A stretch of DNA of 48,627 nt from Ruminococcus sp. (GTDB taxonomy: Bacteria; Bacillota; Clostridia; Oscillospirales; Acutalibacteraceae), in NCBI GenBank assembly GCA_017404665.1, contig JAFRBX010000006.1, positions 1-48,627 of the forward strand, written 5' to 3'. Below, in pieces: positions 1 to 48,627 of this stretch. Below the pieces are notes generated by a model, which was given only the letters and a program-made list of their open reading frames with translations, had not been told where the DNA came from and searched no databases. The first letter of the stretch is position 1. Each line of letters begins with the position of its first letter. Position numbers and translations under genes: made by a program.

Positions 1-231
1 AGCTTTTACAAGGCTATCCATACGCTGGGTGCATTCTTCCTCAACTGCTGCTAAATGTTCAGACAGCTTGCAGGAAGTCAACAAGTTAGTGTAGAGGATT
101 GGGCGGTGCTGTTTGAGATAACGCCTGCGGCGCTGTCCCCATATTCCAATCTTGCGTTCTTCCTGTTCCGGCAGTTTCAGATCAGGGAGATTGTAATCGC
201 CCTGCACAGTGTAAGTGATCTTTGTGTCCAT
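1..231 (-). CDS. tnpV: TnpV transposon-associated protein, 3' end outside window
   Basis: Reading leftward from an ATG at 229-231, the frame stays open to the window edge (77 residues). The protein begins MDTKITYTVQGDYNLPDL and continues with a basic RYLKQHRPILYTNLLTSCKL segment and an acidic helix. This is the arrangement I know from TnpV proteins carried on clostridial transposons and integrative elements. TnpV has no established biochemical role; it is not itself a recombinase. The start codon overlaps the stop of the 58-residue gene upstream (ATGA type), so the three minus-strand genes here form one translationally coupled operon. The C-terminus and any downstream transposon genes lie outside the window. 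Confidence 0.75.
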   Translation of the reverse strand, partial: MDTKITYTVQGDYNLPDLKLPEQEERKIGIWGQRRRRYLKQHRPILYTNLLTSCKLSEHLAAVEEECTQRMDSLVKA

Positions 232-407
232 CAGTATTCCTCCTTCACTCGTACTTTCTTCACTTTTGCTTTCATCAGCTTTTCAAGGACTTCGTCTATC
301 GCATCTGTATAATGCCCCGTCATTATCAGCTCGTTTTTCTTGTTGATTAAAATGTTGATAATGGTTCTGCGCTCGTCATAGGTAAGATAAACATGATACT
401 TCTTCAT
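231..407 (-). CDS. 58-residue protein of the TnpV module
   Basis: A small gene between the DUF6809-like gene and tnpV, overlapping both by 3-4 bases (its ATG at 405-407 overlaps the upstream TGA; its TGA at 231-233 overlaps the tnpV ATG). GGAGG sits at the right distance upstream, inside the end of the preceding gene. The product starts MKKYHVYLTYDERRTIINIL and is basic and helical, with K/R-rich ends. I recall similar short proteins next to TnpV in clostridial mobile elements, but no function is known to me. The double stop/start overlap is the main evidence that it is real. Confidence 0.7.
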   Translation of the reverse strand: MKKYHVYLTYDERRTIINILINKKNELIMTGHYTDAIDEVLEKLMKAKVKKVRVKEEY

Positions 408-736
408 AGCCTATCCTCCTTCAGAGCGTCTTTATACGGTGCAGAATCGCTGACAAAGGTGTCATAGCAAAAATTTGCCCCTAATCTGAATCCGACGATA
501 AAAGCATCTAATTCCGATTCTCCCAATACGACTGCCCATGTGTTTACATAGGTAAGAAATGTTTCCTTTTCATCTCCGGTCAACCGTTCTGTGAGAGTTT
601 TCTCGGTGTCCGCAAGAATTGACATTTGCTTTTTCAGATAACTGTCTTTTCTAAATTCGCGCGATTGCGGATCAATGTTGCCGTAGTACAGCTCGGTAAT
701 GAAATTCTTTCCGATATCACGATTTTGATTGTTCAT
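404..736 (-). CDS. DUF6809-like small protein
   Basis: A 110-residue protein beginning MNNQNRDIGKNFITELYYGN. The motif ELYYGNIDPQ, followed by a helical region and a GFRLGANF segment near the C-terminus, matches the pattern of the gene at 27191-27475 (ELWYGNIDPH ... GFSLGVHL). I associate this with the DUF6809 family of clostridial mobile elements; its function is unknown. The ATG at 734-736 was chosen because ACCTCC at 745-750 is a good ribosome binding site on the minus strand. A longer frame to 844 would run through a hairpin and lacks such a site. It is the first gene of the three-gene minus-strand operon. Confidence 0.7.
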   Translation of the reverse strand: MNNQNRDIGKNFITELYYGNIDPQSREFRKDSYLKKQMSILADTEKTLTERLTGDEKETFLTYVNTWAVVLGESELDAFIVGFRLGANFCYDTFVSDSAPYKDALKEDRL

Positions 737-825
737 TTTATAAAACCTCCGTAGTAATTGAATTGCCCTACAATTACAACCGATCCGACTTAAATACAAA
801 ATATTTTTCAAAACTTCCTTATGTA

Positions 826-851
826 GTTGCATACTTTTATGCAACTTTTTT
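826..851 (+). terminator. Rho-independent terminator or attenuator upstream of the phage-like operon
   Basis: GTTGCATA at 826-833 and TATGCAAC at 838-845 form a perfect 8-bp stem with a 4-base loop, followed by six T. It points rightward, yet no plus-strand gene lies to its left in the window. It could be an attenuator in the leader of the terminase operon, or the leftover end of a host gene displaced by the minus-strand module. Confidence 0.65.
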
Positions 852-929
852 CTTTATCTCGGCATAGGTGGAGATGGGTGATCGATAATCGGTCTTCATC
901 CCCGCAGTAATGAGGAAAGGAAGGAAACA

Positions 930-1415
930 GTGAAACCGAAAGAAAAGGAGTTTTGCCGTCTGATGACGGTATACGCCGACCCGGTACGGGCGGCGCGGGA
1001 AGCAGGGTTCAAGCATCCTGAGAAGGCTTGGTCTGAGCTTGCCGCGAGGGAGGAGATCGTCGGCGAGATCCGCCGCCGAAGCGAGAATATCCGCTCGATA
1101 TACGAGAGCACCGCTGTATGCGGAATGTACAGGCTCGCTTACGGCGGCGTGAGCGACGCATTGACCCTGCTGTACCGGGAGGAACTCAGCGCAGATGAAT
1201 TGAATAAACTCGATCTGCGGAATATTTCTGAGGTCAAGAGGACCGACAAGGGGCTCGAGGTCAAATTCTGTGACAGGATCAAGGCGGCTGAAAAGCTGAA
1301 GGAGTTGTCGGAAAGGGATACGCGGCAAGGAGGCAGTTCGGGGCTTCTGGATGCGATCCTGCTGTCTGCCGAGGCGCTCTCGAACCGCGGCGGGAGTGAT
1401 CCCGATGCGGTATGA
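930..1415 (+). CDS. Phage terminase small subunit
   Basis: This 161-residue protein is the probable DNA-recognition subunit of the packaging motor. It starts MKPKEKEFCRLMTVYADPVR with a helix-turn-helix-like segment (ADPVRAAREAGF ... EKAWSELAAREEI), as in PBSX XtmA-type small terminases. It continues into a charged helical region consistent with oligomerisation. The GTG start at 930 follows AGGAAAGGAAGG. The gene overlaps the terminase large subunit by 11 bases, the usual order and coupling for these two proteins. The assignment rests on size, position and the N-terminal pattern rather than an active site. Confidence 0.75.
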   Translation: MKPKEKEFCRLMTVYADPVRAAREAGFKHPEKAWSELAAREEIVGEIRRRSENIRSIYESTAVCGMYRLAYGGVSDALTLLYREELSADELNKLDLRNISEVKRTDKGLEVKFCDRIKAAEKLKELSERDTRQGGSSGLLDAILLSAEALSNRGGSDPDAV

Positions 1416-2655
1416 GCCTTTATCCGCCAAACAGCTGAGAGCAATGTTCTGGTGGGCAAACGGTTCGGGAACGGAGCATTATGACGCCGTGATCTGTGAC
1501 GGCGCAGTTCGCTCGGGCAAGACCTTTGCACTGTCGCTGTCCTTTGTGATGTGGGCAAGCCTTCGCTTTGACCGTGCGCTGCTGGGCTTTTGCGGCAAGA
1601 CGATCACAGCGCTCAGGCGTAATGTGATCATCCCCCTCTTGCCTTGCCTGAAGGAGCTCGGCTTTGACGTACGGGAATGCGTCAGCAGCAACCGCCTGAC
1701 GATTCGCTTTCAGGGTCACGAAAATACTTTTTTTCTGTTCTCGGGCAAGGATGAAGGCAGCGCTGCTCTGATACAGGGCGTCACGCTGTCGGGCGTGCTG
1801 TTCGACGAAGCGGCGCTGATGCCGCGTTCCTTTGTGGAGCAGGCTTTGGCGCGCTGTTCTGTCAGCGGTTCGCGCTTCTTCTTTAACTGTAATCCCGAAT
1901 ATCCCTCACACTGGTTTTACAGGGAATGGATACAGAACGCAGAGCGCAAGAACGCGCTGTACATCCATTTCCGCATGCGGGACAATCCCTCTCTTTCTCA
2001 GAAGATGCTCAGAAGGTATGAAAGCCTGTATACAGGCGCATTCTATCGGCGTTTTGTTGAGGGAGAATGGGTGAGCGTCTCGGGCGCTGTCTACCCCTTT
2101 ATGGGCGACAGCAGTATGTTCATCCCTCCTCCCGGCGGACCCTTTCAGGAATACTGTGTCTCCTGCGATTACGGCACGGTCAATCCTACGTCGATGGGTC
2201 TCTGGGGGCGTAAGGGCGATATCTGGTATCGCCTGCGCGAGAGCTACTATGACGCGCGCAAGGAAGGCAAGAGCAGAACGGATGAGGAGCACTATGATTC
2301 TTTGAGAGAATTATTGAGCGAGCTTGAGCCGACCGCTGTGATCGTCGACCCGTCCGCCGCCAGCTTTATCGAGGTGATCGAGCGCCATGCGCAGTACCCT
2401 GTCGTCAGGGCGGATAACAATGTTATCGACGGGATCCGCAGGACGAGTCAGGCGCTCAGAGACGGCGAGATCGTGATCTGCGACTCATGCACCGACGCTA
2501 TCCGTGAGTTTTCACTCTACCGCTGGGACGAGAACAAGCCGATGGATACGGTGATCAAGCGCGACGATCACGCCATGGATGACATACGCTATTTTGTCAG
2601 TTACATAAAGGCAAATGAGGAAAAACTCAATTTTGCCTTTATCGAACGAGGATGA
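1405..2655 (+). CDS. Phage terminase large subunit
   Basis: ATPase/nuclease that cuts concatemeric DNA and drives it into the prohead. The 416-residue product has a Walker A-like loop GAVRSGKT (residues 33-40), a Walker B-like LFDEAAL segment near residue 130, and a C-terminal half with DYGTVNPTS, IVDPSAASF and DDHAMDDIRY. These carry acidic residues expected of the RNase H-like nuclease of PBSX/XtmB-type terminases. The length is normal for the family. ATG 1405 was chosen over the in-frame upstream ATG because GGCGGGAG precedes it and homologous proteins start close to the first lysine-rich helix. No frameshift or missing motif is visible, so it looks functional. Confidence 0.93.
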   Translation: MRYEPLSAKQLRAMFWWANGSGTEHYDAVICDGAVRSGKTFALSLSFVMWASLRFDRALLGFCGKTITALRRNVIIPLLPCLKELGFDVRECVSSNRLTIRFQGHENTFFLFSGKDEGSAALIQGVTLSGVLFDEAALMPRSFVEQALARCSVSGSRFFFNCNPEYPSHWFYREWIQNAERKNALYIHFRMRDNPSLSQKMLRRYESLYTGAFYRRFVEGEWVSVSGAVYPFMGDSSMFIPPPGGPFQEYCVSCDYGTVNPTSMGLWGRKGDIWYRLRESYYDARKEGKSRTDEEHYDSLRELLSELEPTAVIVDPSAASFIEVIERHAQYPVVRADNNVIDGIRRTSQALRDGEIVICDSCTDAIREFSLYRWDENKPMDTVIKRDDHAMDDIRYFVSYIKANEEKLNFAFIERG

Positions 2656-2687
2656 CCGCTTTTTCGGTCAAGCAAGGAGGTAAGATC

Positions 2688-3821
2688 TTGCGAATATTTT
2701 CGAAAAGAAAAAGTCCCCGTCCGCCCGAGGTGCAGACCTGCACAACGGCGGATAGGGGCGTCATTCCTCCGTTTTACTCCATTGAACAGCCTGCACAGCT
2801 GAGGCTGTATCGCGAGCTCAGAGAAAAGGTGCCGGTTATCGATGCGGCGATCATGAAGCTGGTGCGTCTGGTGGGCGAATTTCGTGTCGTATGTGCCGAC
2901 GAGACTGCTCAAAAGGCGATGGATCATTTTACATCACGGGTTTCTGTCGGCGGTACCGGTACAGGGCTGTCCGCATTTGTTTGCACTTACTTTGACCAGC
3001 TGCTGACCTGCGGCAAGGCGGTCGGCGAAATCGTGACCTATGAGGACGGCAGCATCGCGGCGCTGTATAACGCGCCCGACGGAGCGGTGACGCTGAAACA
3101 GGGCGACAGTCCTGTGGATGTGCGCATATTCCGCGACTGTACCGGCACACAGGAAATCGCGCGCCCCGAGCTGATCTGTGTGACGCTGCTGAATCCGCAG
3201 CCCGGCACCCTGCGCGGCAATTCGATCCTGAGCGGACTGCCGTTCGTCAGCGAGCTGCTGTTGAAGATCTTTGAATGCGTCGGTCAGAACTTTGAGCGTG
3301 CGGGCAATGTGCGCTTTGCCGTCACTTATAATCCTCCTGCCGGAGCGGGGGCAGTCAACGCCAACCGACGCGTGAAGGAGATCGCACAGGAATGGAGCCG
3401 CGCTATGCGCGATAAGAACAGAGTATGCGACTTTGTTTCGGTCGGCGACGTCAGCATCAAGGCGATCGGCGCAGACAGTCAGATTCTCGACTGCGATATC
3501 CCGATCCGGCACGTGCTGGAGCAGATCGTGGCGAAGCTGAGCGTACCGCCGTTCCTGCTGGGGCTGTCGTGGTCCTCAACGGAGCGGATGTCCGCGCAGC
3601 AGGCGGATATCCTGACCTCGGAGCTGGAATATTACCGCATGCTGCTCTCGCCTGTGATCGAGAAGATTGCACGGGTTTATCTAAGCGCAGAGCAACTCAA
3701 TCCCGAGGTAACGGTGAAGTGGAGCAATATCAGCCTGCAGGATGAAACAGAGCTGGCGAGCGCGCGGCTGGATAACGCGCGAGCGGCTCAAATCGAACAA
3801 AGCATGGAGGTGAACGGGTGA
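2688..3821 (+). CDS. Phage portal protein
   Basis: The portal forms the dodecameric ring at the capsid vertex through which DNA passes and to which the tail attaches. The product (about 377 residues) has portal-like features: an N-terminal helical part, a central LICVTLLNPQPGTLRGNSIL segment, and a C-terminal region RHVLEQIVAKLSVPPFLLGL followed by SAQQADILTSELEYYRMLL. That last pattern is typical of SPP1/PBSX-type portals. The TTG at 2688 has a perfect AAGGAGG 7 bases upstream. An ATG at 2652 in the same frame overlaps the terminase stop and is the alternative. The gene overlaps the next by 4 bases. Confidence 0.88.
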   Translation: MRIFSKRKSPRPPEVQTCTTADRGVIPPFYSIEQPAQLRLYRELREKVPVIDAAIMKLVRLVGEFRVVCADETAQKAMDHFTSRVSVGGTGTGLSAFVCTYFDQLLTCGKAVGEIVTYEDGSIAALYNAPDGAVTLKQGDSPVDVRIFRDCTGTQEIARPELICVTLLNPQPGTLRGNSILSGLPFVSELLLKIFECVGQNFERAGNVRFAVTYNPPAGAGAVNANRRVKEIAQEWSRAMRDKNRVCDFVSVGDVSIKAIGADSQILDCDIPIRHVLEQIVAKLSVPPFLLGLSWSSTERMSAQQADILTSELEYYRMLLSPVIEKIARVYLSAEQLNPEVTVKWSNISLQDETELASARLDNARAAQIEQSMEVNG

Positions 3822-4768
3822 AATACGGACAGGTATTAAAAAACGCAGAAAGCGTTGATTCGGTAAAAGAAATGGAGCTGGTCAACCGCTATTCACGCCG
3901 TGAGCTCAGCGCCGACGAGGTCTATCTCTTTTCGGTGGCGCTGTGCGATAACGATGTCGACCGCGACTATGAGCGCTTTACGGTCGAATCGCTGTTTGTG
4001 CTGGAAAAGCTCTTTGTCGGAAAGACCGGCATCATTGACCACGATCCGACAGCCAAGAACCAGAAGGCGAGGATCATTTCCTGCAAGGTCGAGAGCGTGG
4101 ACGGCGCCTATACCGCGAACGGCGATCAGCTTTTCCGATTGACGGCGCGGGCGTATATCCGCCGCACTCCGGGCAACGCAGAGCTGATCGAGGCGATCGA
4201 AGCCGGCATCGTCAAGGAGGTATCCGTCGGCTGCAGTGTGGGTCATACGATCTGCTCGATCTGCCGCAGCGATATGCACTCGCCGCAGTGCGGGCATCAG
4301 AAAGGCAGAGAATACGACGGAGAGCTGTGCTTCGGGGAGCTTTGCGAGCCGAAGGACGCGTATGAATTCAGCTTTGTTGCTGTGCCCGCACAACGCTCGG
4401 CAGGCGTGATGAAAGGATACAAGGAGAAAGATATGAATGAGATTTGCAAGTCCCTTTGCGGGGACAATGAGGTAACGCTCTCGAAGAACGAGGCGGCTCG
4501 TCTGAAGGAGTATATCGAACGTCTGGAAAGCGACAGCGACTGCGCCAAAGCGTATCGCAAGGAACTGAGCGAACAGCTCAGAACTGCCCTCAGAGAAAAG
4601 GGCGTGGCGCTCGACTTTGCGGTGGAAAACTGCATTATCAAAAAACTCAGCATCGCGGAAGCGCAGGCGCTGCTGAAGGCGCTCAGACGCAGGGAGCAAA
4701 AGGTTGTTTCGCAGCTGGGCGGCACAAAAGCCGACGCTTCTGTCGGCAACACGGAATTCAGAATTTAA
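3818..4768 (+). CDS. Prohead protease with C-terminal scaffold-like region
   Basis: A 316-residue protein that probably processes the capsid during maturation and acts as scaffold. Residues 1-200 resemble HK97-type prohead proteases. TGIIDHDPT carries a candidate catalytic His and EVSVGCS a candidate Ser, followed by EFSFVAVPAQRSAGV, which closely matches the family's conserved end motif. An unusual Cys-rich insert (CSICRSDMHSPQCGH) could bind a metal ion. Residues 205-300 are charged and probably helical, as in scaffolds. GTG start at 3818 follows GGAGG and overlaps the portal stop. Located between portal and capsid, the canonical place. Confidence 0.85.
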   Translation: MKYGQVLKNAESVDSVKEMELVNRYSRRELSADEVYLFSVALCDNDVDRDYERFTVESLFVLEKLFVGKTGIIDHDPTAKNQKARIISCKVESVDGAYTANGDQLFRLTARAYIRRTPGNAELIEAIEAGIVKEVSVGCSVGHTICSICRSDMHSPQCGHQKGREYDGELCFGELCEPKDAYEFSFVAVPAQRSAGVMKGYKEKDMNEICKSLCGDNEVTLSKNEAARLKEYIERLESDSDCAKAYRKELSEQLRTALREKGVALDFAVENCIIKKLSIAEAQALLKALRRREQKVVSQLGGTKADASVGNTEFRI

Positions 4769-4780
4769 CGGAGGTAAAAC

Positions 4781-5110
4781 ATGAATATCAGTTTTGCAGG
4801 TTATAAGGAAAATGTCCTGACCTTTGAATGTACCGATACTGTCGCTGCGGGCGACCTTGTCAAAATGTCCGCTTCGGGCAAGGTCACCAAGGTCAGCGCC
4901 AATGATGGATTTATCGGCAAGTGCGTCGGCGTCAGCGGCGGTTATGCCGCCGTTCAGCTCGACGGCTATATGGTAGCGGCTAAATCCGGCACTGTCAACG
5001 TCGGCTACAACAAGCTGGTCGCCGCGTCGTCCGGCGTTAAGACCGCTGAGAGCGGTATCGACAGACTGGTCGTATACAGCGACGATACTACCGTCGGCTT
5101 TATTCTGTAA
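4781..5110 (+). CDS. Capsid decoration-like protein
   Basis: A 109-residue protein rich in Gly, Val, Ala and Ser, predicted to be all-beta, beginning MNISFAGYKENVLTFE. It lies directly between the protease and the major capsid gene with a GGAGG site at 4770. Small beta proteins in this slot are often head decoration or stabilisation proteins (gpD/DUF2190-like). The repeating pattern of short beta strands supports this, but there is no diagnostic motif, so the role is inferred from position and composition. Confidence 0.6.
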   Translation: MNISFAGYKENVLTFECTDTVAAGDLVKMSASGKVTKVSANDGFIGKCVGVSGGYAAVQLDGYMVAAKSGTVNVGYNKLVAASSGVKTAESGIDRLVVYSDDTTVGFIL

Positions 5111-5121
5111 GAGGAGCGAAA

Positions 5122-6132
5122 ATGATGGCTAAATTTGAGAATATTAATCTGGAAAAGGGGATGTACCAGACCGGCCGCACCCTGACCGAGATCCTGGAGG
5201 AAATGGACCCCAGCGAGAATTATAAGGGCTCGGCGCTAGAGGGACTGGACGCATTTTCACGTCAGCTCAAGCGCTTTGATATCAAGGTGAGCGGCAAGGG
5301 CTCCGACACCATCGAGAAGTTTTTCGCGACATCTAACTCGGCGGCGCTCTTCCCCGAGTATGTCAGCCGAGCGGTCAACGCCGGCAGAGAGGAAGCAAGC
5401 ATGCTGGACGATATCGTCGCGACCGTCACGAAAATCGATGGGATGGATTATCGCTCCTGCACCTCGAATATGACCGACGATGACAAGAGCCTCAAGCGCG
5501 TTGCGGAGGGCGCGTTCATTCCGGTAACCGAGATCAAGACCAACGACAATCTGGTGCGTCTGCACAAGCGCGGCAGAATGCTGGTCGCAAGCTACGAGGC
5601 GCTGCGCTTCCAGCGCATCGATCTCTTTACCGTGACTCTCAAGCAGATCGGCGCGTATATCGCCCGCTCTCAGATGGCGGACGCTGTCGACGTTATTATC
5701 AACGGCGACGGCAACGCGAACTCCTGTGCGAGCGTCAGCCCTGCCTCTGCCGGAAGCCTGAGCTATGCCGATCTTATCAGCATGTGGACGTCGCTCTCTC
5801 CCTTTGAGCTGAACACTGTGCTGGCTTCTACCTCTGCCATGACCGCGCTGCTGACCATGACCGAGATGAAGGACGCGGTCGCGGGTCTGAACTTCCAAGG
5901 CAGCGGCAAGATGATCACACCGCTGGGCGCTAATCTGCTGCATACCACAGCGCTGACCGGCAGCAGCCTTATCGGTCTGGATAAGAACTGCGCGCTGGAG
6001 ATGGTCGTCGCAGGCGACGTCGCTGTCGATTATGACAAGCTCATCGACCGTCAGCTCGAAAAGGCTTCTGTCAGCTGTATCGCAGGCTTTGCGAAGATCT
6101 ATACCGGCGCTGCCAAGAAAATGACTTATTAA
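5122..6132 (+). CDS. Major capsid protein
   Basis: A 336-residue protein placed after the protease and decoration protein, with the length expected for an HK97-fold capsid subunit. A charged N-terminal arm (residues 1-60) is followed by segments consistent with the spine helix (YVSRAVNAGREEASMLDDIV), the E-loop region with basic residues, and an A-domain (GANLLHTTALTGSSLIGLDKNCALEMV ... YDKLIDRQLEKASVSCIAGF). The final segment resembles the conserved capsid end in Bacillota prophages. ATG 5122 follows GAGGAG; a second ATG is adjacent. No interruption is visible. Confidence 0.85.
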   Translation: MMAKFENINLEKGMYQTGRTLTEILEEMDPSENYKGSALEGLDAFSRQLKRFDIKVSGKGSDTIEKFFATSNSAALFPEYVSRAVNAGREEASMLDDIVATVTKIDGMDYRSCTSNMTDDDKSLKRVAEGAFIPVTEIKTNDNLVRLHKRGRMLVASYEALRFQRIDLFTVTLKQIGAYIARSQMADAVDVIINGDGNANSCASVSPASAGSLSYADLISMWTSLSPFELNTVLASTSAMTALLTMTEMKDAVAGLNFQGSGKMITPLGANLLHTTALTGSSLIGLDKNCALEMVVAGDVAVDYDKLIDRQLEKASVSCIAGFAKIYTGAAKKMTY

Positions 6133-6146
6133 GGAGGTCGTGACAC

Positions 6147-6503
6147 TTGCGCTTAAAAGAGATCATTGAACGTTTTACGCTGGTGTCGGGCTTTGAGATG
6201 AAGGATGTGTCGCGCTGTCTGCCGATAATCGGGGGCTGTAAGGCGTATTTTGAGAGCCTGATCCCTGAGCTGAGTGAAAACGATCTGCGCCGGGCGGAGC
6301 ATGCCTGTGCGGTGTACGCGTTTTATCGCGTCAGTCAGATGGGACGCTTGGATGATCTGCAATCATTCAAGGTCGGCGACGTGCAGATGAGTGTGGAGGC
6401 GATCGGCGAGGCGGCGAAGAAGCTGTGGGACGCCGAACGTGAAAGCATATCCGATATCGTGGATTTCGGCGGGAGATTCGCCTTCAGGAGCGTGAGCGTA
6501 TGA
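6147..6503 (+). CDS. Head-tail connector protein
   Basis: A 118-residue mostly helical protein, starting at TTG 6147 nine bases after a strong AAGGAGG. The position just after the capsid gene, the size, and the helix-rich pattern (LKEIIERFTLVSGFEMKDVSR ... DDLQSFKVGDVQM) fit a gp6/gp15-type adaptor that binds under the portal ring. No active site is expected. It overlaps the next gene by 4 bases. Confidence 0.65.
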   Translation: MRLKEIIERFTLVSGFEMKDVSRCLPIIGGCKAYFESLIPELSENDLRRAEHACAVYAFYRVSQMGRLDDLQSFKVGDVQMSVEAIGEAAKKLWDAERESISDIVDFGGRFAFRSVSV

Positions 6504-6856
6504 GGATGACGAGTTATCTTGACCGTGCGCTCATCCGATTCGGCAACACCGTCCGCATCCGCCGCGACGGCAGGACAGAGGTCGTGAAGGCCTTTGTCCA
6601 GCCGCTCAGGCGACGTCACCGTCTGTATATCAATGATCGGTATATCCCTGCGGGCTATTTTGATAACCGCTATCTGCTGTATATCGGACCCGGCGACCGT
6701 CCGCTGTATGACGGGATGCGGATCACTTGTAACGGCGCGGGATATACGGTGGTGACTGCGGAGATATTCGCAGCGCATGACGAGGATATCTATGTATGGG
6801 CAATCCTGATGCCCGTAAGCCGGGGCAGGGAGGATTATTATGACGACTTCAACTGA
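6500..6856 (+). CDS. Head closure/stopper-like protein
   Basis: A 118-residue beta-rich protein that starts with ATG overlapping the previous TGA. Its order (second small gene after the capsid) and its strand-rich pattern with basic patches (IRFGNTVRIRRDGRTEVVKAF ... RPLYDGMRITCNGAGYTVV) suggest a head-completion or stopper protein that plugs the portal channel. This is inferred from gene order; I see no family signature. Confidence 0.55.
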   Translation: MRMTSYLDRALIRFGNTVRIRRDGRTEVVKAFVQPLRRRHRLYINDRYIPAGYFDNRYLLYIGPGDRPLYDGMRITCNGAGYTVVTAEIFAAHDEDIYVWAILMPVSRGREDYYDDFN

Positions 6857-7277
6857 GAACAGGATTGACGAGTGGATCGCGCGCGTCAAGCATTACGGCG
6901 CGATGAAAGCCTTTGCGTTTCTTCCCGGGTTTCCCGCACATAAAACGCCGAACCCCGTCACAAAATATACTGTAGCTGTTGTCGACAGCGAGCAGAAGGT
7001 CAGCCGCTTTTTTATCGGGAACCGTATCGGTGTGGCCAAATACGGAAGGCTGTATGAAACAGAACTTCGCCTGAGAGTCTATGCTCCCGAGGGGAGCTCC
7101 GGTTCAGCGCTGCTGAGAGCGAGCGCTCTGTTGATGGACGCGCTGGAGCATGAGGACAGCGGACGGATGATAAACTGCCTTTCACTGTCGGGTATCGACT
7201 TCGACACAGCCTCCCGCACTGAGTACAGAGACGTTGTTGTGCGGTTGAGCATCATCACAGAGGAGGCGGCGGCATGA
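6840..7277 (+). CDS. Tail completion/terminator-like protein
   Basis: A 145-residue protein overlapping both neighbours (17 bases upstream, 4 downstream). The alternating strands and helices (KYTVAVVDSEQKVSRFFIGN ... ETELRLRVYAPEG ... LLRASALLMDALE) fit the alpha/beta fold of tail terminator proteins that cap the tube at the head end. Its position immediately before the tube-like gene supports this. The assignment is by order and shape only. Confidence 0.55.
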   Translation: MTTSTENRIDEWIARVKHYGAMKAFAFLPGFPAHKTPNPVTKYTVAVVDSEQKVSRFFIGNRIGVAKYGRLYETELRLRVYAPEGSSGSALLRASALLMDALEHEDSGRMINCLSLSGIDFDTASRTEYRDVVVRLSIITEEAAA

Positions 7278-7654
7278 ACGAACTGAGGATTGTCCGCGGT
7301 ACAGACGTTAAGCTGTATGTGGATCAAACGCCGCTTTTCGGAGTGACTGCGTTCAGCGCGGTGCAAAAGCCGCTGTATCATGAGGTGTATGAATATCTGA
7401 GTGCAAAGCCCTGTGAAAGGATCTCTCAGGGGACGCGGTATGAACTGACGCTCAGCGTGATGGCGCTGTTCGATAAGCAGCTGCCGTCACAGTCCGTCTT
7501 TACGCTGAGCGTGGTTGACAGTGACACAACATATTACTATGAAGGCTGCCGTGTCATCAAACAAAAAACGGCGGTCAAGGGCAGTGAAAACGCCGCTGAG
7601 GTGTTCACCTTAGTAGCGGACAGCATGAGAAGGCAGGTGGCTGAGAGTGAATGA
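7274..7654 (+). CDS. Tail tube-like protein
   Basis: A 126-residue beta-rich protein beginning MNELRIVRGTDVKLYVDQTP. Size and strand pattern resemble XkdM-type tube subunits of PBSX-like tails: an early short strand pair, a long central strand RYELTLSVMAL, and a late segment YYYEGCRVIKQKTAVKG. In PBSX-like clusters a 430-470 residue sheath gene precedes the tube and a tape-measure gene follows it. Here both are missing. If the tube call is right, the tail would be very short. The call could also be a second terminator-type protein. Confidence 0.5.
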   Translation: MNELRIVRGTDVKLYVDQTPLFGVTAFSAVQKPLYHEVYEYLSAKPCERISQGTRYELTLSVMALFDKQLPSQSVFTLSVVDSDTTYYYEGCRVIKQKTAVKGSENAAEVFTLVADSMRRQVAESE

Positions 7655-7772
7655 GAATACGGTTGTCTGGGAAATCATCTACGACAGCGAAGAGCTTTCC
7701 CGGGAGATGGAACGTGACGCGCGGCGCTACAACAAAGCATTTACGGAGGAAGAGGAGGTCAAGCTCATATGA
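7647..7772 (+). CDS. 41-residue protein in the tape-measure slot
   Basis: A small gene starting at GTG 7647 (GAGAGTGAATG, overlapping the previous stop) and ending in a TGA that overlaps the ATG of the LysM gene. The product, VNENTVVWEIIYDSEELSRE then MERDARRYNKAF and an EEEE stretch, is highly charged and probably helical. It exactly fills the gap between the tube-like and LysM genes with coupled overlaps at both ends, which is why I accept it. In related clusters this place holds the tape-measure chaperone and tape-measure genes. It might be a remnant of the former. Confidence 0.55.
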   Translation: MNENTVVWEIIYDSEELSREMERDARRYNKAFTEEEEVKLI

Positions 7773-8287
7773 AGTTGGCGCCTATGAGATTTGACGGGCT
7801 CAGTATGCGTTATAATCCAGAAAAGCTCGGAATCAGCGGGAAGAATCATATCTGCGAGTACGCGTCGCCCTGCTGTGAATCGGACAGCGAAAAGCTTAAC
7901 CGCGAGCTGTGCCGGATATCGGGCGTAGGAGAACTCTGCGGAGAGGATTGCATCGCACAGTACAGGAAGCTTGAAAAAATGCAGATCAGCGGTAAAAGAG
8001 CTAAGCTGGTGCTGCCGCGTATGCAGCCGCTGTACGCCTATCTCAAGGAGCTGGAGCTGACGGCAAAGCCGGTGGATAATGTGCTTTCCTACCGCTTTTT
8101 GTTTGTTGAGGCGCTGAGTCCTCGCCCTGAGAAAACAGGCAAGGAGTATTACCTGACGGCGGCAGGGGAGAGCTTGTGGGATATCGCTTATCGATATGAT
8201 GTGCCGATCGAGCGCTTGGTGGATTTGAATCCGCACATCCCTCTGATCGACGAGCTGGATGAGAAAGTGAGGGTGAGAGTATGCTGA
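7769..8287 (+). CDS. LysM-domain tail/baseplate protein (XkdP-like)
   Basis: A 172-residue protein whose C-terminal 45 residues form a LysM-like module (EYYLTAAGESLWDIAYRYDV ... RLVDLNPHI). Such modules bind glycan or act as structural adaptors. The N-terminal part holds three Cys residues in a CEYASPCCES segment, and a region resembling the pattern of XkdP/gp53 proteins that sit between tail tube and hub. It overlaps the preceding gene by 4 bases and the next by 7. The place right before the hub gene is as in PBSX. Confidence 0.72.
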   Translation: MKLAPMRFDGLSMRYNPEKLGISGKNHICEYASPCCESDSEKLNRELCRISGVGELCGEDCIAQYRKLEKMQISGKRAKLVLPRMQPLYAYLKELELTAKPVDNVLSYRFLFVEALSPRPEKTGKEYYLTAAGESLWDIAYRYDVPIERLVDLNPHIPLIDELDEKVRVRVC

Positions 8288-9222
8288 GATGTGTGCTGCG
8301 TGACGTCAGCGGACAAAGCATCATCGTTCCTCAATTGCTTAACCTGCAGGTGAACATCGATGAGAACGTCCCCGCTGATTCGCTGTATGCGGTGATGGCA
8401 TACATGCCGACGGATGAGCTTGTCGGCGTCACCTTGTATCAGGACGATGAACAGGTTTTCACGGGGATCATGGACGAGCAGGAGCATGTGAGTGATGAGA
8501 CAGGAGAATACCTGAAGATATCCGCCCGCTCCCCGGCGGCGCATTTACTGGATAACGAGGCAATGCCCTGCGCATATGACCATCCGTCGCTGAGCCTGAT
8601 TTATGATAGGTATGTCAAGCCCTTCGGCATTACAATGACGGATCACGGCGACGCGGTATACTTCGGCGAACTGAACATTCTCAAGGGCTCTTCCTGCTGG
8701 AGAGCGGTGAAGCAATTCTGCAACGCCTGCTTTTCGTCGGTTCCGCGCGTCAGCTCGACCGGGGTGCTGTATCCCGAGGGGATCGTCAATGATCGGGAGA
8801 TCGTCTTCGGCAGGGACGGCGTGCGCTATACTGCGATGCGTGAGTCGCAAAAGCGCTGTGAGGAGATCTCCGCTGTTTATGTCAAAGCATCCGGCTCGGG
8901 CTCCTACACGCTGCCGGTCAGAAACGAGGATGCGGAGGCTCGCGGCGTAAGGCGTGTGAGATATCTCAACGCCATGCTGACGGAAAGCCCCATGCGCTGC
9001 GCCGATACAATGATCGCAAACTCAGCGAAAAAAGCCTATGCGATCGAATTGCGCTGTCCGTCCTGCCTGCTCGGCAAAGAGGGCAGCAGAGCGACGCTGA
9101 AAGATACAGCGAGCGGCAGAAAAAGCGATTTGTATATCAGCGCCGTTCATTACCGGATGACAAAGGACGGCGCATACAGCGACGTGACTTTGAAAAGGAG
9201 GCAGAAAAATGTGGATCAATGA
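8281..9222 (+). CDS. Baseplate hub protein (XkdQ/gpD-like)
   Basis: A 313-residue protein that would form the trimeric hub onto which the spike is mounted. Residues 1-80 give short beta strands (LQVNIDENVPADSLYAVM ... VTLYQDDEQVFTGIMDEQ) like the first barrel of gpD/gp27-type hubs. The middle contains FCNACFSSVPRVSSTGVLYP, and the C-terminus returns to beta strands (DLYISAVHYRMTKDGAYSDV) as in XkdQ. It lies between the LysM protein and the spike-like gene and overlaps both. Assignment is by fold pattern and order. Confidence 0.7.
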   Translation: MLRCVLRDVSGQSIIVPQLLNLQVNIDENVPADSLYAVMAYMPTDELVGVTLYQDDEQVFTGIMDEQEHVSDETGEYLKISARSPAAHLLDNEAMPCAYDHPSLSLIYDRYVKPFGITMTDHGDAVYFGELNILKGSSCWRAVKQFCNACFSSVPRVSSTGVLYPEGIVNDREIVFGRDGVRYTAMRESQKRCEEISAVYVKASGSGSYTLPVRNEDAEARGVRRVRYLNAMLTESPMRCADTMIANSAKKAYAIELRCPSCLLGKEGSRATLKDTASGRKSDLYISAVHYRMTKDGAYSDVTLKRRQKNVDQ

Positions 9223-9547
9223 ATATGTGAGCGGTCGTTCCTTCGGAGTAAATACGGCGACTGCGGTTGAGATTCGCGCTGCCAACAACGGCAGCGTAGC
9301 GGTCAGCTCCACGAGAGATTTCAGCGAGCTCCCGGTAATCGCTCCCGCGGGTATCGTCTACGTGCCCGTGACAGGCTCGCCTACGATGGTCATGGAGGGC
9401 GCGGGAGGAGCGGTGTGCTTAGGCGTGATTGCCGCACCGCCGTCCTCTTTGGAGGCGGGTGAGCTTATGCTTCACTCAGCAGGAGGCGCCAGCATCGTGC
9501 TGAAAAACGACGGCAGGGTGTTGATCAACGGCAGGGAGGTCAGCTGA
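9209..9547 (+). CDS. Baseplate spike-like protein (gpV-like)
   Basis: A 112-residue Gly/Ala/Val-rich beta protein. The C-terminal segment SIVLKNDGRVLINGREV is the pattern seen at the end of gpV-type membrane-puncturing spikes, where repeating short strands build a triple-stranded helix. The protein is shorter than gpV of P2 (about 211 residues) and has no obvious OB-fold beyond residue 60. ATG 9209 overlaps the hub gene, and its stop overlaps the next ATG. Confidence 0.65.
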   Translation: MWINEYVSGRSFGVNTATAVEIRAANNGSVAVSSTRDFSELPVIAPAGIVYVPVTGSPTMVMEGAGGAVCLGVIAAPPSSLEAGELMLHSAGGASIVLKNDGRVLINGREVS

Positions 9548-9891
9548 TGGACGTCAGGGTATCAAACGGCGATATCTTCATGACTGTATCGGGAGATTAC
9601 TGCTATATCACCGGTATCGAGGAGGCTGTACAGCGCGTGCGCCTCTCGGCGCTGACATTCAAAGGCGAATTTATTTATGACAGAGAGCTGGGTACGGATT
9701 ACAGCGGTATTGACGCATACGATGATATGCTGTGCGAAAAGCTCGAAGCGGTGCTCCGGGAAAGCTGTGCCGACATCTGCGATACTCAGGTTGAGGTGCT
9801 TTCCTGTGAGAACCGGATCGCGGTGCTGAAAGTGATATATCGCGATCGTGAAACAACAACGGAGGTGGATTTGTCTGGACTCATACAATGA
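9547..9891 (+). CDS. Baseplate wedge protein, gp25-like (XkdS)
   Basis: A 114-residue protein resembling gpW/gp25 wedge subunits: an early ITGIEEAVQRVRLSALTFKG segment, then a conserved-looking GEFIYDRELGTDYSGI, then helices and a strand pair (IAVLKVIYRDRETTTEVDLSG). In contractile tails gp25 lies in the inner baseplate next to gpJ/gp47, and here it directly precedes the baseplate J gene with 44 bases of overlap if the first in-frame ATG of that gene is used. Confidence 0.75.
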   Translation: MDVRVSNGDIFMTVSGDYCYITGIEEAVQRVRLSALTFKGEFIYDRELGTDYSGIDAYDDMLCEKLEAVLRESCADICDTQVEVLSCENRIAVLKVIYRDRETTTEVDLSGLIQ

Positions 9892-10933
9892 TATTTTGGA
9901 GAGAATGGTCGCTTCCTATGAAGCGGAAAGCGGGTTTTCTCCGCAAAACGAATCGGACGTCATGCTGCGGCTTCGCGTACTGGCGGGAGAGATCTTTCGG
10001 GAACGTACATACGCAGAATTTATCATGCGGCAGATGTTCCCCGCGACCGCTGTGGGTGAGTATCTCGACAGGCACGCCCGACAGCGCGGTCTGAGCCGCA
10101 AAAACGCAACGCTCGCACATGGCAGTGTGACCTTCACCGTCGTTGAGGGCGAGCATGAAGAGATTCGGATACCGACAGGAACGCAGGTCAGCACCGGCGA
10201 CGGTCTTTTGCGTTTTGTCACCGATAATGACGCGGTAATTGACGCACAGTCACAGACGGTCTCTGTCAACGTGACCGCGGTGCGGGAAGGGAGCGCATAT
10301 AACGTGCTTGCCGAAACGATTGGACTTATTGTCACCCCGGTGCTGGGCGTTGCCTCGGTTGCGAACAGCGCCGCTTTCAGCGGGGGATCTGATGTCGAGG
10401 ACGACGAACAGCTGCGTAAACGTGTCATTGACAGCTACTGTAATATCATCAACGGCGCGAACGCCGCCTATTATCGCTCGATCGCGCTGTCGGTGGACGG
10501 CGTATACTCCGCTTCGGCTGTTGGCTGCGGCAGAGGCGCGGGAACCGTGGACGTCTATGCCTGCGCGAAAGGCGGCGCGCTTTCTGCTGATAAAATCAGC
10601 GAGATACAAGCGCTGCTGGATGAAAAGCGCGAGCTGAATGTTGACGCGAAGGCGTTCAGTCCGACGGCGATGAACATCAATTTGTACATTCGCCTGACGG
10701 TATCGGAGGGCTACGATTTCAGCACGGTCGCGGAAGCAGTGAGAATCGCCGTAACGGATTATGTCAACGGGCTGGGTATCGGAAACGATCTGCGCTTGAG
10801 CAAGGTAGGAGAGGTCATTTATCATATCGAGGGTGTAGAAGATTACAAATTTCTTGAAAGCTACGGCTCTGATAGAGACGTACCGCTGACGCGCTTTGCG
10901 AAAGCGAATACGATCACGGTGAGGGATGAATGA
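9848..10933 (+). CDS. Baseplate J protein (gp47/JayE family)
   Basis: A wedge protein of contractile-type baseplates, 361 residues as drawn. It shows FPATAVGEYLDRHARQRGLSR, then a beta domain with IRIPTGTQVSTGDGLLRFVT, and a helical/strand region with GGSDVEDDEQLRKRVIDSY, all typical of baseplate J. The first in-frame ATG (9848) lies inside the previous gene. A CTG at 9875 sits 9 bases after a GGAGG and would give the family-like start (L)DSYNDILERM, so the true start may be this rare codon. The gene overlaps the next by 4 bases. Confidence 0.88.
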   Translation: MKQQRRWICLDSYNDILERMVASYEAESGFSPQNESDVMLRLRVLAGEIFRERTYAEFIMRQMFPATAVGEYLDRHARQRGLSRKNATLAHGSVTFTVVEGEHEEIRIPTGTQVSTGDGLLRFVTDNDAVIDAQSQTVSVNVTAVREGSAYNVLAETIGLIVTPVLGVASVANSAAFSGGSDVEDDEQLRKRVIDSYCNIINGANAAYYRSIALSVDGVYSASAVGCGRGAGTVDVYACAKGGALSADKISEIQALLDEKRELNVDAKAFSPTAMNINLYIRLTVSEGYDFSTVAEAVRIAVTDYVNGLGIGNDLRLSKVGEVIYHIEGVEDYKFLESYGSDRDVPLTRFAKANTITVRDE

Positions 10934-11496
10934 TGACGGTATTCGAAAGACTGAGGGCGTCATTATCGCCTGTCGGCATCTATGACAGCGATGCCGAGGT
11001 GCTGTCCGTAGAGCTGAAAGCCTATGCGGATGAGCTGGAGCTGCTGTATGATCAGCTCGGCGCGATGTTCAGAGAACGATTCATCGAGACGGCACAGGAT
11101 GCAGGGCTTGCGGCGTATGAGTCGATGTTCGGTCCCGTGAGATCAGAGGAAAGCGTCGAGGGGCGCCGCGCGATGCTGCAGCTGCGCATGAATCTCGGCG
11201 GGGGAGATTTTACACCCGCCGGGATACGCAGGGCGCTCGACAGCTTGGGACTGGAATACACGATCAGCGAGTTCCCGCATATCGGCAAGCTCAATGTGAC
11301 CGCGACTGCGGATTACACACAGGCGCAGCAGATATGGATCAGACGGGAAGTGGAAAAGATCGTCCCCGCGCATGTCGAGTTCCAGCTGACGTTCAACAGT
11401 CTGACATGGGCACAGATCGATGCATTTGACAGAACCTATCAAACGATTGACGGGGCTGATCTGACATGGGCGCAGATCGATAACCGTACATATTAA
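10930..11496 (+). CDS. DUF2313/YmfQ-like tail protein (XkdT/gp48-like) with C-terminal repeat
   Basis: A 188-residue protein following baseplate J, as gp48-type proteins do in Mu- and PBSX-like clusters. It has an N-terminal helical half (YADELELLYDQLGAMFRERF ... EGRRAMLQLRMN) and a GGGDFTPAGIRRALDSLGLE motif characteristic of the family, then a strand-rich end. The last 30 residues contain a duplicated LTWAQID unit. It is probably the adaptor between baseplate and fibre. Spacing to the fibre gene is 19 bases with an AAGGAA site. Confidence 0.72.
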   Translation: MMTVFERLRASLSPVGIYDSDAEVLSVELKAYADELELLYDQLGAMFRERFIETAQDAGLAAYESMFGPVRSEESVEGRRAMLQLRMNLGGGDFTPAGIRRALDSLGLEYTISEFPHIGKLNVTATADYTQAQQIWIRREVEKIVPAHVEFQLTFNSLTWAQIDAFDRTYQTIDGADLTWAQIDNRTY

Positions 11497-11515
11497 TAAC
11501 AGAAAGAAGGAACCT

Positions 11516-11980
11516 ATGGCAACCAGTAACTATACACCGAATCTTCACCTGAGCGCGTGGCTGGATTCCGACCGACCCAAAAGGGCGGATTTTGTGTCGG
11601 ATAACAGCATCATCGATACACAGCTGGGCGGACATATCGCCGACAGCACTATCCATGTGACGTCTCAGGAAAAGGCAAAGCTCACGGAGCCGTTCATATT
11701 CAATGTGTATTCCGGCACGGGAGAGAGCTCGCGCACCATCAGCCTGAGCTTTCAGCCGAAGCTGGTGATCGTCTTCAAGCGCGGCGTGCCGTTCGTGACC
11801 TGCAGCGGCAGCGTCAATAACGTGAATGCTGCCGTCGGATGTTACGGACACGGCTGCAGCGCGGGTATCGGCATCTCATCGAGCGGCGTGGTGGTAACGC
11901 AGGATGCGGCGGCATCGGACGGCGTCAAGGTGTGCCTGAATGAGAGCGGCGCACAGTATTCGATCGTTGCATTTAAATAA
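11516..11980 (+). CDS. Short tail fibre-like protein
   Basis: A 154-residue Ser/Gly/Val-rich protein, last in the operon. It starts MATSNYTPNLHLSAWLDSDR, the usual opening of Bacillota tail fibre proteins, followed by HIADSTIHVTSQEKAKL, another motif of such fibres. The second half is beta-rich with Cys residues and could be a small receptor-binding head. It is far shorter than typical fibres (300-700 residues), in keeping with the reduced character of the operon. Confidence 0.68.
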   Translation: MATSNYTPNLHLSAWLDSDRPKRADFVSDNSIIDTQLGGHIADSTIHVTSQEKAKLTEPFIFNVYSGTGESSRTISLSFQPKLVIVFKRGVPFVTCSGSVNNVNAAVGCYGHGCSAGIGISSSGVVVTQDAAASDGVKVCLNESGAQYSIVAFK

Positions 11981-12003
11981 GAGAATATTTTGCAGAAGAA
12001 AAG

Positions 12004-12036
12004 AAGAGGGCTGTCGTCACATGACAGCCCTCTTTG
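12004..12036 (+). terminator. Strong terminator ending the phage-like operon
   Basis: A perfect 12-bp stem AAGAGGGCTGTC (12004-12015) / GACAGCCCTCTT (12023-12034) with a 7-base loop, followed by a short T run. The minus strand also leaves a pyrimidine-rich tail, so it can serve the convergent gene at 12059 too. Confidence 0.85.
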
Positions 12037-12058
12037 GAATTACGGGAATATTGATTTA

Positions 12059-12922
12059 TTAATGTCTTTTTGCAGCACGGCGAGGGACATATACCTCCCC
12101 GGTATCCGCTCTGGATGAGGTGCGTCGCGAGTAGCTTGAATCATCCGCAAAACGCGAGGTTCTGCCGGAAGCGGCCGCCGCGCGGCGATCCCCTGCCTCC
12201 ATGCGCGCAGCGTCGCTCCGCGCGGGAGAGGAAGCGCGTCTGCGCTCCATACGTTCCGCCTTGCGAACGGACTTGCGGTGGGCGATGGTCGCGACAATGA
12301 AATAGAGGATGCCGAGCGCCGAGAGCGCCAGCAGCGCGTAGCCGAGATACAGGATCCAGTCGCCGTTGTCTTCAACCTCGGTGTTGGATTTGATTGCAGA
12401 AAAATCAGAAACGCCTGTTTTGACGGTTTTTTCGTCCAGTACGATGTCGCTCCATTCGTTGGGCGCGGCTTCCGCAGCGCTCATACCGGAGGAATTATAC
12501 AGCGGAGTGTTGGAGGAAACGGCTCCTGCTGATTCGATGTTCTCGATCTCATAGTCTAATTCGTAATCGCCGTAGAAGAGCCGATCGTCATCGTTAACAT
12601 AGCTGTATCCGCTGTAACCGGAGCCGTCGTCATCGCCGCCGTCGTCGTAGTCAACATAACCGCCCGCCTGACCGTCGCCGTCTATTGAATTGTCGCCGCC
12701 GGTCTGGTTACCGCTTATATCGGGATCTTCGACAACAGGCGTTTCATTGCCTGTGTCGGGGTCATCGACAATAGGGGTATCGCCGCCTGTGCCGGGGTCA
12801 TCGTTCATGATCGGTGGGTCGCCGTTTTCGAGCTCATCAGCGCTGCAGACAATCATCACCGCGCCGGAGATCATAAAGATAACTGCAATGAAAAGAGAAA
12901 GAAATCTAAGTGATTTTTTCAT
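12059..12922 (-). CDS. Membrane-anchored acidic extracytoplasmic protein
   Basis: A 287-residue protein with an N-terminal signal sequence (MKKSLRFLSLFIAVIFMISG) and a long, acidic, low-complexity outer region. That region has repeated D-P-(D/G)-T-G-x-(E/D)-T-P units and G/D-rich stretches (residues 30-130). One membrane helix follows (WILYLGYALLALSALGILYF, about residues 187-210), and then a strongly basic cytoplasmic tail rich in R, S and A. I do not recognise a family; the shape suggests a cell-surface or calcium-binding anchor. It is 17 bases downstream of the lipoprotein gene with a CGGAG site, so the two are co-transcribed. Confidence 0.7.
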   Translation of the reverse strand: MKKSLRFLSLFIAVIFMISGAVMIVCSADELENGDPPIMNDDPGTGGDTPIVDDPDTGNETPVVEDPDISGNQTGGDNSIDGDGQAGGYVDYDDGGDDDGSGYSGYSYVNDDDRLFYGDYELDYEIENIESAGAVSSNTPLYNSSGMSAAEAAPNEWSDIVLDEKTVKTGVSDFSAIKSNTEVEDNGDWILYLGYALLALSALGILYFIVATIAHRKSVRKAERMERRRASSPARSDAARMEAGDRRAAAASGRTSRFADDSSYSRRTSSRADTGEVYVPRRAAKRH

Positions 12923-12939
12923 TCAATCAGCTCCGTTAA

Positions 12940-14070
12940 TTATTTCGTTTCTTCAAACAGGGAGGGCTTGTAGCTGCCGCACGAGGAGGAAAGCGTGATG
13001 TTCAGCTCTTCCGCGAGATCCTTCAGCAGCTCGTCAAAATCTTCATGCTTCATGGAGGAAAGGACATCATCCTTGTGCTGTTCGGGATCGGTGTAGGCTT
13101 CGACCTGATTTTCGATCGGCTCGCGATAAATGAGATAAAGCTGCTTGGAGGTATCGTCGTCGCCGACCTCCATGGTCATTGCCTGACCGTCCTTCATGTC
13201 CTTGATGGTCTTGATGATTTCATCGGTGGTATCTTCATCGATGATCTCGACACTTTCAGTGGTGGGATCTTCTTCGACATCAAAGGCGTCCATGTACTTT
13301 TCGATGACATCTTCATAGGAGCCGCCGTCGGAGAGGGTGGAAGCATACTCGTCGAATGCATCCTTGTATTCGTTGATCTTATCCTCAGAGAGGGCAACGT
13401 TCTCGGTCGCGGTCTCCTCACTGTCGTCGGTACCCTCGACAGACTCAGTGGTGTAGAGGTTGACGGAGAAATACTTATAGGAGGTATAGTTCTCCTCAAA
13501 GTACGCGGCAAGATCGGGAGTAGCGACCTCAGAGGGACCGCCTTCGCCGTACTCAGCCTTGAACGCCTCGCTTTCCATGACGGGAATCATGTAACCCGCT
13601 TCAAAGAAGGAGTCAAAGCTGATGCCGTAGGGCTCGAGCATCTCTGCGTAGCTCTGATCCCAGTAGCTCTTGTAATAGGACTTGGTGCTGTCGATCTCAG
13701 TCTGATCGATGGTGCAGCCCAGCTCGTTGAATTTGGTGTTGATGGCAACAGCATTCTTTGTGTTTTCTTCAGCCTTATTCTTGATCCAATCCTCCGCTAC
13801 GGCAGTCTCGCCGTCGTCATCGGTGATTTCCATCTTCAGGAAAGACTTTTTGCCGTCATACTTGCCGGAATCGGCATCGTAGAGGTCGCTTTGCTGCGCA
13901 TAGCTCTGTGCATTGTTATAGGCGCTGTACAGATAGTAGAGGTATACGCCGATGGGGAGCTCGATATCATCTTGCTGATAAGCGTACTGCTGAGAAAGTG
14001 AGCAGGATGCCGCCGACAGCGCCATGACCAGCGCCAGTACGACGCAGAGGATCTTCGAAAAATTCTTCAT
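12940..14070 (-). CDS. Lipoprotein with SurA/PrsA-like N-terminal fold
   Basis: A 376-residue protein with a lipoprotein signal: basic start, hydrophobic core and lipobox LSAASC with Cys at residue 23. The region after it (YLYYLYSAYNNAQSYAQ ... EDWIKNKAEENTKNAVAINT) resembles the helical chaperone domain of SurA/PrsA/trigger-factor-like secretion foldases. No parvulin PPIase core is evident; the middle is acidic and the end contains a Cys pair region (SSSCGSYKPS). It is probably an extracytoplasmic folding or assembly factor. The ATG at 14068-14070 has AAAGGA upstream; an upstream ATG would hide the signal peptide. Confidence 0.7.
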   Translation of the reverse strand: MKNFSKILCVVLALVMALSAASCSLSQQYAYQQDDIELPIGVYLYYLYSAYNNAQSYAQQSDLYDADSGKYDGKKSFLKMEITDDDGETAVAEDWIKNKAEENTKNAVAINTKFNELGCTIDQTEIDSTKSYYKSYWDQSYAEMLEPYGISFDSFFEAGYMIPVMESEAFKAEYGEGGPSEVATPDLAAYFEENYTSYKYFSVNLYTTESVEGTDDSEETATENVALSEDKINEYKDAFDEYASTLSDGGSYEDVIEKYMDAFDVEEDPTTESVEIIDEDTTDEIIKTIKDMKDGQAMTMEVGDDDTSKQLYLIYREPIENQVEAYTDPEQHKDDVLSSMKHEDFDELLKDLAEELNITLSSSCGSYKPSLFEETK

Positions 14071-14384
14071 TTTAATTACCGTCCTTTGTTGACTATGAAT
14101 GCCGGTATATTTGCACAATACCGCATCATAGCATTATTTAACCCATACAATATACAACATTTTTCAGAATTTGTCTATATAATTAGAAGAAAAAATCGAT
14201 TTTTAACACTTTGTTATAAATTTAATTCCGGAAAAGAAATATCGTTTTGTATAACGCATCAATGACAACATAAGAAAAAATGTCATTGCGGGATGGATTC
14301 AAGATGAATGAAGGGATTATTTGCAGGGTAGGGGCTGCACCTAATTAACAACCCGCTTAGATGCGAAGCAGATCAACATTTTCC

Positions 14385-14493
14385 GTAGGGACGGTCATTG
14401 ACCGTCCGCAGAATGACGGGCGTTTTGGTTATCGAAAACGCCGGATAGGACTCAAACGCATCTGTCATGCGGACGAGCAATGCTCGTCCCTAC
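14385..14493. repeat. Inverted pair of 26-bp palindromic repeats
   Basis: Two copies of one short element in opposite orientation. Copy 1 (14385-14410) has GTAGGGACG and CGTCCGCA ends around GTCATTGAC; copy 2 (14468-14493, reversed) has the same ends around AGCATTGCT. The ends are identical while the inner stem bases change in a paired way, so the hairpin is kept. The surrounding stretch 14071-14957 has no gene that I can support. Confidence 0.7.
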
Positions 14494-14648
14494 GATGACT
14501 TTCTGTTCCACTGCCGACGTCCTCTATCCTCATGGCGCCGCCGTAAATGTACCGCAGAGCGAATGCGTACTTGCAAACTTGTGCATTCTGCCTAATTTCA
14601 TGACGGATATTTTGGATTGCACGGCGGGGAGGGATATGATAAAATGAA

Positions 14649-14814
14649 GTTGCCAACAATTGTCAACTGAATACTGTTTTGATGTAGGAATAATCTATTC
14701 TGTAATGGGGATAGTGTTTTTGTCTATTAGGATAAAAACACTATGCTCTCTTTCAACTATCCCTAATGGATGATTACTCCTAATAGGCTTCAAAGTTGAC
14801 GATTGTTTGGCGAC
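14649..14814. repeat. 166-bp long-hairpin element with terminal inverted repeats (MITE-like)
   Basis: The ends at 14649-14668 and 14794-14814 are inverted repeats of about 20 bp with few mismatches. Inside, TAGGAATAATC...GGGGATAG pairs imperfectly with CTATCCC...GATTACTCCTA, and ATAGTGTTTTT pairs with AAAAACACTAT at the centre. The whole element could fold into one long hairpin. No reading frame is present. It could be a miniature transposable element or a structured transcript. Confidence 0.6.
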
Positions 14815-14835
14815 GATTTGAGCTAAGTGTTTTTT

Positions 14836-14863
14836 GGCGTACGGCTCAGTCGTACGCCTTTTT
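14836..14863 (+). terminator. Rho-independent terminator upstream of the dockerin gene
   Basis: GGCGTACG (14836-14843) pairs with CGTACGCC (14851-14858) across a 7-base loop, followed by TTTTT. It points rightward and lies about 95 bases before the next start codon, with no gene just upstream. It may end a non-coding transcript from the hairpin element or attenuate the dockerin gene. Confidence 0.7.
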
Positions 14864-14887
14864 GTTTGTCACGATTGTCCCTGCAAC

Positions 14888-14924
14888 CATTGCGAGGTCC
14901 CAAATGAGCCGTGGCAATCTCGCA
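14888..14924. repeat. Single copy of the ATTGCGA...GGCAATC hairpin repeat
   Basis: CATTGCGAGG at the left and GTGGCAATCTC at the right resemble the arm at 23709-23744 (GCAATGAC / GGGGATTGCC on the other strand), but with a different inner sequence. It lies in the leader of the dockerin gene. Confidence 0.45.
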
Positions 14925-14957
14925 AAGAGTCAATACAATTATTAAGGAGGTCATCTT

Positions 14958-17174
14958 ATGTTGAGAAAATGTTTATCGATGTTATTGGTGCTCATCGTGC
15001 TGATTGGTACTTTCAGTTCTTTTGTGTTATCAGTATCTGCCGAAGAAGTAGATATATCTGCTGTTGGCGCCGACGACTATCCGTATAGAGGCGGAGCTAT
15101 AGATGCTGTTGACCAATGGCAATTGTTTACGAGAGAGTGTACATCGTTCTGTGCGTGGAGATTGAATAACAATAACGGAGTTGCATTTACCAACTGGTAC
15201 GGTGGCGTACGATGGGGTAATGCAGGTAACTGGGGCTACGCAGCTCAAAGCATAGGGATCACCGTCGACATGAATCCCGCTCTGGGCTCAATTGCATGGT
15301 GGTCAGGCGGACATGTCGCATGGGTATCAGGTGTGAGCGGGGATAATGTGGATATTGAAGAGTATAACAATCCCGGTGGAAGCTATAATTATAACTCACG
15401 AACAATTAACAGATACAATGTTACAGGGTATATACATATTAAAGATTTAAATAAGCCTGCTAACGCGTGGATCAGTGCTTCACATAGGGCTCTGCCGATC
15501 GGCTGGGATATTACCTTTACTTTCGGGGCAGATAACGCCACTAATTATTGGATCGGTATTGACCAAAATGGCTCCCGCATTATCACAGAGGAAGTTTCAT
15601 CCGGCAAGAGCTATCATTTTACCGAGACAGGAAGTTACAGCGCCTATGTAACTGCAGGAAACTCTGCGGGCAGCATTGATTCCAATAGAGTAGAGTTTAC
15701 TGTTTATCAAGCCCGCAATATCGGAGAGAAGTTCACGGCGGCTATATTACACACGAAAAGCGGGGTCGCCGTGACGGTGGACGATAGCGATAATGTAGTT
15801 GTGAAGCAATACAAAGGCACAGATGATCAGTTGTGGATTTTTGAGAGAGAAGGAGCATACAAGCGTTATAAAATTACGAATGTAAAAACAGGTAAATGCT
15901 TAGATGTTTCCGGCGGCGGTACGGTCGACGATACCAATATTCAAGTTTGGAGGGATAACGGCGCGACCGCACAAAGATGGTATCTGCGCCCAAACGGCTC
16001 AGGATATTCACTAGCGCCCATGTGCGCGGCGCATGGCGGTATCGATATGGTAGGAGGCAATTCATCAGACGGCAATAATATCGCTATGTGGTATTGTGTC
16101 GAGGGCAATGGTAATCAAATATTCACTTTGCAGATGATCGATACTCCCACTCATACCAGCACCTTTAACGGTCACAAATATGAGTTGTACAATGTATCTG
16201 TCGCATGGAAAGAAGCATTCCAATTCTGTGAACAGCAGGGCGGTCATCTGGTGACGATAACATCTCAGGAAGAACAAAGCTTTATCAACAATATGCTTAC
16301 TCATGCGGCAAATAAAAGGGTATGGGCAGGAGCTGTGGATGTTTATACCGAAGGAAAGTGGCAATGGATAACCGGTGAATCGTTCAGTTATAAAAACTGG
16401 GGTTCCGGCGAGCCAAATAACTCAGGTGACGAAGACTATTTAATGTTGAGTAAGAGTGACGGAGCGTGGAACGATGTAGCAGACATCTTCAATAATACTG
16501 ATTACGGGTATTCCTTTATCTGTGAATACGACGATAGTATCGATCCGGCACGCGCTAAATTGGAAAAAACCTTCGATTATAACAATCATCGTTATGAAAT
16601 CTACTCGGGATCTTTAGACTGGTTGAGCGCAAAACAGTTCTGCGAGCAAAAGGGCGGTCATTTGGTAACGATCACAACAGCAGGTGAAAACAGTACGATT
16701 GTCAATAATGTAAAAGCCTTGAATCATGAAGCGTATTGGCTTGGTTTGACCGACGTGGAACACGAAAGTAAGTGGCACTGGATTACTGATGAAGTGTATT
16801 CTTATAAAAACTGGAACGATAATGAACCGAACAACAGCGGGGGAATAGAGGATTATGCTGTGTACGTTCTTGCAAGCGGAAAATGGAACGATTTATCCGG
16901 ACGGGCTGTATTAGATACCGATATCGGCTTCATCTGCGAATATGATGTTATTCCCATTCTCGGTGACGCGGACGGCGACGGGGCGGTAACATCGGTTGAC
17001 GTGACCGAAATCCAGCGCAGTATTGCGCATGTCAGTACCGGTATCGACAAGGTTGTACTGATGAACGCCGACGTGGACGGCAACGGCGCTTTGGAGATCA
17101 TCGACGCGACATATATCCAGCGATATCTGGCACAGATGAATGTGCCGTATGAGATTGGAAAAGCAAAAGGATAA
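14958..17174 (+). CDS. Secreted CHAP peptidase with ricin-like, two C-type lectin and dockerin domains
   Basis: A 738-residue exported protein. Order: signal peptide (1-28); CHAP cysteine amidase/peptidase domain (about 40-165) with candidate Cys61 in RECTSFCAW, His119 in GGHVAWV and an acidic/Asn residue in DIEEYNN; an Ig-like linker (about 170-250); a ricin-B-like trefoil (about 257-390) with QLWIFE, KCLDVSGG and QRWYLRP repeats; two C-type-lectin-like domains (about 400-525 and 537-662), each with GGHLVTIT, EPNNSG and a final FICEYD; and a type I dockerin (about 668-735) with two calcium loops, DADGDGAVTSVD and DVDGNGALEIID. It probably cuts peptidoglycan or peptides while docked on a cohesin-bearing surface complex. 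AAGGAGG precedes ATG 14958. Confidence 0.9.
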   Translation: MLRKCLSMLLVLIVLIGTFSSFVLSVSAEEVDISAVGADDYPYRGGAIDAVDQWQLFTRECTSFCAWRLNNNNGVAFTNWYGGVRWGNAGNWGYAAQSIGITVDMNPALGSIAWWSGGHVAWVSGVSGDNVDIEEYNNPGGSYNYNSRTINRYNVTGYIHIKDLNKPANAWISASHRALPIGWDITFTFGADNATNYWIGIDQNGSRIITEEVSSGKSYHFTETGSYSAYVTAGNSAGSIDSNRVEFTVYQARNIGEKFTAAILHTKSGVAVTVDDSDNVVVKQYKGTDDQLWIFEREGAYKRYKITNVKTGKCLDVSGGGTVDDTNIQVWRDNGATAQRWYLRPNGSGYSLAPMCAAHGGIDMVGGNSSDGNNIAMWYCVEGNGNQIFTLQMIDTPTHTSTFNGHKYELYNVSVAWKEAFQFCEQQGGHLVTITSQEEQSFINNMLTHAANKRVWAGAVDVYTEGKWQWITGESFSYKNWGSGEPNNSGDEDYLMLSKSDGAWNDVADIFNNTDYGYSFICEYDDSIDPARAKLEKTFDYNNHRYEIYSGSLDWLSAKQFCEQKGGHLVTITTAGENSTIVNNVKALNHEAYWLGLTDVEHESKWHWITDEVYSYKNWNDNEPNNSGGIEDYAVYVLASGKWNDLSGRAVLDTDIGFICEYDVIPILGDADGDGAVTSVDVTEIQRSIAHVSTGIDKVVLMNADVDGNGALEIIDATYIQRYLAQMNVPYEIGKAKG

Positions 17175-17178
17175 CATG

Positions 17179-17212
17179 AAAAAAAGCCCCGTGGTTCGTT
17201 TGAACCGCGGGG
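17179..17212 (-). terminator. Terminator of the mfd operon
   Basis: Read on the minus strand, CCCCGCGGTTC (17212-17202) pairs with GAACCACGGGG (17197-17187), with one wobble, then GCTTTTTTTC. It lies just beyond the mfd stop and just after the convergent dockerin gene. Confidence 0.75.
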
Positions 17213-17308
17213 TGTAGTTGTTGGTTTGGAAGAAATGCATCTAATCTTTGCGGGATTGGACGCGCGCGTCATTTCATGCAATGACAACGGGGATTTAAAG
17301 TGACCATT

Positions 17309-20300
17309 TTATGCTCCGAAAAGCGTTTTCAGCAGCTTCGGGGCAGTCTCTCCCTTTTGCAGGCGCACAGCGATATAGGGCTTGCCGCCGGCGCTGAGCA
17401 TCGCTCTGCCGGGGAGTCTGCCGATCAGCTCGGGAACCTCTCTGCGCCGGATGTCGCTCAGATACAGCAGCAGGGAACTGTCGTTCTGACGTATCTCATA
17501 GACGCCTAATGCGGCGGCGGCGCTGCGCACCAGCGCGATATCGATCAATCCCAGCACCGACGGCGGGACATCGCCGTAGCGGTCGAGCAGCTCGTCAATG
17601 ACGTCGCGCGCGTCCTCCTTGCTGCGGATATCGGCGATGCGGCGGTAGGCGTCGAGACGGTTACTGAGGCTTTCGATATAAGCTTCGGGGATGTGCGCTT
17701 CCACCCGAATATCGATCAGGCAGTCGTGCTCTTCGAGCGCTTCGGGCTGTTCGCCCTTTTCTTCGCGAACGGCGTCGCCGAGGAGCTTGATGTACATATC
17801 GTAGCCGACGTCCTCCATGTGTCCGTGCTGCTCCGCGCCGAGGATATTGCCCGCGCCGCGCAGCTCGAGGTCGCGCATGGCGATCTTGAAGCCGGAGCCG
17901 AACTCGGTGAACTCGCGGATAGCGGTCAGACGCTTCTGAGAGATCTCGGACAGCACCTTCGCGCCGTTGTAGGTGAAGTAGGCGTAGGCGCGGCGGGGAG
18001 ACCGCCCGACGCGTCCGCGGATCTGGTGGAGCTGAGAGAGACCGAAGCGGTCGGCGTTCTCGATGATCAGGGTGTTGGCGTTGGGCAGGTCGACGCCGGT
18101 CTCGATGATGGTCGTACACACGAGGACGTTCACCTCTTGGTTGAGCATCCTGCGCCATACGTCACTGAGCTCCTGCTCGCTCATTTTGCCGTGACCGACG
18201 GCGACGTTCGCCTCGGGGATCGCTTCGCTGATGCGGATCGCTTTCGCTTCGATGCCCTCGACGTTGTTGTAGAGGTAGAAAACCTGTCCGCCGCGCCGCA
18301 GCTCGCGCCGGATCGCTTCATGGAGGACGGCAGAGTCGTGCTCCAGCACGTAGGTCTGGACGGGATGGCGGTCGAGAGGCGCTTCTTCGATGACGCTCAT
18401 GTCGCGGATGCCGCTCATCGCCATGTTCAGCGTGCGGGGGATGGGCGTCGCCGAGAGGGTGAGGATATCGATGTTGTGGCGCATTTCCTTGAAATGCTCC
18501 TTCTGGACGACGCCGAAGCGCTGTTCCTCGTCGATGATCGCCAGCCCCAGATCGCGGAACTCCACGTCCTTCTGCACTAAGCGGTGGGTGCCGATGATCA
18601 TATCGATCTCGCCGCGCTTGAGCTTTTCGAGAATTTCCTTTTGCTGGGCGGGGGAGCGGAAGCGGGATAATAATTCCACGCGGATGGGATAGCCGTCAAA
18701 GCGGCTGAGCACCGTCTGGTAATGCTGCCACGCGAGGATGGTAGTGGGGCACAGCAGCGCGCACTGCTTACTGTCGGAAACGCATTTGAACGCGGCGCGC
18801 AGCGCGACCTCGGTCTTGCCGAAGCCGACGTCCCCGCAGAGAAGACGATCCATCGGGACGGCGCGCTCCATGTCGTGCTTGATTTCGTCGGTACAGCGCA
18901 GCTGATCCTCGGTCTCCTCATAGGGAAAACCGGCTTCAAAGTCATGCTGCCATTCATTGTCGCCGGAGAAGGCGTGTCCCTGCGCCTGCATGCGCTTGGA
19001 GTAAAGCTCGATCAGCTCCTTTGCCATCTCCTTTGCCGCTGCTTTGACACGACGCTTGGTGTTGACCCATTCCTTGGAGCCGAGACGGTTCAGCTTGACA
19101 TGGCTGTTTTCCTTGGGTCCGATGTATTTCGCCACCAAATCGAGCTGGGTCACGGGTACATAAAGATTGTCGCCCTTGGCGTACTCGATCATGATGTAGT
19201 CCTTTAAGCAGCCCTGTACATCCATTTTGCGGATGCCGCGGTAAACGCCGATGCCGTGGATGGAATGTACCACGTACTCGCCGACGGACAGTTCGCTGAG
19301 GTTGTAGACCGCTTTGCCGTCTTTTACGGCACGGCGGCGTTTCTTTTTGTAGGAGGTGCTGACCGCCGCGAGAGTATAGAGGACGAAATTTTGCTCGGGA
19401 TATTCGACGCCGGCGCTGAGCATGCCGGGCATCACATAGACAAAGCCGCGTTCGGCTGTGTCAAGCGATTCGGTATAGCGGGCGTTCACGCCCTTTTCAT
19501 TGAGCAGGGAACAGAGGTTTTCTGCGCCCTTTTCGGTGCCCGCGAGGATGACGACCGCCATGCTGCCGTAGCCGATGTCCTCTAAATCCTCGATCAACGC
19601 CGTGCTCTGTCCCGACCACGGGGAGGTTTGGCGGGCGTTGAAGGTGACTGCGGCGGAAAGCTCCGTGTTGTAGGAGGAATGGGAAAAGGTGTCGAGGAAA
19701 ACCGCCGGACGTTCCAGAAGCAGATTCATGCTTTGCGTGAAGTCGAGCGCATAGGTCTCGAAGCCGCGGCAGAGCACGCCGTCCTCGAACAGCGCTTTCA
19801 GCTCTTCTTTTTCATGGAACTCCATCGAGCGGTCGCGTTCCTTGACGTTTTTATATTCGGAGATAAAGACGATCTCGTTGTCATCGAAGTAATCGAACAG
19901 TGTCGCGGGCTTGTCATAGACAAGGGAGATGAACTTGTCATAGGTCGCGAAGGAGAGTCCCGCGCGCAGCATATCCGCTTCCTTTTGCAGGCGCTCCTTG
20001 GCTTTTTGGCTGCCTTCGCTGCGCAGATAGGAGGCTTTCTTGCCGATCTTGTCCGCGAGCGCGGTCTTATCCGCGATCAGGATCTCTCCCGATGGGGTGA
20101 GGGCGATCTCTTCGCAGTAATCGGTGCGGCGCTGGCTCTCGACGTCAAAATAGTTAATGGTGTCGATCTGATCGCCCCACAGCTCGATGCGCACGGGGGC
20201 ATCGCTGTCGGGCATGAACAGGTCGATGATGCCGCCGCGCACGGAGAACTGACCGCTGCCCTCGACGTTGTCGCAGCGCTCATACCCAAGCAGCATTAGC

Positions 20301-20758
20301 GTCTTTTCGAATTCCGCCATGTCGATCTCGACGTCCGGCTTCAAGGTGCGGGTGACGGAACGCAGGATATCCGCGGGGATGGTGTATTGTGCCGCTGCAT
20401 CTAAGGTAGCGATCACGACGTCATAATCGCCGGACAGCATGCGGCTGAGTACATTCAGACGCTGATGCTCGTATTCGTGCGACTTGACCTGTGAAGGGAT
20501 GTAGATGAAATCCTTTTTCGGGTAGACCAGCGCGCGGAGACCCATTGTGGATAGGTCGTTGCACAGCACCTGCGCTTCCTGCTCGTTTTGGGCAACACAA
20601 AAGGCTCTGACGGAGCGTTCCCGGCAGAGCGACGTGATGATATTGGCTTTGTGGACGCCCGACACGCCGATGGCGGCGGCGCGGGAGCCTTTTCGGATGG
20701 CGTCGTCCAGCGCTTGGTACTGTTTGGTGCGCCGGATGACTTGGTCTAAAAATGTCAT
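17309..20758 (-). CDS. mfd: Transcription-repair coupling factor Mfd
   Basis: Mfd removes RNA polymerase stalled at DNA damage and recruits UvrA. The product has about 1149 residues, normal for the family. It shows the UvrB-like N-terminal module (GVSGVHKANIITSL; GQFSVRGGIIDLFMPDSDAPVRIELWGDQID), the RNA-polymerase-interacting CarD/RID-like domain (GEYVVHSIHGIGVYRGI ... YAKGDNLYVPVTQLD), and the superfamily-2 translocase with Walker A LLCGDVGFGKTEV, motif II DEEQRFGV and motif VI-like HQIRGRVGRS, then the C-terminal TRCF domain. I start at ATG 20756-20758. A longer frame would add 32 residues encoded by a repeat element. It is last in the minus-strand glmU-prs-pth-mfd cluster. Confidence 0.96.
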   Translation of the reverse strand: MTFLDQVIRRTKQYQALDDAIRKGSRAAAIGVSGVHKANIITSLCRERSVRAFCVAQNEQEAQVLCNDLSTMGLRALVYPKKDFIYIPSQVKSHEYEHQRLNVLSRMLSGDYDVVIATLDAAAQYTIPADILRSVTRTLKPDVEIDMAEFEKTLMLLGYERCDNVEGSGQFSVRGGIIDLFMPDSDAPVRIELWGDQIDTINYFDVESQRRTDYCEEIALTPSGEILIADKTALADKIGKKASYLRSEGSQKAKERLQKEADMLRAGLSFATYDKFISLVYDKPATLFDYFDDNEIVFISEYKNVKERDRSMEFHEKEELKALFEDGVLCRGFETYALDFTQSMNLLLERPAVFLDTFSHSSYNTELSAAVTFNARQTSPWSGQSTALIEDLEDIGYGSMAVVILAGTEKGAENLCSLLNEKGVNARYTESLDTAERGFVYVMPGMLSAGVEYPEQNFVLYTLAAVSTSYKKKRRRAVKDGKAVYNLSELSVGEYVVHSIHGIGVYRGIRKMDVQGCLKDYIMIEYAKGDNLYVPVTQLDLVAKYIGPKENSHVKLNRLGSKEWVNTKRRVKAAAKEMAKELIELYSKRMQAQGHAFSGDNEWQHDFEAGFPYEETEDQLRCTDEIKHDMERAVPMDRLLCGDVGFGKTEVALRAAFKCVSDSKQCALLCPTTILAWQHYQTVLSRFDGYPIRVELLSRFRSPAQQKEILEKLKRGEIDMIIGTHRLVQKDVEFRDLGLAIIDEEQRFGVVQKEHFKEMRHNIDILTLSATPIPRTLNMAMSGIRDMSVIEEAPLDRHPVQTYVLEHDSAVLHEAIRRELRRGGQVFYLYNNVEGIEAKAIRISEAIPEANVAVGHGKMSEQELSDVWRRMLNQEVNVLVCTTIIETGVDLPNANTLIIENADRFGLSQLHQIRGRVGRSPRRAYAYFTYNGAKVLSEISQKRLTAIREFTEFGSGFKIAMRDLELRGAGNILGAEQHGHMEDVGYDMYIKLLGDAVREEKGEQPEALEEHDCLIDIRVEAHIPEAYIESLSNRLDAYRRIADIRSKEDARDVIDELLDRYGDVPPSVLGLIDIALVRSAAAALGVYEIRQNDSSLLLYLSDIRRREVPELIGRLPGRAMLSAGGKPYIAVRLQKGETAPKLLKTLFGA

Positions 20759-20767
20759 AGCAGTTTT

Positions 20768-20889
20768 GAGATAACGGATAACAGATAACAGTTGAGGGAA
20801 ACGCTTCGCGTTTTGGATTCCTAAATAGAATTGATCGAGCAAAGCGAGAAACATTCACTGTTCTCTGTTATCTTTTCTCTGTTATCTTT
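20768..20889. repeat. Intergenic element with GATAACAGA-type inverted ends, copy 1
   Basis: The left end (20768-20792) carries tandem GATAACGGATAACAGATAACAG; the right end (from about 20855) carries ACTGTTCTCTGTTATC and CTCTGTTATCTTTC, which is the same unit inverted. Small palindromes such as CGCTTCGCG lie between. It fills the pth-mfd gap. A second copy is at 22752-22880. Confidence 0.6.
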
Positions 20890-20891
20890 CA

Positions 20892-21491
20892 TCAATTGTA
20901 CAGATTCATTGCTTTATCAATATCATTTGCGATGATCAACTCGACCGCCCCCATGACGTCAGGCAGACGTTCCGCGATCAGCTTCTGATCCTTTTCGGTA
21001 AAGCGGCTGAGCACCCAGTCCTTGAGGTCATAGTCGGGATGCGGCTTTTTGCCGATGCCGATCTTGACGCGCGGGAACTCGTCGGAGCCGCTCAGGTAGA
21101 TGATATTCTGCAGCCCCTTCTGACCGCCGTCCGAGCCCTTGCGGCGGATACGGATCACGCCGACGTCAAGGGAAATATCATCTGAAAGTATAACAACATG
21201 TTGGGGCGGAATTTTGTAGAAATTCATCGCCTCGGTGACTGCCTGTCCGCTGAGGTTCATGTAGGTGGACGGCTTCATCAAAAGACAGCGCTTGCCGCTG
21301 ATCACAGCTTCGCCTACGGCGGATTTGAATTTGATTCCGTTGACTTTGACGCCCAGCTTTTCGGCGATATAGTCAATAGCGATGAAGCCCGCATTGTGGC
21401 GGGTATTTTCATACTGTCTGCCGGGATTGCCCAGACCGACGATGATATATTCTATGCTGCTGTTGGTATATTCTTTCTTTTTGAAAAACAT
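20892..21491 (-). CDS. pth: Peptidyl-tRNA hydrolase
   Basis: Releases tRNA from stalled or aborted peptidyl-tRNA. The 199-residue protein shows IIVGLGNPGRQYENTRHNAGF with the catalytic His (about residue 32), KPSTYMNLSGQAV, the SDDISLDVG loop carrying the second catalytic Asp, GSDGGQKGLQNII, and PRVKIGIGKKP. All are hallmarks of bacterial Pth. ATG 21491 is chosen because TTGGAG lies six bases upstream. The short KKKEYTNSS leader before the conserved core is a little longer than usual. It lies between prs and mfd on the minus strand, the conserved Bacillota order (spoVC position). Confidence 0.95.
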   Translation of the reverse strand: MFFKKKEYTNSSIEYIIVGLGNPGRQYENTRHNAGFIAIDYIAEKLGVKVNGIKFKSAVGEAVISGKRCLLMKPSTYMNLSGQAVTEAMNFYKIPPQHVVILSDDISLDVGVIRIRRKGSDGGQKGLQNIIYLSGSDEFPRVKIGIGKKPHPDYDLKDWVLSRFTEKDQKLIAERLPDVMGAVELIIANDIDKAMNLYN

Positions 21492-21556
21492 ATTTACTCC
21501 AAAGAAAGGGAGCGGCAAAGGCTCCCTTTCAAAATCGTTTATTTCAGCGTGTTCTT

Positions 21557-21693
21557 GCCTCCCTTTCCTAAGGGAGGTGCCGCGAAGCGGCGGAGGGTTG
21601 TTGTTCGTATTGGATTTTTACATTGAAAAACAAAAGAATGTGTTTTTCAACCCTCAGTCAGCTGCGCTGACAGCTCCCTTAGGAAAGGGAGCC
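21557..21693. repeat. Inverted pair of 45-bp double-hairpin repeats
   Basis: The left arm (21557-21600) has CTCCCTTTCCTAAGGGAG, a CCGCGAAGCGG hairpin and GAGGGTTG. The right arm (21648-21693), inverted, has the same first hairpin and GAGGGTTG end but a different second hairpin, GTCAGCGCAGCTGAC. About 50 bp separate the arms. They fill the prs-pth gap. The pattern is familiar to me from Oscillospiraceae intergenic regions, but I cannot search for it. Confidence 0.7.
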
Positions 21694-21720
21694 TTGAAAG
21701 ACTCGCTGCATCGTTTGAAA

Positions 21721-22680
21721 TCAGACAAACATGGGTGATACCGGCTTGTCCTCGTAGATCCTCTCGATCGCTTCGGCAAACAGCGGAGCGGTGGAGAGCA
21801 CGGTGAACTTGTCGAGCATCTTATCCTCGGGGATCGGCACGGTATCCAGCAGGATGCATTCCTTGATGGCGCTGTCGCGGATGCGGTCGATCGCGGGACC
21901 GGAGAGCACCGCGTGAGAAGCGCAGGCGAAAACCTCAGTGGCGCCGCCCTTTTCGACAATAGCGTTCGCGGCGTTGCACAGGGTGCCGGCAGTGTCGATC
22001 ATATCGTCGACGAGGATGCACTTCTTGCCTCTGACTTCGCCGATGATGTTCATGACCTCAGATACGTTGGCGCGCTGTCTGCGCTTGTCGATGATGGCGA
22101 TGGGGCAGCCGATCTTCGCGGCAAAGTTGCGGGCTCTGGTGACGGAGCCGAGATCGGGAGATACGACGACGAATTCTTCCTCGTGACCCTCAACCTTTTT
22201 CTTCATATGCTTGGCGAGCATCGGAGCGCCGACAAGGTGATCGACGGGAATATTGAAGAAGCCCTGGATCTGCGCCGCGTGAAGGTCCATGGTCAGCAGA
22301 CGGTCAGCGCCCGCGGTGGTGATCAGGTCGGCGACCAGCTTGGACGAGATCGGATCACGCGCCTTTGCCTTACGATCCTGACGCGCGTAGCCGAAGTACG
22401 GAACAACAGCGGTGATGGAGGAAGCCGAAGCTCTCTTCATCGCGTCGATCATTATCAGAAGCTCCATGAGGTTGTCGTTGACCGGTGAGCAGGTCGACTG
22501 AACGATAAAGCAGTCGGAACCGCGGACGGATTCATGCAGAGATACCGCTATCTCGCCGTCCGAGAAGGTGGCGCAGTCGCTCTTGCCGAGCGGGATGCCT
22601 AAGCAGTCCGCGATGCCGTGAGCAACAGCCTTGTTGGAGTTGAGTGTGAAAATCTTGATGTCCTTACCGTGTGAATTCAT
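21721..22680 (-). CDS. prs: Ribose-phosphate pyrophosphokinase
   Basis: Makes PRPP from ribose 5-phosphate and ATP for nucleotide, histidine and tryptophan synthesis. The 319-residue protein has the family length and motifs: [12 protein letters not shown] (ATP site), [13 protein letters not shown] (PRPP synthetase signature), [15 protein letters not shown], and the PRPP-binding loop [20 protein letters not shown] Shine-Dalgarno-like stretch precedes the ATG at 22680. Second gene of the glmU-prs-pth-mfd cluster. Confidence 0.96.
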
Positions 22681-22751
22681 TATGTGTCCCCCTAATAAAT
22701 GAATTTTTGTTTAATAGTTTATATTAACCTTGCGGTTTGGATGCTCTATCA

Positions 22752-22880
22752 GAGAATAGATAAAAGAGAATAGAGAACAGTTTTGGGAGGGATCCGCCCT
22801 CACCTGATCAATAATAAACACAAATCGGGTGCGGGCAGCGCCCGCCATTCACTATTATCTGTTATCTATTATCTGTAATC
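22752..22880. repeat. Intergenic element with GATAACAGA-type inverted ends, copy 2
   Basis: The left end has GAGAATAGATAAAAGAGAATAG and AGAACAGT; the right end has ACTATTATCTGTTATC and TATTATCTGTAATC, the inverted form. Between them are GC-rich palindromes (GGCAGCGCCCGCC; GGGATCCGCCC). The right end runs into the glmU-like reading frame and supplies its last codons and stop. Confidence 0.6.
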
Positions 22881-23617
22881 TTGTTCTTGGCGATCTCATT
22901 CAATTCCGCCAGCTGCTGCGGATCGTTCGCGCCGAGGACGGTATCGGGTGAAGCGGCGGTGAACGCGCCGACCTTTTTGCCGTTCTGCAGGAGCAGATAC
23001 AGCGCGTCGGGTAAATAATATTCTTTTGCAGAATTATTCGCTTTGATGTCATCGAGAACGCTCAGCAGATCCACAGTATCGAACCAGTAGCCGCCGGAGT
23101 TGACCTCTTTGATCGCAAGGGTCTCTTCATCGGCGTCCTTCTGTTCCACGATGGTTTTCAGCATACCGTCCGGATTGCGGACGATCCTGCCGTAGCCGGT
23201 CGGATCATCGAGCATCGCGGAAATCACGGTTGCGGAAGCGCCGCTTTCGTTGTGATCGTTATACGCGTCGGCGATGGTCTGAGTATCCATAAACGGCGCG
23301 TCGCCGCAAAGGATGACCACATCGCCGCCGTTTTTCTTCAGAAAATCCTTCGCCATCATCACGGCGTGACCGGTGCCGAGCCTTTCGCTCTGGAGCACAT
23401 GGCTGACTTCAAAGGGAAGGGCGTCAAGATACGCCTCGGTAATCTCGGTCTTGAAGCCCGTGACGACGCAGATATTATCGATTCCCGCGTTCTTGACGGC
23501 ATCGATGACCCATCTGAGCATCGGCTTGCCCAGCACCTCGTTCATCGGCTTGGGCAGATCGGATTTCATTCGTTTTCCCTCGCCGCCGGCGAGGATCACG
23601 GCTGATTTGTTGTTCAT
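22862..23617 (-). CDS. GlmU-like pyrophosphorylase, single domain
   Basis: A nucleotidyltransferase of 251 residues with the sugar-nucleotide signature AVILAGGEGKRMKSDLPKPM, GTGHAVM, LCGDAPF and EVNSGGYWF. These match the uridylyltransferase half of GlmU, which makes UDP-GlcNAc from GlcNAc-1-phosphate and UTP. Full GlmU has about 450 residues with a C-terminal left-handed beta-helix acetyltransferase; that half is absent here. The gene heads the cluster where Bacillota carry glmU (gcaD). The final residues (KNKITDNR) come from a repeat element, so the C-terminus may have been clipped or extended by it. Glucosamine-1-phosphate acetylation would need another enzyme. Confidence 0.85.
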   Translation of the reverse strand: MNNKSAVILAGGEGKRMKSDLPKPMNEVLGKPMLRWVIDAVKNAGIDNICVVTGFKTEITEAYLDALPFEVSHVLQSERLGTGHAVMMAKDFLKKNGGDVVILCGDAPFMDTQTIADAYNDHNESGASATVISAMLDDPTGYGRIVRNPDGMLKTIVEQKDADEETLAIKEVNSGGYWFDTVDLLSVLDDIKANNSAKEYYLPDALYLLLQNGKKVGAFTAASPDTVLGANDPQQLAELNEIAKNKITDNR

Positions 23618-23639
23618 ATGATTGCTACCTCGTTATCAG

Positions 23640-23744
23640 GTCATTCCGAGGAGGGTCAAAGACCTGACGTGGGAATCCCCTGCCTGTTGCAACCGGTCGA
23701 AATGACAAGGGGATTGCCACAGCCCTAAAGGGCTTCGCAATGAC
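23640..23744. repeat. Inverted pair of TCATT...AATCCCC hairpin repeats
   Basis: Arm 1 (23640-23680) runs GTCATTCCGAG, hairpin GGTCAAAGACC, GTGGGAATCCCC. Arm 2 (23709-23744), inverted, runs GTCATTGCGAA, hairpin GCCCTTTAGGGC, GTGGCAATCCCC. The ends are shared while the inner stem differs but still pairs. It lies in the 408-base gap before ppdK, between the divergent glmU-like and ppdK genes. Confidence 0.65.
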
Positions 23745-23942
23745 GATTCTTTATTTTAACGCCATTTAAGGGCGCTCTCGTAGATACTACTATTATCGCA
23801 TATAATCAGGAAATTTCAAGAACTAATTACAAAAATATGACAATTTTAACATTTTACACAATATCCACAAAATATGCGCTTGACTTTTGTGCCCCTTTTT
23901 TCTATCTTTTTTCTCTTTTGTATAGTATTTTTTCCCAGCTTT

Positions 23943-23951
23943 TGCTATAAT
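23943..23951 (+). promoter_or_regulatory. Extended -10 promoter of ppdK
   Basis: TGCTATAAT at 23943-23951 is a perfect extended -10 box. No good -35 hexamer lies at 16-18 bases, which is common for extended -10 promoters. It lies 75 bases before the ppdK start in an AT-rich stretch. Confidence 0.6.
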
Positions 23952-24026
23952 ACATTTGTATATGTATGCTGTGGCGTTTTCTGCGCTGCGGTAGTTACTA
24001 TAACAAACTTTTAGGAGGAGATTCCA

Positions 24027-26660
24027 ATGAGCAAAAAATGGGTTTACCTTTTTACAGAAGGTAACGCTGACATGAGAGAACTTCTCGGCGGCAAGGGCGC
24101 GAACCTCGCTGAGATGACCAACATCGGTCTGCCGGTTCCTCAGGGCTTTACGATCACCACAGAGGCTTGTACTCAGTACTATGAGGACGGCCGCCAGATC
24201 AATGATGAAATTCAGGCACAGATCAACGAGTATATCGGCAAGATGGAAGAGATCACCGGTAAGAAGTTCGGCGATAAGGAGAACCCGCTTCTCGTATCCG
24301 TCCGTTCCGGCGCGCGCGCTTCCATGCCCGGTATGATGGACACCATCCTGAACCTCGGCTTAAACGAGGAAGTTGTAGAGACGATCGCTGAGCAGAGCGG
24401 CAATCCCCGCTGGGCTTACGACTGCTACAGAAGATTTATCCAGATGTATTCCGACGTCGTTATGGAGGTCGGTAAGAAGTATTTTGAAGAGCTCATCGAC
24501 GAGATGAAGGCTGACCGCGGCGTCAAGCAGGACGTCGAGCTGACCGCCGACGACCTCAAGGAGCTGGCTGAGAAGTTCAAGGCTGAGTACAAGGACAAGA
24601 TCGGCGAGGAATTCCCCTCCGATCCTAAGGAGCAGCTCATGGGCGCTGTCAAGGCTGTATTCCGTTCCTGGGACAACCCCCGCGCGAACGTTTATCGCCG
24701 CGACAACGATATTCCCTACAGCTGGGGTACTGCCGTTAACGTCCAGTCTATGGCGTTCGGCAACATGGGCGACGACTGCGGTACCGGCGTTGCGTTCACC
24801 CGTGATCCCGCTACCGGCGAAAAGGGTCTGTTCGGCGAGTTCCTGACCAACGCACAGGGCGAGGACGTCGTAGCCGGCGTTCGTACCCCCATGCACATCT
24901 CCGAGATGGAGCAGAAGTTCCCCGAGGCGTTCGCTCAGTTCGTTCAGGTCTGCAAGACCCTCGAGGATCACTACAGAGATATGCAGGATATGGAGTTCAC
25001 CGTCGAGCACGGCAAGCTCTATATGCTTCAGACAAGAAACGGCAAGCGTACAGCTCAGGCGGCTCTGAAGATCGCCTGCGACCTCGTTGACGAGGGCATG
25101 AGATCTGAGGAAGAGGCCGTTTTGATGATCGACCCCAGAAACCTCGATACACTTCTCCATCCGCAGTTCGACGCGAAGGCTCTTAAGGCCGCTGAGCCCA
25201 TGGGCAAGGGTCTGGGCGCTTCTCCCGGCGCTGCCTGCGGTAAGGTCGTCTTCACCGCTGAGGATGCTAAGGCTCAGGGCGGCGCAGGCGAAAAGGTTGT
25301 TCTCGTACGTCTTGAGACCTCTCCCGAGGACATCGAAGGCATGAAGGCTGCTCAGGGCATCCTGACCGTTCGCGGCGGTATGACCTCTCACGCGGCTGTT
25401 GTCGCCCGCGGTATGGGTACCTGCTGCGTATCCGGCTGCTCCGATATCGTAATGGACGAGGCTAACAAGCAGTTCACTCTCGCCGGCAAGACCTTCCATG
25501 AGGGCGATTTCATCTCCATCGACGGTACTACCGGTAACATCTATGACGGCATCATCCCCACTGTTGACGCTACCATCGCGGGCGAGTTCGGCAGAGTTAT
25601 GGCTTGGGCTGACAAGTACAGAACCCTGAAGGTCCGCACCAACGCCGACACACCCGCCGACGCGAAGAAGGCTCGTGAGCTGGGCGCCGAGGGTATTGGT
25701 CTGTGCCGTACCGAGCACATGTTCTTCGAAGGTGAGCGTATCGCTGCTTTCCGCGAGATGATCTGCGCAGATACTCTTGAGGAGCGCGAGGCTGCTCTTG
25801 AGAAGATCCTGCCTTATCAGCAGGGCGACTTTGAGAAGCTGTATGAGGCTCTCGAAGGCAACCCCGTTACCATCCGTTTCCTGGATCCGCCTCTCCACGA
25901 GTTCGTTCCCACCGAGGAAGCCGATATCGAGCTGCTGGCAAAGGCTCAGGGCAAGAGCGTAGCCGAGATCAAGGCGATCATCGACTCTCTGCATGAGTTC
26001 AACCCGATGATGGGTCACCGCGGCTGCCGTCTGGCTGTCACCTATCCCGAGATCGCGAAGATGCAGACCAAGGCTGTTATCCGCGCCGCTATCAACGTCA
26101 AGAAGGCTCATCCCGACTGGAATATCGTTCCCGAGATCATGATCCCGCTGGTCGGTGACATCAAGGAGCTCAAGTATGTCAAGAAGTTCGTTGTAGAGAC
26201 CGCTGACGCTGAGATCGCCGCTGCAGGCGCTGACCTCAAGTATGAAGTCGGTACTATGATCGAGATCCCGAGAGCTGCTCTGACCGCTGACGAGATCGCC
26301 ACCGAGGCTGACTTCTTCTGCTTCGGCACCAACGACCTGACCCAGATGACCTTCGGCTTCAGCCGTGACGACGCGGGCAAGTTCCTCGATGCATACTATG
26401 ATGCGAAGATCTTCGAGAACGATCCGTTCGCAAAGCTCGACCAGACCGGCGTTGGCAAGCTGATGGATATGGCGATCAAGCTCGGCAAGCCCGTGAATCC
26501 CGCTCTCCATATCGGTATCTGCGGCGAGCACGGCGGCGACCCGACTTCCGTCGAGTTCTGCCACAAGATCGGTCTTGACTATGTATCCTGCTCACCGTTC
26601 CGCGTTCCGATCGCTCGTCTGGCTGCTGCTCAGGCTGCTATCAGCCAAGGCAGGAAGTAA
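24027..26660 (+). CDS. ppdK: Pyruvate, phosphate dikinase
   Basis: Interconverts PEP + AMP + PPi and pyruvate + ATP + Pi; in fermenting Clostridia it commonly works in glycolysis using PPi. The 877-residue protein has full family length. It shows the ATP-grasp part (LGGKGANLAEMTNIGLPVPQ; SVRSGARASMPGMMDTILNLG), the phosphohistidine domain with GGMTSHAAVVARGMG (catalytic His), and the PEP-binding barrel with GAEGIGLCRTEHMF, GTMIEIPRAAL, CFGTNDLTQMTFGFSRDD and GICGEHGGDP. GGAGGAG precedes ATG 24027. Codon use is strongly biased to a few codons (GGC, CTC, AAG), a sign of high expression. It is a single-gene unit with its own promoter and terminator. Confidence 0.98.
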   Translation: MSKKWVYLFTEGNADMRELLGGKGANLAEMTNIGLPVPQGFTITTEACTQYYEDGRQINDEIQAQINEYIGKMEEITGKKFGDKENPLLVSVRSGARASMPGMMDTILNLGLNEEVVETIAEQSGNPRWAYDCYRRFIQMYSDVVMEVGKKYFEELIDEMKADRGVKQDVELTADDLKELAEKFKAEYKDKIGEEFPSDPKEQLMGAVKAVFRSWDNPRANVYRRDNDIPYSWGTAVNVQSMAFGNMGDDCGTGVAFTRDPATGEKGLFGEFLTNAQGEDVVAGVRTPMHISEMEQKFPEAFAQFVQVCKTLEDHYRDMQDMEFTVEHGKLYMLQTRNGKRTAQAALKIACDLVDEGMRSEEEAVLMIDPRNLDTLLHPQFDAKALKAAEPMGKGLGASPGAACGKVVFTAEDAKAQGGAGEKVVLVRLETSPEDIEGMKAAQGILTVRGGMTSHAAVVARGMGTCCVSGCSDIVMDEANKQFTLAGKTFHEGDFISIDGTTGNIYDGIIPTVDATIAGEFGRVMAWADKYRTLKVRTNADTPADAKKARELGAEGIGLCRTEHMFFEGERIAAFREMICADTLEEREAALEKILPYQQGDFEKLYEALEGNPVTIRFLDPPLHEFVPTEEADIELLAKAQGKSVAEIKAIIDSLHEFNPMMGHRGCRLAVTYPEIAKMQTKAVIRAAINVKKAHPDWNIVPEIMIPLVGDIKELKYVKKFVVETADAEIAAAGADLKYEVGTMIEIPRAALTADEIATEADFFCFGTNDLTQMTFGFSRDDAGKFLDAYYDAKIFENDPFAKLDQTGVGKLMDMAIKLGKPVNPALHIGICGEHGGDPTSVEFCHKIGLDYVSCSPFRVPIARLAAAQAAISQGRK

Positions 26661-26794
26661 TTTCCAAACCATACAAATTTGCTGAATTCACGCTCACAAA
26701 GGAGGATGCACAGAAGCATCTGTACACCGACTCCACCAAGCACCGCGTGCTGAGATGGCGTGACATAAAAGTGGCATTGTATATTTGAACAGAG

Positions 26795-26828
26795 TCCCTC
26801 TGCTGAGTGATCGGCAGAGGGATTTTTG
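26795..26828 (+). terminator. Terminator downstream of ppdK
   Basis: TCCCTCTGC (26795-26803) pairs with GCAGAGGGA (26814-26822) across a 10-base loop, followed by TTTTTG. Confidence 0.85.
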
Positions 26829-26897
26829 TCGTCAAACGCACATTTTTGTTTTCATCTCCTTTGCGGTACAATGTAGCTGCAAAGGAGGTATTGCACT

Positions 26898-27194
26898 ATG
26901 AAAGATAATCTGAAAAACATTGGAATGTGGGGTCAACTGCATTATCAGTACCTCAAAGAAACACGACCGTCGTTGATTGGCGTCATGCGGATGAACGGAG
27001 AGCTGAATTCGTATCTGCAAAACGTCAACGAGCAAGCAGACGAAATGAATTATCAGCTGATCGGAGAAATCGCCAAGCGCGAGGGCGTGACCGAAAGGCT
27101 GAAGGCAGAAAACCAGATGGCATGGGTCGGTGCGATGAACAATATCCGCGACAGAGTCAGAGAGATCGTACTGAAAGAGGTGATCTATGTATGA
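26898..27194 (+). CDS. tnpV: TnpV transposon-associated protein
   Basis: A 98-residue helical, charged protein. WGQLHYQYLKETRPSLIGVM followed by NGELNSYLQNVNEQADEM and a C-terminal ENQMAWVGAMNNIRDRVREI is the TnpV pattern; the last part is the most conserved. It is more divergent at the N-terminus than the copy at the left edge. AAGGAGG precedes ATG 26898, and TACAAT at 26868 is a plausible -10. It overlaps the DUF6809-like gene by 4 bases, so the two are coupled, and the pair ends in its own terminator. Function unknown; associated with mobile elements. Confidence 0.8.
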   Translation: MKDNLKNIGMWGQLHYQYLKETRPSLIGVMRMNGELNSYLQNVNEQADEMNYQLIGEIAKREGVTERLKAENQMAWVGAMNNIRDRVREIVLKEVIYV

Positions 27195-27475
27195 AGACGG
27201 TACTGGAGGAACTGTGGTACGGCAACATCGATCCGCATGAAACGATCCTGAGGAAAGACCGGCACTATCGAAGGCTTCTCTCCATAATGGACAGTAATCG
27301 CGACAAACTAGCAGATTCCCTCACAGATAAGCAGAAAGAAATGCTCAACAAGTATGACGAGACAATCAACGAGATGCATTCCGTTACAGAGCAAGCAGCG
27401 TTTCAATACGGCTTCTCACTGGGCGTTCACTTGATACTCGAGTGTGACCCGGATGCATTAACAGAAAATACTTAA
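27191..27475 (+). CDS. DUF6809-like small protein
   Basis: A 94-residue protein starting MKTVLEELWYGNIDPHETIL, with a charged helical middle and a C-terminal FQYGFSLGVHLILEC segment. It is the counterpart of the protein at 404-736, sharing YGNIDP and the GF-LG segment. I place it in the DUF6809 family (function unknown). It is coupled to tnpV by an ATGA-type overlap. The order is tnpV then DUF6809, the opposite of the left-hand module. Confidence 0.72.
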   Translation: MKTVLEELWYGNIDPHETILRKDRHYRRLLSIMDSNRDKLADSLTDKQKEMLNKYDETINEMHSVTEQAAFQYGFSLGVHLILECDPDALTENT

Positions 27476-27480
27476 ACTTG

Positions 27481-27508
27481 GCAGCGGAGCTTCGGCTCCG
27501 CTGTTTTT
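27481..27508 (+). terminator. Terminator of the tnpV-DUF6809 pair
   Basis: CAGCGGAGC (27482-27490), a TTCG tetraloop, GCTCCGCTG (27495-27503), then TTTTTG: a textbook intrinsic terminator. Confidence 0.9.
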
Positions 27509-27567
27509 GTCGTGGGTGAAAAAGATAATCCCTCGGTTGATTAACCGAGGGACAGTATATGGCGCTG

Positions 27568-27810
27568 TTATTTGATTTCCTGCTCAGTGTTGTCAAACAG
27601 CGGATCGTCGAAGAACTCGCGCACGGTGATCTCCAGCCCATCACAGATCTTCTTGATGGATACGATGCCGGGGTTCTGACTTTTTTGGTTGAGCATGCTG
27701 TAGATGGTCGAGGGCGACACACCACTGATATTTGCCAGCGCGTTGATCGCGATATTCCTCTCGTTGCACAGGTTGATGATGCGCTGTGCTACTGCTTCTT
27801 TCGTTGTCAT
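27568..27810 (-). CDS. XRE-family transcriptional regulator
   Basis: An 80-residue single-domain helix-turn-helix protein of Cro/C1 type: AVAQRIINLCNERNIAINAL, then the HTH NISGVSPSTIYSMLNQ, then VSIKKICDGLEITVREFF. There is no extra sensor domain, so it probably represses by itself. It is transcribed away from the SLOG gene, and the 128-base gap between them carries four related dyads. Repression of both genes is the natural inference. Start at 27810 with a GGAG site. Confidence 0.9.
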   Translation of the reverse strand: MTTKEAVAQRIINLCNERNIAINALANISGVSPSTIYSMLNQKSQNPGIVSIKKICDGLEITVREFFDDPLFDNTEQEIK

Positions 27811-27823
27811 AGTAGACTCCTTT

Positions 27824-27921
27824 GCGATTTATCGTAAATAAATCTTACTAAAATTGACGATAAATCGTGTGGGATATATCGCAATCTTGATAGTTATGTG
27901 CTATAATTTACGATATATCCC
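27824..27921. promoter_or_regulatory. Four operator-like dyads in the XRE/SLOG divergent promoter
   Basis: GCGATTTATCGT (27824-27835), ACGATAAATCGT (27857-27868), GGGATATATCGC (27871-27882) and ACGATATATCCC (27910-27921) are variants of one 12-bp dyad. An extended -10 box TGCTATAAT lies at 27899-27907, directly before the last site, so a protein bound there would block transcription of the SLOG gene. Confidence 0.7.
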
Positions 27922-27938
27922 ATAAAGGAGAATGAATT

Positions 27939-28403
27939 ATGATGTTGCCATATACTGTCTGCCTGTTTGGTCATCGGCAGATCGAGAATGTGATAGATGT
28001 TGAGACCGCTTTGCAAAATGTGATAGAGAATATACTCACCGATCATGAGTATGTGGAGTTCCTCATCGGCAGAGAGGGCGAATTCGATATCCTTGCCGCC
28101 TCCGTGATTAAAGGTATCATGCGGAACCGCGACACTGGCAACTGCTCCCTTACACTGGTGATGCCGTATCTGCGCGTCGGCTTTGAAAAGAATCAGCCGG
28201 AGTACGAGGCGTATTACGACAACATAGAGCTGTGCGAAGAGTCAGCCGCCGCACATCCGAAAGCCGCCATCCGAATCCGCAACCGCGCGATGGTCGATCG
28301 CTCTGACCTGTGTGTATTCTATGTTACACATCAAACCGGCGGAGCGTACCAAACGATGAAATACGCCGAAAGCATCGACAGAACTATCCTCAGAATACCG
28401 TAA
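27939..28403 (+). CDS. SLOG-family protein (DUF1273-like)
   Basis: A 154-residue Rossmann-like protein. TVCLFGHRQIEN near the start, FLIGREGEFDILAASV in the middle, LVMPYLRVGFEKN, and a C-terminal RNRAMVDRSDLCVFYVTHQTGGAYQTMKYA fit SLOG proteins, a superfamily that includes DprA, LOG and nucleotide-sensing proteins of defence systems. It probably binds or cleaves a nucleotide or NAD-like ligand. AAAGGAG precedes ATG 27939. Its pairing with an XRE repressor and an operator array points to tight, switch-like expression. The ligand cannot be read from the sequence. Confidence 0.78.
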   Translation: MMLPYTVCLFGHRQIENVIDVETALQNVIENILTDHEYVEFLIGREGEFDILAASVIKGIMRNRDTGNCSLTLVMPYLRVGFEKNQPEYEAYYDNIELCEESAAAHPKAAIRIRNRAMVDRSDLCVFYVTHQTGGAYQTMKYAESIDRTILRIP

Positions 28404-28535
28404 TAAAACCGGTCTACCGCTATCGAACAAAGTTTCTTTTCAGAGGGAAGATTATGGGACTTTCTTTTTGTTATACTGAGTACAAGGAAAAGTGAAACGC
28501 TTTAATTCTTATAGAGAAATAAAATCAAGACCTAT

Positions 28536-28638
28536 ATAGAGTGCGCGAGGGACAAGCCCGTTGACCGCACAGCAACCTGCCGCAGCTCACGGCGGTAAGG
28601 TGCTAATGCTTGACCGATAGGTGACCACGGCACTCTTT
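28536..28638 (+). promoter_or_regulatory. Riboswitch of the SAM-I / SAM-IV superfamily
   Basis: The leader contains the S-box core in order: GAGGGAC, AGCCC, CAGCAACC, a CTGCCG...CGGCGG hairpin, then AAGGTGCTAA. A closing stem P1 is formed by AGAGTGC (28538-28544) and GCACTCT (28630-28636). The P2 region (GCG-A-GGG ... CCC ... CGC) and a short P4 (ACC-GATA-GGT) can be drawn. The CAAGCCC segment looks closer to SAM-IV or SAM-I/IV variants than to classic SAM-I. A TGTTATACT extended -10 at 28469-28477 could start the transcript. The 3' strand of P1 can also pair with the ribosome binding site at 28654-28663. Confidence 0.75.
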
Positions 28639-28667
28639 AGGATATATTACAACAAAGGAGTGTCATT

Positions 28668-28943
28668 ATGAAAACGATCAAAGAATTAGCAAGTATGGGT
28701 GAGCGGGTGTATGTTTACTTGAAAGACAAAGAGACCGCTCAGAGATTTCTGCGCGACGCAGAGGCTGAGGGTTTTACCTTCGGCGACGGTGTGCATCCGA
28801 CCGAGAGGCACTGGTCTGATCTCTATGCGATCCATTCTGACGGTACGCTGAACTATGTTGATGTTATCGGGCATATTGAATATGGCTCCAGCGCAGACAG
28901 CGTGGTGAGGATCAATTATTCACAACTATTACAGCAGGCATAA
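28668..28943 (+). CDS. Small protein under riboswitch control
   Basis: A 91-residue cytoplasmic protein with no family that I recognise. It begins MKTIKELASMGERVYVYLKD and contains a helix KETAQRFLRDAEAEGFTFGD followed by short strands (DLYAIHSDGTLNYVDVIGHI). There are no membrane segments and no cysteines. AAAGGAG lies 8 bases before ATG 28668 and can be masked by the riboswitch. The next gene starts 20 bases after its stop, so both are probably in the same transcript. Nothing in the sequence connects it to methionine or SAM metabolism. Confidence 0.7.
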   Translation: MKTIKELASMGERVYVYLKDKETAQRFLRDAEAEGFTFGDGVHPTERHWSDLYAIHSDGTLNYVDVIGHIEYGSSADSVVRINYSQLLQQA

Positions 28944-28963
28944 TACGGCAGGGAGGTGTCGGA

Positions 28964-29473
28964 ATGTCAAAACATGACGACTTTATCGATGATTATATCG
29001 GGTATAGGATCTTTGAAGACAGTATGAAAGGCTCCGGTGGGGGTAAGCCTCCGAGGAAAGCCGGCGGTTCCGGTTGCAGTACATGGGTCGTGATCATCGT
29101 GATCGTGTTATTCGTTCTCTCGTTTTTCGGTTCATGTGGCAAGAGCAGTTCGAAGTCTTATTCATCCGGCTACCGCAGCAGTTACAGCTCATCCTATGGT
29201 TCATCAAGAAGCAGTTCATCGAACTGCGGCTCCGGCTCCTCACGCTCATCAACCAGTAAACCATATTCAAGCAACACAAGCAAGCCGTCCTCCGGCTACA
29301 GCTTCGGCAGCAAATCAAAAAGCAGCTCATCCGATCCCTACGACGCGAAATCCTACGCCCACCCGGAGGACCTGTACTACGATTACCCCGATGTTTCTGG
29401 GATTATGAAGATGCAGAGGATTACTGGGAAGAGCATCAGGATGATTGACAGCGAATGTATTATACTGCTATAA
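28964..29473 (+). CDS. Ser-rich single-pass membrane protein, 3' end apparently frameshifted
   Basis: A cytoplasmic N-terminus (MSKHDDFIDDYIGYRIFEDS), a Gly/Lys linker, a membrane helix (WVVIIVIVLFVLSFFGSC, about residues 41-58) and a long Ser/Tyr/Gly low-complexity tail. After YDAKSYAHPEDLYYDYPD the frame turns into unrelated sequence and ends at 29473. One base further on, the alternative frame reads DFWDYEDAEDYWEEHQDD and stops at 29448. This acidic end continues the preceding Y/D-rich pattern and matches what I recall for this family, so a base was probably lost near 29393. GGAGG precedes ATG 28964. Function unknown. Confidence 0.7.
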   Translation: MSKHDDFIDDYIGYRIFEDSMKGSGGGKPPRKAGGSGCSTWVVIIVIVLFVLSFFGSCGKSSSKSYSSGYRSSYSSSYGSSRSSSSNCGSGSSRSSTSKPYSSNTSKPSSGYSFGSKSKSSSSDPYDAKSYAHPEDLYYDYPDVSGIMKMQRITGKSIRMIDSECIILL

Positions 29474-29474
29474 T
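29445..29474 (+). promoter_or_regulatory. Promoter of the Nudix gene
   Basis: TTGACA (29445-29450), 18-base spacer, TATAAT (29469-29474): both hexamers are consensus. The upstream CAGGATGATTGACAGCG (29437-29453) recurs before the promoter at 33198. Confidence 0.8.
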
Positions 29475-29514
29475 TAAAAAGATAAAACTCATATAAAACT
29501 GTGAGGATTCAATT

Positions 29515-29901
29515 ATGACCGAAGTAGTAGCGGCGCTGATATGGGATGGGGATCGGTTCCTGATCTGTCAGCGGCCGGCGCATAAGGCGCGAGGGCTGTT
29601 ATGGGAATATGTCGGCGGTAAGGTCGAAGAGGGTGAAACAAAGCAGGAGGCTCTTATCCGTGAATGTCGGGAAGAGCTTGGCGTTACCATCACAGTTGGT
29701 GATGTCTTTATGGATGTCATACATGAGTACCCCGACATCACCGTCCACCTGACCCTGTTCCATGCCAAGATCGTGAGCGGTGAAATCAAGCTGCTGGAGC
29801 ACAACGCCATCGCATGGATCACACCTGCCGAGATCCCCGACTATGATTTCTGCCCGGCGGATAAGGATATCAACGAGAGGATCAGGAGCGGCAAGGGCTG
29901 A
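29515..29901 (+). CDS. Nudix hydrolase, MutT-like
   Basis: A 128-residue protein with a complete Nudix box: G35-x5-E41-x7-R49-E50-x2-E53-E54-x-G56 within GGKVEEGETKQEAL / IRECREELGV. The length, the N-terminal VVAALIWDGDRFLICQRP and the C-terminal AIAWITPAEIPDYDFCPADK are typical of the MutT/8-oxo-dGTP diphosphatase group, which clears oxidised nucleotides. The substrate is inferred. It has its own consensus promoter and a GTGAGGA site; the alpha/beta hydrolase follows 16 bases after its stop. Confidence 0.88.
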   Translation: MTEVVAALIWDGDRFLICQRPAHKARGLLWEYVGGKVEEGETKQEALIRECREELGVTITVGDVFMDVIHEYPDITVHLTLFHAKIVSGEIKLLEHNAIAWITPAEIPDYDFCPADKDINERIRSGKG

Positions 29902-29917
29902 CTGAAAAGGTACGATT

Positions 29918-30739
29918 ATGAAATATGTTTTTATCTCCATAGCGGCTGTCGCCGTGGTGTTCGGATTGTCCTTCCTGATCACGGGGATCATCCGAAAGAA
30001 GCTGAATAAGAAACCGCCGTTCGGCGTACATATCCTGATCGGTATCGTCGCGGGACTGCTGGTTATATGCGGGACATTTTTCGTATATGTCGGCATCCAT
30101 TATTCCGCCGATGACGAGGTTCTTGCTGTCTGGGCGGAGTCCGGCAGTGTTCAGGTAACAGAAATCGACGGCGCCTATATGATTGACGGCGAGGGCGAGG
30201 ATACTGCTCTCGTATTCTATCCGGGCGCAAAGGTCGACAGTGAGTCGTACCTTCCCCTGATGAAGAAACTGGCAGAAAAAGGAATCGACTGTTTTCTGCT
30301 GAAGCCCCCGATGCGGATGACGATCTTCGATATGAACGCCGCCGAAAGGATCATCGAAAAGTATGATTATGAAACATGGCTGCTGTCCGGTCACTCTATG
30401 GGTGGTATCGCGGCGGCGAGCTGCGCGGCAGAGAACAGTGATGTTGTCACCGGAGTCGTGCTGTTAGCCTCCTATCCGAATCAGGCTCTTCCTGACAATA
30501 TCAGCCTGTTGTCGATATACGGCTCCGAGGATAAGGTGCTGGGGCGTGACGCTTATGAAAAAGCGAAGTCAAATTATCCGGCGAATGCTGATGAAGTCGT
30601 GATAGAAGGCGGCAACCATGCTCAGTTCGGTAACTACGGAAAACAGAGCGGTGACGGAGAAGCGACGATCACCCGTGAAGAACAGCAGGAGAAAACAGTC
30701 GCCGCTATTCTTGACTTTGTTAAAAAGTATCATTTGTGA
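29918..30739 (+). CDS. Membrane-anchored alpha/beta hydrolase
   Basis: A 273-residue protein with two N-terminal membrane helices (VFISIAAVAVVFGLSFLITG and ILIGIVAGLLVICGTFFVYV) followed by a compact hydrolase domain. The nucleophile elbow GHSMGG carries the catalytic Ser (about residue 160). GSEDKV holds a probable acid, and GGNHAQFGNYG a catalytic His. This matches the small lipase/esterase-like family (Abhydrolase, YqiA-like) anchored at the cell surface. The substrate is unknown. It appears co-transcribed with the Nudix gene. Confidence 0.83.
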   Translation: MKYVFISIAAVAVVFGLSFLITGIIRKKLNKKPPFGVHILIGIVAGLLVICGTFFVYVGIHYSADDEVLAVWAESGSVQVTEIDGAYMIDGEGEDTALVFYPGAKVDSESYLPLMKKLAEKGIDCFLLKPPMRMTIFDMNAAERIIEKYDYETWLLSGHSMGGIAAASCAAENSDVVTGVVLLASYPNQALPDNISLLSIYGSEDKVLGRDAYEKAKSNYPANADEVVIEGGNHAQFGNYGKQSGDGEATITREEQQEKTVAAILDFVKKYHL

Positions 30740-30828
30740 CACGCTGTGAAAGGGAATAACAAATAATGGTTTCTGTATTTGACCATAAGCTGTTACATTA
30801 AATCACATATCAAAATTGAGGGCAAAAG

Positions 30829-31389
30829 ATGATCATACTGATAACAGGCGCATCCCACACCGGGAAAACGCTTCTTGCGCAAAGGATGCTGGAACAATTC
30901 AAATATCCCTATCTGTCGATCGACCATCTGAAGATGGGGCTTATCCGCAGCAGGAATACTGAACTGACGCCTCTGAGTGATGATGAGGCGCTGACTGCGT
31001 ATCTCTGGCCGATCGTGCGGGAGATGGTCAAGACCGCGATCGAGAACGAACAGAATCTGATCGTAGAGGGCTGCTATATCCCGCTCGACTGGCGGCAGGA
31101 TTTCGACGAAAAGTATTTGTCGTCGATTCGATTTATCTGTCTTGCGATGACCGACGAATATATCAAAAGTTACTTTGATGCGGTCATCAAACACGAGTCC
31201 GATATCGAATCCAGATTGGTTGAGCAGGATATAACGATCGACGGATTGATCGCGGAGAATCAAAGGATGATCGAGGGCTTTCAAAGTGTCGGAGAGCAGG
31301 TTGTCCTGATCAAATCCAACTATGAACAGAGAATAGAAGATATTTTACAAACATTTCAAAAACCTCTTGACTCTGACGTTGCGTCATAG
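30829..31389 (+). CDS. P-loop kinase-like protein
   Basis: A 186-residue protein with Walker A GASHTGKT at residues 7-14 and a following LSIDHLKMGLIRS segment, as in shikimate/adenylate-kinase-like and 2-phosphoglycerate-kinase-like small P-loop kinases. LIVEGCYIP could serve as the Walker B strand. No lid domain with Cys is visible. The phosphate acceptor cannot be inferred. The last 20 bases of the gene contain the -35 box and dyad of the downstream MerR-type promoter. Confidence 0.75.
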   Translation: MIILITGASHTGKTLLAQRMLEQFKYPYLSIDHLKMGLIRSRNTELTPLSDDEALTAYLWPIVREMVKTAIENEQNLIVEGCYIPLDWRQDFDEKYLSSIRFICLAMTDEYIKSYFDAVIKHESDIESRLVEQDITIDGLIAENQRMIEGFQSVGEQVVLIKSNYEQRIEDILQTFQKPLDSDVAS

Positions 31390-31397
31390 ATTATACT
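31367..31397 (+). promoter_or_regulatory. MerR-type promoter with 19-bp spacer and dyad
   Basis: TTGACT (31367-31372) and TATACT (31392-31397) are separated by 19 bases, the overlong spacing characteristic of MerR-activated promoters. Within the spacer TGACG-TTG-CGTCA (31374-31386) is the expected binding dyad. It indicates autoregulation of the gene that follows. Confidence 0.8.
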
Positions 31398-31416
31398 GGT
31401 GCCGAGGTGATGAGAG

Positions 31417-32142
31417 ATGAAGATGCAAATCAAGGATTTTGCCGAGCTGACGGGCGTCAGCGTGCGTACGCTGCATTATTATGACGAGATCGGATTGCTC
31501 AAACCGTCCGAGGTGGATGACTGCAGCGGTTATCGTTACTATGACAACTCTTGTCTGGATCGTATGCGGGAGATACTGTTCTACCGCGAGCTGGATTTTT
31601 CTTTGAAGAGTATTGCACAAATCCTCAGTTCACCCGACTATGACAAAGAACAGGCGCTCCGAAAACAGCGTCAGCTTTTGGTGCTGAAGAAAAACAGACT
31701 CGAAAAGCTGATCGCGGCGATCGACAGCGCGGAGAAAGGGAGTTTTGAAATGAACAATGAATATGAAAAAACGAGAAAGCAGTATGCGGACGAAGCGCGT
31801 GAGCGCTGGGGCGATACCGAGGCTTACAAAGAAAGCGAACAGCGTACTGCGAATTATACCGCTGACGATTGGAACGAGCTGCGTGCAGGGATGGACGCGA
31901 TCATGGAGGGCTTCGCTGAGTTGAAGAGCGAGGGTGTTTCACTAGATGATGAAAGAGCGCGTTTGCAAGTCGAAAAACTAAAGCAGTTCATCACCGAGCG
32001 GATGTACACCTGCACCGACGAGATTCTCTCGGGACTCGGGCAGATGTATGTCGCCGATGACCGCTTCACGAAGAACATTGATAAGCACGGCGAAGGTACC
32101 GCTGAATATATTGCCGGGTGCATCCAGAGCTATTGCTCATAA
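31417..32142 (+). CDS. MerR-family regulator with TipAS drug-sensing domain
   Basis: A 241-residue protein. The N-terminal winged HTH (MQIKDFAELTGVSVRTLHYY, DEIGLLKPSE, GYRYYDNSCLDRM) is a classic MerR domain, and a coiled-coil follows (about residues 80-115). The C-terminal 125 residues (YADEARERWGDTEAYKES ... YTCTDEILSGLGQMYVADDR ... GTAEYIAGCIQSYC) form the TipAS antibiotic-binding domain known from TipA, Mta and SkgA. It should activate its own promoter, and perhaps a resistance gene, when it binds a multidrug-type ligand. The MerR-type promoter just upstream agrees. Confidence 0.92.
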   Translation: MKMQIKDFAELTGVSVRTLHYYDEIGLLKPSEVDDCSGYRYYDNSCLDRMREILFYRELDFSLKSIAQILSSPDYDKEQALRKQRQLLVLKKNRLEKLIAAIDSAEKGSFEMNNEYEKTRKQYADEARERWGDTEAYKESEQRTANYTADDWNELRAGMDAIMEGFAELKSEGVSLDDERARLQVEKLKQFITERMYTCTDEILSGLGQMYVADDRFTKNIDKHGEGTAEYIAGCIQSYCS

Positions 32143-32162
32143 ATCAGGAATATACAACAAAG

Positions 32163-32195
32163 CGGTCAGGCTTGACGCTGTGTCTTGCCTGACCG
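32163..32195. terminator. Bidirectional hairpin between merR-type gene and deformylase
   Basis: CGGTCAGGC (32163-32171) pairs with GCCTGACCG (32187-32195). It sits between two convergent genes and the minus side leaves a T-rich tail. Confidence 0.55.
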
Positions 32196-32200
32196 TTAAC

Positions 32201-32614
32201 TTATATCAATATGCTGTTGCAGTGGTCGATCTCGTGCTGGATGATCTGGGCGGTGAAGCCGGTGTAGCTTGCCGTTTTCCATATGAAGCTGGTGCCCTGA
32301 TATTTGACACGGATGGTCTTGTATCGTATGGTCGGTCTGGGACCGCCGAGCAGGGAGAGACAGCCTTCCTCGGCTTGATACATCCCCGACTTGCTGACGA
32401 TCTCGGGATTGTACATCACGGTGTATTTGCCGTTATCGCTGAACGCGATGATGCGCTTCGTCACGCCGATCATATTTGCCGCCATGCCGACGCAGGTCTC
32501 ACGGTGCACCATGAGCGTGTCGAGCAAGTCCCGCCCGACGAGGATATCATCCTTGACAGCATCCTTCGATTTGATCCCCAAAAACAACGGGTCGTGTATA
32601 AGTTCCTTGACCAT
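32201..32614 (-). CDS. def: Peptide deformylase
   Basis: Removes the formyl group from nascent N-termini with a metal ion. The 137-residue protein shows the three motifs: motif 1 as CVGMAANMIG (the usual form is GxGLAAxQ, so the Gln is replaced), motif 2 EEGCLSL with the metal-binding Cys, and motif 3 QIIQHEIDH with two metal-binding His and the catalytic Glu. It is shorter than housekeeping Def (150-180 residues) and its motif 1 departs from consensus, so it may be the secondary or accessory deformylase common in Clostridia. GGAGG precedes the ATG at 32614. Confidence 0.88.
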   Translation of the reverse strand: MVKELIHDPLFLGIKSKDAVKDDILVGRDLLDTLMVHRETCVGMAANMIGVTKRIIAFSDNGKYTVMYNPEIVSKSGMYQAEEGCLSLLGGPRPTIRYKTIRVKYQGTSFIWKTASYTGFTAQIIQHEIDHCNSILI

Positions 32615-32653
32615 ATGATCGCCTCCATACGTTAGCCACAGTACTTTGTTACT

Positions 32654-32682
32654 ATTATATCGTTATCATGGCACAGTTGCAA
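32654..32682 (-). promoter_or_regulatory. Promoter of the deformylase gene
   Basis: On the minus strand TTGCAA (32682-32677) and TATAAT (32659-32654) are separated by 17 bases, about 40 bases before the start codon. Confidence 0.6.
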
Positions 32683-32768
32683 GATTTGCGTTTACTTTTA
32701 CAATTTACTCAAAAAAGTTTCCGGTCAAAGATCAAAGTACAATAAACCGCCTCAATACTATGCTATAC

Positions 32769-32797
32769 TTGTATCAACAGTATTATTGTACTATAAT
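32769..32797 (+). promoter_or_regulatory. Promoter upstream of the 97-residue protein
   Basis: TTGTAT (32769-32774), 17-base spacer, TATAAT (32792-32797). It lies about 60 bases before the ATG at 32860. Confidence 0.6.
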
Positions 32798-32859
32798 ATT
32801 GGCATATAGAATACGGCTTTGACGCGACAGTTGCATCATGGTGAATTTGAGAGGAAAGA

Positions 32860-33153
32860 ATGATGAAAAAGTCTAAGAGGAAAGAGTATAAGTGGAAAGT
32901 GTATAAGAGAATCGCTGCGGAAAAAATGATAGAAGTGGTCGGAAAAGACTTCATTAGACATCATATCGATCACATAGCTTGTTCATATTGTGATACCGGA
33001 GATATGGTTAAAATAACCTTTTTGGTATATCAACCTTCCGATACTTTTGAAGATAAAAGTATTATAAAAGATGAAAGCTCTATAGAAAGATACTTTGAAG
33101 TAATAATCAACAAGAAAACAAAGAAGTGTATAGAAGTTGATAATAAGTTATAG
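32860..33153 (+). CDS. Small basic protein of unknown function
   Basis: A 97-residue protein, very Lys-rich at the start (MMKKSKRKEYKWKVYKRIA) with a beta-strand second half (MVKITFLVYQP ... YFEVIINKKTKKCIEVD). No membrane segment and no family that I recognise. The coding sequence is AT-richer than its neighbours, which suggests acquisition from elsewhere. GAGAGGAAAG precedes the ATG, with a second ATG just after it. It stands alone with its own promoter. Confidence 0.6.
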   Translation: MMKKSKRKEYKWKVYKRIAAEKMIEVVGKDFIRHHIDHIACSYCDTGDMVKITFLVYQPSDTFEDKSIIKDESSIERYFEVIINKKTKKCIEVDNKL

Positions 33154-33197
33154 TCTGCATAACTCTGTAAGAGTAGCATTAGATGCAAACAGGATGA

Positions 33198-33227
33198 TTG
33201 ACAGCGCGCATCGCATCTTGCTATAAT
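33198..33227 (+). promoter_or_regulatory. Promoter of the EamA transporter gene
   Basis: TTGACA (33198-33203), 18-base spacer, TATAAT (33222-33227). CAGGATGATTGACAGCG at 33190-33206 is identical to the sequence around the promoter at 29445. Confidence 0.8.
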
Positions 33228-33273
33228 TGTACCCATAGAAAACTGTTATGGTTGGAACAGCCAAGGAAATACC

Positions 33274-34287
33274 ATGAAAAAACAAAACGAAAAATCAAAA
33301 AACATTACTATCCTTGCGATTCTGTACGCTCTTGCGGCGGCGCTGTTCTACGCGCTGAATGTGCCGTGCTCCAAGCTGCTGCTCGAATATGTTTCTCCGA
33401 CAATGATGGCGGCGTTTCTATATCTCGGCGCGGGTCTGGGCGTCGGTTTGATGTATCTGTTTCATCTGCCGAAGGAGCAAAAGACAGAACGGCTGAACAA
33501 GAAGGATCTGCCGTACACGATCGGGATGGTCTTGCTTGATATCATAGCGCCGATCCTACTGATGATCGGTGTGAACATCGGCTCGTCCTCCAACGCAACC
33601 CTGCTCGGCAACTTTGAGATCGTGGCGACGACTGTTATCGCTCTGCTGATCTTCAAGGAGAGTGTCAGCCGCCGGCTGTGGATCGCGATCGCGTTCATCA
33701 CACTGTCGAGTATTATCCTGACCTTTGGCGGAGAGGGGAGCTTCGACTTCTCGTTCGGGTCGGTATTCGTCCTCGGCGCAACCGTCTGCTGGGGATTTGA
33801 AAATAACTGCACACGCAAAATCTCAGAAAAAAGCACATATCAGATCGTGACGATCAAGGGCTTATGCTCCGGTACAGGCTCGATGATCATCGCGCTGGTC
33901 ATCGGCGAGCGTTTTTCGCAGATACAGTATATAGCGCTTGCGCTGTTGCTCGGCTTTGTCGCTTACGGACTGAGCATCTTCACCTATATCCGTGCGCAAA
34001 AGACCCTCGGCGCGGCTAAGACTTCCGCTTATTACGCGGTCGCCCCGTTTATCGGCGCTTTTCTGTCCTTCATTCTGCTGAACGAGAGCCTGACGGTGAG
34101 CTATCTTATCGCCCTTGCGGTGATGATCGTCGGTACGGGTTTCGCTGTTTATGATACGCTGATCCGCAAGCACACCCATGAGCACACGCATACCTATACG
34201 CAAGACGGTATCACCTATACCGTCACGCACTCGCACAGCCATCAGCACGTTCTCGGAAGAGAGAAACATGATCATAAACATTTCTAA
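33274..34287 (+). CDS. EamA/DMT-family transporter with His-rich tail
   Basis: A 337-residue integral membrane protein with about ten hydrophobic helices in two EamA repeats (first: ILYALAAALFYALNVPCSKL; second: SVFVLGATVCWGFENNCTRK). Such transporters export or import small metabolites; the substrate is unknown. The last 45 residues are unusual: HTHEHTHTYTQDG and VTHSHSHQHVLGREKHDHKHF give 14 His, a likely cytoplasmic divalent-metal-binding tail. RBS-like CAAGGAA precedes ATG 33274, with a consensus promoter upstream. Confidence 0.88.
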   Translation: MKKQNEKSKNITILAILYALAAALFYALNVPCSKLLLEYVSPTMMAAFLYLGAGLGVGLMYLFHLPKEQKTERLNKKDLPYTIGMVLLDIIAPILLMIGVNIGSSSNATLLGNFEIVATTVIALLIFKESVSRRLWIAIAFITLSSIILTFGGEGSFDFSFGSVFVLGATVCWGFENNCTRKISEKSTYQIVTIKGLCSGTGSMIIALVIGERFSQIQYIALALLLGFVAYGLSIFTYIRAQKTLGAAKTSAYYAVAPFIGAFLSFILLNESLTVSYLIALAVMIVGTGFAVYDTLIRKHTHEHTHTYTQDGITYTVTHSHSHQHVLGREKHDHKHF

Positions 34288-34389
34288 AAGGCGGAATACA
34301 AGTTCCTCTTGCTTTCCGATGAAAAGCAGTTCGATCGGGAAGAAATCGAGGGAAAATACATTAAGACAAAACCAAATAGGAGGTTTGTT

Positions 34390-34875
34390 ATGACGGATAC
34401 ATTCGAGATCAGATTAAGGATCCATGATGAGGCGGAACTGTACAGCCCTTTTGATGAAGAACGATCGACCATAAGCGATGACGCTGTCGATTATATTTTC
34501 AGGCGTTATTAGGAAAAAGAATTCGGCGAAAGGATGCGGATCCGTATTATTTCGGATGAAGATATCGATATGGACAATCTCAAAAACGCGTTAGAAAAGT
34601 ATCTGTCGGTTGAAAGGCTTCAATTGAAAAAAGAGAAAAAAGCAAACACCGTCAAGCAGTTATGGATGTTCAGCGTCGGCGTTTTGTTCATCGCTGTCGG
34701 GCTGTACGCGGCGTCGGTACTTCCCGCGCTGCTGGGCGAGATCATCTCCACCATCGGCGCTTTCGCCATGTGGGAAGCGGCGAGTATATGGATCGTTGAG
34801 AATCCGCGTAACAGGCTGAAAAGAAAGTGGGTCGACAGCCTCATGCAAACGGAATTGACGGTTGAAAAACATTGA
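34390..34875 (+). pseudogene. Small membrane protein gene interrupted by an in-frame TAG
   Basis: From ATG 34390 (AGGAGG upstream) the frame gives MTDTFEIRLRIHDEAELYSP ... DDAVDYIFRRY, then TAG at 34510-34512. The same frame continues without pause: EKEFGERMRIRIISDEDIDM, then a coiled segment and two membrane helices (QLWMFSVGVLFIAVGLYAAS; GEIISTIGAFAMWEAASIWI), ending at 34875. The two halves read as one protein, as I recall for the intact family. The second half could restart at ATG 34534, but its site is poor. I take it as a nonsense mutation, with suppression as a weaker alternative. Confidence 0.65.
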
Positions 34876-34921
34876 TCCTGATTGATGGGAGCTACGGTTA
34901 ATCAGGCAATAGGAGAATAAA

Positions 34922-36079
34922 ATGAAACTGATATTTGCGTCGGACAGCTTTAAGGGGAGCCTTTCAAGCAAGAGAACGGCGGAGCTGCTGACCAAAGCCG
35001 CGCATGAAGTGTTCGGTGAGTGCGAATGTATCGGCGTGCCGGTCGCTGACGGCGGCGAGGGGACGGTCGACGCGGTGATAGATGCTTTGAACGGCAAGAA
35101 AGTCAGCGTAAGCGTCCACGATCCCTTGATGAACCGCATACAGGCGAGCTACGGTATCGCCGGTGAGAAAGCGATCATCGAGATGGCGGCGGCGTCCGGC
35201 TTGACGCTTGTCCCCGAGGATCTTCGTGATCCGATGAACACGACCACCTACGGAACGGGTGAACTGGTCCTCGACGCGCTTGACCGCGGCTGTCGGGAGC
35301 TGTATATCGCGATCGGCGGCTCGGCGACCAACGACGGCGGTATGGGGTGTATGCGCGCATTAGGCTCAAAATTTCTCAACAAGAACGGCAGTGAGCTGTC
35401 CGGCTGCGGCAGGGATTTAGCCGATGTAGCGGAAATCAACCTCAGCGATCTGGATAAGAGATTATCGGACGCGTCCGTCACCGTCCTTTGTGATGTGAAG
35501 AATCCCCTGTGCGGTGAGAACGGCGCGACCTATACTTACGCAAAACAAAAAGGAGCAACTCCCGAAACGATGGAACTGCTCGAAAAAGGGATGCAGAATT
35601 ACCGCGATGTGATAATAGAAAAGTTCGGCATCGACTGCGATACGGTCGAAGGCGCAGGCGCGGCAGGCGGCCTCGGCGCAGCGTTCAGCGTCTTTCTCAA
35701 CGCAAAGATGCAGTCCGGCATCGAAACTGTGCTGGATCTGATCGGCTTTGATGATCTGCTCAGCGGCGCGGATCTGGTCATCACCGGCGAGGGAAGAGCC
35801 GATAGGCAGTCCCTCTGCGGCAAGGTGATGCAGGGCGTCGCTCTGCACGTCAAAGTGAAAGGCGTCCCCGTGATCGGACTGTGCGGTTCCCTCGGCGACG
35901 GCGCGGAGCTGCTCTATGACTGCGGTATCACCAAGCTGGTCACCTTATCCGACAGCGCTGAGAGCATCGAAGACAAGATAGCGAACGCCGAACGGTATTA
36001 CTTTGACTCAGCGGTTAGATTGTTCCGCGAAATAGTTCTTAATCAACAGCATTCGGATAAGTCGTATGAAAGTACTTGA
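34922..36079 (+). CDS. Glycerate kinase
   Basis: Phosphorylates D-glycerate (to 2-phosphoglycerate in this GarK/GlxK-type family), linking glycerate or serine breakdown to glycolysis. The 385-residue protein has FASDSFKGSLSS at the start, VPVADGGEGTVDAV, the GGSATNDGGMGCMRALG phosphate-binding region, GAAGGLGAAF and a VITGEGRADRQSLCGKV motif, all characteristic. GGAGAA precedes ATG 34922. The family's normal length is about 375-385. It is followed after 46 bases by the VbhA-like gene. Confidence 0.95.
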   Translation: MKLIFASDSFKGSLSSKRTAELLTKAAHEVFGECECIGVPVADGGEGTVDAVIDALNGKKVSVSVHDPLMNRIQASYGIAGEKAIIEMAAASGLTLVPEDLRDPMNTTTYGTGELVLDALDRGCRELYIAIGGSATNDGGMGCMRALGSKFLNKNGSELSGCGRDLADVAEINLSDLDKRLSDASVTVLCDVKNPLCGENGATYTYAKQKGATPETMELLEKGMQNYRDVIIEKFGIDCDTVEGAGAAGGLGAAFSVFLNAKMQSGIETVLDLIGFDDLLSGADLVITGEGRADRQSLCGKVMQGVALHVKVKGVPVIGLCGSLGDGAELLYDCGITKLVTLSDSAESIEDKIANAERYYFDSAVRLFREIVLNQQHSDKSYEST

Positions 36080-36125
36080 CTATTCTTCAATTTCGGGTAG
36101 AATAGGATTATTAGGAGTGTTGATT

Positions 36126-36305
36126 ATGTCCTCTGTCGATTTGAAAAAGAGAAAAAGAGCTGTCAAGATATCTCGTGCTGTTAACAGTATCGAGGGCGTT
36201 GCTGTGTCCGAAAAGGCAGAGCAGATCTTTGAACAGTGGGCAGAGGGCAAGATTACCGGCGAACAAATGAAAGAGCAGATGCTCCGTATGTATGCAAAGG
36301 CGTAA
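36126..36305 (+). CDS. VbhA-like antitoxin
   Basis: A 59-residue helical protein: LKKRKRAVKISRAVNSIEGV followed by VSEKAEQIFEQWAEGKITGE. This is the pattern of VbhA-type antitoxins, whose inhibitory helix places a Glu in the Fic active site. The Glu and Gly are present (SIEG), but the usual Ser/Thr four residues before the Glu is a Val. TAGGAG precedes ATG 36126. The stop lies one base before the Fic start, so the pair is translated together. Confidence 0.8.
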   Translation: MSSVDLKKRKRAVKISRAVNSIEGVAVSEKAEQIFEQWAEGKITGEQMKEQMLRMYAKA

Positions 36306-36306
36306 C

Positions 36307-37035
36307 ATGAGCAAGTATGATATCTATCTGCAGGAAGGCAGTAACGTACTGAAAAACAAACTCGGCATCACAGATGAGGCTGAGTTAGATATGGCTGAGT
36401 CCGGCATGGTAAGGACAAACATGAACCTGCTTTATGAGAGCGGGTTTTCTGATTTTACGGCAGAGGGCTTTTGCGCGTTACACCGGCAGATGTTCTCGGA
36501 TGTATATGATTGGGCAGGAAAATACCGCTTGATTAATATGCAGAAGCGTGAAGCGATATTGGCGGGCAAGAGCGTTTGGTACTCCAACTGGGATACCATT
36601 GAAAAGGACTTACACGATGCTTTTGCGGAGATCGGAAAGGTTGATTGGCAGAACCTGACTCACGATGAATTTGCAAAGAGAGTCGCAAGGTTGTTCCCGG
36701 CGGTTTGGCAGGTGCATCCTTTCCGTGAAGGGAACACTCGAACGACTGTTATGATGATAGCGTTGTTCGTTGAGAATTACGGATATTACTTTGACTACGA
36801 GCTGATGGCGCAGAGCGCGGGATATGTGCGTAACGCCTTTGTGCTGTGCTGTTTTGGCGAGTATTCGGAGTATGAACATCTGGAGAAGATCTTGCTTGAC
36901 GCGATCAGTGAAGTACCGATCGAAGAGCTGTATGATAGCGAGGATGAACCGGCGCAAGAGCAGAGGGCTTCCAAGTACCAAAAGTATTATACCGAGAATT
37001 ACAAACCTCAACCGCATGAATATATTGAAGACTAG
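36307..37035 (+). CDS. Fic-family AMP-transferase toxin (VbhT-like)
   Basis: A 242-residue Fic protein: the core motif H137-PFREGN-TR145 has the catalytic His, the metal-binding acidic residue (Glu) and the two phosphate-binding residues (Asn, Arg), so it should be active. Upstream are LHRQMFSDVYDWAGKYRLIN (Fic N-terminal helices and flap). Fic toxins transfer AMP to target proteins, for example gyrase and topoisomerase IV for VbhT/FicT. It follows its antitoxin directly. The C-terminus is acidic with an extra YQKYYTENYKPQPHEYIED end. A weak hairpin (37082-37103) follows. Confidence 0.88.
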   Translation: MSKYDIYLQEGSNVLKNKLGITDEAELDMAESGMVRTNMNLLYESGFSDFTAEGFCALHRQMFSDVYDWAGKYRLINMQKREAILAGKSVWYSNWDTIEKDLHDAFAEIGKVDWQNLTHDEFAKRVARLFPAVWQVHPFREGNTRTTVMMIALFVENYGYYFDYELMAQSAGYVRNAFVLCCFGEYSEYEHLEKILLDAISEVPIEELYDSEDEPAQEQRASKYQKYYTENYKPQPHEYIED

Positions 37036-37171
37036 TTTTGAATAACAGCCTAAATCAAGAGCTTTATTATAATAGAGAAAGCCGTTGAATGCGAGCTCAA
37101 CGGTAGTTTATTTTGGATAATCTTCAACAACATGTTATTCTGGTCGAAGCTGTATAGAACAGGAGGTTCAT

Positions 37172-37630
37172 ATGGGTTTAATGGAAGTAGCAAGCGGAAA
37201 ATCCGTTTATCGCGGTTATGAGTATTATATCCACAATAAGGTGCTGGTTGCCGAAAAAGTCGATGAGTACCAATATCACGGCGCGGTGGAAGGTACTGCG
37301 GATGAGCCATATGAGGTGTTGATTGACGTCATCCATCCAAGGAAATCTCACTGTAACTGTCCTCATGCGGATGGAAAAAGGATCGTCTGCAAGCATCAGA
37401 TCGCTGTGTATTTCAAAGCCTTTCCGGAAGAGGCGAAGAAATACAAGAAAGAGCTGGACGACTATTACGAAGAAGAGGAACAGCGGTATGACCGCATTGA
37501 GGAAGAGCTGGCAAAACACCTAAAAAAGGCCAACAAACAGGAATTGATGGAAATGATATGGGATTTACTATACGAAGGTCCCGAGTGGCAGTTCAACCGA
37601 TTTGTTGACCGTTATTTGAATATAGACTGA
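37172..37630 (+). CDS. SWIM zinc-finger protein
   Basis: A 152-residue protein with the SWIM signature C61-x-C63-x9-C73-x-H75 (CNCPHADGKRIVCKHQ), which binds zinc and is thought to act in DNA or protein contacts. The N-terminal part SGKSVYRGYEYYIHNKVLV and the following strands are typical for SWIM proteins. The C-terminal half is a long charged helix (EEAKKYKKELDDYYEEEEQR). AGGAGG precedes ATG 37172. The exonuclease gene begins two bases after its stop, so the two are one operon and may act together. Confidence 0.85.
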   Translation: MGLMEVASGKSVYRGYEYYIHNKVLVAEKVDEYQYHGAVEGTADEPYEVLIDVIHPRKSHCNCPHADGKRIVCKHQIAVYFKAFPEEAKKYKKELDDYYEEEEQRYDRIEEELAKHLKKANKQELMEMIWDLLYEGPEWQFNRFVDRYLNID

Positions 37631-37632
37631 TT

Positions 37633-38175
37633 ATGCAAAACAAGCGATTCATTGTATTTGACTTGGAAACGCCGAACCGGTACAACAATCGAATGAGCGC
37701 GATCGGTATTGCCGTAATAGAGGACAGCGTGATCGTCAACGAGTATTACTCCCTCGTCGATCCTGAACAGCCCTTTGATTATTTCAACACGCGCCTGACG
37801 GGTATCAGCGAAGAGACGGTCGTAGGCGCGCCGACATTTCCGGAACTCTGGGTGAAGATCGAGCCGCTGTTCTCAAGCGGTCTGCTCGTGGCGCACAACG
37901 CCGTATTCGATATGGGCGTGCTGAAGAAGTGCCTGCGCGATTACGGGATCGACTGGCGGCCGTATGTGCGCTACATCTGCACGGTGCAGATGGGCAGGCG
38001 GCTGCTCCCCGGCATCAGCCATAAGCTCAATGATATGTGTGAGCATTACGGTATATGCCTGAACCACCATCAAGCTGACAGCGACAGCCGCGCCTGCGCC
38101 GAGATACTCCTGCATTACCTCGAAGCCGGAGCCGACGTCAGGCAGTACATACGGACTTGCTCACTTAACAAGTGA
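37633..38175 (+). CDS. DEDDh 3'-5' exonuclease
   Basis: A 180-residue stand-alone exonuclease of the DnaQ/PolC-epsilon type. Exo I is FDLETPN (Asp, Glu), Exo II is the VAHNAVFDMGVLKK segment (Asp), and Exo III is HHQADSDSRACAEI (His and Asp). That makes all five DEDDh residues present. Such enzymes trim DNA or RNA 3' ends in repair or defence. Coupled to the SWIM gene with a two-base gap; a terminator follows. Confidence 0.88.
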   Translation: MQNKRFIVFDLETPNRYNNRMSAIGIAVIEDSVIVNEYYSLVDPEQPFDYFNTRLTGISEETVVGAPTFPELWVKIEPLFSSGLLVAHNAVFDMGVLKKCLRDYGIDWRPYVRYICTVQMGRRLLPGISHKLNDMCEHYGICLNHHQADSDSRACAEILLHYLEAGADVRQYIRTCSLNK

Positions 38176-38200
38176 TAGAATTATTAGCAAGCTGAAAGAA

Positions 38201-38252
38201 AATCCTCCTCGACAAGCGGTGATACGCGGAGTCGAAGAGGATTCTTGTTTTT
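38201..38252 (+). terminator. Terminator of the SWIM-exonuclease operon
   Basis: AATCCTCCTCGAC (38201-38213) pairs with GTCGAAGAGGATT (38231-38243) with one mismatch; CTTGTTTTT follows. Confidence 0.75.
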
Positions 38253-38316
38253 CAGAATCCTAAAGATTTGCTCGTAGAAAATAATATACAGTATTTACAA
38301 CATTGCTTAATTGCAA

Positions 38317-38389
38317 TTTCGGCAAATTTTTGAACGAAATAAAAATCTGCCGAAATTTTGTTGACTATCGGAATGATTTCGGCTATAAT
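38317..38389 (+). promoter_or_regulatory. Promoter with three TTTCGGC operator-like sites
   Basis: TTGACT (38361-38366), 17-base spacer, TATAAT (38384-38389). TTTCGGCA (38317-38324), its inverse TGCCGAAA (38348-38355) and TTTCGGC (38377-38383, abutting the -10 box) suggest a repressor that occupies the promoter. Confidence 0.65.
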
Positions 38390-38440
38390 AATAGCAGAGT
38401 TAAAATCAGCCGCAAACTACACGCTTTCAGGTGGTGCTTT

Positions 38441-39670
38441 ATGAAATACATCAGCCGACATATGGAAAACCGTATCTTAGAGTTGAGCAAGTCATACTCT
38501 GTGATATTACTGACGGGACCCCGACAGGCGGGCAAAACGACCATGCTGCGGGAACTGGCTGAGAAAGAGAATATCGGCCGCCGTTATGTGACTCTGGACG
38601 ACCTTACCGAGCGGGACATGGCGAAAAATGATCCCGCTCTGTTTCTGCAGCTTCATAAGCCTCCGGTGCTGATCGACGAGGTGCAGTATGCCCCGGAGTT
38701 GTTCACCTATATCAAGATCTACGTCGACGAGCATCATAATCCCGGCGACTTCTGGATGACGAGATCGCAGATTTTCCGACTCATGCGCGGCGTGCAGGAA
38801 TCACTGACCGGGCGTGTGGCGCTTCTGCACATGTCGCCCATGTCTCAGCGTGAGATCATCGGCGCTCCCTGCGTGCCGTTTACAACGGATATGGAGCAGC
38901 TGCTCGCCGAGCGGGATCAGATTCAGCCCGTCACTACGCCGGAGCTGTTCGAGCGTCTGTGGCGCGGTTCCATGCCGGGTTTGATCAGCGGTCAAACGCC
39001 GGATAGGAATGTCTTCTACTCGTCCTATCTTTCCACATATGTGGAGAGGGATGTGCGTGAGCTTTCCGGTAATGTGGATGCGTTGAAATTCAATCGTTTT
39101 GTTACCGCCGTTGCCGCCCGCTGCTCGCAGCTTTTGAACTATAACGCGCTGGCTGAGGACGCTGACATTGATATCCAGACCTCCAAAGCATGGATCAATA
39201 TTCTCGAAACGCTGGGGATCATCTTCCTGTTGCATCCGTATTCCAACAATGTCCTCAAGCGCACCATCAAGACGCCGAAGGTGTACTTCTACGATACGGG
39301 TCTGGTCTGCTATCTCACGCGCTGGTCCTCCCCGGAGGTAGCCGAGAGTGGCGCCATGAGCGGCGCGCTGCTAGAAAACTACACCGTATCGGAGATTATG
39401 AAAAGCTATCAAAACGCTGGACTTGAGCCGTATCTCTACTTCTACCGAGACCGCGACGCAAAGGAGATCGACGTGATCCTCGAGGGTGACGGCAAGCTCT
39501 GCCCGCTGGAAATCAAAAAGACCGCCACACCGGACAAGCGCCTGACTCGTGTCTTCAATGTGATCAACAAGTCACCGCTTCAACTCGGAATCGGCGCTGT
39601 GCTTTGTATGGCAGAAAAATTCAGCGCCTTTGACAGCAATAACCTGATCATCCCGATCTGGATGATATGA
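38441..39670 (+). CDS. AAA_14/DUF4143 ATP-binding protein
   Basis: A 409-residue protein with Walker A LTGPRQAGKTTML and Walker B VLIDEVQYAPELF. The C-terminal half is a DUF4143 region with PKVYFYDTGLVCYLTRW and an LENYTVSEIMKS segment. Near the end, FYRDRDAKEIDVILE ... PLEIKKTATP resembles a PD-(D/E)xK nuclease-like fold. Sensor motif TGSQ of the family reads TRSQ here. The family is common in anaerobes, with no clear function. ATG 38441 was chosen (GGTGG upstream) since the longer frame starts within the promoter. Confidence 0.85.
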   Translation: MKYISRHMENRILELSKSYSVILLTGPRQAGKTTMLRELAEKENIGRRYVTLDDLTERDMAKNDPALFLQLHKPPVLIDEVQYAPELFTYIKIYVDEHHNPGDFWMTRSQIFRLMRGVQESLTGRVALLHMSPMSQREIIGAPCVPFTTDMEQLLAERDQIQPVTTPELFERLWRGSMPGLISGQTPDRNVFYSSYLSTYVERDVRELSGNVDALKFNRFVTAVAARCSQLLNYNALAEDADIDIQTSKAWINILETLGIIFLLHPYSNNVLKRTIKTPKVYFYDTGLVCYLTRWSSPEVAESGAMSGALLENYTVSEIMKSYQNAGLEPYLYFYRDRDAKEIDVILEGDGKLCPLEIKKTATPDKRLTRVFNVINKSPLQLGIGAVLCMAEKFSAFDSNNLIIPIWMI

Positions 39671-39708
39671 AATAAGAACATTTAGTATTAAAACATGGAG
39701 GAACGAAA

Positions 39709-41628
39709 ATGGCATGCACTTTTATTGAGGAACTTAGCAAACTGAGAAAACTCTCTATGGAGTCGGTGGAGAACACGGAATCTTTTGCACCGTACAAGAG
39801 ATACCTGCATGTTGTTCGTCCCGTTGAAGAAGAGCTCCGCGCCTTGCTCAGAATTGTAAATCAAAAAAACAAAAAGTGCCTTGTGCTATTATGCGGTAGC
39901 GCAGGAGACGGAAAATCACACTTGATATCGTATCTCCGACATGTTGATTCGGAAAGGCTTCTTGACTCTTTTGAGCCATATAACGACGCAACAGAGAGTA
40001 GTGCACCTGAGTTAACATCTGTCGACACGCTCTACGATAAACTCGCTCCATTCAATGATGAGAATTATCAGGTCGACGATGGCTATAAAATGATTCTTGC
40101 GATTAATCTCGGCACGCTCAACAATTTCATTGAATCAGATAAAGGGAAAGCGTTTACACAATTAAAAAAATATGTAGAAGATAATGAAATCTTTTCTTCA
40201 TATACTCGAAAAGATGATTATATCACAGATAGTGTTTTCCAACATATTAGTTTTGCGGATTATCAAGTCTTTTCATTGAAAGAAGACAGTGTGGGTATAG
40301 ATTTTCTAAGTTCACTCATTGGAAAAGTATTCTGCAAGAACGAAGAGAATCCATTCTTTAAAGCATATAAAAGCAATGCCTCATGCTCTCTTTGTCAAAG
40401 ATGTCCGGTTCGGCACAATTATGAGTTTTTGTCCAATCAGGATCATCAAAAAGCGATCATAAAGAAAATAGTGGAAGTCGTAATCAAGGACAAGGCGATT
40501 GTATCAACGCGCGACATCCTAAATTTGCTCTATGATATTATTGTTCATCCGAAGTTCGATTATAGTGAAATGTGTCATGATGCCGCATCAGAGGTCAAAT
40601 ATCTTACCAAGTACATTCAGTATTCGACACCAATGCTTATATATGAATACGATGATATCTCTCCCTTGATCAATTCAATGCGAAAACATGATATTTTAAA
40701 AGAACGGCAGTCCGAAATGGATAATGCAGCAATGCGTTTCCATTCACTCGAAAACATTTATGAGGCTTTTACAGAAGCGACTAGAGATACGCCGTATGAG
40801 CGTTTGAATGAAATAACAAAAATAGCTGTTTTAGGTGGTATTAAACCAGAACTGAAAAAAATAGTCTATCGTTTTATAGTCCGTACAAAAGAATTAAAAG
40901 GAGAGTATCAGACGAGTGCCCAGAAAGAACTATTGTCGGAGTATCTAAAATACTTGTACTACCAGCATAGTGGGAAAGAAAAGCATCTTAAGAAGCTTTA
41001 CGAAGCGACAAAGAAAGCTATCATGAATTGGGACGGACAGTTTGACAGTGATTATATCTGTATCGATGATTCTAATGAACGTTTTTGGGTGATAGAACAA
41101 TTGTTGATACAGCCTGCATTATACAAATCAAAGGAAACTGATGCTGATGAAGTACTTCGGTTTTCGACAAATGTTAAAGTCCGCTTTAAGAAATCAAATG
41201 GTGATGATCTTGAGACAGCGGAAATTGATATGGACTACGCACTCTTTGAAATGATTTCTTCAATGAGGGATGGCTATCGTCCGACGGTACAGGATAAAAA
41301 TGAACATGCGGATTTTGTTAGTTTTGTTCAGCGACTGATTGAGTTTGGAAACAAAGGTATGCGAATTGAACTCCTTCCAAAGGATATCCAGAGAGATTGT
41401 GGTATGATGCTAAATCTTACAGAAGAGACCTTAATCCTCTTAACGAAAGTGTGCATTAAAGATCAAGAAAAGATGCGACTTAATGATGTTTTCTCGGAGT
41501 TCGAGGCGCGTGGTGTTTTCTTGGATAACCTTTCCAAAGAGCAGGTAATGCGCTATTATGAAAGACTTAATCTGATAGAAAAGAAGAGCGATAGTGGGGA
41601 TGCGCAGTATGTTAAACGAATTCTATAA
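39709..41628 (+). CDS. dptF: DNA phosphorothioation-dependent restriction protein DptF
   Basis: DptF, together with DptG and DptH, restricts DNA that lacks phosphorothioate marks. The 639-residue protein has Walker A GSAGDGKS (residues 63-70) near the N-terminus, an ILAINLGTLNNF strand, and a Cys cluster C226-x2-C229-x2-C232 with His236 (CSLCQRCPVRH) that may bind a metal. It ends in a helical YYERLNLIEKK segment. The frame is intact. GGAGG precedes ATG 39709. The stop overlaps the dptH start by 20 bases, leaving no room for dptG. This and the next genes are clearly AT-richer than the flanks, a sign of transfer. Confidence 0.85.
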   Translation: MACTFIEELSKLRKLSMESVENTESFAPYKRYLHVVRPVEEELRALLRIVNQKNKKCLVLLCGSAGDGKSHLISYLRHVDSERLLDSFEPYNDATESSAPELTSVDTLYDKLAPFNDENYQVDDGYKMILAINLGTLNNFIESDKGKAFTQLKKYVEDNEIFSSYTRKDDYITDSVFQHISFADYQVFSLKEDSVGIDFLSSLIGKVFCKNEENPFFKAYKSNASCSLCQRCPVRHNYEFLSNQDHQKAIIKKIVEVVIKDKAIVSTRDILNLLYDIIVHPKFDYSEMCHDAASEVKYLTKYIQYSTPMLIYEYDDISPLINSMRKHDILKERQSEMDNAAMRFHSLENIYEAFTEATRDTPYERLNEITKIAVLGGIKPELKKIVYRFIVRTKELKGEYQTSAQKELLSEYLKYLYYQHSGKEKHLKKLYEATKKAIMNWDGQFDSDYICIDDSNERFWVIEQLLIQPALYKSKETDADEVLRFSTNVKVRFKKSNGDDLETAEIDMDYALFEMISSMRDGYRPTVQDKNEHADFVSFVQRLIEFGNKGMRIELLPKDIQRDCGMMLNLTEETLILLTKVCIKDQEKMRLNDVFSEFEARGVFLDNLSKEQVMRYYERLNLIEKKSDSGDAQYVKRIL

Positions 41629-44600
41629 ATATATAGCAAATAATGTTGTCGGATTTTTCCAGGGAAGAGCAGATGCTATCCATCCAGGAGAGCGTTATTG
41701 CTTGCGCTTAGACACCGCCGAGATGGTTGAGGGTGTTGATCGTGAATTGAGAAAAAGAACCGCTCTCGATCATATTCAAGGTATCTTTCATTATAAGGAC
41801 GTGTATGATACCTTTACAATTAGATTGTCTTCTTCGTTGGAGATTATAGTTGCCTCGAAGATCAATGGGATGACAGATGATTTCTTGGCAACTCTTCGAA
41901 ATGCGGAATTGACAGACCAACATTTTCCAATTCTGATGATTACATATTCCCCAATTGACACGATCACAAGTGGTACTGGAGATTTAGCTGCAAATGGTAT
42001 GCCATTCCATGCGGCGTCTATTGTCAATAAAGTTAAGGTCGAAATCAAGAGTGCAGAATTATCTACTGCAGATCGAATTCTTCTTGAACTTGAACTTGAG
42101 CGCAAGCAAGGTGATCGTTTTAGCGACAAGTCATCTCTTTTCGAATACAGCGACCTTCTGACCGTGTTGGGTAGAGGGTATGTAATTGACAGCGATTTTG
42201 CGGCTTTTTCTCTATTAACAGATGATCAACTGCCTTTGATTCCAGGTGATAAGATTCGCAATCGCTTATTAGAGAACCATCAGTTTTTTGATCAGATCGA
42301 CCGTGTTTTCCGACATGGAAATATTGCAGATGCTCTTGAGAAAGAATATGATGAGCCCTTTATCAAGCATCTATTAGACGCTAAGAAAGCTGGGACACCG
42401 TGGTATGAGAATTACACTTATGCTATGGTGAAGAGTTCGCGTGATAAAGTAAAACGTAAATTAGACAACCCATTGAGCATTAATAATGAGGATATAGATG
42501 CTTTCTCGGAATCTGCTATTGAGTATTCTTTTCCGGCAGACACATTAATGTTCATACGCAATGATGGTGAAACTCGGGCAAAACAAAGAAAAAAGAATGT
42601 TCTTATTTTCAATCCGGACCAGCGTGCTTCTGTAACTGTTAGGGTGCATACAAATATTGCAATTAGACAATTATCGGTTGACTCTGTTGGTGCAACTGTA
42701 TCAATTGTCGGTAGAGAACTGTCAATCGATATAGCTGCAAATGGATGCGTTTTTTCAAGAACAGATATAAAAGACAACAACAATAACATTACTTACCGAA
42801 TCAAAATATGTGTTCTTAATCTTTCACCTAATTATTTAGAGAATCTACGAACTTGTTACTTTATTTATGCAAAGAATGCAACAAAAGGGAGTATTCAAGC
42901 AGTTGGTCTTGAAAAAGAACTGGTAATTAATCCGCGGCAAGAGGAGATGATGTCTGAAACGGTACGGCCTAACGAGACATATGAATGCAATTATGACCAG
43001 ACTTTGATATTAGGAATGACTGATGATGTCATGGATACCGACGCGGGAACTATTGCAATTCAAATTAAGTGTGGAGCTGTGATTATTCCGCTCCAAATCA
43101 AGGACGAACCAGTTAAACCTATCGAGCTTACGGGAATTAGTGCGTTTGTAAGAAAACATGCTGAAAAGCGTGGTATGGAATACCGCAATGGGAAGATTAT
43201 TTCCGGAACGACTGAATTTTTTACAAAATCTCCATTTAAGGATAGTCTTATAATGGAAAATGAAATTGTGCAAAAAGGCTGGATGGCCGTGAATGAGACT
43301 GTCAACGGATTGGAAGAGTATAAACTTGATGTACCGAATGCAGTTCGAAATGCTTATTCTGATCTACTCGAAGAAATGAAACGACAGCATCAATTGCCCA
43401 GTCTGGCATATCTTTCCGGTAAGCTGAAACTTCTTGCCGAAAAATATGTCAGTGAAGTTGAAAAAGCGTTGTTTAGTATTCAGGCTGGACAAACATTACT
43501 CCCTCAGCAAAATGATTTGCTTCTCATTGGAGCAGTAATTCGGGTTTACGACGAACACACAATTGCCCTAAGCCCTCTTCACCCTCTAAATGTTCTTTAT
43601 CAGTTGATGCTGATTAAGGAAAAGCAGGTTGGAGACATTCGTGATAATTTGGTAGAGAAACTATCATCGCTTTATTTACTTCCGTATCTAAAATACTCAG
43701 ATAAAACTTTGTATTGTGCAGTTGAACAAAGGCACTTGCCAGAGTGGCACATCTATGCTCAGGCAAGTAATAAAAGGTATCAAGGGGCACGTAATTTTGT
43801 CCAGAAGCTAGTAACTGAAAAGATTAACCAGTATATAGATCATTTTACCTTCCTATTTGATGATCTAGGGAATGATCAATTTTGTATCAACCTTGTGAAT
43901 ATGGGCGATTGTAGGGAGGTACTGCAAGGATTAATTCGATATTATACGCGGGAGCTTAATGCAGAAAAAACTCCTGAAGCTCTGAAACAATTTGTCCTGA
44001 ATATTTACTGTGAACAAGGTGCCTATAATGATTTTTCAGTATTATCGGATCAGAAAAAGCTAAGAGAGTATATCCAGACTTATGGGAAGAGCGTTGAGGA
44101 CGTTAGTGAAATGGCGCTAATCCTTAGCAACAAAATTCAGTGTTATTACCGAAGCCCGAAAGAAGAAAAGTATGAATATGCCCATCTCACTTTTTATGAA
44201 ATGGAGAACTCCAGCGATGATGGCGATAGCCGTATGGATTCCATTACAACGGGAGTTTCTTTAGGTGGCGTGATCTCTGGAACACCATCTGTGCTTAACT
44301 CCAATTGGTATAAAACCGGGTTTGGTACAAAACATGCACCAGGTAATCGCCTTCTCCGAATGGCAAAACAGTATAATGCTCTGGCACGCGTCGCTTTCTC
44401 GTCGGGTAGTTCTTTCGAGCCGGAATCTGCGATTTTTACCTCAATTGCTAACAGTGGAAAAGGTCAGATTGGAAAGATATATGATTCATCAAATTGGGTT
44501 GTTTTTGTCGACCCTAAAGTGGATTTGTCCTTCTTTAAGCCTAGTGAGAAAGATGGTCAGGACTTGATGATTATCCACTATAGCGATCAGTATACTTCGG

Positions 44601-45262
44601 CAAGTGGGTATGATGACATTACTGTCACACAGAAATCAGAACAATACGAGGAAATCATTCAAGATCAGCTTCGCCAGAAGGGTGTGTCTGCTACAAAAAC
44701 GCATGTACATGATATTATTAGCCTCTTCAATGCTATCAACGGTGGATGGATGCTGAGATTGATTTCCGCGAAGAAGCTTGCAGGAGCTGTGGATAGCAAT
44801 TTTAGTCGTGAAAAAATAAGTATCCTTTCTGCGGTTAAGCTTTGTATGGCTTATTACTCTCATAACAGTATAGTATGGATACCAATATCCCTAGAGGAAA
44901 TGCTCCGCGTATCTGGTGGCGCTGGCTATTCTCCTAATGATGGTTTGCTTTCTGCAAAGAGTCTAGGGTTTGAAAAAGGACCAACCAGCGATGATATTCT
45001 TTTAGTAGGTATCGAAGGGCCAATTGACGATATTAAGGTATACCTACACCCGGTTGAGGTGAAGATTGGACAGAATCCTGCAGCTGTAATCTCCAAAGCC
45101 CATAGTCAAGTGCTGAACACTTACAACGGCCTTTGGAAAGCTCTTTGGCCCGATGAAGATCGAGATGCCTTGGAGTGTAAATTGTCGAGGAATTTTTTGA
45201 TGCAGTTGGTGATTGTAAGCTGCGAAAAAATGCAGCTTTACAATGTTTATCCCAACGAGTGA
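41609..45262 (+). CDS. dptH: DptH, N-terminal part (split by an in-frame TGA)
   Basis: The first 1217 residues of a DptH-type restriction protein. It begins MLNEFYKYIANNVVGFFQGR, as I recall for DptH, followed by a beta-rich middle region and a late segment (GILVGIEGPID-like LLVGIEGPIDDIKVYLHPVE, VKIGQNPAAVISKAHSQVLN) that resembles a nuclease-like core. At 45260-45262 TGA breaks the frame, and the same frame resumes with W-D-T-V-V-E. DptH proteins are about 1700 residues or more; this part alone lacks the ATPase. Starts at GTG 41594 or ATG 41600 are alternatives. Probably a pseudogene unless the stop is read through. Confidence 0.72.
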   Translation: MLNEFYKYIANNVVGFFQGRADAIHPGERYCLRLDTAEMVEGVDRELRKRTALDHIQGIFHYKDVYDTFTIRLSSSLEIIVASKINGMTDDFLATLRNAELTDQHFPILMITYSPIDTITSGTGDLAANGMPFHAASIVNKVKVEIKSAELSTADRILLELELERKQGDRFSDKSSLFEYSDLLTVLGRGYVIDSDFAAFSLLTDDQLPLIPGDKIRNRLLENHQFFDQIDRVFRHGNIADALEKEYDEPFIKHLLDAKKAGTPWYENYTYAMVKSSRDKVKRKLDNPLSINNEDIDAFSESAIEYSFPADTLMFIRNDGETRAKQRKKNVLIFNPDQRASVTVRVHTNIAIRQLSVDSVGATVSIVGRELSIDIAANGCVFSRTDIKDNNNNITYRIKICVLNLSPNYLENLRTCYFIYAKNATKGSIQAVGLEKELVINPRQEEMMSETVRPNETYECNYDQTLILGMTDDVMDTDAGTIAIQIKCGAVIIPLQIKDEPVKPIELTGISAFVRKHAEKRGMEYRNGKIISGTTEFFTKSPFKDSLIMENEIVQKGWMAVNETVNGLEEYKLDVPNAVRNAYSDLLEEMKRQHQLPSLAYLSGKLKLLAEKYVSEVEKALFSIQAGQTLLPQQNDLLLIGAVIRVYDEHTIALSPLHPLNVLYQLMLIKEKQVGDIRDNLVEKLSSLYLLPYLKYSDKTLYCAVEQRHLPEWHIYAQASNKRYQGARNFVQKLVTEKINQYIDHFTFLFDDLGNDQFCINLVNMGDCREVLQGLIRYYTRELNAEKTPEALKQFVLNIYCEQGAYNDFSVLSDQKKLREYIQTYGKSVEDVSEMALILSNKIQCYYRSPKEEKYEYAHLTFYEMENSSDDGDSRMDSITTGVSLGGVISGTPSVLNSNWYKTGFGTKHAPGNRLLRMAKQYNALARVAFSSGSSFEPESAIFTSIANSGKGQIGKIYDSSNWVVFVDPKVDLSFFKPSEKDGQDLMIIHYSDQYTSASGYDDITVTQKSEQYEEIIQDQLRQKGVSATKTHVHDIISLFNAINGGWMLRLISAKKLAGAVDSNFSREKISILSAVKLCMAYYSHNSIVWIPISLEEMLRVSGGAGYSPNDGLLSAKSLGFEKGPTSDDILLVGIEGPIDDIKVYLHPVEVKIGQNPAAVISKAHSQVLNTYNGLWKALWPDEDRDALECKLSRNFLMQLVIVSCEKMQLYNVYPNE

Positions 45263-45274
45263 TGGGATACTGTT

Positions 45275-46732
45275 GTGGAGGATTATCGAGAAGCACTGCT
45301 TAATGAACAATACCGGTTTTCGGATGCGTTAGATGATATGATCGGAAAAGGGACTATTATCTCCTTTAAAACTGATGCACTTAACAAAAGTGGTCAAGTC
45401 AAAGATGAGGTTTGTACACTTGAGATGCCCGAAAAGCTTGGATCAGAGTATATGATCAAATCTGCCAGTAAAATAGAGGAAGATTTGGATTCCAGCAGGC
45501 AAGAATTACCCGACCGGATAAAATACTTGTATAGCTCGAATGAAATGTCTTCATCCAAAGCTCAAGCTCCTTTGACAGCTTCTGTGCTTGATGAATCATT
45601 AAGTTCTTGTGAGGATTATCCTTCAACGCCAGTTGATGAAAAGGAGAAGCCCGCTTATGATCAGGAGAATTGCGACCCGTCAATAAATGCTATAACAGAT
45701 TCCGTTCAAGAAAACGTGCCAGAAAAGAGAGAGCCAATGGAAGAACGCCAAGGAATGGAGATCCTTTTCGGGGAAGATATCTCAAACGGAAAAGAGCTCC
45801 TTTGGCTTCCCAATGATACAAACAAGGTGTTTCATACCAATACTGGTATTATTGGAACGATGGGCACAGGTAAAACTCAATTTACCAAGTCCATTATTAC
45901 GCAGCTTTATCGAGACCAGGCACATAATTTTGATGGCTCACCGTTGGGAATTCTGATTTTCGACTACAAGGGTGACTATAATGAGAGCAAAGAAGACTTC
46001 ATAGTAGCAACCAACGCAAAGGTGTTGAAACCCTATCATTTGCCATTTAATCCTCTTGCTTTAACAAAGGCTAAGGTCTTTAAACCATTGCTACCTATTC
46101 ACACAGCAAATGCATTTAAAGATACGCTCTCAAAAGTGTATGGTCTTGGTGCCAAGCAGCAAAACACATTATTCTCATGTATTACACAGGCGTACACAGC
46201 AAAAGGTATTAAGGCCGGGGATCCTTCTACATGGGGCAATATTCCCCCAACATTCGATATGGTATACAATATTTATTTGAATGATGAAGAGATCAAGAAG
46301 ACGGATTCTTTAGCTGCAGCGATGGAGAAACTGCACCAATTTGAAGTCTTTGAAGGTGATCCAACCAAGACACTATCATTGTTTGATCTACTGAAGGGTG
46401 TTGTTGTTGTTGATCTATCTGGATATGATTCTGATATACAAAACCTGATCGTTGCAATCACATTAGATCTTTTCTATTCCCAGATGCAGGCATCGGGATC
46501 AAGCAAGATGGACCATCAATATCGCCAGCTGACAAAACTGATTTTGGTCGATGAGGCAGACAACTTTATGAGCGAAGAGTTCCCTGCGTTGAAGAAGATA
46601 CTTAAAGAGGGACGTGAATTTGGCGTAGGAACAATTCTGTCAACACAGTTCCTAAAACACTTTGGTACATCTGATGATGATTATGCCAAGTATATCCTTA
46701 CTTGGGTTGTTCATAATGTCGCAGATGCGTAA
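45275..46732 (+). CDS. dptH: DptH, C-terminal HerA/VirB4-like ATPase part, truncated
   Basis: Same frame as the preceding part, after the TGA. A GTG at 45275 could reinitiate, but has no clear ribosome binding site. The product (485 residues) holds an acidic low-complexity linker (about 70-165) and then the ATPase of DptH: HTNTGIIGTMGTGKTQFTKS with Walker A GTMGTGKT (194-201), GILIFDYKGDYN, VVVDLSGYDSDIQNLIV, LILVDEADNFM (Walker B) and FGVGTILSTQFLKHF. The protein stops at VVHNVADA, where the sequence changes to a cysteine desulfurase, so the C-terminal end of the ATPase is lost. Confidence 0.72.
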   Translation: MEDYREALLNEQYRFSDALDDMIGKGTIISFKTDALNKSGQVKDEVCTLEMPEKLGSEYMIKSASKIEEDLDSSRQELPDRIKYLYSSNEMSSSKAQAPLTASVLDESLSSCEDYPSTPVDEKEKPAYDQENCDPSINAITDSVQENVPEKREPMEERQGMEILFGEDISNGKELLWLPNDTNKVFHTNTGIIGTMGTGKTQFTKSIITQLYRDQAHNFDGSPLGILIFDYKGDYNESKEDFIVATNAKVLKPYHLPFNPLALTKAKVFKPLLPIHTANAFKDTLSKVYGLGAKQQNTLFSCITQAYTAKGIKAGDPSTWGNIPPTFDMVYNIYLNDEEIKKTDSLAAAMEKLHQFEVFEGDPTKTLSLFDLLKGVVVVDLSGYDSDIQNLIVAITLDLFYSQMQASGSSKMDHQYRQLTKLILVDEADNFMSEEFPALKKILKEGREFGVGTILSTQFLKHFGTSDDDYAKYILTWVVHNVADA

Positions 46733-47231
46733 AAAAAGGTACCGTCTCCCTCCAGTAAAGCCGATCATGTATGGTGGCGGACAAGAACACGGTATTCGTC
46801 CGGGAACACTACCGACTGCTTTGATTGCAGGCTTTGGTGAAGCCTGCGCTATAGCAGAGAAAGAAGCAGCGCAAGACAATGCCACGTGCTGCAAAATAAA
46901 AGAATCGCTACTTAATCTGCTTGAAAAGTCTGGTGTGGAGTATGTAATTAATGGAGATCAAAAACACTGTGTTCCGACAACCCTAAATGTCAGCTTTTTA
47001 GGTGTATCCTCTGAGGCGTTGATGTTAGCAACAAAACAATATTGTGGAGTTTCTAATGGGTCTGCATGTACATCGAGTAGCTATAGCCATAGTCATGTGC
47101 TTTCTGCTATGCACCTACCGGATGAAAGAATCGAAAGTGCGATCCGGATCAGTTGGGGAGGCGATGAAAGTCAAAACTCTATTCAAAATGAACTCTATAA
47201 TTTGCTACAAACAGTCAAAAAACTTCAATAA
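46725..47231 (+). pseudogene. dndA: DndA-type cysteine desulfurase, 3' half only
   Basis: A 168-residue fragment: KPIMYGGGQEHGIRPGTLPT, then a helix, and CGVSNGSACTSSSYSHSHVL with the catalytic Cys in the SACTS loop, then AIRISWGGDES. This is the C-terminal half of a class V aminotransferase-type desulfurase (DndA/NifS). The PLP-binding half with the Lys is missing. Its frame begins within the last codons of the dptH remnant. It cannot act as a desulfurase alone. The context makes DndA, the sulfur donor for phosphorothioation, more likely than housekeeping IscS. No dndB-E follows. Confidence 0.8.
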
Positions 47232-47403
47232 AACTACTGTACCGCAGCGAGGACAGCGGCGCTAAGTGCGGTCCTGACTGGATCGTGGGTGTTGTCATGC
47301 AGGAGATGAGATCCACAGAGCACAAAAGGAGTTAGACAAGAGAATGAAATTAAGTTGCTAATTGTCTAGAATACGCTGAAAGCAGTGGAGCCAATAATAA
47401 ATT

Positions 47404-47448
47404 AGTGCGACTTTGTGTCGGAGATTCCGACGCAGAGCCGCACTTTTG
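47404..47448 (+). terminator. Terminator between the Dnd remnant and the Fic gene
   Basis: AGTGCG...TGTCGGA (from 47404) pairs over about 18 positions, with two wobble pairs and one mismatch, with TCCGACGCAGAG.CGCACT ending at 47444, then TTTT. In the rest of 47232-47580 I see a short coding-like scrap, 10-bp direct repeats and a promoter. Confidence 0.65.
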
Positions 47449-47500
47449 CTATTTGGAGGTTTGAGAAGAGAATCCCTGAAGAAATACTATAAAGAGAAAT

Positions 47501-47562
47501 AATGAAAAATAGTGAAAAATAGTGAAATTTTAGTGGAATTATTCGTCCGTTTATGGTATAAT
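47501..47562 (+). promoter_or_regulatory. Promoter with 10-bp direct repeats upstream of the Fic gene
   Basis: AATGAAAAAT, AGTGAAAAAT, AGTGAAATTT and TAGTGGAATT follow each other at 47501-47540 with a strict 10-base period. TGGTATAAT (47554-47562) is an extended -10 box. Repeats in phase with the helix suggest a bound regulator or bent A-tract DNA. Confidence 0.6.
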
Positions 47563-47580
47563 ACCAGTGAGGTGTTTGTC

Positions 47581-48627
47581 ATGATCAAAGTTACCTTAAC
47601 AAATGAAATCCTGAGAACCATAACGGAAATAGAAAAGAACCGGTTTCAGGTTTCTGCCGTTAAACTGCCCAAGACAGTTGTCAACAAGCTGAGGAAGAAC
47701 TCCAAGAAGAAGAGCTCCTACGCATCCAACAGAATCGAAGGCAATCCGCTGTCGGAGAAGCAGGTCGATGAAGTGATTGAAGCCGATGAGCGAAAGCATT
47801 TTCTGAAACCTGAGCAAGAGGTACGCAATTACTTTCTGGCGATGAATTACTTGGAACAGCAGGCAATGGATAAGACGCCGTTTTCGAAAGAGCTGATCCT
47901 TGCCGTTCAAAAGTATGTTGAGAAAGGCGCTCCAAAGGAGAAGATCGGGCTGAGGGGTCCGACGCCTCCGGGTGTGCTGTTCGCGGTATACGATTCACAG
48001 AGCGGAGAGGTCGATTATATCCCGCCGGAGTATAGCGACATTCCTGCCTTGCTGGACGAGTTGGTCGAGTATGTCAACACTACTGACGATCATCCGCTGA
48101 TCATAGCGGCTGTGGTGCATTATCAGCTGGTCACGATCCATCCGTTTGAGGACGGAAACGGCAGAACCGCGCGCTTGCTGTCCGGCTATATATTGGACGT
48201 CGACGGCTACGGCTTCAACGGCGTCGGCTCCTTGGAGGAGTACTTCGCCTACGATATCAACGAGTATTACGAATCCCTGCAGATGGGATTGCCCGCGCTG
48301 TACTATTCGGGCAGAGAGAATCCCCCGCATCCGGAGATATGGATCAACTATTTTCTGCGGATGGTGCTGTTGTATTCGGGCAAGGTCTGCGAGCTGTCAC
48401 AGGCATCTTCCAAAGATGAAATCAGCGGCAGCCTGTCGTATCTGAAAGCGAAAGAAAAGGAACTGCTTTTGCTCTTGCTGAAAAACTATCCGAGAGAGTT
48501 CACCCCGATCGAGGTGAGCCGCGAGATCGGCGTGACCAATAAGACGGTCATCAATCGGTTAGCTGTTCTTGCGAAATACGGCTTTGTCGTACCGATCATG
48601 GTCAACGAACGAATCAGGAGTTATCGG
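47581..48627 (+). CDS. Fic-family protein with N-terminal inhibitory motif and HTH, 3' end outside window
   Basis: The frame opens at ATG 47581 (GAGGTG upstream) and is still open at the right edge (349 codons). The Fic core H187-PFEDGN-GR195 is complete, so AMP-transfer activity is expected. Residues 49-54 (S-N-R-I-E-G) form the (S/T)xxxE(G/N) inhibitory motif in the N-terminal part, which makes this a self-inhibited class II Fic. It differs from the VbhT-like Fic at 36307. After the core, a winged-helix domain (PIEVSREIGVTNKTVINRLA) near residues 318-340 fits the common Fic-HTH type that probably binds its own promoter. Confidence 0.9.
   Translation, partial: MIKVTLTNEILRTITEIEKNRFQVSAVKLPKTVVNKLRKNSKKKSSYASNRIEGNPLSEKQVDEVIEADERKHFLKPEQEVRNYFLAMNYLEQQAMDKTPFSKELILAVQKYVEKGAPKEKIGLRGPTPPGVLFAVYDSQSGEVDYIPPEYSDIPALLDELVEYVNTTDDHPLIIAAVVHYQLVTIHPFEDGNGRTARLLSGYILDVDGYGFNGVGSLEEYFAYDINEYYESLQMGLPALYYSGRENPPHPEIWINYFLRMVLLYSGKVCELSQASSKDEISGSLSYLKAKEKELLLLLLKNYPREFTPIEVSREIGVTNKTVINRLAVLAKYGFVVPIMVNERIRSYR

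Follow-up and report, generated by a model that had tools for sequence, protein, structure and literature searches.

We know of few gene transfer agents (GTAs) outside the Alphaproteobacteria. The alphaproteobacterial RcGTA goes back to a longer-tailed phage of siphovirus type; compared with it, the operon described here has a contractile-type baseplate and a tail that is almost gone. Capsid-forming PICIs are mobile, helper-dependent elements without a baseplate, and the operon resembles them in encoding heads and packaging functions while a full set of tail genes is missing. Literature searches returned no match for GTA in combination with Oscillospirales, nor for Acutalibacteraceae in combination with prophage and capsid.

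The closest known case is FpGTA, a GTA-like element of Faecalibacterium published in January 2026 in Nat Commun (PMC12946183). That report places GTA-like packaging in gut Clostridia related to the carriers of our operon. It describes an operon of phage origin, compact and lacking replication genes, that encodes TerS, TerL, portal and capsid, occurs in all twelve Faecalibacterium genomes examined by its authors and yields particles with no visible tail. FpGTA is characterized there as podovirus-like; it has a gene for head scaffolding and a second operon for lysis and baseplate functions, and Faecalibacterium is reported as the only source of a candidate GTA operon among the MAGs searched. The present operon is likewise a compact TerS/TerL/portal/capsid operon of gut Clostridia without replication genes; its baseplate genes, of contractile type, lie in the same cluster. 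Eight genomes from three probe-positive genera, probably including Faecalibacterium, contained no match to its capsid profile, and none of its 18 profiles matched the two clusters (L222 and L223) of the probable Faecalibacterium genome, which appear podovirus-like. The operon and FpGTA probably represent different phage lineages, in a comparison made through the FpGTA description and probable Faecalibacterium genomes rather than FpGTA's own sequences. An earlier sequence-only reading of the locus had held that nothing of this kind was known in Bacillota, a statement that PBSX and the Faecalibacterium element (PMC12946183) correct.

Gene content and order of the operon

The window analysed is a stretch of 48,627 nt from Ruminococcus sp. 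(contig JAFRBX010000006.1). At positions 930–11980, 18 unbroken ORFs run on the plus strand from terminase to fibre in 11.05 kb, mostly with stop/start overlaps. Pfam and PHROGs searches support the assignments of TerS, TerL, portal, capsid, LysM protein, hub, gp25-like protein, baseplate J and gp48-like protein; the protease and decoration names are based on weaker matches to these collections and on gene order. The small terminase gene (930–1415; PF03592, 8e-6) is barely above the cut-off, and is followed by TerL (1399–2655, with the longest ORF starting at 1351; phrog_2, 7e-49; PF03237, 3e-14). TerL residues K57, D152, E153, D273, D333, D406 and D410, which we take to be catalytic, are identical across all 109–112 aligned sequences. 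The head genes comprise the portal (2652–3821; phrog_30703, 5e-116; PF04860 under the cut-off), a probable head protease/scaffold (3818–4768; phrog_16951, of unknown function, 3e-82, with phrog_4523, 'major head and protease protein', at merely 6e-5), a probable head decoration protein (4781–5110; phrog_4588, 'virion structural protein', 2e-9) and the major capsid protein (5122–6132; phrog_3922, 6e-98; PF25209, 4e-14). Genes 7–9 (6147–7277) gave no family match in profile searches and no PDB hit worth naming, and the names head-completion/connector (6147–6503), head-completion/stopper (6500–6856) and tail terminator/neck (6840–7277) are therefore positional; the first two belong to families conserved in relatives.

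Tail and baseplate genes complete the operon. A tail tube gene (7274–7654) and a gene for a 41-residue protein (7647–7772) precede a LysM protein in the XkdP position (7769–8287; PF01476, 1e-5), a baseplate hub in the XkdQ position (8281–9222; phrog_177, 8e-14) and a probable baseplate spike (9209–9547; phrog_25991, of unknown function, 6e-11; profile match to PDB 9ki1, 'baseplate puncturing device gp45', E 0.0028). These are followed by a gp25-like sheath initiator/wedge in the XkdS position (9547–9891; phrog_120, 4e-7; PF10934 under the cut-off at 0.011), baseplate J or XkdT (9848–10933; PF04865, 2e-52), a Mu gp48-like baseplate wedge (10930–11496; PF10076, 2e-13) and a short putative fibre named from gene order (11516–11980; PF24060 under the cut-off at 0.005).

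PBSX of Bacillus subtilis and PBSX/Mu-like phages such as BalMu-1 have the same order of tube (XkdM), LysM protein (XkdP), hub (XkdQ), gp25 (XkdS) and J (XkdT). The order in BalMu-1 is XkdK-XkdM-XkdN-TMP-XkdP-XkdQ-XkdS-XkdT, and the operon reproduces it minus XkdK, XkdN and TMP. Compared with these elements, the operon lacks the sheath XkdK, the protein XkdN, the tape measure of 1441 residues and the holin/amidase module; between tube and XkdP, the tape-measure slot holds just the 41-residue gene. Pfam and PHROGs searches of the 18 genes recovered no integrase, replication or lysis gene, and these searches together with the ORF list revealed no sheath or long tape measure among them. Phage-derived structural and terminase genes in a cluster lacking integrase and replication genes are what is expected of a GTA. 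No integrase was matched among the 25 PHROG families listed, out of 39, for 115 flanking proteins, and a DUF6809 gene adjoining the operon was unmatched in the other loci searched.

Among 80 named relatives, 61 hold the genes from TerL through gp48, and 52 of these 61 match all 16 core profiles with none split, so that the layout exceeds what chance would produce. The sequence-only reading, which had proposed this search for the gene order in relatives, is confirmed by the ORF list and the Pfam and PHROGs searches in its description of 18 intact plus-strand genes in PBSX order without sheath, long tape measure, lysis or integrase genes. Its 'perfect terminator' survives in part: the terminator-like inverted repeat at 12004–12034 (assigned to neither strand) is real, but the scan scored the T-rich tail on the minus strand, the strand of the convergent gene.

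Inheritance and selection in the host lineage

Across 150 genomes from the genus, 139 have exactly one capsid gene; of the 75 good ones, 73 do. With a single-sequence query, a portal match was obtained in 43 of 295 genomes of the order, never in two copies; the same query gave no match in 6 of 26 family genomes and in 252 of the 295. Operon and rpoB trees have 24 of 38 splits in common, compared with at most two in shuffles, and 8 of 16 within the carrier's own family. Mantel r is 0.50 for TerL within this family and 0.43 for the capsid overall. Host genes neighbouring the operon are the same within clades, and the insertion site differs between clades. Congruence of the two trees is strong but incomplete, and the operon has been inherited largely vertically.

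In a phage collection of 50,697 records, portal and capsid have no close relative except unannotated, unverified faecal scaffolds. Baseplate J matched 288 of the records, all at less than 60% identity and, among the 15 matches listed, at no more than 32.6%. A recent horizontal phage origin was rejected on these results from the collection.

Pooled dN/dS values are 0.08–0.25 across all 18 genes, the lowest figure being given for the capsid (0.08), and single-pair values reach 0.44. The flanking host genes tested have pooled values of 0.00–0.15, so the operon lies at or above most of them. Vertical inheritance, with incomplete congruence, is thus combined with purifying selection in the host lineage, as expected of a GTA. 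The sequence-only reading had named two findings that would speak against selected reduction, namely neutral dN/dS and a full prophage at the same site in relatives. Pooled values are far under 1 in every gene, and relatives with the same neighbours hold the same compact operon instead of a full prophage.

Graded loss of the tail

A sheath profile built for the operon's lineage had no match in the carrier genome; it matched 14 of 23 genomes outside the carrier's family and none of 20 within it. Relatives outside the family keep the sheath and, in family f14, also a protein of 163–215 residues in the tape-measure slot. Within the carrier's own family, terminator and tube occur separately, fused or lost. 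Because the sheath is kept in other families and tail loss is graded within its own, the proposal of selected reduction is supported. Gene 10, for which the sequence-only reading had suggested folding to examine a tube role, has a tail-tube fold. The gp25 sheath initiator is kept though the sheath is gone, and the domestication model gives no account of that.

Gene 11 (pooled dN/dS 0.14, six pairs) is a candidate shrunken tape-measure-slot protein, an identity based on its slot and on a C-terminal ...RDARRY... motif closely similar to that of the same-slot proteins in eight sheathed f14 loci. A small motif-bearing ORF occupies the slot in 75 of 89 compact loci and is lacking in the other 14. 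A shuffle control (57 of 75 observed against 1.2 expected) is only indicative, since the pattern was drawn after inspection and the 75 tails were selected with it. The motif is not evident in the slot ORFs of three sheathed f26 loci (L064, L066 and L075), which lie outside the 89-locus count, and is absent from the tape measures of BalMu-1 and one Monoglobales phage.

A proposed particle and its alternatives

Many gut bacteria related to Ruminococcus pass on this intact operon, one per genome, much as they do their other genes, so it probably encodes a bacterial particle for gene transfer and not a virus in decay; its genes would build a DNA-packing head that sits on a baseplate with hardly any tail in between. 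We favour, with reasonable though far from complete confidence, the view that the operon is a domesticated contractile-tailed phage whose product is a GTA-like particle, and that selection maintains it during mostly vertical descent within this clostridial order. The best reading of the genes is that this particle would be ancient, with a tail of one or a few rings. That the particle assembles, packs host DNA and delivers it to kin, and how many tube rings it has, are predictions from gene content. The host would turn the operon on, TerS and TerL would fill the capsid through the portal with headful lengths of host chromosome, and two neck proteins would seal the head. The neck would be linked, through a terminator ring and a single tube ring or very few of them, to a baseplate of LysM protein, hub, spike, gp25, J and gp48 that carries the short fibre. 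With neither sheath nor long tape measure the particle would be incapable of contraction, and DNA would therefore exit passively, as in short-tailed phages. Release would require lysis genes outside the operon, and an unlinked lysis locus is likely.

The absence of sheath, tape measure, lysis and integration genes could also be the mark of a defective prophage, but dN/dS of 0.08–0.25, the unsplit frames of 52 of the 61 operons, near-universal prevalence in the genus and the age implied by the agreement of operon and rpoB splits led us to reject ordinary decay, to which we give hardly any credence. Scarcely more credible is a two-locus particle, with sheath, tape measure and lysis genes supplied from another site in the genome; the FpGTA I/II split offers a precedent, in that the second operon is reported to carry baseplate, fibre, holin and endolysin genes (PMC12946183), yet the lineage's own sheath profile is matched in none of the 20 genomes of the family, and the tape-measure slot of 75 of 89 compact loci already holds a small ORF bearing the motif, albeit one defined post hoc. 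A satellite-like or minimal mobile element of a kind similar to capsid-forming PICIs, combining its own heads and baseplate with the tail parts of a helper phage, is also very unlikely. Heads are indeed present without a full tail set, and in genomes of another family distant capsid relatives adjoin tape-measure-sized ORFs; however, the operon encodes its own baseplate and tube, no integrase was matched in the 18 genes or in the flanking families listed, and the single copy per genome, common host neighbours within clades and rpoB-like tree argue against mobility.

A more serious alternative, though still an improbable one, is that the phage was domesticated as a bacteriocin-like or protein-delivery particle without gene transfer, any packed DNA being ballast as in PBSX. 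Purifying selection on baseplate, LysM protein and fibre and the PBSX-type gene order are consistent with this, and the FpGTA report describes PBSX as not injecting its packaged DNA (PMC12946183). Against it, there is no lineage sheath to power contraction, and a TerL whose presumed catalytic residues are intact would be needless for a headless tailocin.

If the operon does make a GTA-like particle, we suggest tentatively, as a possibility we hold to be somewhat doubtful, that domestication has produced a new virion architecture. A DNA-filled head would sit almost directly on a contractile-type baseplate, with a single tube ring fused to the terminator in some lineages and the tube absent in others, and with the tape-measure-slot protein as a plug of about 40 residues. 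Such a particle might serve as a gene-exchange machine across a whole clostridial order of the gut and rumen. The series from sheathed through sheathless and terminator–tube fused to tubeless operons offers a natural experiment to learn which parts of its tail a DNA-delivery particle can spare. The operon family supplies candidate GTA genes for related families and, since nearly all members of one gut and rumen genus carry it, would bear on gene flow within those communities.

Distribution and integrity of the packaging operon

Of 295 genomes of the order, 43 match a portal protein query, each of them once and none twice. Twenty genomes of the window's own family (f1, which we take to be GTDB Acutalibacteraceae) match, and six other listed f1 genomes do not. 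Within the genus of the window, a capsid profile built from 20 f1 sequences (alignment A1) found a single copy in 139 of 150 genomes and was positive in 73 of 75 genomes of good quality, with an internal stop in one match. In a class-wide draw, capsid matches were found in 11 of 391 genomes, three of which lie outside the order; two of these three loci (L325 and L328) hold an ORF of 1761 or 1781 residues at the tape-measure position and, from ORF sizes, are read as putative siphovirus-like prophages.

A named collection holds at least 592 stretches encoding a relative, of which we kept the 80 closest to the f1 profile; f1-like operons are therefore over-represented among them. These loci come largely from MAGs whose titles read Ruminococcus, Clostridia or Clostridiales, in several cases with a rumen or gut sample in the name, and include Candidatus Ruminococcus equi (L092), assigned by NCBI to Oscillospiraceae. 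The sequence-only reading had described a compact operon of 18 plus-strand genes (930-11980), and this observation is confirmed. Of the 80 loci, 61 hold the genes from TerL to gp48, and in 52 of the 61 every one of the 16 core profiles has an unsplit match. Sequencing errors, divergence or true loss may account for the nine exceptions (L088, L090, L113, L118, L126, L150, L153, L155 and L156). In another locus (L144, 3919-4279) the stopper gene lies in two ORFs of 71 and 54 residues, through a frameshift or a sequencing error.

IMG/VR contains 398 stretches encoding relatives; among the 80 fetched, 38 are on contigs of 10.0-14.5 kb, roughly the size of the operon (by our count), and 23 carry a sheath. 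The operon type is also present in three unverified 'Bacteriophage sp.' scaffolds from human faeces (L228, L229 and L230; MT835508, MT835952 and MT835769), the last with a sheath. The scaffolds could be pieces of host chromosome wrongly labelled as phage, or packaged host DNA.

Selection on the genes was estimated by the Nei-Gojobori method in 11 close species pairs from the capsid match list, with some loci reused and genes missing in some pairs. Pooled dN/dS per gene ranges from 0.08 (capsid) to 0.25 (hub), with single-pair values up to 0.44; gene 11, of 41 residues, has a pooled value of 0.14 from six pairs, one of them with saturated dS. Flanking host genes gave 0.00-0.15 (twelve comparisons in four of the pairs), and the operon is thus constrained, mostly less than its neighbours. 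TerL residues K57, D152, E153, D273, D333, D406 and D410, presumably the Walker and nuclease residues judging from terminase motifs, do not vary among the 109-112 sequences aligned.

A natural series of tail loss

Eight loci of family f14 and three of f26 retain a sheath, 339-351 residues long (PF04984/PF17482 confirmed on three of them), and 10 of these 11 loci have a tube of 126-131 residues. A profile of the 11 sheaths (alignment A4) matched 14 of 23 genomes outside f1, none of the 20 f1 genomes, and nothing between the capsid and the LysM gene in 73 named loci. Of the 16 f1 loci that match baseplate J, four have a terminator separate from the tube (the window, L039, L046 and L048) and four others carry the two in one frame (L040 and L047 by both profiles, L063 by the tube profile alone, L060 by inspection). 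One locus (L044) has a stopper-tube fusion and no terminator, one (L065) a terminator and no tube, and six (L042, L043, L045, L053, L054 and L055) lack both. In 13 of the 73 named loci, a single ORF of 226-260 residues replaces terminator and tube, with both profiles matching in 11; one of the 13 (L125) probably represents the same genome as L040. We infer that fusion to the terminator would all but prevent the tube from growing past a single ring. The relatives are a natural series of tail loss, from sheathed through separate and fused to absent terminator and tube.

In the tape-measure slot, the eight f14 loci encode a protein of 163-215 residues that ends in RD[AS]RR[YF]DG plus a few residues. 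Gene 11 of the window carries the closely similar C-terminal ...RDARRYNKAF... and is read as a putative remnant of an f14-type slot protein. Because the motif was not present in the two ordinary tape measures compared and was not seen in the f26 slot ORFs, it is position that suggests that the f14 protein was once a tape measure.

Baseplate J had no match in four f1 loci (L041, L049, L061 and L062). The contig of L041 ends soon after the capsid; the other three, from genera g13 and g16, retain the head genes, after which come other genes and no matches to the baseplate genes. Six f26 loci (L050, L051, L052, L056, L057 and L059) hold the same head genes with baseplate J unmatched. Several f26 loci without baseplate J have a gene of ~310 residues after the neck, and in those of genus g47 genes of ~180 and ~360 residues come after the neck. 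This f26 clade seems to combine the head module with a different tail.

Inheritance and genomic neighbourhood

Trees of TerL, portal and capsid were compared with rpoB trees for 41 of the 43 portal-matching genomes, leaving out G014 (no rpoB) and G189 (no TerL match). The Mantel r was 0.68 overall and 0.74 within f1 (p 0.001), and for single genes ranged from 0.43 (capsid, all genomes) to 0.80 (portal, f1). Operon and rpoB trees share 24 of 38 splits (at most 2 in 500 label shuffles) and, within f1, 8 of 16 (at most 3), so the agreement is strong but incomplete. Together with pooled dN/dS of 0.08-0.25, the 24 shared splits support the earlier proposal of a selected, domesticated packaging particle.

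In the 104 loci compared, relatives of the window's clade have a GerA-type spore germination gene upstream of the operon, at a position that in the window falls beyond the contig edge, and in other clades the operon adjoins polynucleotide phosphorylase or HflX. Downstream, the window-clade relatives carry a secreted protein, a PrsA-like protein and Mfd. The GerA, TRCF, PNPase and PPDK domains are from a Pfam tally of the flanks; the secreted, PrsA-like and HflX names are from reading the sequences. When 115 of the 189 listed flanking ORFs were compared with PHROG (E 1e-10), the 25 of 39 families listed included no integrase or lysis genes; three of them are transposase families, each represented by one member.

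In the window, a DUF6809 gene (404-844, minus strand) adjoins the operon start and was not matched elsewhere among the loci searched. The third gene downstream (14958-17174) combines CHAP, ricin-B-type lectin, C-type lectin and dockerin domains, a predicted peptidoglycan-cutting domain on a cellulosome-type protein. In an AT-rich region (39709-46732), the C-terminus of a DndF protein matches the end of DndG, and DndH follows in two ORFs (profile positions 1-1162 and 1171-1631), making this a Dnd restriction module with one fusion and one split.

Relation to FpGTA and likely function

The closest report to the window operon is that of FpGTA (PMC12946183), a GTA-like element of Faecalibacterium, which makes outdated the remark that nothing of the kind was known in Bacillota. 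That study places GTA-like packaging in Faecalibacterium, Gemmiger, CAG-115, R. callidus, Onthomonas and Christensenellaceae, and the candidate operon (FpGTA I) in Faecalibacterium only; the particles, termed podovirus-like, have 40-nm heads, 8.4-8.9-kb DNA and no visible tail. Searches of PubMed Central papers under open licences gave no description of the window's operon lineage.

Faecalibacterium was sought with a 16S probe, which matched none of the 43 operon-bearing genomes, none of 10 genomes of one f26 genus, and 3 of 247 genomes of family f26; all four probe loci contain 16S. One probe-positive genome, G313, probably a Faecalibacterium, also has an exact match to a second primer and a match with one mismatch to a third. 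The capsid profile found nothing in eight genomes of three probe-positive genera (the positive control, G257, matched), and the 18 operon profiles gave no match at E 0.01 to three TerL loci of G313 (L222-L224), two of which (L222 and L223) look podovirus-like from their ORFs. Counting against a clean separation from FpGTA, genome G521 has a TerL close to that of the window (L226, 5e-148), and in a cluster of contractile type (L225) it has matches to baseplate J (8e-30) and gp48 (4e-10) and weak ones to LysM, fibre and capsid; G453 has a weaker TerL match (1e-15). By this comparison, with probe-positive f26 genomes such as G313 as stand-ins for FpGTA carriers, FpGTA is probably a separate domestication.

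The operon most likely encodes a gene-transfer-agent-like particle, because the packaging motor, capsid, portal, neck, baseplate and fibre are conserved, inheritance is mostly vertical and mobility genes are absent. No lysis gene is among its genes. The putative function as a GTA is plausible. The gp25 protein, retained without a sheath, may hold the baseplate wedge together. Lacking both a sheath and a long tape measure, the particle would be expected to have almost no tail and not to contract, and delivery would then be passive.
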